Positions 1 to 64,000 of a stretch of DNA of 64,000 nt are shown one piece after another (the first letter of the stretch is position 1; each line of letters opens with the position of its first letter). This stretch comes from Polytrichum commune (Eukaryota; Streptophyta; Polytrichopsida; Polytrichales; Polytrichaceae), in assembly GCA_950295325.1 (NCBI GenBank), contig OX485803.1, forward strand, positions 17,732,001 through 17,796,000, given 5' to 3'. Below the pieces are notes generated by a model. That model made no database searches, had not been told where the DNA came from, and saw only the letters and a list, made by a program, of their open reading frames with translations. The position numbers were made by a program, and so were the translations under genes.

Positions 1-1489
1 TGTTTTTAGTATGAAGCGGTAGTATGTATGTTATGCCACATACATAGTCCATGTTTATGGGACCCTACGTTCATGCAAACCCAAATCGAGGCTTGGGTCA
101 AGCATGGCCATACTTGTACCACTTTGTGACCCACTACGTCCTCCTCTTGATATTCCAACTCCACAAATCATTGTTCTTGATGACAACGAGGCACAATTTC
201 AAAGTTTGCCAAAGCGAAATTGCATGTGTGAGATGCATAAACTTTTGCTTTACTTGTCGGTTAGTTGCCTTTTGAGAATAATGATTTTGCACATTTACAT
301 GGACATATCGATGGCCTGTGTGTGTGTGTTTTTAGGGGGGGGGAGGGGGTTGGTCATACCACATACAAACTAATGTGAGTGTAAAAAAGAAGTAATATTT
401 GAGGTATTAGTGTAAACCATGTACATAAGGGAGGGAAATTGTTTGTCTCTATTGTGTACATTGAAAAATACAATTAAGAATTATGAATTAAAGGTAGATG
501 TACAAAAAAATTACATTAGATGTGTTGATGTTATTCAATTCATGTTTTCATTCATTATTGCCATATGGTGATAGTCCCCAAGGACTGCCCGGTTCATTCT
601 TGTCAAGGTTTGCATTTGGGTTTAAGGTTTTCCAAAATTGGAGGCTCTTGGAGCGCTCATCAAATCCCTTCAGTTTTGCTCTCCATATTGTGGCTAGGTG
701 ATCGTGCTCTTATCCTTGTTCCCTTTATGCAATCCGTAAATGACAAAGGGTTGATTGAACTTCATATTGGAAAGTGAAAGTGGATTTTCAATGTACTAAA
801 GGTTTGTTTACATCATGGCTTGTATTATGTGTATGTAGTGGAGGCATTTGAACGTCCATTATACTTACATGAGTATGTTTTATAGCTTATTGTTAGTATG
901 TATACATTTGTTTTCATTTATAAATTTCCCAAATACATGGGGTTTAATGTCACAGTCACCCATGTACATCACATAGGTTTCCAATGAAGAGTCCACCCCC
1001 AAGCTTCCGGGGCCTTCCCTTCAAGAATGCAAGTTCATTTATATTACATTGAGGGCATTACTATGGCCCTTGCAATTGCATATTCTCCAACACCTTCTTT
1101 GTGTACTAGAGTGTATGATCCATGTATTCCATATATCCCAAACTTAGAGGCCATGAAGAGTATAGAGGGTATTGCATCCAATGAAGAAAATATCATATAT
1201 CAAATACGCTACACTAAATGTCATAATGTCATTGACATATTTACAATTTTGACCATAAGCATAAACACATGACACATGGTATTTGCATGCTGAATAATAT
1301 CTTATTTTTTATATATTAAAATGTGAACGTATGACATTTGACATTAGTATACTCATTGATATTGTCCTCTTGCATACTAAACATTAAACCATCATCTCTA
1401 TTCTCCAATTTGTTATGAAAAAATTCATAATGTAAATTATAAAAAAAAACTATGTTGACAAATATTGTCATGTTGAAATTTAGCGGAAG
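1..1489. other. Intergenic, no gene recognised; contains dispersed repeat copy
   Basis: No open frame here resembles a known protein; the frames are short and of low complexity. The stretch from about 318 to 1010 is a diverged copy of a repeat seen again near 3,290-3,640. Both hold a TG-rich run, then the phrase CATACCACATACAAACTA, and later TTCCAATGAAGAGTCCA. This suggests an old interspersed element rather than a gene. Confidence 0.5.
318..1010 (+). repeat. Dispersed repeat, copy 1
   Basis: It shares ordered blocks with 3,190-3,640: a TG run, CATACCACATACAAACTA, a middle AT-rich part, and TTCCAATGAAGAGTCCA. A third, inverted fragment (reverse complement of the CATACCACATACAAA block joined to an AAGAGTCC block) lies near 46,060-46,120. 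The family is not recognised. The blocks are diverged, so the copies look old. Confidence 0.45.
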
Positions 1490-3187
1490 TGACTCTCTAG
1501 GCCTCTACCAACCTTGTTGTTCGCCAATAGTGCATGCGACACTATACACCATAAATAGTGTAGAGAGGTGGAGAACTCCAAGAATGAAAGCTTGAAGAAA
1601 GGAGCCTCATACACACATCTTTAGAGTAGAATCCAATACATGAAGGGAAACCTATTCAAGCGCGTTTCCTATAAGTATCATGGCATAAGTAGAAGGTAAC
1701 AAGGAAGCAAGCATTCCCATCTTACGCATGTCTTACCCGTGCCTTAAATTCACGCCCAAATGTACCCATTATTTCCCATACCCATTATGTACCTCGTTCT
1801 TGAATAAAGGTCCAAAGCGATTATTATTAAGGAAAGTGTATTTTCTTTGCCTCATAGATTTCACCAACTTTGTATCTTTTTCAGCAAAAAAATTATGTGT
1901 TAAATAGGTTATACTCAATTTTATTGGTGTTATTAGAATGTAATCATTATCTACACTGAAAAAATATAAAATTATTTCATTCGCAAAGCAAAGAAACAAG
2001 GCAGCTTTGCCACAACTAAAGCTATGCCCAATAAAGCATGATGTCCCACAAGAATATAAAGCTTTGGGCACTTTGATTGGAATCAAAATTTTCTTTATTG
2101 TTTACTTAAGTCCATTCCAAACTTAGAGCTTTCAATGTGAAGAGCTTGGGAATTTTACCGTGCTTACTCACGTCGCTTACATGGCACCTCGATGGGAGCC
2201 CACATAAAACGCTTATGTTTTGTATTTGTTTTTTGGCACGAATTGAAAATTCAATTCCAGTATGAATCTAAAATACAACCAACCCGGTCAAAACAACACA
2301 GCTCAAGCACATATAATGCTTATGACAAGCATTGGTCAAGGGTTTAGGATACCTCTTGGTGTTTCTGCATAGGAATATCAGGAGTTGGATCTCTTGTTTG
2401 TCAACTTCAAGTACTCCTAAATTTTGCAATTTCAAGCTCTCAACTCAAGATTTAGTGTGATTGCTACACTAAATAATCATACTAGTGTGGGCCTCAAAAA
2501 CTTTCTAGAGCCCAAATTTTTTTTTTTAACCCATACCAAATCCCTAGCGCATAACTAGAGTGAGCCACATTAATTGTATCTCTAGGATATTGATGTGGAC
2601 GATAATTTTATTTTATGCTACTTTTGATGTAAAGTGAATATGTCATTATGTGTCAAAATTCTTGAGGAGGATCGAGGGGAAGACCCAAGCCGGTCTTGGA
2701 CTCAATAATTTCCATCCCAGTTGGACAATTAGAGTGGCCCACGCTAATATTTCACCCACATTAATAGGATATTTATTGGAAAAAATCAAATGGGTGGAAA
2801 AAATTTACATGGTGTCCTACTATAGCAGCAAATAGATAATGTTATATGGTCTACCAAATATTACGTCAAGCCCATAGAAAAGAGGTGGGTCTATAGCAAT
2901 ACTAAGGATCGTGGCAGTTAATCAAATTGCCATTGGTTTCTTGACACATTACATTGTCATGGTAGAGACTTGAATCCCAAACCTTAGAGTTTCTATCCAA
3001 CAACTTCAAATGAAGGAGCTTGGGCTAGACAACCAAACCACTTTCTAACACATTGAAAAGTAAATCATCGATATTGTGAATAACTCCAAATTAGTGGATT
3101 TCACTACGTCCATTATATTCCCCTTTGTTCCAACGTACATTTGACCTTCTGGAGTTTTTTGGGCTAAAAGTGTAGGTTTTTCCAAGC

Positions 3188-3226
<39 letters not shown>
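3188..3226 (+). repeat. (TG)n microsatellite
   Basis: An almost uninterrupted run of TG dinucleotides of nearly 40 bp. Read on the minus strand it produces a spurious His-Thr run, so an open frame there should not be taken as a gene. Confidence 0.95.
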
Positions 3227-3227
<1 letters not shown>

Positions 3228-3289
3228 TTTTGAGGCTTTCATTGTGCATTCTATTATACTATTAGTGCTTATCATAATCATTGGGGTAG

Positions 3290-3640
3290 TAATAACACCC
3301 CCCATACCACATACAAACTAGCGTGAGTGTAACAAGGGGTATTGTTTGTTATCATATGGTAATAGCCCTCATATTGCATTGTTGTCATATGGTAATAGTC
3401 CTCATTGATTTGCATATGTAATAAACACCTATTTTCTGGATGATTTATATTTTGTATATATAATGCATGCATTGATCACATTAAATATAAAAACTTAGTG
3501 TAAATACACAAGTTCATTTTCTAGCCTGATGTGAGTACATGTAGATTTGCTATTCTCTATAAACTTCTCGTATATAGGGGGTTTTATTTCATAGGCACCC
3601 ATGCACATCATTAGGGTTTCCAATGAAGAGTCCATCTCCT
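3290..3640 (+). repeat. Dispersed repeat, copy 2
   Basis: Second diverged copy of the repeat at 318-1010, with the CATACCACATACAAACTA block at its start and TTCCAATGAAGAGTCCA at its end. It is shorter in the middle than copy 1. Both copies are preceded by a TG-rich run, so that run may belong to the element. Confidence 0.45.
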
Positions 3641-5350
3641 ATGGTCTTAATATAGGAATGTTAGCATATATTAGCGCCAAATGTCCCTTATCAAAGTTGA
3701 CTTTTGGGAAGGTTGGATGGAGATGCAAATGAACTTCATTTATCTTAGAAAAAATATTCGGTCATAATTAATGGCATACGGAACTGCTTAAAAGTGAGAA
3801 ATCTAAAGATCATAAACGTGCTTGAATTCCACACCCAATAGAATGTCATGAAAACATAAAAACTTACGAAAAGGACTCCAAATTGATACCAACAATCTTC
3901 CTTCACAAAAGTCCACGTTTCCCAGGCTTGGAAAAACTTCTTTTAATAACAAGGTGAAAAACTACTTGAAAAAAGGTTGGACCTTTAGTGATGAAACTTC
4001 ACAAAGCGAAAAATGTTAAAATTTGTAGAGATATATGGATGAATACTATTTTGAAGTGTTCGTAGAATTTGTACGGTCCTTCAACATGGTCCACTTTCAC
4101 TTTACACGAAGTTTGAGGGCCCATCGATTATAAAATTGGAATTATATTTGCAACGGTACGGCCTGGGAATGATTTTTCCACTAGCCCACTTCTCCTAGGA
4201 CATGAAAATACGGTTAGTACAAGATAGTTAGCAAATCCAAATTGAGAGCATAACCGTTGTTGTCATAATTTTGGGGGCTCATATGGTTACCTTATTCAAT
4301 ATCAAAGTGAAGTTTCTCATGCTCCTTAAATTGGTCATATATCCCCCCCTCCTTCCCAAATTGTGTTGGATTTTGAACTTAGAAAAGTTATCATATTCTG
4401 AACACATAGTCCAACCTCTTTCAATAACACATGTTTTTGGTAATTGCTCTTGAAGCCACACCAAACCACGAACCTCTCAAATATAAGGTCTAAACATCCA
4501 TAGTCGACCATGTCCATTTAATTGCTCACTAAAGTACCTGTAATGCCAACATAGATGAGATATGTATTTTTTTTTAAGGCGAATGGAGTTATGTTTTATG
4601 TGGTGGCATCTTGTGATTGATTACCCTCGTAAGAGTTTTGACGACTACCGTAGCCAAGATTTAGCAATTAGATGAGTGTTTATGGATTAACATATAAATT
4701 GACTATATGTTCCAATTAGCTCTACTGCTTCAAAATTTGTAGCAATTTCCATGTTCATGAAAACTAATTTAAAAGGATTGCATTCTCCTTAGAATTTGAT
4801 CATCTTCCCAAGAAAAATTATCCCCCACTATTACTCTTATTAATGTAGAAAACCGAAACAATGAATGACCACTATTGGTGTAGTAGACTAGGGCTAGAAT
4901 GATTATTGTGTGGACCAAAAAATGGCAAATTGTAGAAGTGATGGCCCGAAATGGATGCAATGAAAGGTCAGATGCAGTGATTGGCTAGATGGGTGTTGTT
5001 TCACCACTTGCGATCACTTTTGGGTGTCATTGAGTTAACCATTTTGTGTGCATTTGTATGCAAAGTAGGATGCTTTGATGCTCAAATTAGGGAGACTTTA
5101 TTGATAAGTAGAGGGTTTGACTTACTTGCCTCTTTGGGAAAATGTAACTAATTATTTATATGGAATAAAACTATGAAACAACCTACATTCCTCATCATTT
5201 CATCTACTCCATCTTTGAAAAAGATTGCACAAATTTCCAGCCACTATTTCTGGCTGAATCAACTTATTTTCACCAATTTCCATATATATCTGTATGTATA
5301 TACACACCTACATTAAACAAATGAAAATTCCATTCTTTTGTCAATTATAG

Positions 5351-5690
5351 ATGCCTCAAGGGTTGGGCGCATGGCATGGGCGGCCCTTGGAGGACATGGG
5401 CCGCAACATTAAAAAGTCAAAATTTGAACGTGACAATAAAAATTGACGATAAAACATATATATTTGATATTATGGGTAATACACATGCATTTTGTTCACT
5501 ATGTTGGGGTAAAACATAAGCTAAGTTTTTACTACATTCAACAACCTGGTTGGTGGCTTGCCTTGGCCGTAGCATGGATTTAGCTGCACATGACCATTGC
5601 CTAGTTGGTAGCTTGGTCTCCCAAGTTGCTGCCTAAAACTGAAGTGGCCCATTTTTGGACCATGTGCCCAGCCCTTTAACCTGAGGTGCC
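5351..5690. mobile_element. Foldback/MITE-like element with imperfect inverted ends
   Basis: The left end (CCTCAAGGGTTGGGCGCATG) matches the reverse complement of the right end (CATGTGCCCAGCCC...CTGAGG) with a few gaps and mismatches, giving an element of about 340 bp. No coding capacity. A target-site duplication is not clear, so the superfamily is left open. Age looks old because the arms are diverged. Confidence 0.45.
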
Positions 5691-6710
5691 CGATCAAGAT
5701 CAAGTAACCAAATTGCACATGCCATCTACCTTACACAATTCATGGTCATTGCTCTTGGACCTTAACCTTATCAAGCAGTGCGCGCTCGCTCACGTGGGCC
5801 CATGTGGTTCCTAGTACATCACCATGGGATGCCACAACCAATACAACTTTAGTATGAATCCGCATTAGTTGCGCCATCCAATGGTTATATTCTCAAGACC
5901 CACATGAACCAACGCACACTACTTAACAATGTTGTGTTTGTGCGTAAAGTGCCCTTTCATAAGTTATTATGAAAAGTGAGCCTCAAATCCAATCTCCCGC
6001 ACATGCGTGTACACTATTACGTAAATTCGTATTCATATGTTTAATTAGTGTTGGATTGAGTCCGAGTGACAAAGAATCTTTAGTTGACCTTATGATACCA
6101 TCTACTACTATAATCCAAGTACACTTCTACCTTACAACTCTTACACCCGTGGAAGAATCGATCGAAAACTTATCATAATTTGATTCTCATGCAACCTCGG
6201 CCTGCACATGAAGGTGTGAGATACTATGAATCCCGATGATGATCGGTCTCCCATATCTTTTAACCTAGAATGGTCCCACTCGAAAAGCGTGACAAGTAAT
6301 TTAACTTAACATAAGTGCAGTGACTTACACTTGCGGCGGCTTCAAACCCACATGGCCTTGGGCACCACACACACCATCCCCGCTCTATATTATTCACTCC
6401 AATCCTCCAAAGTATGGGCCCTTCGATTTGATTACGCTTAGGTTAGATTAGGTTAGATTGGGTTAGGGTTTCGTTTGCCCTAATTGTCGTCGATCACGTA
6501 CTTTACTACTTTTGTCAGCCGACCTCATCGTGTTTGTTGTTGTTGTTGTTGTATTTGCCACTTGGGAGTTCCTAGTTTAATACCGTCCCCTTCCGAGTCC
6601 ACACTTTAGCCCCTAAATGCACTTTTGACATTTTCCCCGTGTGTGAACGGGGGTATTTTTAGTCACCCAAGTTTGAGCATTAATCCTTGCGATCTTCCAG
6701 CTTTCTGAGA
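5691..6710. other. Intergenic, no gene recognised
   Basis: No supported gene. A short run of TTAGGTTAGATTAGG-type words near 6,440-6,470 resembles degenerate plant telomere repeat but is too short to mean much. A GTT trinucleotide run lies at about 6,534-6,552. Confidence 0.5.
6534..6552 (+). repeat. (GTT)n microsatellite
   Basis: Six tandem GTT/TGT trinucleotides in an otherwise non-repetitive stretch. Confidence 0.9.
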
Positions 6711-6712
6711 GT

Positions 6713-7231
6713 TTGAGGGCCACTTCTTCACACACGGGACTGAGAGCCCGTGACCATTATTACACTTCAAGCACTCTCATTGGTGGAAAAGGCGGAGCCG
6801 GTCCAAGTTCACTTCACACTCCGCTTGAGGGACCGACGGAGTATGTGAATGCAAGATGGAGGATGTAATGTCTACGTGGATCCCTACATGGCATTGAATG
6901 TATTATGTTTCATGGTCACTTGGATTATTTTCAAAAACCACTTCATGGCGGTAGGCTTAACACAAAACCACTGGGAGACCATGGCACTTTGAATGCTCGC
7001 AGCCGTTGGTTGATTTTATTTTATCATGTATGAGGATCCACATGAATAGAAATTCATTGAAATAGCATTTGGTTGAGGGTCCGGTCACATATGACTTCAC
7101 ACTACACTTGAGTGTCCGTGACCACACTACATGATGTTGGAGGTGTGTTGGGATGGCCTTTGGACAATTTCTTTTGGGCTCTCACAATTTCATGGTCATG
7201 ACTCTTGGCTCGTGTGTGAAGTGGCCCTTAG
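6713..7231. mobile_element. Foldback/MITE-like element, about 520 bp
   Basis: The left arm contains GGGCCACTTC followed by ACACACG and GTGACCAT. The right arm, read in reverse complement, contains GGGCCACTTCACACACG followed by CATGACCAT. The arms match over roughly 40 bp with small gaps. The interior repeats related words such as CACTTCACACT and CCGTGACCA. No coding capacity; the superfamily is not assigned because no target duplication is evident. Confidence 0.5.
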
Positions 7232-9250
7232 CCGTATGGATTTTGAGAGTCTCGGGGTCTTGAAAAACGAGTTAGTTTTTTTTTAAATCATTTTGTAATA
7301 AATTTACAAGTACCGTTCTCCCTACCTTAGATTCATCCAAATGCCAATTATTGAAAGAAAATAAACAAATTGGTAGATTATGCATCCTTGTGTTTCTAAT
7401 AAAACAATAGTTTATTGAGAATTTGAGCAAATATTTTAGTTTTTCTAATCCTCCTTTTTGGAAATGGCATTTTCTCTTTGTGTCCTCCACTGGACCAATG
7501 TATATATGCAAGTGGTTATAATAGTTACAAAGAGGGTCATTTTCTAAAATCATGCCATTGTTGAGAAAGTTAGACATCCTATGTAGGATAGAATACTCTA
7601 AAGCCAACATCCCATCCAAAATCAACACCCTTAAATCTTGTGCAATAATTACATAATAGTTCCAAGAATGTACACCACCTTAACATCAAGTTGCCATGTT
7701 GGTTTTGGGTCATCTATGAATACATCATTGAGCTTTGTAACTTTTGCATATGGCATTCAAATAAGATCAAGTTTGATGAATTAGAAATGCCTACCAATTG
7801 CTAACGATTTTCATGGTTTTGGCACTATTGGCTTTATGTACAACAACAATTATTTATTTAGTTGTGTTGAAAATGAACAATTGGTCAATTATAAATACAA
7901 GTCAATGCATCTCGTTCTGTGGGAAAGTCATGTTCTGGGTAAAATGGAACTTGAATGTCCAAGGTTGGATTAAACGACAACATTCTAGGAAGGTTAAAGT
8001 GCTTAGACATGAGCAAGTTTCCATTTTTTTTAAAACGATGCTACACCACTCATTGTTATATAATGTGGGTGTTATGGGTTTAAAATGATGTGGACCACAT
8101 CAATTAGGGTTTCGCTACCAAATTGAAGTTGGCCCAAGTTTAGGGTGTAGGGTTCAACCTAACTAAGGCATCATCTTTGTTCTTGTCTCCTTGTGCGCCT
8201 CCTTGCTTATGTGCTTTTGTATTATTGTCGACCCTCAACAACTCTTTCACCCTTCTCTTTTTCAAGCAACCCCGCTTTTCTTTTTTAAAAGTGACCCTGC
8301 TCTTTTTTCCAAGCATTAGAAGCTCTTGCAATCTCATGTACAAGCGTGTTGATATCATGTTTTGAGACAATCATTTTCTCATAATGGAGGCACCTAGAGT
8401 TGGAGGGAGGAGTTTGAAGGAAGTGAGTACCTTGATTGTGTACAAATAGGTTGTGAACTAGATCCTCGAGAAGGTCACTAGCAAAAATCGTAGAAACAAC
8501 GTGTGATAAGAAATAGGGTCTAATATATTCATTGTGGATAAATTTTGCAAAAAAGTAAATATAATATAGGGGTTTGTGAAACAATGAAACATGTTTACAT
8601 GTAAAATATCATCACATATAATGACCTTTTTTATCTAGTTAGTACATATAAAATAGCATGGGAACAATTACTACGGGTGGTGGGTTTAGGGTAGGGTTTG
8701 TGCTAGTGGATGAAAATAGGTAATTTTATGTTGAAAAGGCTTGGATGGATGATTTCGTAGGCTGGTTGGCTTGAACATTACTGAACCAACATATCCAATG
8801 TGGAGTTAATGTTCTCTACCTATGTGCCAGGATGGAGAATTTCAGCGCGTTGTTTGAATTGCACTCTTATTTCCAGTTGTCTTTGGCAGTATAATTAAAA
8901 TAGGGTATTTTAAAATTATTCCTGCCCAATTTTATTATTATTATTAGGGTGTATTAAAATACAAGCATTTACCTTTATTTTTAAAATATCATAATATTTT
9001 CTACAAGGTAAATAGCCCCCCCAATAATTAGGTCTTGAGCGCACATGTATGCATTAATATAAGAGGGAGTGGCCTCCCCGAGATTGAATCATCGTTGATT
9101 TGAAGGTTAACTAATATCTAGTGGTCTTGTTATTATCAATTATATATCTCAAAGGAATATCATAGGTTCATCCACAATATAAGGACCAATTGTTACACCC
9201 ACACATTACAACCAACAAGTAGAATCTAGGGTTAAATTGAAGAAGGAGGA
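7232..9250. other. Intergenic, no gene recognised
   Basis: Several open frames of 60-118 codons occur on both strands, but none shows a recognisable domain or plant-like codon use. The region is AT-rich. No RNA gene or element boundary could be supported. Confidence 0.5.
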
Positions 9251-9261
9251 TTTGTACTTTG

Positions 9262-11169
9262 CGTGTGATTCGAGTTGATTGATGTGGGAGAAGCCGCGGA
9301 GCCTTTGTAGAACTACGGCGAAGCCCTAAAAGTTTTTAGAGAGAGTTGTTGGAGGTAAGGGGGAAAGAGGCAAGAGTTGAAGCGGCAACTCTGCTACTCC
9401 TCGAACCTCTCTCCCCCTAGCCACCCACCTCTTGCAAAATTGAGGGGGTAGACACTACGCTCTGACCCACCCCCACACAAACCTAAAAGCCCCTAGAGTC
9501 CACCTACTAGCCACTCACTTCACTTGCAGCCAAGCAGATCTACACGAACGCGGAGAGGAGACTGTCGTGCAGACCGACATCCACAGCGACAATCGGCGGA
9601 GAAAAAAGGGCATTGCATGCGGCTGAGGAGCTGCAGAAGCCACGCGCGATCTACAACCGCAACAACAGAGAAGGAAAGGAGCTGCAAGTTGCCGAGGAGC
9701 TACACAAGCCACGCGAGATTTACAACTATAGTTGGCGAAGAAGGAAGGAAACTGCAAGCTGCCGAGGAGCTGCAGAAGCCACATGAAGTCTACAATTCCA
9801 GCTACAACCGGGGAAGAAAGATAAGAAGAGACGCTGCCAAGGAGCTACAACGGAAGGAACAATCGGAGCCACCCAAGATCTACACTTGCAGCTATAGCCG
9901 TGGGCAGGGAAACAACAAAGGCGCTGTCGAGAAGACAAGAAAAAACCTCTGTGAAAGAGAAATCACCGCAACACCACACCAGTAGAGAAGATAGCTGATT
10001 TTAGACCTCATCTTTGAACTTGCTGCAAATGTTAGCTGACTTTTAAATCTCATTTTGAACTCACCGCTATCTCATACCAATAGAGAAGGAGAACTGACTT
10101 TAGATCTCATCTCCAAACTTGCCATTATTTCACACCAGTAGAAAAGGATACCTGACTTCTAGACCTCATTTTGAAATTGATGCAATATCAGATCAGTAGA
10201 AAATGATAGCTTGACTTAAAATTCATTTTGACAATAGCAGACTCCGGAGAGTGGTAGCAACTGCCAGGCTGTTAGTTACCATAGACTGCCAAAAAAAGAA
10301 CTTGCTGCAATCTCATTAGAGAACAATAGTTGGAATCTTCATCTCTGATTGAATACAAAACCCGTATATCTTGAAACACTTGCACGGAGATAGTAGAAAC
10401 TCAATTATGAGAAGAGGCTAGATCTGTGATTAGCCGGATTCCGGCCTCTCCCAAAGGGTCTGATTGACTAAAGTACTATGTTGGACACGAGTACCCACAA
10501 TCATTACAAACTGATGCAACACCCTTGACTGCCCACATCCAAGCAGGAACAAAAACCAAAGAGAAATCACGGTGCGGGGAAGGAGGTTGTTGTGGGAGGA
10601 CTGCTACCCTGGAAACAACCCTAGTAGAAGCGGGAGCAACATCGACTATTAACTGCTGGCCATAGGCTTGCCTCTGTGCCGAAAATCCCACAAAGGACGG
10701 AGTTGTAGAAGTAAGTTGCTGAGGAGCAGCGAAATAGGAGTTCCTACTACAGACCCTGCAGCAACCGAGAGGCTGAATGTCTCACCAAGTCAAAGTTGTT
10801 GGGGAAGAGGAATCGAGGTTGTTTGACTGCTGAAGCAAACAGCTAAACCGCATCAAACAACCAAGGCGCGTTGGAGTGTTGTTGGTTACCGGAGTGCCGC
10901 TGGTAGCGGATTGGAGGGTTGTTGGTTGCTGGAATGTTGCTGGTAGCTGCCAGAGGATTGTTGGAGTGCTGCTCGAACGACTATTGGTGCCCACTACCAA
11001 GTGGACGTAACATCCATGTAAAAAAAAACCCCAACATTTCTTTCTTTCCTCACAGTAGTCAGATAGTTAGTCACCTAGTTTGCACACACATAAATAACCA
11101 AATAGGCACATAGCATTTGTGATTTTCTAAAGTAGAATTAGCAAAACAAATTAGTTTAACTAGGTAGAA
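9262..11169 (+). other. GC-richer region with monomer arrays; candidate 5' UTR of the non-LTR element
   Basis: This stretch differs in composition from both flanks. From about 9,630 to 9,910 an imperfect unit of about 70 bp built around GCCGAGGAGCTGCAGAAGCC repeats four times. From about 9,980 to 10,220 a second unit of about 65 bp (CACCAGTAGAGAAG, then CTGACTT and CTCATTT) repeats about four times. A 153-codon open frame at 9,524-9,985 is basic and merely reads through the first array, so it is probably not a gene. Promoter-bearing tandem monomers are known at the 5' ends of some LINEs, and the word TGTACTTTG just upstream recurs after the element's 3' end. That supports, but does not prove, that the retrotransposon begins here. 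Confidence 0.35.
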
Positions 11170-11593
11170 ATGAAGGTTGCTTATGCAACCCATATTATTC
11201 TTGTTTTATGGCTCATAGCCTCTCTATATTGGAAAAACTCTCACTGTACAAACTCACACACATCACATGATTGGAGTTCGAATTATTGTTTTACAAACAT
11301 AAACAAAACAAGAAAAATAATGCATAAAAATATGTGTTATTACACTCTCTCTTCCCGACTTATGCATAAAAACAAAATTAATAAGCTAAGAACATTAGTA
11401 AAAGATAGGGAAAAAAATAGACACATTAACCATATCTTCTTCCTAGCAACATCTCCCCTTCAAGCCCCACTTGCTCAGAAGTGGAATGGGGATTTTGTTA
11501 GGATAAAAAGAAGAACTCCAACAAACACACAAAATAATATTCAAATATTTATTTCTTGCAGAATGGCCTACTCACGAAGTTTGGATAAAAACT

Positions 11594-13164
11594 TTGATGG
11601 TGTTAAAGACATGGAAACCTCACAAAAGAAAAACATCTAGCAATGCATGCCTAACCATAATAGAAAATTATAAAAATAGAAATAACACACCAAAGAAAAA
11701 TACATACCTATGGCTCAGATTCAAGGCTATGAACGCCTTGAATGCAAGCAAAAAACTTGACAAAGTAACCCACAAAAGTGCGAGTGAACTTATAAAAATA
11801 GGAATGAGTGACAAAGAAGCTTTAGAATGTCATGATTGTATATCATCCTATCCATACGTTCCACAAGAAATGTGGCCAAGTATGAATGAACTTGGGAACA
11901 AAATTATCATCACACCCAAATTCCCTCGGATGTAGATGTATGTGATAGATTTGCCATGGATTATCATATTGTTTTGTCCTTTCATCTAGATGATATGATT
12001 ATTCCAAAAGAATATGCATTAGACAAAATCACTAAAAGACTAGATGATATGAAAATAACGTTTGGTGAGGAAATAAGTGATCCCATAGTCATAATGTGTA
12101 CACACGGAGGAAAACAATGGTCGGGTCATGCAAAAATTCATCTAAAAAATGTGCAAGAGGATTAAGTAAAATTACTCTAAGGCCTCCGTCCATTTATCAT
12201 CCGTCTATCGGATAATAAGATGCACAAAACAAAAATTTGCAAATTATATAACACCATCACTTCTAGTGAAATGCTATTCATCAAAATTACTACCGATACT
12301 ATAAAAGAGAAACCTTGGTTTATGGTATATGAAGAAGTGATAATGGAAGAATTCAAAAGAGATTTCAGTTACGAAATTACACATGTAAGGAAAATAGAGA
12401 GTCACAACTATGCATAGATAGTTGTCACTAGTCTGGAATAAGTCATAAATATTTGTAAAAAAAAACCTTCGGCGTGAATGTATAGATGTCTCAATGGGAA
12501 AATCTATTGGTGATGATTTGGCAAAAAAGAATGCGCTAATTTTCATTGCAAAATACCTAAATAGGTTAAACCCAAAGAGATTCTCGAGAAAAATTTTAGG
12601 GCATACATGGAAAAAAAGAACATACTAAACATTTACTTCAAAAATGATGCCCAAGGCAAATTCACGGGGGTGTACAATATCCAATGCTTGAGTACCGCGG
12701 TGTACAAGAAATTTGTAACGAAAAGTCATAAAATATGCAACAAATATATAGAGTTCTCTCCCCACCCTAAGAGTTTGGATGGTATATCCAAATCCTCACT
12801 TGAAGAACTTATAAGGCTAGGTTTCAACGATGTTACCATGGCTTTAGCCAACACAGTAGAAGCAATGGAAAACGTCCCCTCCAATGCACTTGAAAAGAAA
12901 GATATAAATAAAATAATACAGGAGGTTGTCGCAAAAGGTGCTGCAATAGTCCGCAACGAAATGTAAACTATGGAAACACGCTTCACAATACAAGCGAAAA
13001 ACTTTGCCACGTACGCAGAGGATAAAGCGGCGAAAGCTCTCAAAAAAAAAATGGCCACACTAAGGCAAGCCCTCAGCAAAACCATGGTTGCCCTTGAATC
13101 TACGGCCATGCTCGACAAAGGAGACTCATCCAACGACAAAGATGGCCTAATGGCTTTAAACTAA
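11594..13164 (+). pseudogene. ORF1 of the non-LTR element, broken
   Basis: A Lys-rich, A-rich coding region just upstream of ORF2, readable in pieces: 11,594-11,935, 11,956-12,165, 12,170-12,417, 12,607-12,966 and 12,970-13,164. The third and fourth pieces are separated by several stops. One block reads IEFSPHPKSLDGISKSSLEE and is followed by a helical Ala/Glu-rich part; an earlier block (THKSASELIKIGMSDKEALE) looks like a diverged repeat of it. The C-terminal 60 residues are Ala/Lys-rich and likely coiled coil. By position it should be the RNA-binding ORF1 protein of the element, but no RRM or CCHC motif could be seen with confidence. The frame at 11,170-11,640, with a hydrophobic N-terminus, may be unrelated leader sequence. 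Confidence 0.55.
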
Positions 13165-13383
13165 ATTCGACCAACACCACAATACTCCCCCAAACTAAAC
13201 ATACACACATCCCAAAAATACATAAATAAAATAAAAAGGTATTTCTAAATACCTCCATCCTAATAGAAACCATCAACATCACTCAACAAAACAATAATAC
13301 AAAAACCAACATACAAATAAACAAAGATATAACCAAACAATATACACATAACACACACATTAAAATACAAAAATACATACAAT

Positions 13384-13466
13384 ATACCAATACCAAAAAC
13401 CAATACTCATACCAATACCAATACCAAACCCGATACCAATACCAATACCAAACACCAATACCAAGT
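13384..13466 (+). repeat. CCAATA hexamer tract between ORF1 and ORF2
   Basis: Tandem, slightly degenerate CCAATA/ACCAAT hexamers lie in the linker between the two reading frames of the retrotransposon. The surrounding 13,160-13,500 is nearly devoid of G on the + strand. Confidence 0.8.
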
Positions 13467-13565
13467 CCCTTAGCACATAATACATCACAAATACAAACCT
13501 ATATAAAACCATGCCCTAAAAACTCCCAACAAAAACAAATTAAAATAATAAGCGTCTCCAACTAC

Positions 13566-13613
13566 ATCTTGTTATTATAATGTGGAGACATTGAAACCAA
13601 TCCAGACCCAATG
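13566..13613 (+). other. 2A-like ribosome-skipping peptide at head of ORF2
   Basis: In the frame that continues into ORF2 the sequence reads ILLL, a stop codon, then CGDIETNPDP followed directly by Met. The 2A consensus is a Leu-rich stretch followed by D-x-E-x-N-P-G-P, so nine of the key positions fit and only the Gly before the final Pro is Asp here (a single G-to-A change of codon GGC would give GAC). The 2A peptide causes ribosome skipping between Gly and Pro. It is known at the N-terminus of ORF2 in several APE-type non-LTR families of animals and in trypanosome L1Tc/Ingi. The change and the stop mean this copy is unlikely to be active. Confidence 0.8.
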
Positions 13614-14246
13614 CCAAATCTACTACAAGCCCACCCAACCGCCCATAAAAGACGACAAACAACCTATTTTATACCTGGTACAATAAAACTCCAACCGGAA
13701 TACCAACACCTAGCCACAAACTTCAAACCATTATTCCAAAATATGCACCCCTTACACACACAAACAACATCCGCATTTCCACACTTAGACAATTACATAC
13801 AACAACATGCTAACCATCCGCCCCCTAGACTGATATACGCCCTAATTGTAACAATCAGCCCCTCCACTAGAGACTCTGACATATACCTACAACAATAGCC
13901 AATCCCGGATTGGACCTCACAAATACTAGAAAATTTGACAAAACTACCTAACCCACCGGAGAGACACGTCGAAACCCCACATCCATATACACAATTCCAT
14001 AATATGTACCAAGACAAAATATCCCCCCCAAACACAATCCACCGTAAACTATATGACCATATACATCGACACCCCGAACAACCAAATATCCGGGACTTAC
14101 ACGACACATTCCCATATCTACCCCAACAATTACTTACAGAAGCATTAAGATGCACATAGCCTATCATAGAATATACACACCCTACTTATCCGATACTAAA
14201 TAACCAAATCCCGCCACCAAGGCCAACAACGCTCACAAACCAAAAA

Positions 14247-15020
14247 ACATACATCATAACTTGGAATGTCGCGTCGCTTAACACGGCAATGCGATGCCTC
14301 CACAAACTAACAACATACTCCCAAAACTCCCCAACAACCATAACCATACAAGAAACCAAACTTATTGCCACTAAATCCACTAAATACATACAAAACATTT
14401 TCCCCCAATACAAATTTTTCTTCAACAATACGCACAACATCACATGTACTATGTGCCAGAGAATGATTCATAGAGACCACAGAGGAGGTCTACTTACTCT
14501 CATCCATAACAAACATGCATTTCCTAGTAACTTGTCTAAAATACCCACCCCCACAAGCATATCACCCTCTCTCCAAATAATCTGCATAGCCAACCAACTC
14601 CTTCAACGTTGGCTATTAATAAACATATATATGCCATCTCATGACGAAGACTTGCCCCTCATCCCCACCATGTATATCATTATAACCGAACAAATTAATG
14701 CCCACCCTAATCACGTTTATGTAATATGTGGTGATTTTAACCGAGATATAGCACTAATAGGGAGACAAAACGACCAACAAACCACACCACCACAAGCTGA
14801 AGATTATCAATAGAGGTCATTCATGGACAACTTAGAATTAACATACATTACAACAAATACCACATTCTCAAGACAAGGAGGAAATAACTACACACACAAT
14901 AGCCTAATAGATGGATTCTTCATAAAAACCCCAAATAACAACTAATGTAGGTCAACCACAAACCAAAATATCAACCTTAACTCTGACCACATATCCATAC
15001 AACTACATATCCCACCTAAT
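14247..15020 (+). other. APE-type endonuclease domain of ORF2
   Basis: All landmark motifs of the exonuclease-endonuclease-phosphatase fold occur in order: TWNVASL at the N-terminal strand, IQETKL with the metal-binding Glu, INIYMP, CGDFN with catalytic Asp and Asn, LIDGFF, and SDHISI with the catalytic His. Two in-frame stops interrupt it. This nuclease nicks the target to prime reverse transcription in APE-bearing LINEs. Confidence 0.88.
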
Positions 15021-15939
15021 ACATTGATTACCAAAATGCCATCACCCAAACCGGAACCACCCCCAAGAATACTAAACCCTGTACCAAAGGAAAACCTATA
15101 AAACTTCCACACACAGTTCTTCGAAGCCAACTCAAACCAAATAAACGCACTCACTCAAATACTTGAAACTAATACAGATTTAACAATAGAACAATGGCAA
15201 ATGGCATGCACCTCACTAGAAACCCTCATCACTAACATCTCAAGTACAGTCTTAGAAACATGCAGTGCACCATCAATTTCGATCTTACCAAGCAGAATTG
15301 CCAAACAAGGAGGCTATCTTCCAAAAAAACTCCAGAAACAATGGAAAAAAACACCTCACTACTTATCATCTTATCTGAAAAACAATATACATCACAAAAA
15401 AAATCCTAACTGGAGAGACCACCCCATCATCCAAGAAATTGCTAATCACACCTACAATACCCTACCAACACCTCCAATACACCCTCTCCCGCACAATACA
15501 TGGATAGAAGATCTAGCCAATAAAGGAAAAAATAGCCAAAAAAGAAGCCTGAAAAATCACAACAAAATATTCGAGAAAACAAATAAAAAAAACCATATCA
15601 AAATACCAACAATTATATGACAAAAGCCCCCAAAAAATAAACAAAAAAATCTTCAAAGAAAACGAATCCCCCCCACTAGATTGCATCATAGATAGATATA
15701 ACAACATCCTCACTAACCCATAAGATAGCGCCCAAGAAATCCATATCCAGCAATCTACCAGCAATAAACCCACAGTCCCCACATGTCACTACCAACCTGA
15801 TCACCTACAATATTGCACATGTGAAGTTAGATAATACCCATGGCATGATCTGGATGGGTATACTATCGAAAAAGAGGAGAACCAAATGTTCCCCTACACA
15901 CATACCTCGACCAAGATACGTACGACATATGTCTCCGAA

Positions 15940-16810
15940 ATTTAACAAATGGGAAAATCCCTGGACCGGATAAAATCCCCAATGTCATACTAAAAATTAT
16001 GCCCCCACGATTTCACACTATCCTACTACTATTCTTTGCACATTGTTATATACAAAAAAATCCCTGCATCCTAGAAAACAAACCTTACCATACTTTTGTA
16101 TAAGAAAGATAGCCCATATTGCCTCAACAATCATAGACCAATAGCCTTTGCCAACACAATATACAAGTTTTTTACCAGCACACTCACTATCATCATCTCC
16201 ACATATGGAGAAAGACATCAAATCTTACATGACAGTCAAGAAGAATTTAGAGCTGAGAGATGCACATCAAGGCAATTACAAACCCTTATATTAGCACTAG
16301 AAGATGCTAGATTCACAAATCAAGACATCTACATACTATACATAGACTTCAAAAATGCCTTTGGCTCAATCGATCACGCCAGACTCCGTACCATCATGAA
16401 AGACCTTGGTTACCCACAAGACGCAGTAGCATTGATAGAAAATATTTATTTGGAATCTACCAGCACATACATTGGAGAATATTTTGGTAAAACACAACCA
16501 AATCCCATACAAAGAGGAACCATACAAGGCGATACACTGAGCCCATAGCTATTTATTATTTTTCTGGAACCACTCCTACGATGGCTACAAAAGGGGAACA
16601 ATGGATATACCTTCAAAACCTCCAACAATACGATAAACTCCGCAGCATACGCCGATGATTTAGCCGCCCTAACTAACAAAGTAACATCCCTCCAAATCCA
16701 ACTAGACAAGTTCTGTGAATGGGCAGGAATGGATCTAGACATTCCCAAATGCGCGATCACTGGATGTCCCAACAAGTCAAAACTGAACTCACATGCCTTC
16801 CAAACACACT
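15940..16810 (+). other. Reverse transcriptase domain of ORF2
   Basis: Motifs in order: NGKIPGPDKIPN (finger region), NNHRPIAFANTIYKF, YIDFKNAFGSIDH (motif A with catalytic Asp), RGTIQGDTLSP (motif B), and SAAYADDLAAL (motif C with the catalytic Asp pair), then a thumb-proximal FCEWAGMDL block. A stop directly follows motif B. The motifs are of the non-LTR type, not LTR or Penelope. Confidence 0.93.
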
Positions 16811-17616
16811 TATAAGAAGCAAATATAAACTTCAAACACCAACCAACACCCATACTTAGCCAACACGAACCATATGTATACCTTGGAATCAACCTAGTCC
16901 CCTCATTACAATGAAAAACACAAACGCACATCATCATAGCTAAATTAACCAAACAAAGCAAAATCTTAATAACATGCCCAGCTACCATGAAACAAAAAAT
17001 AAAAATGGTTGATACAGTCATAAGAGTTGGCATTGCTTACAACTTCTATGCCGTCCCACACTCTCTTCCGGCCATTAAGAAACTAGACAAGAAAATAATT
17101 GCATTGTATAAATTCATATGCGGCCTACCAAAATGTATGTCAAATGCCGTCACACAACTGCCACATGAAATGTTTGGAACATAAGTTTTTTCATTAAAAA
17201 ACGCATACATAACATGTATAAGAGAACAACTCATAAATGCCCTCAATGATAAAGGTAGGTTGGGTAGAATATACAAAGGATTAATACAACACATACTCGC
17301 TAAACACGGAGGAGCACAAAATCTAACACGTATCTCGCTCCAGGATTGTACGAGATCTCTGTTCTTATTGAAAAAAACAAGTAGAATCCACCTTAAAAGC
17401 ACACTCTAAAATTTTTCCCTCACCCCTACACCATTAGAAACACAATGGATGTCACAAGCACGAAACATCCCAACGCTTATCCCATAATTATCTCTAAAAT
17501 ACCTTCACAAACTAATATTACATAACATATTTGAACTAAAACATATAACATGTCCCAATGGAACACATCTAATAAGCAACGATGAATTTAAAACTCACTA
17601 CAACAAACCCACAAAA

Positions 17617-18858
17617 ATGGAGAAAATTATACTAGAATATGCTAGAAAACTATTTTGTGAACCAACATGCCTTACCCAATGCACACACCCATGCCCAACA
17701 CATATGACACCAAACACCTTGAAGAACGAATATAAAATACTAAATCATAACATACACATAAGACCACCTCTACTACCATTAGAACACCCAAAACCACCCC
17801 CATACATACTCAATTACCCAACGCACTTCCCGATACACAACATAAGAAACGACCGCCCAGGCACATACACATATAAGTACAAAATCACGAAAAAATATAC
17901 ATCCTACCTATGCCAATGGACACTCCCAAATGAAACAACTTACAACAAATGGCTACCTCAAAAAGAGTTGTTTCCTTGGAACAACCAAAACGCCATAAAC
18001 AACAACATTCTACTACTAACACAATACTACACCCGAAAACAACACCAACATTTTACTAACATACTAAACATAAACTTTAACCAAGAACAGATGAGAGATA
18101 CTAGATATGTCCCCCCACCACAAACCATACCCCTATACTACCTACACATTAACGAAGGTAACCCAAAAGATGATATCGCCTACACACAATATACTATCCA
18201 AACCCAATATGACATTGCACACATCTACAATAACATTGGTAGACATTTGATTACCATTCCGGAAACAAGACTAAAATGGTTGTGGGATCAATACCACTTA
18301 GCACTAAACAGACCACACAACCTAGAACCCCCCACACAACCATTCGAAACAGAAGTGGCATGGTTATACCAAAGATATAAATACAAAACTCCCAAAAATG
18401 ACCCCCTCAAACTTTCGCAATACACACTTCCAAATGCCATCCTTGAAAACTTCATAAACACATTCCAAATAACACACTCATATTTCTCATCACCAATAAC
18501 ATGCTCCACCACACTTAGACAATATCACTCCCCATTCCCTAGAGATGTAGTATTTGGATTAGTTGGAAAAACATTCCATCATAAATGGCGAGGCAATGAC
18601 TATGCACACCCACACACAGACACCGAAGCTCAACATGCCCTCCATTGGGCCCGCCTTGCAGCAAAAAATGACTCAAACTCTATCACAATACTAGTAATGC
18701 CAGACGAAAATTGGTATCACAATCCTAATCCCCATAATGGACCCTTCGCAGACTCGCATGTTATAACCCACTTCAAAGCCGATACCATCATCTACGAAGA
18801 ACCAACAATTCCCCCAGAACTAAGAACTGAACCTAGAACAAAAAACTGTGCAATATGA
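17617..18858 (+). other. 413-codon open segment with methyltransferase-like C-terminal part
   Basis: This is an uninterrupted segment between RT and RNase H. Its N-terminal two thirds are rich in Asn, His, Tyr and Pro and are not recognised. The last third (about 18,420-18,850) carries an ordered set of blocks: THSYFSSPITC, SPFPRDVVFG, AHPHTDTEAQHALHWARLAA and ITILVMPDENW. The FxSPxxC...SxFxRDxxFG pattern recalls the MTase domain of PCIF1-type cap adenosine methyltransferases, but the NPPF catalytic motif of that family is not evident. The resemblance is from memory of motifs only. The fact that it stayed open while both flanks broke may be chance. Confidence 0.4.
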
Positions 18859-19114
18859 GTATTATGCATACATCATAAAAATATACCCATAGGAACAGAG
18901 ACATACACCCAACAAATGAAAGATATTGTCAACACACTACGAATCCCCGAAATGTTTAGCCAAATTGTACCATTGACACCACTAGATACATTAGTGAACC
19001 GCAATACAAAATGAACCAAACTCACATACCCACCTCCCCCGCCGATCACACAAATTCCAACCAACCCATGAAATATCAACCCTCAACAATGCCTACCGCT
19101 TAAATACCCACCCC

Positions 19115-19560
19115 AATTTTGCTACTACACGGATGGGTCATTCAAACCACTCAAACAAACAAACAATGGACAATGGAAACGTGAAAAAACTGGATATGGT
19201 ATTTACAACCTCTTTCAGGAACCTAAAAATCGCAAAAAGATTACCGGGACTACAAAATATTTTACGAGCAAAAATGATGGCAATACACCACACTCTACAA
19301 CTCCTCACCACAACATATCAAAATGAGCCAACCCACATATTTACAGATTGCCTAAACATCCTATACCTCCTAAATACCCAAATCAAACACCCCACTAGTC
19401 ATAATAGTCACCCGGATAAAATAATCCTAGAAAATATGATTAAAATGTTAATATCCCATACACAAATCACCACACTCCATAAAATAAAAACCCACACAAA
19501 CATAGGAGGAAATGACCAAGCAGATACACTAGCCAAACAAGGACATAAATTAGACCATAA
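19115..19560 (+). other. RNase H domain of ORF2
   Basis: FCYYTDGSF provides the first catalytic Asp. A frame change follows; in the second frame ILRAKMMAIHHTLQLL stands where the catalytic Glu is expected (Lys here), HIFTDCLNILYLLN gives the second Asp, and THTNIGGNDQADTLAKQG gives the His and last Asp region. Order and spacing fit a type I RNase H of a LINE. The Glu-to-Lys change and the frame change show decay. Confidence 0.87.
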
Positions 19561-19889
19561 AGATACCATAGTTTCATACGAGCATGCACACCCTACACCA
19601 TACTACCTACAAAAAGATTGGTGGCATTCCATGCAAGAAACACCTAACAAGGGCCCCATAAGGCACCTCAGTAAACACATTCTCAAGCATGACAATGAAC
19701 ATAACTTAACAATTATAGCAAACCAAACCCACCAATTACACAAATGGCTAGAAAACGACGACATAGATAAAATACTATCAAATGACTTTTGGACGAACCC
19801 CGCCATCAAAGATAAACAAAAAACATGCTTAATAAAATTCCGAACTGGACAATATATGGGACACACCCGAAAACAACTCTTCTTTGGCA

Positions 19890-20060
19890 AAGAAGCCTTC
19901 CCATCAAGAACATGTATATCTGCAACTCAACAGATGCGGACACATGATGGCTACACGTACTACTTAAATGCAAACAACAATATATCCATGCACTAATTAC
20001 AAAAGGCATAACAAAGCGGTATGGAAAATACGTAAACTCATCTTATCAACTAGAATATCA
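19890..20060 (+). other. Cys/His knuckle region of ORF2
   Basis: Downstream of RNase H, Cys, Cys, His and Cys codons occur in the order and rough spacing of the C-terminal CCHC knuckle of RNase H-bearing LINEs (ICNSTDADT, WLHVLLKC), followed by RHNKAVWKIRKLIL. They are spread over different frames because of small indels. Such knuckles bind nucleic acid. Confidence 0.55.
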
Positions 20061-20129
20061 AGACATTATACATTAATGAATGCAGGAACGCATAATGAAA
20101 TACCCCAAGAAAACACAGTCCCCACATGG

Positions 20130-20591
20130 CTACTCCCATGTACATGTGATACCCGAAGATGTCATTGCAACGCTAGCTAGGCTCAAACCGGACATATTAT
20201 GCATCATAAGCCATCCATATAACCACCCCCCCTAGAAACCCCTACACCTGATATCACCATACAGTTCATCGAATTCACATATTGCAATGATAGATTCGCC
20301 GCTGAAACCCTGGATAGAAAAATCATAAAATACCAACCACTCATAAACAACATCATAACAAAGGGTTGGAACATAGCCCCACTCATGGTACTAGTTGCAG
20401 GAGCAAGAGGCACAAGACATATCCCATCAATGAAAAAAATGAAAACAACGCTCGCACTCCCTCTCACGAAAATTAAAAACACGTTTAAACAAATTAACAT
20501 AATTGCCACACAACATGCACATTCCATGTTAGCCCACAAACAAAGGCTAGAAAATCAACAAACTATTAATGATCTCCAAGACCTCTCATAA
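20130..20591 (+). other. PD-(D/E)XK-like nuclease segment at the C-terminus of ORF2
   Basis: LARLKPDILCI supplies a PD pair. After a frame change and about 20 codons, ITIQFIEFTYCNDR supplies a strand with Glu in the position of the (D/E)XK motif (Thr where Lys is expected). A helix with a basic, Gln-rich part follows (LDRKIIKYQPLINNII), then LMVLVAGARG. This order is typical of restriction-like nucleases. A second, restriction-like endonuclease beside APE is the hallmark of Dualen-type elements. The assignment is by motif order only. Confidence 0.5.
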
Positions 20592-20739
20592 ATAAATAAC
20601 ACTCCCAACCCGATACATATCCCCCCCCCACTAATCACCCCAAACATAATAACCGGCTATCGGAACTTACTACTGGTTACTAAATATAGTGTCTACGTCC
20701 TACAAAGGGCGAAGTACTTTTACATCTAACGCCAGTGCC

Positions 20740-20820
20740 GTAAGGCATGGCCTATGATGTTCTACGAACATACACTTTATTCACTCCGGCCTCCTCCGGA
20801 GACCGGAGTTCTTCTTCTTA
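20740..20820 (+). other. 3' terminal hairpin and CTT tail of the non-LTR element
   Basis: ACTCCGG pairs with CCGGAGT around a short GC-rich loop (about 20,782-20,810). A further local hairpin, GCCGTAAGGC, lies just upstream. The element ends in TTCTTCTTCTT rather than poly-A. The same hairpin plus a short tail occurs alone at 39,378-39,433, which fixes this as a mobilised 3' end. Such structures are recognised by the element's own reverse transcriptase in stringent-type LINEs. Confidence 0.75.
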
Positions 20821-20829
20821 TGTACTTTG

Positions 20830-21900
20830 TGTTGTAAAAGGCATTTTTTTTTGGTAGTCAACTATTATCAACGGACCAAATCTTGTAGTTGATCGGATCT
20901 CACAATATTTAATGCTGATATGAAAGGGTGATGATTCGCCATTAATCTTAACCAAATGTAAAGTGCACTTCTTAAGTATGAATTCCAATGTCAAAGCACA
21001 TTTGGCAAGGCTAGTTGTATGCTTTTAGAGATGGTATATGCCAATACAAAGGTGTAGCTTTCTATCGTGACACCAACAAAGTAGTTGATGATGTCATATG
21101 CTACTAGGTACACGTTGCCTTAGAATATATTATAAAATGCACACATCAAAAGATCCTCTACCAACTTATGATCCAAAACTTCCCCAATAACTTATGACAT
21201 ATCCAATTCCCAACAAACATGTTCCTTTTTGTTCAAATAGACGAGGCAAATGATGTCAACCTTTGCAGTGACTGATGTGACAATGACATGTAGACTAACA
21301 TTGTATCAACGTCCTCCATAGGTAATTGGTTGAAGCGAGCTTGTTAAGGACTTGTATAATTGAATCAACAATAAATCTATCTTGAACATTGTGAAAACCT
21401 GAATGCATTTTCCAAAGTATTAACCTCATTGGTTATAATATGTAAGGTTATCAATTTAACATTGTCAAGAGGGAATTAATCCATATGAGCATATCTCTTA
21501 CGGAACTCATTCGGGATCTTTGAAACATATTCTATTGTCAAACAAGTAACATCCAAATTCCATGTTATTTCATGGCTATATATTCTCTTGAATGATTGAG
21601 AGGTACGCTTGTATGCAATAATTGCCTCTAGCCTTGCTACAATAAAAAAATGAAACAATAACATACATCATATTAAACAAGTAAGCGTGAAACCCCAAAT
21701 CAATACCTTATGTGCGATAAAAGTAATCGAAATGGTCCTTGGAATTTAGAGTAAAATATTATAGGAATTTTTTGATGTGCCCAAAGGTGATGTAAAGGTG
21801 ACGAGAATCCATCCATTTTAATTTCCCCAAACAACTCAAGGATTTGTAGTATAGAACGGTTTATTTATTTATTTAATATTAAAATGACTGAAAATAATGA
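20830..21900. other. Intergenic, no gene recognised
   Basis: AT-rich sequence with no coding homology that I recognise, between the retrotransposon and the upstream region of the GH1 gene. Confidence 0.5.
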
Positions 21901-23185
21901 TTAAGAAAAGGGCACGTGTACAGTACCGATACCCTGACCGGCCTGATACCCGCCTGGGTACATTCCCTTCCGTTGCATTCCTTTGCTTCCGACCAGGCTC
22001 GCATTCGCCTTAAAAGCCACCAATTATCGATCTTTCAGTCAGAAACCGAGCTTGCCCTTCAGGTTTCATTGAATCAATCTGCTACTGCTTGTTGTTGGCC
22101 TCTTGTAAGTGGATTCTGGAACCAGTTTGAACTTGCTCACTGAGTTTAATCTCACTTTACTCTGTTTACAATAGAGATAGATAGATTGAGCTCTATAACT
22201 TATTTCGGCAGTGCGCCATGACTGTGAATCTGCTGTGACTCGGAGGTTGGAGAACTTAAGTTTTCCAGTGATGGTGACATTCGGATGAATAGATTTTATT
22301 GTGAAGAACTTGAGTCAGGGGATGCGATGGTCATTTTGTTGTTGAGACAGAGAAAGATTGAGTTGCATAGCCTAAAACTAGCAGTTATAGCGGCATTGGT
22401 CTGTCTGGTGTGATAGAGCTCACGGCTTCACCTCTTTCCAACGATGTCAACATTTGGATAAATATATTTGATTTGTGGAATTCTAAACACGTCATGCGAT
22501 CGTGGTTACATAGTTAGGAGAGAGGAAGAAAGATTGATGTGCATAGCTTATATCGGTAGTGGGGTATTACTTACTATGTCTCCTGTGGTGGAGAGCTTAG
22601 GGCTTCAAATTTTGATTTGGTGCTATTAATCTGATGATTAAAATTTCTGGATTCAGGAATTTTGGACAGGTAATGCGATCGTGAGTTTTATGTTAAGAAG
22701 TCCTTTAAGCAAATGGAGCTCTGTCCCGATGGTTTCCTGTGTTGTTGTTGATTGTTGGCATTTAGGGCGTACGGGAGGTTGAAGCGAAAGTAATCTTGAA
22801 AATATTATCATATGAAATTTAACAGGGCGCATCTAGTCTTACTTGCGCAAATTTGTTTTTGACATAGAGTAGTGTAAGTTTTCTACACGATTGACGTTTC
22901 GTTTATTCTGCGAGTCTTAGAGTCAAATGCATAGGAGGAATCTCGGGCGGTGGCAATTAATCGAGTTATTGAAACTCATGGCAACTGATGGTTTGGAAAT
23001 TTCCGCTATAGACAATATAGTTATTGTAGAAGGTCGGTGAATCACGTTATATATATATATATATATATATATATACCGTCAATGATCTTTCGTTTACACG
23101 CATTTTTATTGGAGTCCAAGTTTCTCACTCGTTCTTGTTTGAATCCTGGATACGTTTCGCAGAACTTCCAATTTCTGAATTGAAT
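21901..23185 (+). promoter_or_regulatory. Upstream region of the GH1 gene, possible 5' UTR exon and intron
   Basis: About 1.3 kb before the start codon. Near 21,960-22,080 the sequence is GC-richer and lacks the repeat character of its surroundings; a CAG|GT junction near 22,060 could end a non-coding first exon. An ATATAT run lies at about 23,046-23,075 just upstream of the coding start and probably is a microsatellite, not a TATA box. No specific regulatory element could be fixed. Confidence 0.3.
23046..23075 (+). repeat. (TA)n microsatellite
   Basis: An uninterrupted TA dinucleotide run about 110 bp upstream of the GH1 start codon. Confidence 0.9.
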
Positions 23186-28259
<5,074 letters not shown>

Positions 28260-28295
28260 ACACTTGTCATCTCCTACAACGGCTGGAAAGCTTGT

Positions 28296-28301
28296 AATAA
28301 A
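28296..28301 (+). terminator. Polyadenylation signal of the GH1 gene
   Basis: AATAAA lies 37 bp after the stop codon, the expected place for a plant near-upstream element. Confidence 0.6.
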
Positions 28302-30010
28302 TGATTTCAACACAGTTGCAGATTTCAATAGTCATCAATACGCACACCATCCACGTTGATGATTGGTGTGTAGCATATATCCACTTGGGGGAAATAATCT
28401 CAGATTTTTGGAGTATGTCTTGTCACATGTTGCGGGCAGGATGACATGAGTAGATTGGAAGACAAGAACATCCAAGGCAATATGATCTTCCAAGCTTCAC
28501 AAGTGCTAGCAGTCTTTGCAACAATGTCCAATGCTGCCTTTTTCTGATACTGATGTTCGATCCAGTTCGACAGTTGGGATGTGTCGGTGCATATGAGCTC
28601 ATACTGGAGCATGTACCCATGGTAGAGAATACCTAGATGTCTCGTATTCTTTGATGTTGTAGGTCTCGTACTACAGGGAGGATCACAAAAGTCTACTGAA
28701 AAACTTTCAATAAACCACAAAACTCTGAGCTTCACAAGTGGTGACAGTCATGCAACTATGTTGATAGTTGCATTGTTTGTTTGTCAGAGTTGAATGTAGG
28801 TGGACAGGCGGATTTTGCCTCCGCTCTGAGTCTTAGAATATAATTTCTGATGTGGTGTAATATCCAGAAGTGATGTGAAATTGTGAGCAAACTGCTGCAG
28901 CTGCTGGCAGCTTCCACAACCAACAGTAAAGAAAAACGTGAGTAATTCTTGGTGTTGTCTATTGCTGCTTTGTCCATGATTGGGATACAAGCTGGACGTT
29001 TTGTTCGAATTTGAGCTCTTTTCATGTCGAGCATCATCTCTTTGGTATGTTTATAGCTGACATGCTTGGGCCTCCATATCCCTTTCTGCTTAATGAAGTG
29101 TGCTTCTTTTTGAGATTCACCTTTCTGTGAAGTTTGCTCGTCGTGGCAACCAGAAATAGAGTCAACACAATAGCCACAAATCAAGTAATTAGTAAACGAT
29201 ATTACTCACTTTCCTACTCTCCACTCCTGGTGTGCAGGTGTCACAAACTGAGACCACAACCATTAAACAAGAAGCTAAGGAAGACGCGGACAATGTACAT
29301 AATATACTCTCTTCTTTGTGTGCTACTTAAGTACACTGTCTTGCGTGGGTGGGAAACTAGTAGGAGTTAATGAAAATGGGCATGTGCATTGTCATGCAGT
29401 CATGCAGTTGGTCAACATTTCAAGAGCTGCAAGCAGCACCTGCGTGTCAAGTGCACAAGTTATTGCAGTTCAAAATCAGTGTGGCCCCCATGTACATACC
29501 GGAATTCTTGGAACTGATCATTCTCACGTATGGTGTACTCCCACAATGTCCACAATTGAAGATTGCTACACTGATTATCCCAATTAGCGTGTGTTACTAT
29601 CTGGAGTGGCAAGTGCAACGACATCTTACTCAGGAGTTCAATTTTGACTAACGAAAGTTCGATAGGTTCGGACATTGTAGAACATAAATGACTTTGCTTG
29701 CTGGAATTCACATTAAATAGTTATAGCACTGTGTAACTCCGAATAGGAACATGCACTAATTGGGATATCGGTGTCCTGGCTGCAAGAAGCTTGCTTCGTG
29801 GAGATGATTTTTGATCAGCACTGATAACAAGCTGGGACAAAGAAGCAACAAATTCAAGATGAGAAGTGAAGGCCCACCCCCACTAGACGCTTGCAGCGTT
29901 GCCCTTAACAGCGTAAGTGGGCCTGGGTAAATGTTACTGTGGTGAAAATTAAATATCCTGTTTATGGAAAAAAATCTCCAAATGACGTAATTACTTGAAC
30001 GCATGAATCC
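28302..30010. other. Intergenic; no supported gene, weak coding-like stretch on the minus strand
   Basis: On the minus strand 29,184-28,756 and 28,735-28,400 are open for 142 and 111 codons, with a fairly protein-like composition (for example GIWRPKHVSYKHTKEMM). No family is recognised and splice-site logic could not be made to work. A short phrase, CTTCACAAGTG, occurs near 28,495 and 28,732, hinting at an internal duplication. This may be a decayed gene or merely chance. Confidence 0.3.
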
Positions 30011-30014
30011 CTAA

Positions 30015-30172
30015 TAGCCCACCCACACTCACTGGTGCGGGCCACTAGTGAATGGTGAGTACCAGCATTGGTTGCAACTAATGGCTCTCATTGGCTAAAC
30101 TGGTTCTAAAAGTGGCCCTTGTTGGTAGGAATCGTTCACTGGTGGCCCGCACCAGTAAGTTTGCGTGGGCTA
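30015..30172. mobile_element. MITE of 158 bp with TAA duplication (PIF/Harbinger-like)
   Basis: The inverted ends start TAGCCCAC and continue ACTGGTGCGGGCCAC on both arms, pairing over about 38 bp with four or five mismatches. The flanks show a 3-bp direct repeat TAA on each side (30,012-30,014 and 30,173-30,175), the size and sequence favoured by PIF/Harbinger elements. Non-coding. Confidence 0.75.
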
Positions 30173-30305
30173 TAACTCTACATTGCATGTTCAATAAGTT
30201 ACAACAGGGTGAGAGTCCGATGCGTCCATAGAAACAGAAGGCAATCTTGCAGTTTTATCATCCAATGCATTTTACCTTGGGCCCACTTATTATTGGCGTC
30301 TACAG

Positions 30306-30646
30306 TGATTGTCCCAATTAGCGAGGGTGGCATTATTTCCCAATGCACACACTATTTAGCCCAGTCTCAAAATTACCTTGGGTTGAAATCTTCACTAAGT
30401 GACACTAAGTGACACTAAATTCATGAATACATGAAAAGTAGTGTGTGCTAGTGAATAGTACCAAGTGCCGGTACTTTCAATGAATAGTGCTACCATGAAA
30501 GATCATTTTTGGTGAATAGTGCCAGGACGAACATTGCTTCCTAGATCTTTTGGTGGCACTAATTCCATAGCATAAAGAAATTTAGTACCACCTTCACTAA
30601 TTTCCCACACCCCCTATTAGCCCTCCCTCGCTAATTGGCATAATCA
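30306..30646. mobile_element. MITE-like element, about 341 bp
   Basis: The left end TGATTGTCCCAATTAGCGAG matches the reverse complement of the right end TGATTATGCCAATTAGCGAG at 18 of 20 positions. The core phrase CCCAATTAG also recurs alone near 29,578 and 30,835, so related sequences are scattered here. The interior holds repeated words TGACACTAAG and GTGAATAGT. No clear target duplication. Confidence 0.55.
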
Positions 30647-31051
30647 ATGTAACATGGCCAAGGCATGAAAAATCCAGAGGCATAATGTCGCTCGACTGCT
30701 CGACATTACGGTTTTCCCTTGGTTGCAAGTTATGTGAAGTTCAAACAAGCTTATCTCTGCTCCAACATCCTTCTTTCCTTTGTAACTACATGCATTGCAA
30801 TCAAATTAGCTTAAATCGTTAGTACCTTGATTATCCCAATTAGTGCGAAAAAAGAAGAGACAAAAAGAAAGCTGAGGCGTTGATCATATTGGCAGCTTAT
30901 GAAACATGGGCATTTAGAAATTTCAACTGAAGGTAGTTGAATCAACTGAAGGTAGTTGAATGGACTCAGGATTCGATGATACAAATGTTACATCTAGAAA
31001 TAGAAAGATTACTGCAGAACAAAGAAGAGTTGCAAGGGCAAATAGAGGCGA

Positions 31052-31183
31052 CTAGAAGAGATTGGCGGTTCGAATCCCGGCAGTGAAATCTCCTCTCTAC
31101 TTGACGGAAAACTTGCCAGGTGGTCAACTGCCTCCTGTCCTTGGCGTTGGCCTGTCGGCCTTCTGTCTCAAAAAAAATTAAAA
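31052..31183 (+). mobile_element. 5'-truncated tRNA-derived SINE with 12-bp target duplication
   Basis: It contains a Pol III B box (GGTTCGAATCC) near 31,068 and ends in an A-rich tail. It is flanked by the direct repeat AAATAGAGGCGA at 31,040-31,051 and 31,184-31,195. The A box is missing, so the 5' end is truncated, as expected from incomplete target-primed reverse transcription. The body is C/T-rich with the phrase GCCAGGTGGTCAACTGCC. The family is not named. Confidence 0.8.
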
Positions 31184-31746
31184 AAATAGAGGCGATCACA
31201 CTCCCAATCAGGAACCATCATTTGGAATCAAAGCTCTTCTAGCACAACCAGTGATTGGGGAGATTGTTTGGGCATTCATAATCAGTTGAGATCCTAGTGT
31301 ATGAGATCAATTTGGATATGATCCCATTACATATTTATGTTGTCTTAAGTATTGATTGATACGTATTTATATAACTACACTAAAATTAGACCATAGTTCA
31401 TATAATTGTGATGATGCATTAATGATATTATGTTGAAAGATCTTTATGAAGAAGAAAAGCATCATATAAGAAGGGTTCGAGGATTAAGAGAAATAATAAG
31501 CTTTGAGATAAAGATGCCAAATGCCTTCTCAAAGGTTGTTAGAAAAATTGAAAGTTAGTAGAGGTGTTGTTACACATGTGAAGAGGAAATCTCCGCTACA
31601 TGGAAAGAGGATATCCAACAATGATTTGGTGGTTATAAAATTGATTGCTACCTACGTCTTGGCGGAAAGAAACTCCGCTAACGGAGAACGGCAATTAAGA
31701 GAGTAGAAAGAAGAGTTGAGAGAGAAAAAGTTTTTGGATAGAAAAG

Positions 31747-31960
31747 CTACTTGATTACTTGGTTATTTGGCCACTTGATGTTTTGGAGGAAAGTTAAGTT
31801 GCTACTTGGCTGCTTAGCTACTTGGTTACTTGGTTACTCAGTTACTTGGCTACTTGATCACTTGGTTAACTTATAAGAGAGTTACTTGGATACTTGGATT
31901 ACTAGGCTACTTGGCAACTTGGTTGCTCAAAATACTTAGCTACTTGGAGGAAAAGTAGAC
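31747..31960 (+). repeat. Degenerate octamer repeat (GGTTACTT/GGCTACTT)
   Basis: About twenty imperfect copies of an 8-bp unit, in places perfectly in phase for 40 or more bases, with interruptions. No gene is associated. Confidence 0.8.
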
Positions 31961-33500
31961 TAGCTACTTGAGAAGAAGAAGAACTTGTTACTTGGCCACT
32001 AAACTACTTTATGGAAGGTAACTAGCTATTTAAAGGAGAAAAGAGACAATTGTGGCACATGAAGAAGTTACAACACTACAATGTATGAGAAGAAGTTAAT
32101 GTAGTGCTCAACTACCTCTTGAAGAGGCATCTTTGAGTCACTGTTTGGAACTTAGTATTTTCTCTCGATTTTCAATCCCCCTTATACGATAGTTTTGTTC
32201 TCAACCTATTGACATTAGTGTTTTGGAATTGCAAATACATGTGATATAGTCTATTTTAATAAGTGTATTGCACTCTTAGCTATAAATGGATTACATTCTA
32301 TTTCTAACAAATCCTCTTAATTTATGATAGTTCAGTTATAAATAGCCACAATTTGTAGTCATTGTATCTCAGTGCCAATTATAAAAATATTACCATCTTA
32401 TTTTTAAACATAAAAATCTAATAACAATTTTTTCAATATAATTATATACTCAGTTTCATCATAATAAAGATCACGTCATAACACCTTTTTATATTCATAC
32501 CACTCGTTGGATTAATTTCCTTAGGCAATCAATCATGTAAATTTCCTTAGGATTTTGACTCTTAGATAACATAGGTTCAAGAATCATTATAATATGAAGA
32601 ATGATATGCAAGGAATTAATTATGATTTGGTTCATGTTAAGCAATCGATAACTCTAGACTCATAGTGACATTGATTGAGGAAGATACATGTGTTCAATTA
32701 TCCAATGTCTTTCCATGCAACCTCATACATTCTCATTCCAATATTCTTTAGTTTTCTCTTTCTCTCTATAATTTCCTTAATATCTTGAATCTTTTTTTTT
32801 CTCTCTCTCTCTCAATTGGTGAACTCTAAATCTTCATTAGTCTCTCAAGTATCCAACTCCACTCACCAACTTTGTAATGCAACTATTCTGAGCTCATGTG
32901 AGCTTCTATGATCTCTCATTACATAATTGCCTTTCAACACTTACAATTTCTCTCGCTACATGTGCGTCTTTGTAATTCACTCCTTACACAATTGCCTTTC
33001 AACTCTTACAATTTCTCTCACTTCTTGTAAGTTTTATAATCATTTTTCAATAATACTCAATTTCCAACTCATGTGACTATCTCACCTCGTGTGAGTTTCT
33101 ATTCACAACACCCGTCAAATCTCTCAATCACAATCGACTTGATGATGTCTATGATATCAATTACTTTGCCTCTACCTCAAATAACTAAGAAGAAGTTTGA
33201 GCTTGAAGCTCTTGTATTCATAATGGTAAAGATACAAAGGACCTAGCTCACTCTCATAGCCTATCTCTCGTGATAAAAGGTATGCTAATCCTAATCCTAA
33301 TTCTATATGTAGTGAGAGGTGGCGCCTAACATGTGCTATCCTCCTAGATGCCTCTATCTTCCATTTCTTTAAGAAGATAAGTGATGCTCCTTCAAGATCC
33401 TCAAAAGAGAACATATGTCCTTCATTTTCTTTTTCATCCATAGTATGGTAGATTATGTCCTAGGATCTACTTATTACTATCCAGGTACGGGGGAATTTTA
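31961..33500. other. Intergenic, no gene recognised
   Basis: AT-rich, with a CT-rich tract near 32,790-32,815 and repeated phrases such as TTGCCTTTCAAC and CTTACAATTTCTCTC around 32,925-33,020, suggesting a local duplication. No coding homology. Confidence 0.45.
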
Positions 33501-33503
33501 AGA

Positions 33504-34448
33504 GTACCGTACCTTAAGGGCAGGTTCGGCACAAAATAATTCTAAAAATAGATGCCAAAAATTTTGGAAAATTATTGGCATTTTTTGCCGAATATAAAAT
33601 TAATTATTTTTCAAAATTGCCGAAAAGTAAGAAATTTTACTTCTCACTAGAGTTTTACTTACAGTGGAAGCATATGTGAATTTTGAAAGAGAGAAGGTGC
33701 TCCTTTTGTAGTCAAGCTCACTTACATTAGTCCACAAAGAATATGGGTTAAGTAGCAAGACTCTAGGTGAGGCTTTTCAAATGTGTTGTACACAAATTTT
33801 TGGAGTCCAATTGAGCATAGAAGATGAAGTTTTATAGAATTTTGTCCAACTAACAAAAGTTGAGAAATCAATCCTTCTTCCACCTCCAACAAGTTTTGTG
33901 TCAAAATAAGTCTTTATGCAAAAGATATGGACAAAACATTGCAGCCGTGTAAAGATCAAAAAATTAAAATGCGTTCATAACAGTTTTTCGGAGCTCATTT
34001 GTGCATAGAAGATCAACTTTTTTGGAATTTTTTTGGTCTAAGAAAAGTTTAGAAATCAAGTAATCTTTCACCTCCAAGAAATTTTATGTCATTTGAAGAC
34101 TCTATGCAAAAGTTATGCATGTTATAAAAATGAAGTCTAACTCGGTGCTTCACCTCAAAGTTTACATATCCCATATGCATTGTTGAACACAACTCCGCTC
34201 TACTTGCATAAAGCACAGAGCATTCTCAACTCTTCACTCACATCTTACTTGTCATTCAATGCAAGAGAGATGTACAAGATATAAGCTTAAATAGAAAATG
34301 AAAAATGAATTTAAGCTGAATTTTTAAAAATTAAAAGAAAAAATTGCCGAAAATATGAATATGCTATTTTTAAGTGCCAAACCTACTTTTTGAACTTTAA
34401 TTAATTATTCGGCTAACATGTGTCGAAGCTGCCCTTAACGTACGGTAG
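33504..34448. mobile_element. Non-autonomous element of about 945 bp with inverted ends
   Basis: The left end TACCGTACCTTAAGGGCAG matches the reverse complement of the right end TACCGTACGTTAAGGGCAG with one mismatch, and the match continues through TTCGGCACA/TTCGACACA. Next to both ends the sequence is rich in ATTGCCGAA words. The interior holds an approximate tandem duplication of about 205 bp (GCATAGAAGAT in both units). No coding capacity and no clear target duplication. Confidence 0.6.
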
Positions 34449-36179
34449 TCCAAGAAGTCGTTTCTTGGCTCTTATTCCCTTCCACCTCCGGGTTTCCTCA
34501 CCTATGTGGCCGAATGGTATGTAATTAATATGAAGCATATGAATCCTAAGTGGCTTGCTATGTGGATTACTCTTTTCTAATGAATTCACCAATCTTAAGT
34601 GTCTTGCTAATAGTGAATGTGGTCCACTACTCAATTATCACTAGTTGTGCAATTGACTCACTGATTCTAAGTGGCTCACTAAACCTTAGTTACGATGGCT
34701 TACTAATAACCAGGAACTTAATGGTTCCCCCCTCAATACCCTAGTGGTATCCGAGTTTATTACCTGTTTGATGACCAGATAAAACCCGGTAAAATGGGGG
34801 TTGATACACCAACCTCCCCAGCTCCTTGGTGGTATAAATGGGTTTGGTGCCCGGGACCACCATGGCTTTTGTTGTCTTTGTGTCTACTGCTCCTCCTTCT
34901 GTCTCCACTTCCGTTCCAGTGTTGGTTGGTCTGTGGCTCCCGCTCCCGCTATGGTGTTGGCAGCCTTTGTGTCTGATCCCGATCCCACTATATTGTTGGT
35001 GAACTTTGACCATAATTAAAGGTCAACCACATGAATATGGTTAAATTTTTTGGTCAAACCAAATGGGTTGGTGTGGTCGATTGAAAGCTGGTCATAGTTT
35101 TTTTACCCTTGCCTTTTGGACTTCAAATTTTACTTAGTTATTTTGTTTATTGTACTCATGTTCCTATGGTTGACAAGCAAGGTAAAGTGGACTAGAAAGT
35201 GGCTCCAATGTAAGTGTCTATGGAAAGGAAAAACACCTCAATAGCAAGAAAGTTATACAAACATGACCACTCATTCAATGGACACAATATAAGACGTCCT
35301 CTACATAGCCCTTAAGAATATAAAGTTTGAAAAGGGAAAAAAGAAAGAAAGAAAGAAAGAAAGAAAAAACAATATATGTATATGTGTGTGTCTCCCTCTC
35401 TCTCTATATATATGAAAATTATGTTTGAAGAGTAGATCTGAGATTCACATTTGAATGTACTTCTCATTACTAGACCTACCCTCAATGCATAGATATTTTG
35501 GTATCTTATTGAAGTTCATAATATATCTAAGAGCACCACAAATATCCTTTTATAAAACTGTCATTTTAAATGTATGTTCTCCTCCACTTTTCAACTACTT
35601 TCTATTTTGACAAGGTATTTGCATCACTTTTACGTCATACACATCTTCCTCAACTTTAATTTTATATTTCATATGATGTCAAAAGTTATGAACTATAATA
35701 TCTTATCTTTGAATGAAAAACAAAAACAATTTCATGCAGATATTTTTATTTATACTTTTACTTTCCATTTTATAATGATTGAAGTTAGTTCACTTCACCT
35801 TACTTGCACCCACTTGACCTTCATGTTTGTTGTGGCAATCATGACATACAAGTTGGTTGACTGGCATTTTCATAATATGTTGAATTTGCAAGTCGACATA
35901 CTGTAACATGATTTAGTAAGCCTTTCATGCATGATTGCCGCCTCGTGAGGCAAATTAAAAAAATTAAAATCTTATGGGTCGGCAGACCGGTCAACTTGTT
36001 GGTATACCAGAGATTTTATTTTTATTTTTTTATGGGGTGGATTGGTCAAACCCTGACAATTTCATCGCTTCATGTTAGCTTTGCCATTCGATCTGCCAGC
36101 CTGCCCCAACAAAAATTATTGAAGTAAAATAACAAATCCACCGGTCAAGTCGAACTCATTAGTTAAGTGAAGTCGAATA
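34449..36179. other. Intergenic, no gene recognised
   Basis: No supported gene. A (GAAA)n microsatellite lies at 35,336-35,366, followed by short AT and CT runs. Confidence 0.5.
35336..35366 (+). repeat. (GAAA)n microsatellite
   Basis: Six or seven tandem AAAG/GAAA tetranucleotides followed by an A run. Confidence 0.9.
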
Positions 36180-36378
36180 TTGACTAGGTACTCTATTTTG
36201 TCTAATTAGTATGGATTACCATTCAGAGTTACGTGTTGCTATAATTTTTTGACCAAGATTATCCATATTTTACTAACTAAGCTACATCATATTTTTTGGT
36301 GTGCATACTAACTATTTATGTTATTTGGGTAAAAAGTAGTAACCCACACTAATTAGACAAAATAGTGTAGTCAAAGTC
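36180..36378. mobile_element. Short foldback/MITE-like element, about 200 bp
   Basis: A perfect 18-bp inverted pair, CTATTTTGTCTAATTAGT at 36,193-36,210 and its complement at 36,348-36,365, extends on both sides with few mismatches to roughly 40 bp (TTGACTA outside, TGGATTAC inside). AT-rich, non-coding. Confidence 0.6.
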
Positions 36379-36419
36379 AATTGGTCAAAAAACATTATAT
36401 ATTTTTTTGACCTCGTTCT

Positions 36420-36910
36420 ATCGTATATGATACCTGTCGCGCACCTCTCCATAAGGAGTGCCCGAAACACCATGGGCACAAGGGGGACCCTGGAGTGACA
36501 CCCGGGACTTGTGGTGCCGTTGGTGAGAGGGCCCAAGTGATCCTAGTGTGGGTGAGGGCCCCGGGCGTTGGGAACGCCTCCTACCCATGGAGACTAGGAG
36601 TCATGAGGGTGAGGCCATGAGCTATGCGTAGCTTATGGCATGTTGATTGTAGAATGCTCAAGAACACCTCAATCGGAGGTGTGAGCTAGGAGATATGGCA
36701 ATTCGAGTGGGGCGTTGTCCTGGGACAGCGCCCTGGTACAGCAGTGGCTTGGGAGTGGCTCCCGGGAATGTCAAGGTTTGAACATGCATAACTTCCTCAA
36801 TACGTGCCTGAATCGGGCAAAGGAGGAGTCCATTGGCATTTACGTGAAACGTAGATGCTGATCCAACAATCTTATGACACAGAAAATAAGCAAATTGGGA
36901 ATACGGACAT
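36420..36910. other. GC-rich block, possibly a retroelement relic
   Basis: The block is much richer in G and C than its surroundings, with sharp changes at both sides, so it was probably inserted. The phrase style around 36,770-36,860 recalls untranslated parts of plant LTR elements, but no paired LTR, primer-binding site or coding remnant was found. If it is such an element it is an old, isolated fossil fragment. Confidence 0.25.
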
Positions 36911-37299
36911 TCAAACTGTTAATCACTTTTTGAACATACTCTGCACCAAGGAGTTTACATGCCTCGATCGTACTAGCACGTTAAAATCTAGGCATGCTCT
37001 CTTCATGAAATAAGTGAGTTTTTCAATGTAGAAGGTAAAGCATTAGATTTCTCGTAGTCAATAAAAATATAATGGAAGAGGCATGAAATAATGAGGTTAG
37101 AATAAGGCTACAATGATAGTCCGAAGAGGGATGAGAGTTATCCCATATTGTTTGTATGAACCAATGAAAAGAAGAAAAGCAATAAAAGGCAAAACAAGGA
37201 GAACATGAGGTCATCTCACTCCAAGCATTGTTCATATGCCTTTGTGTATGTCTATATGCTTGTGCGATCTTATCTCTAGTCCTATTGATATCCAATACT

Positions 37300-38470
37300 C
37301 AACACCAAAAGAATTGACATATGTCATCATGCCTATTTTTAACTACCTCACAAAGAAACTTCCCTAAATGCTTAGAAGTCCGTCCAGAATGCAATCCCAA
37401 GTATTGACGCCTTAACATTGTAATTGTCAGATCCAATGTGGAGGCAATTGCAGTGATGTCCACATGATCATATTGAAGACTTTTATTGAGTTTGGCTTAC
37501 ATTAAGTAACAAGCTCGGCATGACCTTCTCGAAAGAGCATCAAATTGGCGTGTGCCGGTTTGATGCTCTTTCAAGAGCAAAGGTAATGCTATCTTTGAGT
37601 TTTCATTAGATTATTTTCAATCTATTTGGGTAGTTATTTTCAATGGTTAGAATAAATCATGTTGCTTTTTAAGACAAAATTAATGCCAAGTGGTGGTATA
37701 AGTTCTAATCTAGGCTAAATTACAATCTAAACAAATCCAAATAGCTAGAAAGCAACGGGAAAGTTGATGAGGTCAAAAAAATAGTTGCACTTTTTGGAAA
37801 AGTCTTTTGATATCCGCATTGGAAACCTTTTTGATATATTTTTGAAGCTACTATATTTGATTCATTATTCATTTATTCACCCACCCTTGCTTTGCAAACT
37901 TTTTCCTTCTTGTTGAGGTAATAATGCGGGTACTCAAAGGATGTCATGTTGGCATTGCTTCTTAATGTTATATGTTCAACTCAACAAAAAAAATTGTTAG
38001 AAAATGAACAAAAATTTAAAATTAAATGATATCACATTTTGATACCAAATAGGCTCATGAATTTCCTATGCCTCGAGGATGGCTAACATATAATAAACCA
38101 AGCGGTCCATAATTCTTCCTTGAGATAACCACCAAACATTATGTATTTGTAAAATGACTCGAGCTTTGTCACAAAATGCTTCCAATAATCTTTGAATTAC
38201 CCTCCTTTGAATTGATGATTCACATCATTCATACACTTGATTAGCTGCTTGAACTATGAAATTTAAATCCGGAAAATACATATCAGCATCTTGCAGTGCT
38301 CAAGCTTCTCAATGAGCAATACAATGAATACCCTTCAATTGAGATACATTTTCCCTCAATCTCGCAACTAGTTCTTGTCATTCTCTTGTCATCTATAGCT
38401 ATAACAACGAGTTTATGAAGATCCAAACGCAACTTACTCAGAAGCCCAAGTATGGTCGTAAACATTCATG
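37300..38470 (-). pseudogene. hAT-like transposase relic
   Basis: Read on the minus strand from about 38,465 downward, successive fragments recall the order of a hAT/ZNF862-type protein: LVVIAIDD near the DDE-type core start, an IEGYSLYCSLRS block standing where IHC-x-AH-x-x-AL is usual, YVFSGFKF, and then FVHFLTIFFVELNI, which fits the conserved hydrophobic helix before the C-terminal part. Stops and frame changes are frequent, so it is a heavily decayed DNA transposon. The assignment rests on remembered family pattern, not on a search. Confidence 0.35.
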
Positions 38471-38694
38471 CTCCAAAACATTCATGCTCCAATACCTCAC
38501 ACAAGTGGCATAAGCTCAACATATTTAACCAAAACATATATTTCTTTTGTTTTGCTCAGGTATACAATACTTATAATCAAATAAGGTTCATTGTTCGATC
38601 AGTGGCTTCATCCACTAGTATTGAAAATACAAAACCACTTCACCATAAATGCTTACATATAGGTGGTGCACAATCAATAGAACATAAGGTAGAG

Positions 38695-39001
38695 GGGCCC
38701 TTTCCCGCTCGAATTTCAGATTGGCATGTTCATTGGGGAGTTATTAAGGGGGAATCAATCTTGGAAGATGTGCAAAGTACATTGGAAATTGGACCAATTG
38801 GAAAAATTAATTTTGGATTAATATTGAATTAGTTATGAATTTTGGAAGGAGAACTCATAGGGGTACCCAAAACCACTCACCCCAAAAATGTACACCATGA
38901 TTACATAGAAATTTGAGGTTGGAAGCTATAATGTACCTCTTGTTTGGATAGGTCTAGTGACCAGTTTAAGGACCCGAGCGGGAAAGGGCCCCTCTACCTT
39001 A
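38695..39001. mobile_element. MITE of 307 bp with long near-perfect inverted ends
   Basis: TAAGGTAGAGGGGCCCTTTC at the left continues into CCGCTCG, and the right end carries its perfect complement, so the arms pair over 27 bp with almost no mismatch. A 3-bp repeat ACA borders both sides (38,692-38,694 and 39,002-39,004). The well-preserved arms suggest a young insertion. Non-coding. Confidence 0.7.
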
Positions 39002-39373
39002 ACACATTTTCCAAGCTCAAAAGTTACATTCTTACTAAGAAGTTACAGTACACTGTAATTAATGTCAAATGCTAATCCACACTAATTGAAATAAACATTG
39101 TAGTTCCAATGGACTGGTCCTAGATCTTGCAGACGTAGAATTTGAGTACCGTGTTGTGAATTGAAGGTGGTTTCAGTTATAAGTGATGATGAATCAAAGT
39201 CTTGTCACTCTTATCTCAAAACATATTACATTTCAATAAAGCAGTGAGACACTCCATTCCTTCAACCACATTTGGTTGAAGTGAGGCCGACACCACACAA
39301 CAAATCGAGTCCCGTTTTTCAAACTCATAAAGGGAAGAGTACTACGAGGTCACTAATACTTCTGAAGCTCATT

Positions 39374-39433
39374 AGGGTGTTCTACGAACATACACTTTAT
39401 TCACTCCGGCCTCCTCTGGAGACTGGAGTTCTT
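39374..39433 (+). mobile_element. 5'-truncated copy of the non-LTR element's 3' end, with 15-bp target duplication
   Basis: 56 bp match 20,758-20,813 with two differences, covering the terminal hairpin and the beginning of the CTT tail. The direct repeat CTTCTGAAGCTCATT lies on both sides (39,359-39,373 and 39,434-39,448). Both differences are C-to-T at CpG sites, as expected from methylation-driven decay. This is an insertion by target-primed reverse transcription that stopped almost at once. Confidence 0.85.
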
Positions 39434-39614
39434 CTTCTGAAGCTCATTCGAGCACCAGACCAGAACTTAAAATGCTGCATCAATCACACAAAGACACAAC
39501 AACGTCTCTTGATCTTGCAGTTCGTGTGCAACCTTGACGTAGGTCGAAGAGTTTGACGATGATTGTGCTTTTCACATGAAACTCATACATTGTGTGGATC
39601 ATAGGAAATCTCAA

Positions 39615-39778
39615 CACAAGGAGCATTTGGGAATTTCTCGCATGGGAAAAGGGATGGTTTTCCCACTATGAACATTCCCACCTTGACATAATTCCCTCCT
39701 TTGGAATGGAATTCTTACGTTTTTCCCATACACAAGAGGGAGTTGTGCCAAGAGGGTATGTTGTAAATCCCCCTTGTG
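39615..39778 (-). mobile_element. CACTA-like MITE, copy 1 (164 bp, TSD CAA)
   Basis: The inverted ends start CACAAGG and read CACAAGGAGCATTTGGG at one end and CACAAGGGGGATTT at the other. It is flanked by CAA on both sides. It lies in the opposite orientation to the two copies downstream. Ends beginning CAC with a 3-bp duplication of variable sequence are the mark of the CACTA superfamily. Confidence 0.85.
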
Positions 39779-40007
39779 CAAGTACTTTCGACTGTCAACG
39801 GAAGTGAATTCTCTATGAACGATCTCAAGTTTTTGCATTCCTTCAAGACAGCAAGGGATCTGCTCACTCGAAATTTATTCTGGATGTGAACTACTAACAT
39901 GAGAAGGGAGTACCTTTAGGTTCGATGATGAGGACCACAAACAGTGCAGAGTTAGGAGTTTACTAGAGTCCGCTCGCTCAGTGACACGGGATTCAGGTGC
40001 ACACAAG

Positions 40008-40155
40008 CACAAGGGGGATTTACAACATTCCCTCTTGTGTGTGGGAAAATTTTAAGGATTCCCTTCACAAGGAGGGAATTGTTCCAAAGTGGGAATGTTC
40101 GTAGTGGAAAAACCATCCCTGTTCCCATGCGGGAATTTCCCAAATGCTCTTTGTG
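40008..40155 (+). mobile_element. CACTA-like MITE, copy 2 (148 bp, TSD AAG)
   Basis: Same family as the copy at 39,615-39,778, in the opposite orientation, flanked by AAG on both sides. It is about 13 bp shorter than copy 3 because one CACAACTCCCTCTTG unit is absent. Interior phrases such as GGGAATGTTC and AACCATCCC are shared. Confidence 0.85.
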
Positions 40156-40434
40156 AAGGATAGAGAAGTTGTTGCTTCTACTTTTGTTTGCACCGCATGT
40201 AACTGAAGGTCAAATGCACACAACACCACACCACAATTGTCTCAATGGTTGTTGTTCTGTGCCGAGTGCTGATTTTTGTGAACTGAAAGGATTTGGGAGG
40301 TTGATCATGTAATTAAGGGCTTGAGTTGGAGCCTTGCGGTGGTGATTTGATGTTCAAAAGATGTATTGCAGCTTGGGTTCTGAATGATCGTTATGACAAG
40401 CAAAGCATATTTGTAACTCGTGGCCTTGAGCCAG

Positions 40435-40595
40435 CACAAGGGGGATTTACAACATTCCCTCTTGGCACAACTCCCTCTTGTGTGTGGGAAAATCGTAAGA
40501 ATTCCCTTCCAGAGGGAATTATGTCAAAGTGGGAATGTTCATAGTGGGAAAACCATCCCTTTTCCCATGCGGGAAATTCCCAAATGCTCCTTGTG
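40435..40595 (+). mobile_element. CACTA-like MITE, copy 3 (161 bp, TSD CAG)
   Basis: Same family, same orientation as copy 2, flanked by CAG on both sides. Very similar to copy 1 over its length. Three copies within 1 kb, each with its own duplication, show three separate insertions and not a tandem duplication. Confidence 0.85.
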
Positions 40596-40599
40596 CAGT

Positions 40600-42740
40600 T
40601 TGGACATTGGAGTGAGCAAGGCAGTGAAGAGGATGAGTGAGGAGATAGGTGGAGTGTTGAGCAATTTAGTTCGATCTAATCCTCCAAAGTTTGATAGTAT
40701 CTTTGATTACAATTACGTGCAGGACACTAAGCAAAGCACTGCACCGCACTTCAAACTTGAACAATGCTTGAGAGTGTTGAGCCGAAGTCGTAGTGCCGAC
40801 TCATAGAGTGCCAAGCCGAAGTTGCAGTTAGGGCTGAGTCGAAGTTGCAAAGTCGAAATTGTAAGAGTTCTTGAAATTTGAAAGTGTATGGTAGAGTGCC
40901 AAGATTGGGGTCCAGCTATGTTTCTATTTTCAAATTGCAGTCACTGTATTTTGTGACAAACAATTTTTGGAAACGCCTTCATTGTGACTGGTTGAAGCTT
41001 TGTCCAACACATTTTTGTGGAGTGCCCCCCCAAAAAGGCCTTCTTTGACAACCAAAATGGCAGTTGACAGGTGTTGAAGACTTCAATATTGAACATTGGG
41101 CATGGGTGTAGTGAAGACCTTCCCCCGCCATAAATGGTTCAAATAGCGGCCCTCCTCCAACCCGCCAAGAGATTACTTTAATATTAGATATTGTCGTATC
41201 TTATTTTATCTTGTGTCATATAAGAGGTGTAGTTGTCTTATTGATTGCTTCCTAATTATGGCGGGGCATGCCTAGGCTTTGGTGGGCTTTGACTCATGAT
41301 GAGCCGCCCCGCCAAGGTATAAAATATTACATACTCTATTTGGCATGTGCGTGATTTGGTGGGGACGATCTTAGCTGCAGAGAACCAACACCTTCACTGG
41401 TATTTCTATGAATGGAAGTACAAGGGGTGTAATACAAAGTCTTGCTATATCTATTACCTCTATAAGTGTTCAAATTTCATATGTATTAGCATTTTTTCTA
41501 CACCCCAACTTGGGGAGACTACAAAGAAGTTAAGTGTTGAGTGTTACTTGAATGTCTACTTTCCTTTTTGTAGATGTTCCCTCTATATTTGCCAACTTAT
41601 TATTGTACTCTATAATACCATACAATATAACATACCATATAGAACCTAAAATTAACCCCCAATTAGAAATGATGAAGTTCAAGATATTGATTGCAAGTCC
41701 CTCTCAAGTCTCATCAACTTAGGTTGCCCTAGTTGCTTGAACTGCAATGTACTAGTGCTCGAATTCTTGAGAAAATTGCTTATGACTTTCAAATTTGTAT
41801 GTCAAATCGCATATCATTAGAAAGTTATTGAAAAGACAATTCCAATAGAAGTGGTTTTGTTCAATTTGACATCTAACAAGTGAGTTATGCTTGTTCAAAA
41901 TTTGTCTTCCAAGTCTCTATGGCAGCCGCAAGTTTTGTCTCTAGAATCTTGAGGGTGTTGTTCTAAATTTTGTAGATGGACGTTGTGTCCATGTGGTTTA
42001 GGGTCAATTTAGCAACTATCTTTCAATTGAATCTAGGGGCAGTAGAGATGAAAAAGACTTTCGAGTTTAGTTTGGCTCATGATAAAGAAATCTTGTTGTA
42101 TTGACAAAATCAGGTACAATCCTTCATGTGAATCAACTCCAACAAACCTCCATGGGTGTCCTCTTCCATCCTAGAGGAAAAGAAATGGAGGAGTGAAACT
42201 CCTCATTTGTATTTTGAAACATCATTTAATGTTACACCAATATTTTATTTGCGTTACATTTATAAGTGTTATCTTCTTGTTCGTTAAACTTTATATTTGT
42301 TAAAGTGTTAACATTCTATATGTGCTGAGAAAATATCCACTCCCCATTGTTAATAAACATAAAGGGCAAACTCTACTTTTGAAGTCTATGACGCATTTCA
42401 AAAGGAAAAGAATTTTTGGGAAGGGCATCGACATGGAGTATTTAATGTTTCGTATGCCGTCCTTTTTTAGTCCTCCAACATGCTTGCTCCATAAAGGTGT
42501 GTAGGTCTCTATCCACCGAAACAAAACCTACTTCGCGAGGCCCATTTGCTCAATAAATATCTTACATTTGTAGATTTAGGGCCCCACCTTTAGAGTGATT
42601 AAGAAAAATATAGGGTTTGAATAGAATTTATCCATGTATAAGATAATGAATTTACTTGGACAAATTATAAAACACTGGTTACTCTTGACAATAGTTTCTA
42701 GTTAAAGTTAAAAACTAAGGAGGTTATGTTTTATTAGCAC
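40600..42740. other. Intergenic, no gene recognised
   Basis: No supported gene, RNA or element boundary. Open frames are short and without recognisable domains. Confidence 0.45.
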
Positions 42741-42748
42741 TTACATAT

Positions 42749-43142
42749 AATGATATGGGCTTGTCCTTCAAAATATGCATCCAAACAAATTGAAGGATGG
42801 AATCCATGTTTAAATGTAGAGATAAGACACTACTTCAATGAATGGCACATGATGATATCAACAACGCAAATTCAACCTCTTCATAGTGATTGTTACTTAT
42901 GAGTGGCAAAACAATGTCATGATTACGTACTATGTAAGTTGAAAATAATGATATGGGCTTATCATCCATAATATGCATCCAAATGTATTGAAAAACGTAT
43001 AATATGTTCAAATGAAGAGGTAAAAGGTACCGCTTCAATGAATGCACATGTTAATACCAACAAGAGAAAGATTCCATCTCGTCACAATGAATGTTTTTTT
43101 TTATGAGTGACGAATATTGTCCCAATTATGTACACCGTAGGT
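42749..43142 (+). repeat. Diverged tandem duplication, unit about 197 bp
   Basis: Two units begin AATGATATGGGCTT at 42,749 and 42,946. Both go on with ATATGCATCCAAA, CTTCAATGAATG, a coding-less middle, and end near GTGACGAATATTGTC. They are visibly diverged, so this is an old duplication. Confidence 0.7.
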
Positions 43143-43479
43143 TATAACATCACATCAAGCAGTGAAAGATTTAGGTTTTTGGCTTTTGCCATTGCAAAAG
43201 GACAACAATTTCTCATATCTTGAGTTGTAGGCCAAGGTGCTTTAGTATGATAGATGCACTAAAGCTTTGAAGTAAGTAAATATTAATTTGTGAACTATTT
43301 GATTTCATCCTATATTTAATTTGATCTCTTTAATTCTTCTGTGCTATTTTCATTTTATGATATCCATAATGATGTTTGTATTGCAATACTTGCCACAAAC
43401 ATTTCTTTAAATGCCACCAAGTAATTTCATCAATGTTATTCATTGACATACCTACTCCGTTTTTTTGTATTTTTTTCTG

Positions 43480-43515
43480 CCCCATCTTGTATTTTTTTTT
43501 GGGGGGGGGGGGGTT
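43480..43515 (+). repeat. T-run/G-run homopolymer tract
   Basis: A run of T followed directly by a run of more than ten G. A place where sequencing errors are likely. Confidence 0.9.
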
Positions 43516-43639
43516 ATTTTCTTATTGGCAAGAGAATATTTTTCAAAATATTTTTAATGGAAATATTTATTTCATTGTGGTAAGGTTTGCGCCGAGAATA
43601 ATATCCCCACAATAACAAAGAGGAAAGAAAGTCTAACAT

Positions 43640-43930
43640 GAAAAAGAACACAAAGAGCCTAATATTGGCACAAGAAGCAAAAAGAACATAGTCTCAAGAC
43701 TAACAAAGGGGGCTTGACAAATAGTAAAAAAAAGAATAACCTCGAGACTAAGAACAAAGAGAGTTTAACTTTGAAAAAAAATCAAAAAGCTTACAAAATC
43801 GAACTTTTAAGCAAACATTAAAAAGAGCCTAATATTGAGACAAAGAACGTAGAAATTAGAGAACCAAAAAAGCCTAACATTGAGACAAATAGCAAGAGGG
43901 TATAACCTTGAGACAAAGAACAACAAGTAA
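43640..43930 (+). repeat. Irregular repeat of GCCTAATATTGAGACAAAG-type words
   Basis: The words AGCCTAATATTG, TGAGACAAAGAAC and CAAGACTAAC-like variants recur about eight times in 290 bp without constant spacing. Purine-rich on the + strand. Confidence 0.55.
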
Positions 43931-44054
43931 CTAACCTTGAAAATAAAATAAAATAATGAGTAGCTCAACAAGGAACATACGATGAGGGGGAGAACTTAAC
44001 GAAGAGTGAGCGATAAAGAGTGACTGATGATGATGAGGAGATGAAGGTGAGGGT

Positions 44055-44082
44055 GAGGGTGGGGGGGGGGGAGGGGGAGGGG
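44055..44082 (+). repeat. G-rich low-complexity tract
   Basis: GAGGGT repeats run into a G homopolymer interrupted by A. Read on the minus strand it gives a poly-Pro frame with no support as a gene. Confidence 0.85.
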
Positions 44083-44920
44083 CTACAAAATTAGAAGAAT
44101 ACGGTGGGCCCATGAGAACAATAGAGTGTTTATTTTTGGTTGGTTTGAGACATGTCGGGGAGGCATCATAAGTTTGGCATCCCTCCCAAACTTGCCTCCA
44201 ATGTTCATCCACCCTTGGTACAAGTGAGAGGGTTGATTCTCCCAAAGCAAGAGGTCCATGAGAAGCAAGCCTTACATACATCTATCTACTTCCATTATTT
44301 CTAACAAGTCAATCTTGAGATTGTTGCACTTCTTCAACCAATCATGGATTGTTAGAGTTACAAGAGAGTGTAAACCAATGTTGGTTGGCTACATGCCTGA
44401 ATGCATGGTATCAAATCACCTACTTGTGGGTATTACAGTTGTAATACCAATCAAGTATAGATATTTGGTGATTTATCTCAAGGTAAGCAAATTGTTGTGT
44501 ACACGAGTTATTATTTGGGTCAATACCATTCTAAAGCACATTCATACTAGGATTAAAAATAATTAAATTAGGTATGAAGGTTTTTGCATGATGTATAGAC
44601 CTAAATAGCATTGAAAACAAAACTACCATCAAATACCATACCATGCTGCTACAATAAATGTAAAATCCTCATTATAGATACCCAAATAGCATATTAAAAA
44701 ACAATTTGAGACCAACACTTGTGTAAAACGAGTGTAAATCACTAGCAAGTGCTAGGGTTGCTATTTGCTTTGAAATAACAACCTAGTCATTTGTAATGTA
44801 CTTTTCTAAGGTGTCCTCCTTATCTTGTAAAGTGTATTTGAGTAGCTTAGGTCATCTTTTTGGTTCTCAATCCTATGATTGGCTATGGGAATTACTATCA
44901 TGTGAGGGGTGAGCGTGAGC

Positions 44921-45526
44921 GTTGAGTGATAAGTGGTAACTCATGAGTGATGAGGGAGGACAAATGTTTGGAAATACATAATTATGGTATATGAGCATAT
45001 ATACTATTTTATTATAATGTAAATGGAGAATTCAAAAAAAGTGCAATTAGTGTAATGAAATGCCTTACTTTACTTCAGAATTCAACAATTGCAAGCATGG
45101 AATGAGATTTTCAAAAATCAAAATTTAAGATTATTGTTAGATTCAACATTCAAAAGCATTTCAAGTCAAATGCCAACATATTTCCATCAACGAGTATGGT
45201 CAACACTTTATTTATTAAATTGAGTGTTGAGTGATAAGTGGTAACTCATGAGTGATGAGGGAGGACAAATGTTTGGAAATACATAATTATGGTATATGAG
45301 CATATATACTATTTTATTATAATGTAAATGGAGAATTCAAAAAAAGTGCAATTAGTGTAATGAAATGCCCTACTTTACTTCAGAATTCAACAATTGCAAG
45401 CATGGAATGAGATTTTCAAAAATCAAAATTTAAGATTATTGTTAGATTCAACATTCAAAAGCATTTCAAGTCAAATGCCAACATATTTCCATCAACGAGT
45501 ATGGTCAACACTTTATTTATTAAATT
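44921..45526 (+). repeat. Nearly perfect 305-bp tandem duplication
   Basis: 44,921-45,225 and 45,226-45,526 start with GTTGAGTGATAAGTGG and run in parallel over the whole unit. I could see only one substitution (CCTTAC in the first unit, CCCTAC in the second, near 45,064 and 45,369). This is either a very recent duplication or an assembly artefact. Confidence 0.9.
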
Positions 45527-45529
45527 CAT

Positions 45530-46680
45530 GGAGGTTGGACAAATGGATTGATCAAGACATTCCGCAAGAAATAAACTTAGATTTATGACATAAATGGAAG
45601 TATAAGGCAATTGCTAACACAAAACCATGGGAGATGGACTCTTTATCAGAAAGCTAATGATGTTCATGGGTGACTATGCAATAAAACCCCCCATATATGA
45701 GAATTTTATGGAGACAAATAAACGTATGCCTACTAACAACGGGCTAGAATTGGGCTCATGCATTCATACTAGAAGCTTTTCAATTAAATTTGATAATTTC
45801 TCCATTACATACACACTATACTCATGGAGTAAATATGCCTTGATTACATATACAAGTCATTAGGGACTATTACTATGAAAACAATGGATGACAACGTAAG
45901 TTGGATGAAACTAGCACATCAATTGTCAAATAAAATTCAAACCTTAGGGCCCCTCGTGTACATCTACCTAGACTCCAAAATTCTTACTAACCTTTTAAAT
46001 GTGTACTCTAATTAATACCAACACCTCTCCCTTTTTTTATACTATGTACGCTTATGCCTAAAGTAATACCCCTTTTAACATTCACATTAATTTGTATGTG
46101 GTATGAAGAGTCCAACCTCTTAGCACAAAACAATGATCACTAATCGTTGTTATTTAACAAAAAAGCCAAAAACCAAAACATTGTTGCACAAATTTATATT
46201 GACCAATTGTGTTACAATGGGCTCGATAATGAATCACATGCAAAATAATGTGAACCTTGTTGATGCATAAGCATCAAGGATATTTGTTCCCAAGTTTAGT
46301 CAAAGCCTCTCTCTCTCTCTCTCTACATTGCGAGCTCCTCAAAGGCATGGCAACGTCCCATGCATGAGGGCTTGTGGGACTTGCAAATGTTTGTTAGGTT
46401 GGTGACCGGGTTTAGGGGTTAATGTAGCAACAAGGGCAATTGTAGCAACAAGAGCAAATTTACAAACAATTGGCTTTAGGTAAGAAAATATAATGCTTAA
46501 ATTTTTTGTTTGGGCACCCAGTTTTGTAAGTGATGTTCATTAGATCTCATAGATACATGACAACCCCTCTCCTTTAAGTATTTTAGGAATGTTGTTGGTC
46601 CTCCAGCTCATGGTTTGGGCTTTGATCAAGACATGACCTCCATCGATGTTGTTGAGAGATTGTGGTGAGATGTGAGAAAA
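45530..46680. other. Intergenic, no gene recognised; inverted fragment of dispersed repeat
   Basis: No supported gene. Near 46,060-46,120 lies an inverted fragment of the dispersed repeat at 318-1010. A CT microsatellite lies at about 46,311-46,325. Confidence 0.45.
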
Positions 46681-47220
46681 ACACCGGTTTCGTTAAAAGT
46701 GCACATAAGCATGTGCACTTTTTTTGGGGATTATTTTTTTAATATTTTATTCTCAACTTTTGGAATGATTGCGCAATAAATTCGTACTTTGACACAAATA
46801 CTTTCAAATATTATTAGTTTCAAATAATTCCAAGACAAGGCTTATACACTATATGACCATCATATTTATATTGTGTTTCATTTTTTTAATAAAAATTTTT
46901 AGGTTATGAAATAAATCAAAGGAATAAAACACATCCGTTTGTGCATACCTTAAAATACATTATTTATAAACTTAATGAAAAGTGCGACACATACCGTACA
47001 CCTCACCCTTGGACCAAACATATGAAAAAAATTTGAAACTAAGTGACACAACACTTGCTTCACCATAGATATATTAATATTGAAGTCCATGATTCCAAAA
47101 AAAATAACGACATACTTGTGTCATCTTATATTGAAATATCAATATATAATATAACAAACATTTTTCTTTGCAAACTATATATATCTATATAATGAAATAC
47201 AAATCTAAACTAAAATAGTT

Positions 47221-47437
47221 TTAATCATCCAAAAAGTCTAAACCTAAACCTAGAGAAAACATATTTTTTCGTAGATTTGGATGTACCAATGCATATTCTT
47301 CAAACTCTGTTGCTCCAAGTATACTAGTATTTACTTCAAGTTCTTCATCATGATTGAGTCCAAAACTTAGTTCAACATATTTGTATTTAACATGATCTTG
47401 TGTATAGGCATGAATAATAATTTTTTGAACAATCTCT
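47221..47437 (-). pseudogene. Open-frame remnant inside the large inverted-end element
   Basis: On the minus strand a frame without start codon is open for about 72 codons to a stop at 47,221. It reads EIVQKIIIHAYTQDHVKYKY near the beginning and ends in an acidic stretch, FLDD. Composition is protein-like, but no family is recognised. It may be the last part of a protein of the element or a captured gene piece. Confidence 0.35.
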
Positions 47438-47730
47438 TCTTTGGATCATGCTTTAGAACACTTTACTTTGTTCTCCATCCACAGATAAGTACAACTCTTA
47501 GCAGCACATGTTTGTCATCGCGTGTGAAAAATCATCCATAATCCTTAAAAACATTCAAAAGATTCAAATGTTTATTCGGGGGGCCCTGAAAGGCCCACCC
47601 CCCTTATCCTGCATAATATCACCTCCAACCTCACTTCATTCAAGCACACATAAACCATTTTAAAGACATAAAAATATCCTCTAAACACATTACGTTTTAA
47701 GCAATCACAACAAAAATTGATTTTCTCACT

Positions 47731-49250
47731 AAGGGTGAAGCATGTGTCTCACCTCTAACCACAAGCTTAAGGAGAAATTTAGATTTCTTAAGGAGGGTGA
47801 GACATGTATCTCACCTCAAAAAAACAAATTTAAAACATAAACTTTTGTTTCATAAGGGTGAGGCATTTCCCTCACCTCTAAGCACAACCTTAAGGACAAA
47901 TTCAGATTTCTCAAAGGGATGAGGTATGTGCCTCATCCCAAAAAAACAAATTCAAAATATAGAATTTTGTTTCATAAGGGTGAGGCATGTGCATCACCTC
48001 TAACCACAACCTTAAGGAGAAATTCCGATTTTTCAAGGAGGGTGAGGCATGTGCCTCACCTCTAAGCACAACCTTAAGGAGAAATTCAGATTTCTCAAGG
48101 AGGTTGAGGCATGTGCCCACCTGAAAAAAAAAATTCAAAACATAGAATTTTGTTTCATAAGGGTGAGGCATGTGTCTCACCTCTAAGAAAAAGCTTAAGG
48201 AGAAATTCATATTTTTCAAGGAGAGTGAGGCATGTGTCTCACAAAAAAAATTCAAAATTTAGAATTTGTTTCATAAGGGTGAAACATGTGCCTCACTTCT
48301 AAGCACAAGTTTAAGGACAAATTGAGATTTCTCAAAGAGAGTGAGGCATATGCACCACCTGAAAAAAAAAATTCAAATCATAGAATTTTGTTTCATAACG
48401 GTGAGCTATGTGCCTCACCTCTAAACACTAGCGTAAGGAAGAATTCAAATTTTTGAAGGAGGGTGACGCATGTGCCCCACCCGAATAAAACAAATTCAAA
48501 ACATAGATTTTTGTTTCATAAGGGTGAGGCGTGTGCCTTACCTCTAAGCACAAGTTTAAGGAGAAATTCAGATTTTTCAAGGAGAGTGAAGCATGTGTCT
48601 CACCCAAAAAAATAAATTCAAAACATAGAATTTTGTTTCATAAGGGTGAGGCATGTGCCTCACCTCTAAGTATAAGCTTAAGGAGAAATTCAGATTTTTC
48701 AAGGAGGGTGAAGTATGTGCCCAACCCGAAAAAAATAAATTCAAAACATAGAATTTCGTTTCATAATGGTGAGGCGTGTGTCTCACCTCTAAGCACAAGC
48801 TTAAGAAAAAATGCAAATTTTTCAAGGAAGGTGAGGCGTGTGTCTTACAAAAAAAAAATTCAAAACATAGAATTTATTTCATAAGGATGAGACATGTGCC
48901 TCACTTCTAAGCACAAGTTTAAGGAGAATTTCAGATTTTACAAGGAAAGTGAGGCATGTGCCCCATCCGAAAAAAACAAATTCTAAACATAGAATTTTGT
49001 TTCATAATGGTGAGGCATGTGTCTCACTACTAAGCACAAGCTTAAGGAGAAATTCAGATTATTCAAAGAGGGTGAAGCATGTGCCTCACCTCAAAAAGAC
49101 AAATTCAAAACTTAAAATTTGTTTCATAAGGATGAAGCATGTGCCTCACCTCTAAGTACAAATTTAAGGAGAAATTCAGATTTTTTAAGGAAGGGGAGGC
49201 ATGTATCTCATCCTAAAAAAACATATTCAAAATTTTGAATTTTGTTTCAT
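47731..49250 (+). repeat. Minisatellite array A: about 120-bp unit with two palindromic cores
   Basis: About 12-13 units of roughly 120 bp. Each unit contains GTGAGGCATGTGCCTCAC-like cores twice, about 60 bp apart, separated by AAGCTTAAGGAGAAATTCAG on one side and AAATTCAAAACATAGAATTT on the other. Units differ by scattered substitutions and small indels. The frames open across the array are by-products of the repeat. Confidence 0.92.
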
Positions 49251-50069
49251 ACTTTGAACTACATGTACTAAGTATACTGTAATCTTTTGTAATAATTAAT
49301 AAATTTTGTTGTTTTAAAAAACGAAATCAGATTTACATCTGAATCCCAAAAAATTGAAGAGTTAAACAATTACATGAATGTAGTGTTGAATTGAAGTACA
49401 TTCTAAATAAAGTTGAAAATAAACATAAAATATATAAAATACGATGGTATTTGAATATTGAATAAAAGTTGGTGTTGAAGCGCCTATATAAGTTGAAAGT
49501 AGAATCGAAGATTAGTTGAGCTGCAAATCAAGACATTAGAGTTATTGGAGAGTGGATTGAACGCAATAAGATGATAGAGAGCCGAAGGATCAAAAATTCA
49601 CAGCAATAGGTTAAATGATGTAGTACTAGAAAAACTTTTGAACTTTTGAGGAAGGAGTGAAGAGGGACCATCGGAGAGAAACAAGAAGGTGTTGGAGTAA
49701 GAGTTGTAGGAGTAAGAGGCGCCGAAGTAGATCGATGTTGGAGACGAGTGGCGGTGGAGAAGAGCGGCGTTGGAAAAGAGCGGCGGCTAAAGAACTTGAC
49801 CTAACCCTAAGCGGCGTTTTAGGGTTTAGGGTAAACGTTTATTTTTAAATTTTATATTTGTAGACAAACTTTGTATTGGTCTATTATGCACATATTTAAG
49901 AAATTACACTTGAATTTTTTAGGTGGGCTGGTGGCATTAGTCTACTCCTACCTAGCATTGTTTTTAGTTTTTTGAAAACAAAATAGGATTTATATAAATA
50001 TTTAATATTTAATATTTAATATAATTTCATAATATACATTATTATAATATATATTATAAAAAATATTTA
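49251..50069. other. Spacer between the two arrays, no gene recognised
   Basis: A purine-rich, GGCGG-bearing stretch at 49,640-49,830 gives a 63-codon basic frame with no known domain. A short TTTAGGGTTTAGGGT word near 49,815 resembles plant telomere sequence. Confidence 0.45.
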
Positions 50070-51042
50070 AAGGGGTGAGGCGTATGCCTCACCTTGTCAA
50101 GCAAGAATTAGTTTTTGTTCAAGTTTTAAGGGGGTGGGGCATATGCCTCACCTTGTGAAGCAGTAATTAGTTTTTGTTCAAGTTTTATGGGGGTGGGGCA
50201 TATGCCTCACCTTGTCAAGCAAGAATTAGTTTTTGTTCAAATTTTAAGGGGGTGGGGCATATGCCTCACCTTGTCAAGCAGTAATTAGTTTTTGTTCAAG
50301 TTTTAAGGGGGTGGGGCATATGCCTCACCTTGTCAAGCAGTAATTAGTTTCTGTTCAAGTTTTAAGGGGGTGGGGCATATGCCTCACCTTGGGAAGCAGT
50401 AATTAGTTTTTGTCCAAGTTTTAAGGGGGTGGGGCATCTGCCTCACCTTGTCAAGCAGTAATTAGTTTTTGTTCAAGTTTTAAGGGGGTGGGGCATATGC
50501 CTCACCTTGTCAAGTAAGAATTAGTTTTTGTTCAAGTTTTAAGGGGTTGGGACATATGCCTCACCTTGTGAAGCAGTAATTAGTTTTTGTTCAAGTTTTA
50601 TGGGGGTGGGGCATATGCCTCACCTTGTCAAGCAAGAATTAGTTTTTGTTCAAATTTTAAGGGGGTGGGGCATATGCCTCACCTTGTCAAGCAGTAATTA
50701 GTTTTTGTTCAAGTTTTAAGGGGGTGGGGCATATGCCTCACCTTGTCAAGCAGTAATTAGTTTCTGTTCAAGTTTTAAGGGGGTGGGGCATATGCCTCAC
50801 CTTGGGAAGCAGTAATTAGTTTTTGTCCAAGTTTTAAGGGGGTGGGGCATCTGCCTCACCTTGTCAAGCAGTAATTAGTTTTTGTTCAAGTTTTAAGGGG
50901 GTGGGGCATATGCCTCACCTTGTCAAGTAAGAATTAGTTTTTTTTCAAGTTTTAAGGGGTTGGGACATATGCCTCACCTTGTGAAGCAGTAATTAGTTTT
51001 TGTTCAAGTTTTATGGGGGTGGGACATATGCCTCACCTTGTC
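50070..51042 (+). repeat. Minisatellite array B, left part: 59-bp unit, about 16.5 copies
   Basis: The unit carries GGGGCATATGCCTCACC followed by TTGTCAAGCAGTAATTAG and TTTTTGTTCAAGTTTTAAG. Variant units (TTTCTG, GGCATCTGCC, GTTGGGACATATG) recur exactly 413 bp apart, i.e. seven units, so two successive seven-unit blocks are near copies of each other: a higher-order repeat. Confidence 0.95.
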
Positions 51043-52501
51043 CACGGGGAGGTCACTCAGTAGGATTTTTGTGTATCATGTGCGGCGGAGGGGTATTTGT
51101 TTAGGGGCTATTTACCTCTAAGGCACGAATTAAAAGCTCCCTAAAATTGCATAATATTCTAAAATGGCCTATTTTTTTGTACCCTACCATTATTTATAAT
51201 GTCCATGTCATTGAAATTTTTGTAGTCTATATTCCTTTTAATTAGAAAATTTGAATTTAAGAATGTATGCAATGCAAAAGTGATGGGAAAAGCATGGCAA
51301 CAAAAAAATATAAAAATTACGTACCATTGCAAAAACCAAGTACAATAACTTAAATTGAAAATACAAAAAGAAGACTTAGGATGAAACACAACATGATTGA
51401 GTGTGTGTTTACAAACACAACAAGATTGTGTGTGTATTTACAAACACAACACCCGCTCCATAAAAATCCTTTATTCAAAATCACTTTACATGCTAGTGAA
51501 GACCAAAACCATATAGTGTAAAACACTTTAAGCTTGGTCATGAATCTTATATAGTTCATTATGTCACAAACTTGGACAGTTGCTCTGAATCATTCCTATC
51601 AAGAGTGTACACCTCATTTGTAGAATTGCAACGGGTGCTCCCCAAACAGGCGGAAGAGAAAGGAGAGGGACTGATGAGAGGGAGGGCCAGGGCGTCAGTG
51701 ATTGAAGGGCCAAAAAGCGCAAACTCAAGTATTGAAGGTAATCACTACTCTTCTTTACAAAAGTGGGAGGGCGAGGCAAGCGAGCTTTCGCATCAAAAAA
51801 TTTAGCCTAGTGAAAATATCGACACAAGATTGGAGAATAGGAGGACAACAAGCAACGCGATATTGGTACTCTCTGCCTGCGCTATGCTTAGTTCCTGCAA
51901 AGTTCGGGAGCAGAAACTGACTAACAATCAAAATAACCCCGACACTCAATGATCACTAATCTCTGTGGATCGTTTCAGACCTGCTCTTCAAGGTTTCCGC
52001 ATCAGATCACGCAGCCTGGCTAAAAAACTCTACACAAGATGTGAGAAGAGGATGACGACAAGCAATCCTAAACCCTAAACGCAACGGTGAGGCTCAAATG
52101 TTGTGCACAAACGGGCGCCCTACAATCGGGTTGAAGAGTTTCAAAAGAGAAGGGGAGAAAAACCACCAAGAGAAGTCGGGCATAGAGTTAGGCTTCCAAT
52201 TTCATCCATTTTTGGGTGAATGATGAGTAATTTTTCATCCATCCCTCGTGAGGCATGCGTAAGAAATTGATTCTACTAAACATACATCCTAAGATCCTTA
52301 TTTTCAGCCCCTATATTATTTTTACTAAAAGGGAATGGCCCATATTTTATACCTATCTATTTTACTTGTAATGGGCTTATGTACTTTTAATGGACCCTTC
52401 ATTATTTGGAATTCTTTTATAAATTTTATGTCAAATGATTTTAATCCTCCCTATATTATGCCGCACGTCGTTTTTAAAATGCACTAAGTGACCTCCCCGT
52501 G
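51043..52501. mobile_element. Nested non-autonomous DNA transposon, 1,459 bp, 8-bp target duplication
   Basis: It interrupts the 59-bp array. The left end CACGGGGAGGTCACTCAGT and the reverse complement of the right end CACGGGGAGGTCACTTAGT differ at one position. The target ACCTTGTC is duplicated at 51,035-51,042 and 52,502-52,509, and removing one copy restores the array unit exactly. Eight bases suggest hAT, though a Mutator-like origin is possible. No transposase is visible; the open frames inside (60-77 codons) are not recognised. Confidence 0.9.
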
Positions 52502-53050
52502 ACCTTGTCAAGCAAGAATTAGTTTTTGTTCAAGTTTTAAGGGGGTGGGGCATATGCCTCACCTTGTCAAGCAAGAATTAGTTTTTGTTCAAGTTTTAAG
52601 GGGGTGGGGTATATGCCTCACCTCGTGAAGCAGTAATTAGTTTTTGTTCAAGTTTTAAGGGGGTGGGGCATATGCCTCACCTCGTGAAGCAGTAATTAGT
52701 TTTTGTTCAAGTTTTAAGGGGGTGGGACATATGCCTCACCTCGTGAAGCAGTAATTAGTTTTTGTTCAAATTTTAAGGGGGTGGGGCATATGCCTCACCT
52801 TGTGAAGCAGTAATTAGTTTTTGTTCAATTTTTAAGGTGGTGGGGCATATGCCTCACCTTGGGAAGCAGTAATTAGCTTTTGTTCAAGTTTTAAGGGGGT
52901 GGGGCATATGCCTCACCTTGTCAAGCAGTTTTTAGTTTTTGTTCAAGTTTTAAGGGGTTGGGACATATGCCTCACCTTGTCAAGCAGTAATTAGTTTTTG
53001 TTCAAGTTTTAAGGGGGTGGGGCATATGCCTCACCTTGTCAAGCTGTAAT
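52502..53050 (+). repeat. Minisatellite array B, right part: 59-bp unit, about 9 copies
   Basis: Continuation of the array interrupted by the nested transposon. Same unit and palindromic core GGGGCATATGCCTCACC. Variants with CTCGTGAAGC are common here and absent from the left part. Confidence 0.95.
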
Positions 53051-53819
53051 TGGTTTTTATTTTATGATTGTACATAACTCTCATAAAATGAATTCCTCAT
53101 CTTATTGTAGGATCAAGTATTTTTACAAAAATCATCAAATTATAATTTGATTAATGACCAAGCACATTGAACTAAATGTACCCATATTTATAAATTCTTA
53201 TTTATAGCCAATACAATTATAATATGGTCATATTTTCATTGAAATCTATGCATTTGCAATAATTTGTTCATGTGCACTTTTACATATTGAATTGCACTTT
53301 TAATGAAACCGGTGTTGAAAGAGGAAGGGAAAATAAATGCCTACTTTTGCTTAATGAACACCAAGGAAATCAACCCAAAGCCTTGGGAACCTCGTTTGCA
53401 ATAAGAATGCATTCGAGGCCACCTCGGCTCAAGAGGAATCAATCTTGAAGGGGAAGGATCCATGGTTTTCAGAGTACCCACTTGCTCACTCTCACTCATT
53501 ATGCACTTTAGGGAAACCAACTAGATTGGTAATCTAGGAAAATTCGTTGGGAGTGAAAAGAATTGTAGCCTTAAAGATGAAGAAGTTGGCAAATCTGTAA
53601 TATTTAAGGGTTGGGAGTCAACATGTGGGATGCATTCTCGAAGCCCTTGTCGCAAATGTGGTGAACCTACGTGCTCATCTCTAGTCTACAAATGCCACAA
53701 ATCCCAAGGTGGAGATTGTTGAAGCACCCATAGTCTGGAAAACATTATTAGAAAAAATCCAATGCCAACCTTAGGATCAACCATGTAGGAGGGTTGCTTT
53801 TTGAATTAGTAATGAGTAT

Positions 53820-55330
53820 TTTATAAAGTAGATACTCATTTACAAAAAAATTGAACCCCAAGGGTCATCAATACAACTTTGTAGGCCCTTCCTCATGCCA
53901 TTTTTTTCTTTTCCCAATTAAAAAAGAAAGAATGTGTTGCACTTTGGATGGAAATCACTACCTCATTAACGAGATACTCATTTATGACCAAAATTGGACC
54001 CCAAAAATCAACATCAAACCATTGACAAGGCCATCACAAACCATTTTGTCATTCCAATTTGATCTTATCTCCACTACTTCTTATGGGGTGTCCACTTTGG
54101 ATTGGAAACAAACATGTTATTGATGAGATGCCCAAGTCGCATAAAAAAAAAAAAATGCCAATAGTCAATAACAAAATAATGCCCAAGCCCTCATGAACCA
54201 TTTTGTCCTTTTCAAATGGAGTTTATGCCCCTTGAACTTATGTTGATCGAGTTGGATTGGAATTGACCCCCTCGTTGATGAGAGACCCAATTACAAAAGA
54301 CATCAGACCCCCAAGATTCAACTGACAACAACAACACAATTAATAGGTTCCAAATTAATTTTTTGTCCAAAAAACAGTGCGGATGTTCCACTTTGGACTA
54401 GATATGACCCTCTCATGGACAAGATACTCATTTACAATAAAAATTGAACCCAAAAGTTAGCAAGAAAACATTGCCAAGGCCTTGAAAACCCATTTTGTCC
54501 TTTACAAATTGATTTTTTCCAATTAAAAGTAGTATTAGAGTCTTCCTTTGAATTAGAAATGACCTTCATGAGATACCCTTCTACAAAGAAATTGGACCCC
54601 CAAATCTCAACAACACATAGCTAGGCCTCTAGTAAACCATTTTGTGCTTTTGAAGTGGAGTTTTGTCCCATTCAAAAAATGTTTGGTGTTTCTAATTTGG
54701 GGTGGAAAATGACCCTCTTGTTGACAAGACACCTATTTACAAAAAGAATCGGATTCCCAAAATTAGCACCAAAACATTGTCATGGCTCATTCTTTGCAAA
54801 TGAAATGGATGGAGGTTCCGATTTAGATTGGAAGTGAACCTCGTGTTGACAAGATACCCATTTACAAAAACATTATGGTGAATAGAGTTTATTCCCATAA
54901 AAAAAATGTCTAGGGGGTCCACTTTGGAATTGAAATGAACCTCACATTGGTGAGATACCATTTACAACAGAAATTGGACCCCTAAGTTTCAAGAGCAGAA
55001 TATTGCCAAGGCCATGGCGAACCATTTTGTGCTTTTAAAAGGAGTTTTTTCCTTTTTTAAATTTTTTTTTGATGATTCTATTTTGTATTTGAAATGAGTA
55101 TCTTATTAACGCAATACTCAAGTCCAAAAACACTTGGCCCCCAAATTGTGAGCTATAGAATACTTCGAGGGCCCTTGTGAACCATTTTGTCCTTCTAAAA
55201 CTAGGAACTCCCCATTGGCAAAAGTGTGTCAGTCTTCAACTCTTAATCAGAAATGAAAATGTTGAATATAAGATATTCATTTAGACCCAAAAAATTAAAA
55301 GGAATTGGGGGATCATATGAATTCACTTTG
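53820..55330 (+). repeat. Strongly degenerate tandem repeat, period about 150 bp
   Basis: The phrase AACCATTTTGTCCTTTT or a close variant recurs at roughly 53,895, 54,040, 54,200, 54,360, 54,490, 54,640, 54,785, 55,020, 55,180 and 55,320. It is followed each time by GGAGTTT, CACTTTGGATTGGAAATGA, GAGATACCCATTTACAA and ATTGGACCCC blocks. About ten units remain, at low mutual identity. An old satellite or gene-derived amplification. Confidence 0.75.
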
Positions 55331-56930
55331 TCCAACTAGGTGTGTTATCTCACTGATTGGTCTTGAAGATAGGAGATAGACTTATTTCTTAATGTAGATT
55401 TAGATACGTAGTTTATTGTCTATGTTGATGCCATGGATCTCGGATAAGAATTATTTGGCAAAAATGAGGTCATTGAAATTATATTTATCCATAATTCTAG
55501 GGATGACATGTGATTTGAGTGGCATAGTATGTTGGTTTATCATGGGCCTTGGGTGTTCTCAGTGTGAGATGAAGGCCTCGATAAGGATTTTGACCCCCCA
55601 AAAAAAGAAGGTAGAATTAAGCCCAGAAAAGGCATTGATCCTCAACAACAAAGATGATGACATCGTCCCAACATTATATATGTCTAGCACTTTGTTTGTT
55701 TCATTGAGAGATGTTGGGCATTTCCTTCATGAACAACAATATTGGTGTTTGTAGATAACAACAACCCACCATAAGCTCCAAGTTGTACATGTTTGTTGAT
55801 TTATCGTCGTTGGATCTCACACAACTTTCTTTTCATCCAATGTTGTTGACTGCAAATCACGTACTATGGCTTTTTGAAGATCAATAAATGTTGAAAGTAT
55901 TTCAAACCAAAATTTAATATGTGTAGACTTCGATAAGATAAAAGTTCACAATGCCAAATACATATGATTCCAACTGGTTTCTTAGGCACTCAATACTCGA
56001 TGTATTCGTGTTCAAGTCTTCGTAAATATCATGAAAAGTGTACATCTAGTGAAGTGCATGTAGAGTGGGATGCCATGGTATATTTACTTATCATGATCGG
56101 TCATGTGAAACCACCTTTGGGAATGGTCTACAATAGTCTAGCATGTATACAACAACAAATGTTGCGAGTTGCAATATGAGGATGCGCATGCTCAACCTAG
56201 ATTTTTAGTAGACTCTTGATGTTGTTGTGCTAGAGACTCGGTGTCGTGTAAACGTCTAGGGTTTCATGGTGGATATTGCGCAAGTAGGATGGATTGCTTA
56301 AATAGAAATAAGTTATGGTTGTAGACCATACTCCTAGTGAAGGGTCATGAAAGTGCTTGTCTTTTCCGTTGCACACCTTGGTAGATGTATCCAAAAGTGC
56401 ATACGATGTTTATTACAACAGAGATACAAACAACTTTGTTTAAAGAATAAAGCTCTAGCAAGAGTTGTCAATCAATTGTTGTGTGAAGGGGAGCAAGAAC
56501 TACACTAAATATGGTATTTAATGTCACTATGGTAACTTTTTGGATGACGTTTCTTATGAATAAGCATACAAATATTGTCATGGATGATAAGTGAGTTCAT
56601 TTCTTGGCCAAAACCCTACCTTCTCTTGTCAGCAACTTGTGATGAAATATTGTCATATATGATTGAAATTTGGACGAAAAATCACTTGGTAAGTTACGAT
56701 AATTGCAATATTGTAAATCTATAATCCCCCCAAAAATATTATAAGGATTGACAAATAATGTTGGGTTGAAGATTAGTGTTGGTGACACTAAACCACACTT
56801 TACAATTCATATTGAGCAAGATAATTAGAATTGGTGACACTAAACATCATATTTAGTGTAGTCAATTCTTCTAAGCATGTGGCAAGTGAAATTTGGGACC
56901 AATATTTTCTATGAGGAGGTGTTTGTCTTA
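55331..56930. other. No gene recognised
   Basis: A frame at 55,416-55,754 is open for 112 codons but has no known domain. The composition is more mixed than in the surrounding repeats, so the region may be part of the decayed gene that follows. Confidence 0.35.
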
Positions 56931-56934
56931 GAGA

Positions 56935-57450
56935 ATGTTAGATTTCAACTTTAACAATAAGAAGCAGAATCGCAATTTGCCGGGTTGTTTGTTGAAAACT
57001 ATGCTCAACCTCCCATCCCTCGATCACATTTTCGTGCTCCACCAAATTTGGATGCTTCCAATGACTAAATTTGTAAAGACAACCCAACATATTCACGTCG
57101 TCCTTTTATCAAAACACATGATTATATGGGAGAGCGCATCACACATGATTGGATGTTGTGTTGTCAAAGTCACGGCCATCTCAAACCTTGGATTCACATG
57201 CATTATCATTATTGTCTCTAATAAAGTGAAGACATGCCAAGTGTATGTTGGGGATGTCCAACGATGCAATTGCCCCAACAATGGTTGCATTGTTAGTAGT
57301 GGGGAAGCATGGTTACAGTGGGTCTCAAATGTATACCTTCAGTATGTGTTTTCTACGCAAGGTTGACTATGCTCCTAATAATTTCATTCATGCCCCAACT
57401 TTCAACTACAATAAGGGAATGTATCATCCCAAGGTTGCCAATCTAGTCCA
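56935..57450 (+). pseudogene. Decayed SWIM-domain protein, probably transposon-derived
   Basis: A 143-codon frame contains VVKVTAISNLGFTC, then KVKTCQVYVGDVQRCNCPN, which looks like the first part of a SWIM zinc finger (CxC). The expected Cys-x-His part is lost. A frame change follows, after which NNFIHAPTFNYN appears. SWIM fingers occur in MULE transposases and in the FAR1/FHY3 group derived from them. Family assignment is by recall only. Confidence 0.4.
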
Positions 57451-58535
57451 AACATTCCTACTGATGTACTGGATTGGCATATTGCCATTTTGGAGAATAT
57501 GTTAGTTATTGACGTTCCGAATAAGTAGTCCATGTGTCCTTTGCAAATATTGTATGCCAAAGTACAAAAGAGTAAGATATATGTACCACCTTCGCACTTG
57601 ATTTCACCTTGTGATAATTACATTTGGACAAAGTGCCTATGACCATAAGTAGTTGTAGAGCATGAATTCCATGGTAAAACTTCTCAAATGAGTGCAAGCA
57701 TGGTATAGTGGACAAAATATAGTGCTCCGGTATACGAAAATCATTATTTTTTGGGCGAACGCCTATAAGTAATAGGGAAATGTTGTTTAAATCGGGGTTT
57801 TTTCATGGTGACCTCTAGTGTTGTGTTACTTACTAAAATATGAAGTATCAAGATGAGACCTTCAAAACTTGTCTCTAAAACCAATGTTGAAAAGCAAATG
57901 GCTACATGTGGTATTGGACGTAAATTTCATGACCTTAAAATATTTTGAGCTTGGATATATATATATATTTTTCATATTCCTTGAATTTGTTATAAACATG
58001 AGGGCATGATCAAGAAACAATGCAAAAAATCATCAATTTAATGATTTTTTATCATTTTTTGAAACAAATTTTAGGCAATCACTTGTTGAATATCACATGC
58101 TTGCACACCACTTGCACAATCTTCTAAAATGTGTATATTTTTTAATATTTTTTTTCATTTGTCACAAATTGCTTGGCTTTGTAAATCAATTTTTTTCTAT
58201 ATTTTAATGATTTTATTTTTTCTAAATTTCAAAGCTTAGATTTGTAGTTCTCAATCGTTTTCTCTTAAACCTTTGTAGGGATCGAGAGCTATCCACTTTA
58301 TTGTAAAATGCCACATTGGACAACATTTATATAAAAACTTAATGAAATTGAGGTCAAAATAGCCATAATTTTTTTTTAATTATATAATTGCTCACCACTC
58401 ACATGCTAGTTAAATAGATACCACTGGATTTGGTTCTTTTCTATGTAGCAGTGTAACCTGTATCATTGGGAAACACAAAAATGACCATACCTTCAACCCA
58501 TTCATTGGCCAGTTGAGAAAACTTCGCAACATGTT
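57451..58535. other. AT-rich intergenic sequence, no gene recognised
   Basis: Long A and T runs, no open frame of interest, no clear repeat boundary. Confidence 0.5.
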
Positions 58536-58559
58536 TGGGATGCTCTCCTTGATTATGGT

Positions 58560-58729
58560 AGGATCGAGTGCCAAAGGACCTTAAGGCTCTTGAGAAAGCA
58601 CCTAATGTTGCTTATGATGATGTTTTGAAAGATACTCATAGGGTGTGGTGTGTCAAAGGTCATACTGCCACCAGAAGTAATTTAGTAGTTCCTTGGAAGA
58701 TTACACACATCATGGCTATTATCACTTGA
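58560..58729 (+). pseudogene. Short coding-like remnant, unidentified
   Basis: A frame without start codon is open for over 50 codons between stops; it contains LKALEKAPNVAYDDVL and HTATRSNLVVPWK, a distinctly protein-like composition in an AT-rich desert. The family is not known to me. Likely a fragment of a decayed element or gene. Confidence 0.3.
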
Positions 58730-59165
58730 TGCCATGTGGGTCCCTAGTTGGGTTTTCCCCTACGGTGGATTGTTTTGGGTTACCTTCTTGCAATTGAATC
58801 AGTTCAATTTGTACCCCACACAAAAATCAAATAAAACCATTGTTGACGTGCAGGTTGTATGAATGGGGGCTAAGCCTCCTAAACTACATCAAATAGGGTT
58901 ATTAGTGTGAACTTTTGAATAGGATAACACACTAGCAATGACTTGTGGGTTTAAGTTATTATGATAAAGTCAATTTCACTTTTTGAAGATGTGGAGACAT
59001 GCGGAGCCGTGTGAGTGTCTTTGTACTTAAAAAATCCAACAAATTACAGTTATTATCATAGTAAGTATAGTATTATAGATATCTATAAGATGTTAGAGAA
59101 ATTAGTTTTAGTCACACTAATATCCCTATTCAGTGGAGAGAGATTTTGCTCTTACAAACCCAATT

Positions 59166-59198
59166 AGGTGGGGCGGGGGGGCGGGGGGGCGGGGGGTG
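59166..59198 (+). repeat. G-rich tract (GGGGGGC repeats)
   Basis: Three GC-interrupted G runs in tandem on the + strand, able in principle to form a G-quadruplex. Confidence 0.85.
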
Positions 59199-59751
59199 GA
59201 GAGGGAATTATTGCATATGCACATACCTCTCATTCATCCAGCTTAAAAGCCATGAAAAAGTAAGCAACATGTCTTCATTTTTTTCAAGTAGATGTGACAC
59301 TGGAATTAGCCTTAAAGATCATGAATTAGTTTACTCAAAGTCCTTTGAGGTGAAATGGCAACAATCCTATAGGCGGTCGGGTATGCTAGATGGATGAGAG
59401 GTACACTTGTATATGATAATTCCCTCTTGCTCTCCAGGCGGGGGCTTAAGTTGCTACACCCATACCTCCATAATATCACCCTCCGTAATGTCACTCCCTT
59501 TCTTATATCTCAAAACCCTACGGAATGGATGTGCTCAATTTAAATCTCCCTCCTTTTTGTCACATCTCCCTCCCATATATCATGTGTTTTGACATTAAAA
59601 GAATTCATAGAAGAATTCAAACCATACACATCAAGATGTCATCATTGCCATCATTGTCATTATTGCAATATCAACTTTGTATCTTTCCACAAGGTCACAT
59701 GCTACATTAAATCTCTATTATCATGCATCCATGTTAACACTACATACCTCC

Positions 59752-60713
59752 TTAATACCATGTGCACTTTGGTTGCCATGGGCATGATATTAAGGAGGTT
59801 AGAGTGTACTTAACCTCATCTCCACTCTAATTTCTATTGAAAATTAGAAATGAGCACATTCATAATTTGGTGCATGGTCATTCTTCTTGGTCCACATTCG
59901 GTGTACACCTAGTGAGGGGCCCAAGGCTTTCAAAACTAATTTTTTTTTAAAGAAGTTGGACCATGAAAGTTGAACCATGAACTCGGACCATTGAAAAAGG
60001 CCCTCTTTCATGGTCCGACTTCATGGTCCACAGTGTAAACTAACCCTTAATACCACGTGCACTTTGGTTGCCAAGGGCGTGATATTAAAGAGGTTAGAGT
60101 GTACTTAACCTCATCTCCACTCTAATTTCTATTGAAAATTAAAGATGAGCACATTCATAATCTGGTGCATGGTCATTCTTCTTGGTCCACATTCGGTGTA
60201 CACCTAGTGAGGGGCCCAAGGCTTTCAAAACTGATTTTTTTTTTGAAGAAGTTGGACCATGGAAGTTGGACCATGAACTCAGACCATTGAAAAAGTCCTC
60301 TTCCATTATCCGATTTCATGCTCCATAGTGTAAACCAACCCTTAGTACCACGTGCACTTTGGTTGCCAAAGGCATGATATTAAGGAGGTTAGAGTGTACT
60401 TAACCTAATCTCCACTCTATTTTCTATTGAAAATTAAAGATGAGCACATTTCATAATCTGGTGCATGGCCATTCTTCTTGGTCCACATTCGATGTACACC
60501 TAGTGAGGGACAACCAAGGCTTTCAAAACTCATCTTTTAAAGAAGTCGGACCATGGAAGTTGGACCATTGAAAAAGGCCCTCTTCCATGATCCGACTTCA
60601 TAGTCCAGAGTGTAAACCAACCCTTAATACCCACGTGCACTTTGGTTGCCAAGGGCGTGATATTAAGGAGGTTCGAGTGTACTTAACCTAATCTCCACTG
60701 CAATTTCTTAGGA
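59752..60713 (+). repeat. 295-bp tandem repeat, about 3.3 copies
   Basis: Units start at 59,752, 60,047, 60,342 and 60,624 with TTAATACCACGTGCACTTTGG; the first three spacings are 295, 295 and 282 bp and the last unit is cut short. Each full unit also contains an inner inverted pair, GGACCATGAA and TTCATGGTCC, that can fold into a hairpin. No coding capacity. Confidence 0.92.
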
Positions 60714-62284
60714 AAAACCTCGGCCTTGAGCCTTCTACATGTGCAAGGACGAAAGCAAGCAAATCCTGAGTCACGAGCGTCCTCGTCCCTTGATTATTAT
60801 TATTGTTGTTATTATTATTAGCCTTATCATGATAAGGTGAGTTCCTCGAAACCCATTGATACCAAGAGGAAACGAAGTTAAACCGCGCAGTGTGAATGCT
60901 CCTCCACTTGAGAGCATTGCCGTGACCTGGATTCCAGGCATGTGGACGGCACACGCCTACCTGCCATCGTGGCAATTTTCCAGCCTTTTCTTCTGCTGAC
61001 GCCGCCATTTTCATTCTATTCGTAGGATATTATTGGTGGGCCGCCGGCAAATCGGGAAAAGGATTTGACAAGTGGGATGCTCGGCGTGTGGATGGCACAC
61101 GCTCCCATGCCAGACTGGCACTTCCTTCGCCGTTACTTGTGGTACATCGCTTCTGCAGGTTAAGGCCCCCTGGACACTAGTAAGTTACTAACTGGAAGGG
61201 TTAGAAGTGTCTTCTCTCAAACAGAGGGAGAGAGAGAGAGAAAAGTATCGCATACCAGTGTGCCCCTCATTCATCCAACATCCATCCATGAAATAGGATG
61301 AAGTCCGGAGATTACATCCGTTCGTTGGATGAGTTTTATAGACCCTAAATTAAGTCTACATCAAGTCATTTGAGATGAATCGGCCACAAACTTACATGTG
61401 GTCAGATTTTGATGTTGGGATGGATGAGAAATATATTCTCTCTATCTCTATTCAAACACCATCCTTATTCTTAGCTACTGGATGCAAATTGCGAGATGGT
61501 TCAATATTCTCCGAGTAGAATGAGCATTTCTAGTATTATTCTAAGGATTGACATGACAACTCAAAAGTTGGTGCTCCACACCCACTCAACTCTGATCACT
61601 TTAGGCACACCTATAGAACCACTTAAGAAGAAGAAGATCGCATGGGTGCTCTTTGAAAGTTCCTCGCAAACTGAGGTTTACTCACCTTAATCCCATTCTT
61701 ATGACATTGGGTTTGTACAAGATTTGCTAAGTGATTGGATTTTGCTCTTGCATTTGTTGCACATTGGATGAGACCAAACTTTTGTGAAGTAACAATGATA
61801 GTCTAGTCTACATTACACGAAATAGGTTCCTTTCTGCAACTAACATTAATTTCCCGACATTTTGTAAATATCCAAAATTATTATCTCACGTGTATAGTAG
61901 TTGTGATATTCACCCAAATTGCTAAAGTAAATAAAAATTTAAGACAAACCTACACAACAATGGCATATACACTCACATGATTCCACGTGCCTCCACCTGT
62001 AGTAAGTGAATTTGACTTCATATGAATTGGAACCGCAAGTCAACACAATAAGTGCCATTATTCAAAAGGTAACATTAATGAGCCTATTCAGTGTAGAGAG
62101 GTTGAGAGCTTTAAGTATGAGCTTCCTTCTAGTGGCGGAAAAGAGCCTCTCATGGATGCTTGTTCATTCTCATTCCACTTTACACTTGAGCTTCTCAATA
62201 TGAGAGAATGACATTTTACTGGACTTACAATGCTTAGACGGCACCTCCATGGACCCATGTACACCAAGCTTTTATTGAAATTCC
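60714..62284. other. Intergenic, no supported gene
   Basis: On the minus strand 61,014-60,688 is open for 108 codons, but it includes an Asn run from an ATT/GTT microsatellite (about 60,792-60,822) and shows no domain. Two short imperfect copies of a block with GGCACACGC lie near 60,945 and 61,100. Remaining sequence is unremarkable. Confidence 0.45.
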
Positions 62285-64000
62285 TTAGAGCATCTCCAAT
62301 CCAGGCTGGGCAAATGGGCCCGGCATCCCATATTTCCCGGGCGTCTTCTGAAGTCCCTGCGATAGCGTTCCCCGTCCAGCGCCTCGGGAGCCAACGCAGG
62401 CTCCAGACCTACAACCCTAAAATCGCCACGTCGACCTCGGGATGGCCACGGTGGCGGTTAGCCGAGGACCCCTCTCTCCGACCTCGCTCCAGGGAGTTCT
62501 CTCCGACCTTGCTTCGGCGCCGTGAACGCTCCGACAGCCCTGCTTCGGAGTGCGAAGATGGAGCGATGGCGGGCCGACCTTGCCGGTGCTATTCAACAGG
62601 CTCTCGATGATTCCGATGACGACGTGCAGGAGCATTTTCTTGCAGCAATCCACCATGATTCAAGTGAATCTGATGAAGAGATGAGGCAGAGGCCAAGAAG
62701 AGGGAGCTGCATTGGGAGGGCGTTTGTGCACAGAGACAGAGAATTGTGGCATGAACACTTGGTGCGGGATTACTTTTCTCCTACTCCTGTTTTCGACAAT
62801 GTCAAGTTTCGTCGTCGGTTCAGGATGCGAAGGGAATTGTTTCTGAGAATTGTAGACTCTGTGGCTGCTTTTGATTCCTACTTTGTCCAAAAACGTGATG
62901 GCTTGGGGAGACTAGGACTGTCTTCTCTTCAGAAGTGCACTGCAGCAATTAGGATGCTAGCGTATGGTGTTGCAGCTGATGCAACCGATGAGTATTGTCG
63001 TTTGGAGAGAGTACTGCTACTGAGGCAATGCGTCGTTTTGTCAATGCCATTCGCCATTGCTTTGAGAGTGAATACCTTCGCCTTCCCACAGAATCTGATC
63101 TTCAAAAACAATTACAAATTAACACCCAGCGAGGTTTCCCTGGCATGTTTGCTTCACTGGATTGCATGCATTGGCAGTGGAAGAACTGCCCCGTTGCATG
63201 GCAAGGGCAATTCCAAGACAAAGATAAGAAGCGCTCTGTGATTTTGGAGGCAATTGCAGATCAATCCCTATGGATTTGGCATTCATTTTTTGGCCTTCCC
63301 GGGGGAAACAAACGACATCAACGTCTTGGATCGGTCACCCATTGTGAGAGATATGCTAAGTGGTGACGGTCGGCACTTGAACTTCACGGTGAATGGTAAT
63401 GTCTACCCCCGCTATTACCTACTCACGGATGGGATATACCCCCCATGGGCTTGTTTTGTTCAAACTATCCATGAGGCGCAAGAAGAAAAGAAAAAACATT
63501 TTGCGAAGATGCAAGAGGGGGCAAGAAAGGACGTTGAGAGGGCATTCGGCGTCCTTCAGGCACGATGGGAGATCTTGCGCAACCCTTGTCGACAGTGGGA
63601 AATTGAGGCTATGACCGACATCATTCAAGCACGTGTTATCATGCACAACATGATAATACAAGACGAGAGTGGTTTAGACTTGGAACCATTTTTTGATGAG
63701 GGACTCAGGGGAGGCCGCATGGGTGGGGGACTGTCATTCCACGAGCTCCGAGAAGGGACTAGGGAAATAGAGAACGCAGACAGTCACTTCTCTTTGCGGA
63801 ATGACTTGATCGAGCATTTGTGGCAAAGGAGAGGGGAGTCTTACTAGTGAGCTGAATGTAGTTCTCTGCCTATTGTGTGCAAAACATTCATTGAATAAAT
63901 TGGTGCACTGCATGTATTGAAGTGCCTGGATTGAGCTGCCTGAATCTGAAACCATTCAATTCTACCTACGCCTGAATCTGTAACCATTCAATTCATAACC
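62285..64000 (+). mobile_element. PIF/Harbinger transposon, 5' part (right end outside the window)
   Basis: The left end reads GAGCATCTCCAATCCAGG from 62,288, preceded by TTA (62,285-62,287), the usual 3-bp target of PIF/Harbinger elements. The transposase gene follows about 270 bp inside. The partner ORF (Myb-like) and the right terminus are not seen and would lie downstream of the window. Confidence 0.75.
62558..63847 (+). pseudogene. PIF/Harbinger transposase with two frameshifts
   Basis: A DDE-type nuclease that cuts and pastes the element. The acidic N-terminus (SDDDVQEH, DSSESDEE) is followed by RRFRMRRELFLRIVD. The catalytic Asp residues lie in SLDCMHW (63,160-63,162) and LLTDGIYPPW (63,428-63,430), and the Glu in KDVERAFGVLQARW (63,536-63,538). 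Other landmarks are GETNDINVLDRSP and MHNMIIQDE. Two single-base indels change the frame, near 63,003 (a base lost in YCRLGES) and near 63,300 (an extra G in a G run at GLPG). Otherwise about 430 codons are intact with no other stop, so inactivation is recent. In-frame Met codons at 62,522 and 62,558 are both possible starts; the second fits the family better. Confidence 0.88.

Follow-up and report, generated by a model that had tools for sequence, protein, structure and literature searches.

A decayed, probably Dualen-type non-LTR retrotransposon copy in Polytrichum commune with a 2A-like peptide, a PCIF1-derived domain and a putative second endonuclease

What kind of element lies at positions 11,170-20,820 of a 64,000-nucleotide stretch of Polytrichum commune DNA (the window), and do its diverse enzymatic segments belong together? 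A sequence-only reading had proposed a non-LTR retrotransposon joining a 2A-like peptide, an APE-type endonuclease, a reverse transcriptase (RT) with YADD, an RNase H and a C-terminal PD...IEF segment. All five were identified on the + strand in the order claimed, within a decayed element extending from approximately 13.2 to 20.82 kb, where breaks in the copy place them in three different reading frames. We interpret the element as an inactive copy of an autonomous-type non-LTR retrotransposon of the Dualen/RandI type, with a probability of roughly 0.85 that covers its identity and the architecture described below and excludes the roles proposed for its parts. The same window holds a GH1 gene and a Plant_tran transposase match, which were counted as evidence for a plant host.

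Of the boundaries first proposed, the 3' end held to within a few bases, whereas the 5' end remains tentative. The end of ORF2, the 3' UTR, a stem-loop and a TTC-type tail occupy 20,589-20,820 (+). The stem-loop gave a fold z of -3.85, with one of 200 shuffles folding as well, and the tail, TTCTTCTTCTT, is of the simple-repeat type and not poly(A). A 5'-truncated second copy at 39,359-39,448 (+; the copy itself at 39,378-39,438) is identical to the element at 59 of 61 bases and is accompanied by target-site duplications (39,359-39,373 and 39,434-39,448) forming an exact 15-bp direct repeat. This copy sets the 3' end of the element and demonstrates LINE-type retrotransposition. On the 5' side, depletion in G begins only at ~13.15 kb, and no convincing target-site duplication of the main copy was found; the best shared word close to where a duplication would be expected, nine bases at 9,253, was judged to be a chance match. 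At 11,170-13,163 (+) lies an ORF1-like, A-rich and broken stretch whose open segments occupy frames 0 and 2. Its base composition is unlike that of the remainder of the element, and none of the six pieces searched gave a credible Pfam match. From ~11.2 kb onwards, this stretch probably belongs to the element.

The core enzymes were recovered largely as the sequence-only reading had described them. The APE-type endonuclease (14,250-14,996, +) displays the claimed series, with the motifs ITWNV, IQETK, NIYMPS, GDFN, LIDGFF and NSDH between 14,256 and 14,996, a Pfam Exo_endo_phos match below the cut-off (E 1.7e-4), and an alignment with the relatives L001 and L002 introduced below. The RT (15,864-17,181, +) matches RVT_1 with E 2.9e-12 and has its YADD at 16,648. 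The RNase H (19,123-19,546, +) matches Pfam RNase_H with E 2.8e-8 and its counterpart in L002 with E 1.5e-10; in the alignment, the catalytic series retains D, D, H and D, and the glutamate is replaced by lysine in this copy.

Scanning for relatives identified three (L001, L002 and L003) in sediment MAG contigs, to which the window RT is 42-45% identical. L002 is one uninterrupted frame of 3,038 codons containing APE, RT, a PCIF1-like domain, RNase H, a CCHC motif and a PD...ELK nuclease, while L003 has RT and the PCIF1-like domain in a single frame. As L002 shows the same order within one frame, the architecture is old. When the window was cut into 1,216 pieces over six frames, only six matched L001-L003 at 1e-3. 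Three of these come from the RT, one from the PCIF1-like domain and one from the RNase H, and the sixth is an antisense shadow of the RT; neither the APE nor the nuclease pieces matched at this level. Scans of viral contigs revealed no relative, and among 392 genomes sampled from the G001 phylum four had RT matches, G001 itself and three others, one of which resembles a group II maturase. Histones, looked for as a pointer to the contaminating host, were found in neither of the two MAGs.

The element could alternatively be an ordinary plant L1 (or RTE) LINE followed by unrelated neighbouring sequence, an explanation to which the report of almost only L1 and RTE among flowering-plant LINEs (PMC3747384) lends some weight. 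For L1, the RT tree speaks against it. The window joins L001-L003 with support of 82/88 (not starred), and grouping with L1 was rejected (AU, p 0.0034), as was grouping with R2 (p 0.0057), in a tree whose L1 rows were human L1 and one L1-like contig and which contained no plant L1, RTE or named Dualen row; of the two clades named for comparison, L1 and RTE, the result concerns L1 as so represented. For Dualen/RandI an RT placed between the RLE and APE clades is expected, a position on which this tree offers the two rejections and, at its deeper forks, no decision. Among PDB sequences, the window RT scores higher against R2 (112 bits) than against L1 (74 bits). The downstream order is identical within one frame in L002, the tail is not poly(A), and the RNase H has a His at the position where plant L1, with its archaeal-like RNase H, is described as having Arg (PMC4640811). 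We regard the L1 or RTE explanation as very improbable and retain the Dualen/RandI-type reading.

The C-terminal part begins with a CCHC zinc-binding motif followed by RHN (19,904-20,021, +). Behind it lies a frame-shifted segment at 20,182-20,588 (+) with motifs of a restriction-like (PD...E) endonuclease, in which KPDIL...IEFTYC aligns with RPDIIL...VELKYC of L002. The PD...IEF series claimed earlier is present as LKPDIL (20,182) and IEFTYC (20,268), which lie in different frames in the window and whose counterparts share one frame in L002. Pairwise comparison of the segment with L002 gave E 8e-4. The assignment as a nuclease stands on motifs and collinearity with L002 and not on profile or structure: the region matched nothing in Pfam or PDB and no profile significantly, and a single-sequence AlphaFold model reached a mean pLDDT of 40. 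These null results, and an IEFT that does not include the lysine of ExK, would fit a segment that is no nuclease at all. We consider this improbable, as L002 has RPDIIL...VELK behind CCHC and RHN, and as the CCHC spacing recurs in the R2-like elements L006 and L007, where it is accompanied by RRPDLVVW...VID[TV]TI. A second, restriction-like nuclease remains the preferred assignment, and the two endonucleases of the element are identified by Pfam and motifs in the case of APE, and by motifs and L002 collinearity for the other.

The 2A-like peptide predicted at the head of ORF2 was located at 13,560-13,610 (+), albeit in decayed form. NYILLL (13,560-13,577) is followed by a stop and then by CGDIETNPDP (13,581-13,610), so that the core (D/G/C/N)(V/I)ExNPGP is not matched. 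The 2A cannot work in this copy because the normally invariant Gly, the importance of which has been described (PMC12846837), is Asp and because a stop lies inside the peptide. No ATG occurs between the last in-frame upstream stop and the 2A. By chance, D[VI]ExNPxP should turn up 0.0003 times per element (one match among 3,000 first-order Markov sequences), and judged from its letters the motif looks like a decayed 2A. It might instead be a relic devoid of function in the family, or have arrived together with ORF1 from another element. Such an origin would account for the differing composition of ORF1, for the NPDP and internal stop in the one copy at hand, and for the lack of a 2A core in L001-L003, two of which do not include their 5' part. 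It is difficult to reconcile with the very low chance expectation, with a position at the ORF2 head that matches other LINEs (PMC4981915), and with the location of the motif inside the G-poor part of the element; we find it unlikely. We keep to a decayed 2A of the element itself. The lineage proposed earlier, joining 2A with two endonucleases, is partly borne out as a Dualen/RandI-type, RNase H-bearing element in a plant in which the combination is real at the level of sequence, with the qualification that the 2A is dead and seen in one copy. No report of 2A in a plant LINE was found in the open-licence literature. According to a 2026 survey there is no evidence that plant viruses use StopGo (PMC12846837), a background against which a naturally occurring 2A in a plant element would stand out.

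Between RT and RNase H, the region 17,617-18,858 had been marked for a profile search. It proved not to be a nuclease; the region instead contains a match to Pfam PCIF1_WW at 18,316-18,702 (+; E 4.5e-9, above the cut-off), a domain from the cap-adenosine (m6Am) methyltransferase PCIF1 that the sequence-only reading had missed. A chromodomain-like look of 17,830-18,160 was without Pfam match. The PCIF1-like domain aligns with PCIF1 around its catalytic region. NPPF is the catalytic motif of PCIF1, and it is replaced in all three PCIF1-like domains, by HPHT in the window (YAHPHTD, 18,601-18,621) and by HPIY in L002 and L003 (hhalign probabilities of only 23 and 44). A phmmer search of PDB with the PCIF1-like and nuclease regions returned nothing relevant, and single-sequence AlphaFold gave the PCIF1 region a mean pLDDT of 34. 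PCIF1_WW comes from a cellular enzyme, and the open-licence literature yielded no paper placing PCIF1 in a retroelement, as would suit a chance capture or a nested host-gene insertion peculiar to the window copy. Homologous segments do, however, occupy the same place in L002 and L003. PCIF1_WW is detected in L003 with E 9.4e-6 (below the cut-off); it is absent from the whole-protein scan of L002, and the L002 fragment alone gave 0.0032. We hold such an accident to be hardly credible and treat the domain as a component of the element.

The PCIF1-like domains of L002 and L003 are 65% identical, with pN of 0.24 and pS of 0.71, from which dN/dS is rough as dS is near saturation. The PCIF1-derived domain is thus conserved without NPPF, and the known PCIF1 methylation route has probably been lost. 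This conservation, together with the working methyltransferases described in other retrotransposons (PMC5890265), would also be expected of a still active adenosine methyltransferase with an altered motif, acting on the cap, internal RNA or cDNA; the replacement of NPPF by HPHT or HPIY in every domain makes this somewhat the weaker option, if a serious one. The more likely function appears to be binding of the element RNA at its capped 5' end, at approximately even odds with an altered active enzyme.

A working member of the family would produce an ORF1 protein and a large ORF2 enzyme composed of APE, RT, PCIF1-like domain, RNase H, CCHC and restriction-like endonuclease, with the 2A at the ORF2 head possibly releasing the enzyme during translation. 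The enzyme may find its own RNA by the stem-loop and the TTC tail, and its PCIF1-derived domain may bind the capped 5' end of that RNA. Reverse transcription would be primed at a nick that the enzyme makes in the target, and the new insertion would be flanked by a target-site duplication and in many cases be truncated at its 5' end, as the 39.4-kb copy shows, with each cut presumably assigned to one of the nucleases and the RNA strand removed by RNase H. More speculatively, and in our estimate with rather little probability, a PCIF1 captured by a lineage of dual-endonuclease retrotransposons lost its catalytic motif and came to read the first, capped adenosine of the element's own RNA, selecting full-length capped templates, and in the plant branch a 2A replaced a cysteine protease in releasing the enzyme. 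If true, this would be a case of StopGo occurring naturally in a plant element, and of a retrotransposition machine with a part derived from PCIF1. A conserved PCIF1-derived domain devoid of that motif would link mRNA-cap chemistry with retrotransposition. Dualen-type elements have been proposed as the stage through which LINEs passed when they exchanged a restriction-like endonuclease for an APE (PMC4640811), and the plant branch, having a relative with an unbroken frame, makes the task of each nuclease testable.

Among known systems, the closest likeness is to Dualen/RandI, with which the element shares an APE and a restriction-like endonuclease, RT and RNase H; these elements are described from green algae and annotated also in cryptophytes (PMC4640811, PMC3636483, PMC3747384, PMC12747079). 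Both have a simple-repeat 3' tail instead of poly(A), all eight RandI families described having repeats other than poly(A), with units unlike TTC (PMC3747384). The present element differs in its plant host, its 2A at the ORF2 head and its PCIF1-derived domain, which the passages on Dualen/RandI in those sources do not mention, as well as in having no detected cysteine protease. The window pieces that were searched yielded no such protease; in L001, a weak Josephin match lies upstream of the APE (E 2.7e-4, short of the cut-off and obtained with two frames joined by X). Dualen reportedly carries a cysteine protease, a description attributed to Kojima and Fujiwara in 2005. Because the protease was not found, the element is Dualen-type rather than a certified Dualen member; a decayed copy is compatible with loss or divergence. 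As for LINEs with 2A, they are said, in the title of Odon 2013, to be APE-type. Those of trypanosomes (L1Tc/Ingi) and several animal families share the 2A at the ORF2 head (PMC4981915, PMC11512398), whereas the element described here resides in a plant, has two endonucleases and carries its 2A in decayed form. Like plant L1, it is a plant LINE equipped with APE, RT and RNase H, and it departs from plant L1 in the His instead of Arg of its RNase H (PMC4640811), the TTC tail, the second nuclease and the PCIF1-like domain. Its likeness to PCIF1 lies in the PCIF1_WW match, and the difference in the replaced NPPF and in its place within a retrotransposon enzyme. Methyltransferase-type domains are also carried by SymbioLINE-Dnmt, DIRS with Dam-like enzymes and KnitGypsy-Dnmt3, but as described these are cytosine DNMTs or Dam-like enzymes at other positions in other element types (PMC5890265). 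A dual-endonuclease element in a plant, with a 2A that is decayed in this copy and a PCIF1-derived domain, is a new combination.

On the plus strand, a single large coding unit, decayed and interrupted by stops and frame changes, lies in the region from ~13.15 to 20.7 kb, where base composition is strongly G-poor and A/C-rich. In order, we located a 2A-like peptide (13,560-13,610, motif), an APE endonuclease (14,250-14,996; Exo_endo_phos, 1.7e-4, under the Pfam cut-off), a reverse transcriptase (RT; 15,864-17,181; RVT_1, 2.9e-12), a PCIF1-like domain (18,316-18,702; PCIF1_WW, 4.5e-9) and an RNase H (19,123-19,546; RNase_H, 2.8e-8), the last three over the Pfam cut-off, followed by a CCHC/RHN motif (19,904-20,021), a PD...E segment (20,182-20,588, motif) and a 3' UTR that folds stably (z -3.85) and ends in a TTC-type tail. 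The order of 2A, APE, RT, RNase H and PD...E claimed by the sequence-only reading is thus borne out on one strand, in a broken coding unit, while the segment 17,617-18,858 that it put up as a possible nuclease contains the PCIF1-like domain. The A-rich, ORF1-like stretch upstream of the 2A-like peptide (11.17-13.16 kb) has no recognised domain, and is only probably part of the element because its base composition differs from the rest.

A second copy lies at 39,378-39,438, identical to the element's last bases at 59 of 61 positions and flanked by exact repeats of CTTCTGAAGCTCATT (39,359-39,373 and 39,434-39,448), with four additional bases where the 5' repeat meets the insertion, and a tail that overlaps the 3' repeat by a few bases. 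Truncated at its 5' end and bounded by a target-site duplication, this insertion has the structure expected from target-primed reverse transcription, and it locates the family's 3' end with a precision of about five bases. No convincing target-site duplication of the main copy was found.

Elsewhere in the window, a many-exon GH1 beta-glucosidase gene, its exons joined by eye, was observed at 23.1-28.3 kb (23,100-28,300). The top PDB match was the two-domain chain 8in1 (639 bits summed over four stretches), and the best single-domain chain was 7f3a (531 bits), beta-glucosidase 42 of Arabidopsis. A PIF/Harbinger-type transposase lies in overlapping open frames at 62,462-63,844 (Plant_tran, E 5.9e-49 at 63.2-63.8 kb). 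Together the two genes point to a plant host, most likely a land plant. Repeats include minisatellites whose units have a common near-palindromic GTGRGGCAYRTGCCYCAC-type core (47,730-49,251, 50,066-51,042 and 52,502-53,058), their 59-bp arrays containing GTGGGGCATATGCCTCAC in 17 exact copies. There is also a 305-bp tandem duplication with 99% matches (44,916-45,526) and, at 59,750-60,708, a stretch made of 3.3 copies of a 295-bp unit.

In order to find relatives, the window RT was aligned with three R2 fragments, and the resulting broad pattern was run on prokaryote genome contigs. It matched 206 stretches, among which seven loci (L001-L007) encode a relative; all eight scans of viral contigs were without one. 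These seven are eukaryote-type LINEs on contigs in prokaryote species genomes: L001-L003 are of dual-endonuclease type, L004 and L005 are APE-RT elements, and L006 and L007 are R2-like and come from a tubeworm-symbiont MAG. L001-L003, from two sediment MAGs labelled bacteria, share 42-45% identity with the window RT (E 2e-41 to 7e-40), and judged by their content are presumably eukaryotic contaminants.

An RT tree of 12 rows, none a named Dualen, plant L1 or RTE element, placed the window sequence, read through with X, together with L001-L003 at a support of 82/88 that was not starred; branches to L004 and to the group II outgroup were long, and the deeper forks ambiguous. In AU tests, joining the window sequence to two L1-like rows was rejected (p 0.0034), as was joining it to four R2-like rows (p 0.0057). 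A PDB profile search with the RT gave 112 bits for R2 vs 74 bits for human L1.

L002 is a single open frame of 3,038 codons that extends past the 5' end of its contig, and encodes APE (2.5e-11), RT (5.9e-24), a Cys-rich patch, the PCIF1-like domain, RNase H (1.4e-15), CCHC, RHN and RPDIIL...VELKYC. The PHD/RING-like patch (L002:5,934-6,071; zf-RING_15, E 0.018, under cut-off) has no counterpart recognised in the window. Of all 1,216 window pieces of at least 30 aa (64 kb in six frames), six matched L001-L003 at 1e-3: three RT, one PCIF1-like (2e-7, 9e-7), one RNase H (1.5e-10) and one antisense RT shadow. The APE and nuclease pieces missed this threshold, and align with the relatives at 22-26% with catalytic residues in register (nuclease pairwise 8e-4). 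These comparisons make the PCIF1-like region, and through collinearity also the putative nuclease, part of an old shared architecture.

The C-terminal PD...IEF segment, claimed as a second nuclease, has no Pfam match and no relevant PDB match, and a nuclease profile comparison gave E 0.1 (probability 0.6). The R2-like L006 and L007 contain RT, CCHC and RRPDLVVW...VID[TV]TI, L006 also a C2H2 finger; the CCHC spacing C-x2-C-x7-H-x4-C is identical in L002, L006 and L007, all with acid-x-K/T downstream of PD. Based on the motif and the collinearity with L002, a second nuclease is likely.

PCIF1 writes m6Am beside the mRNA cap (PMC10544176). Profile alignment (hhalign) of PCIF1 with the PCIF1-like domain gave E values of 9e-4 and 2e-4 with probabilities of only 23 and 44, and PCIF1_WW matched L003 (9.4e-6) and an L002 fragment (0.0032), both under cut-off, while being absent from the Pfam match list of the whole L002 protein. 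The catalytic motif of PCIF1 is NPPF; opposite it, in the alignment with human and zebrafish PCIF1 (6irv, 6irx), the window has HPHT and both L002 and L003 have HPIY, a replacement in all three domains. L002 and L003 share 65% identity over the domain, a value between that of the RT core (76%) and those of four further stretches (40-48%); this identity, together with pN of 0.24 vs pS of 0.71 (dS near saturation), indicates that it has been retained. We prefer a binding role as the reading of the domain, an altered enzyme being the main rival.

The 2A-like pattern at the head of ORF2 has a chance expectation of 0.0003, but its core is NPDP with an internal stop, and in a 2026 survey the residue at the position of this Asp is almost exclusively Gly (PMC12846837). 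The 2A of the main copy can therefore not be counted as working. Searching L001-L003 for E.NP.P, we obtained a single match, in L003, without a 2A core; L002 and L003 lack their 5' parts.

Dualen/RandI elements are reported from green algae (PMC4640811, PMC3636483, PMC3747384, PMC8226300) and annotated in cryptophytes (PMC12747079), and a 2013 review lists almost only L1 and some RTE in flowering plants (PMC3747384). The element appears to go with Dualen/RandI as described there in having two endonucleases and an RNase H, and in its type of tail and the position of its RT (PMC4640811, PMC3636483, PMC3747384). Upstream of APE, L001:2-500 (two frames joined by X) shows a weak Josephin match (2.7e-4, under cut-off) and may hold remains of a Josephin-like cysteine peptidase; the window pieces searched gave no such match. 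The features of Dualen reportedly include a cysteine protease (abstract of Kojima and Fujiwara, 2005), which was not found in the window element, and we therefore label it Dualen-type and not a Dualen member. That 2A took over the role of the protease is speculation, based on protease absence and one decayed 2A. In the open-licence literature searched, we found no report describing a plant LINE with 2A or a retroelement that carries a PCIF1-derived domain.
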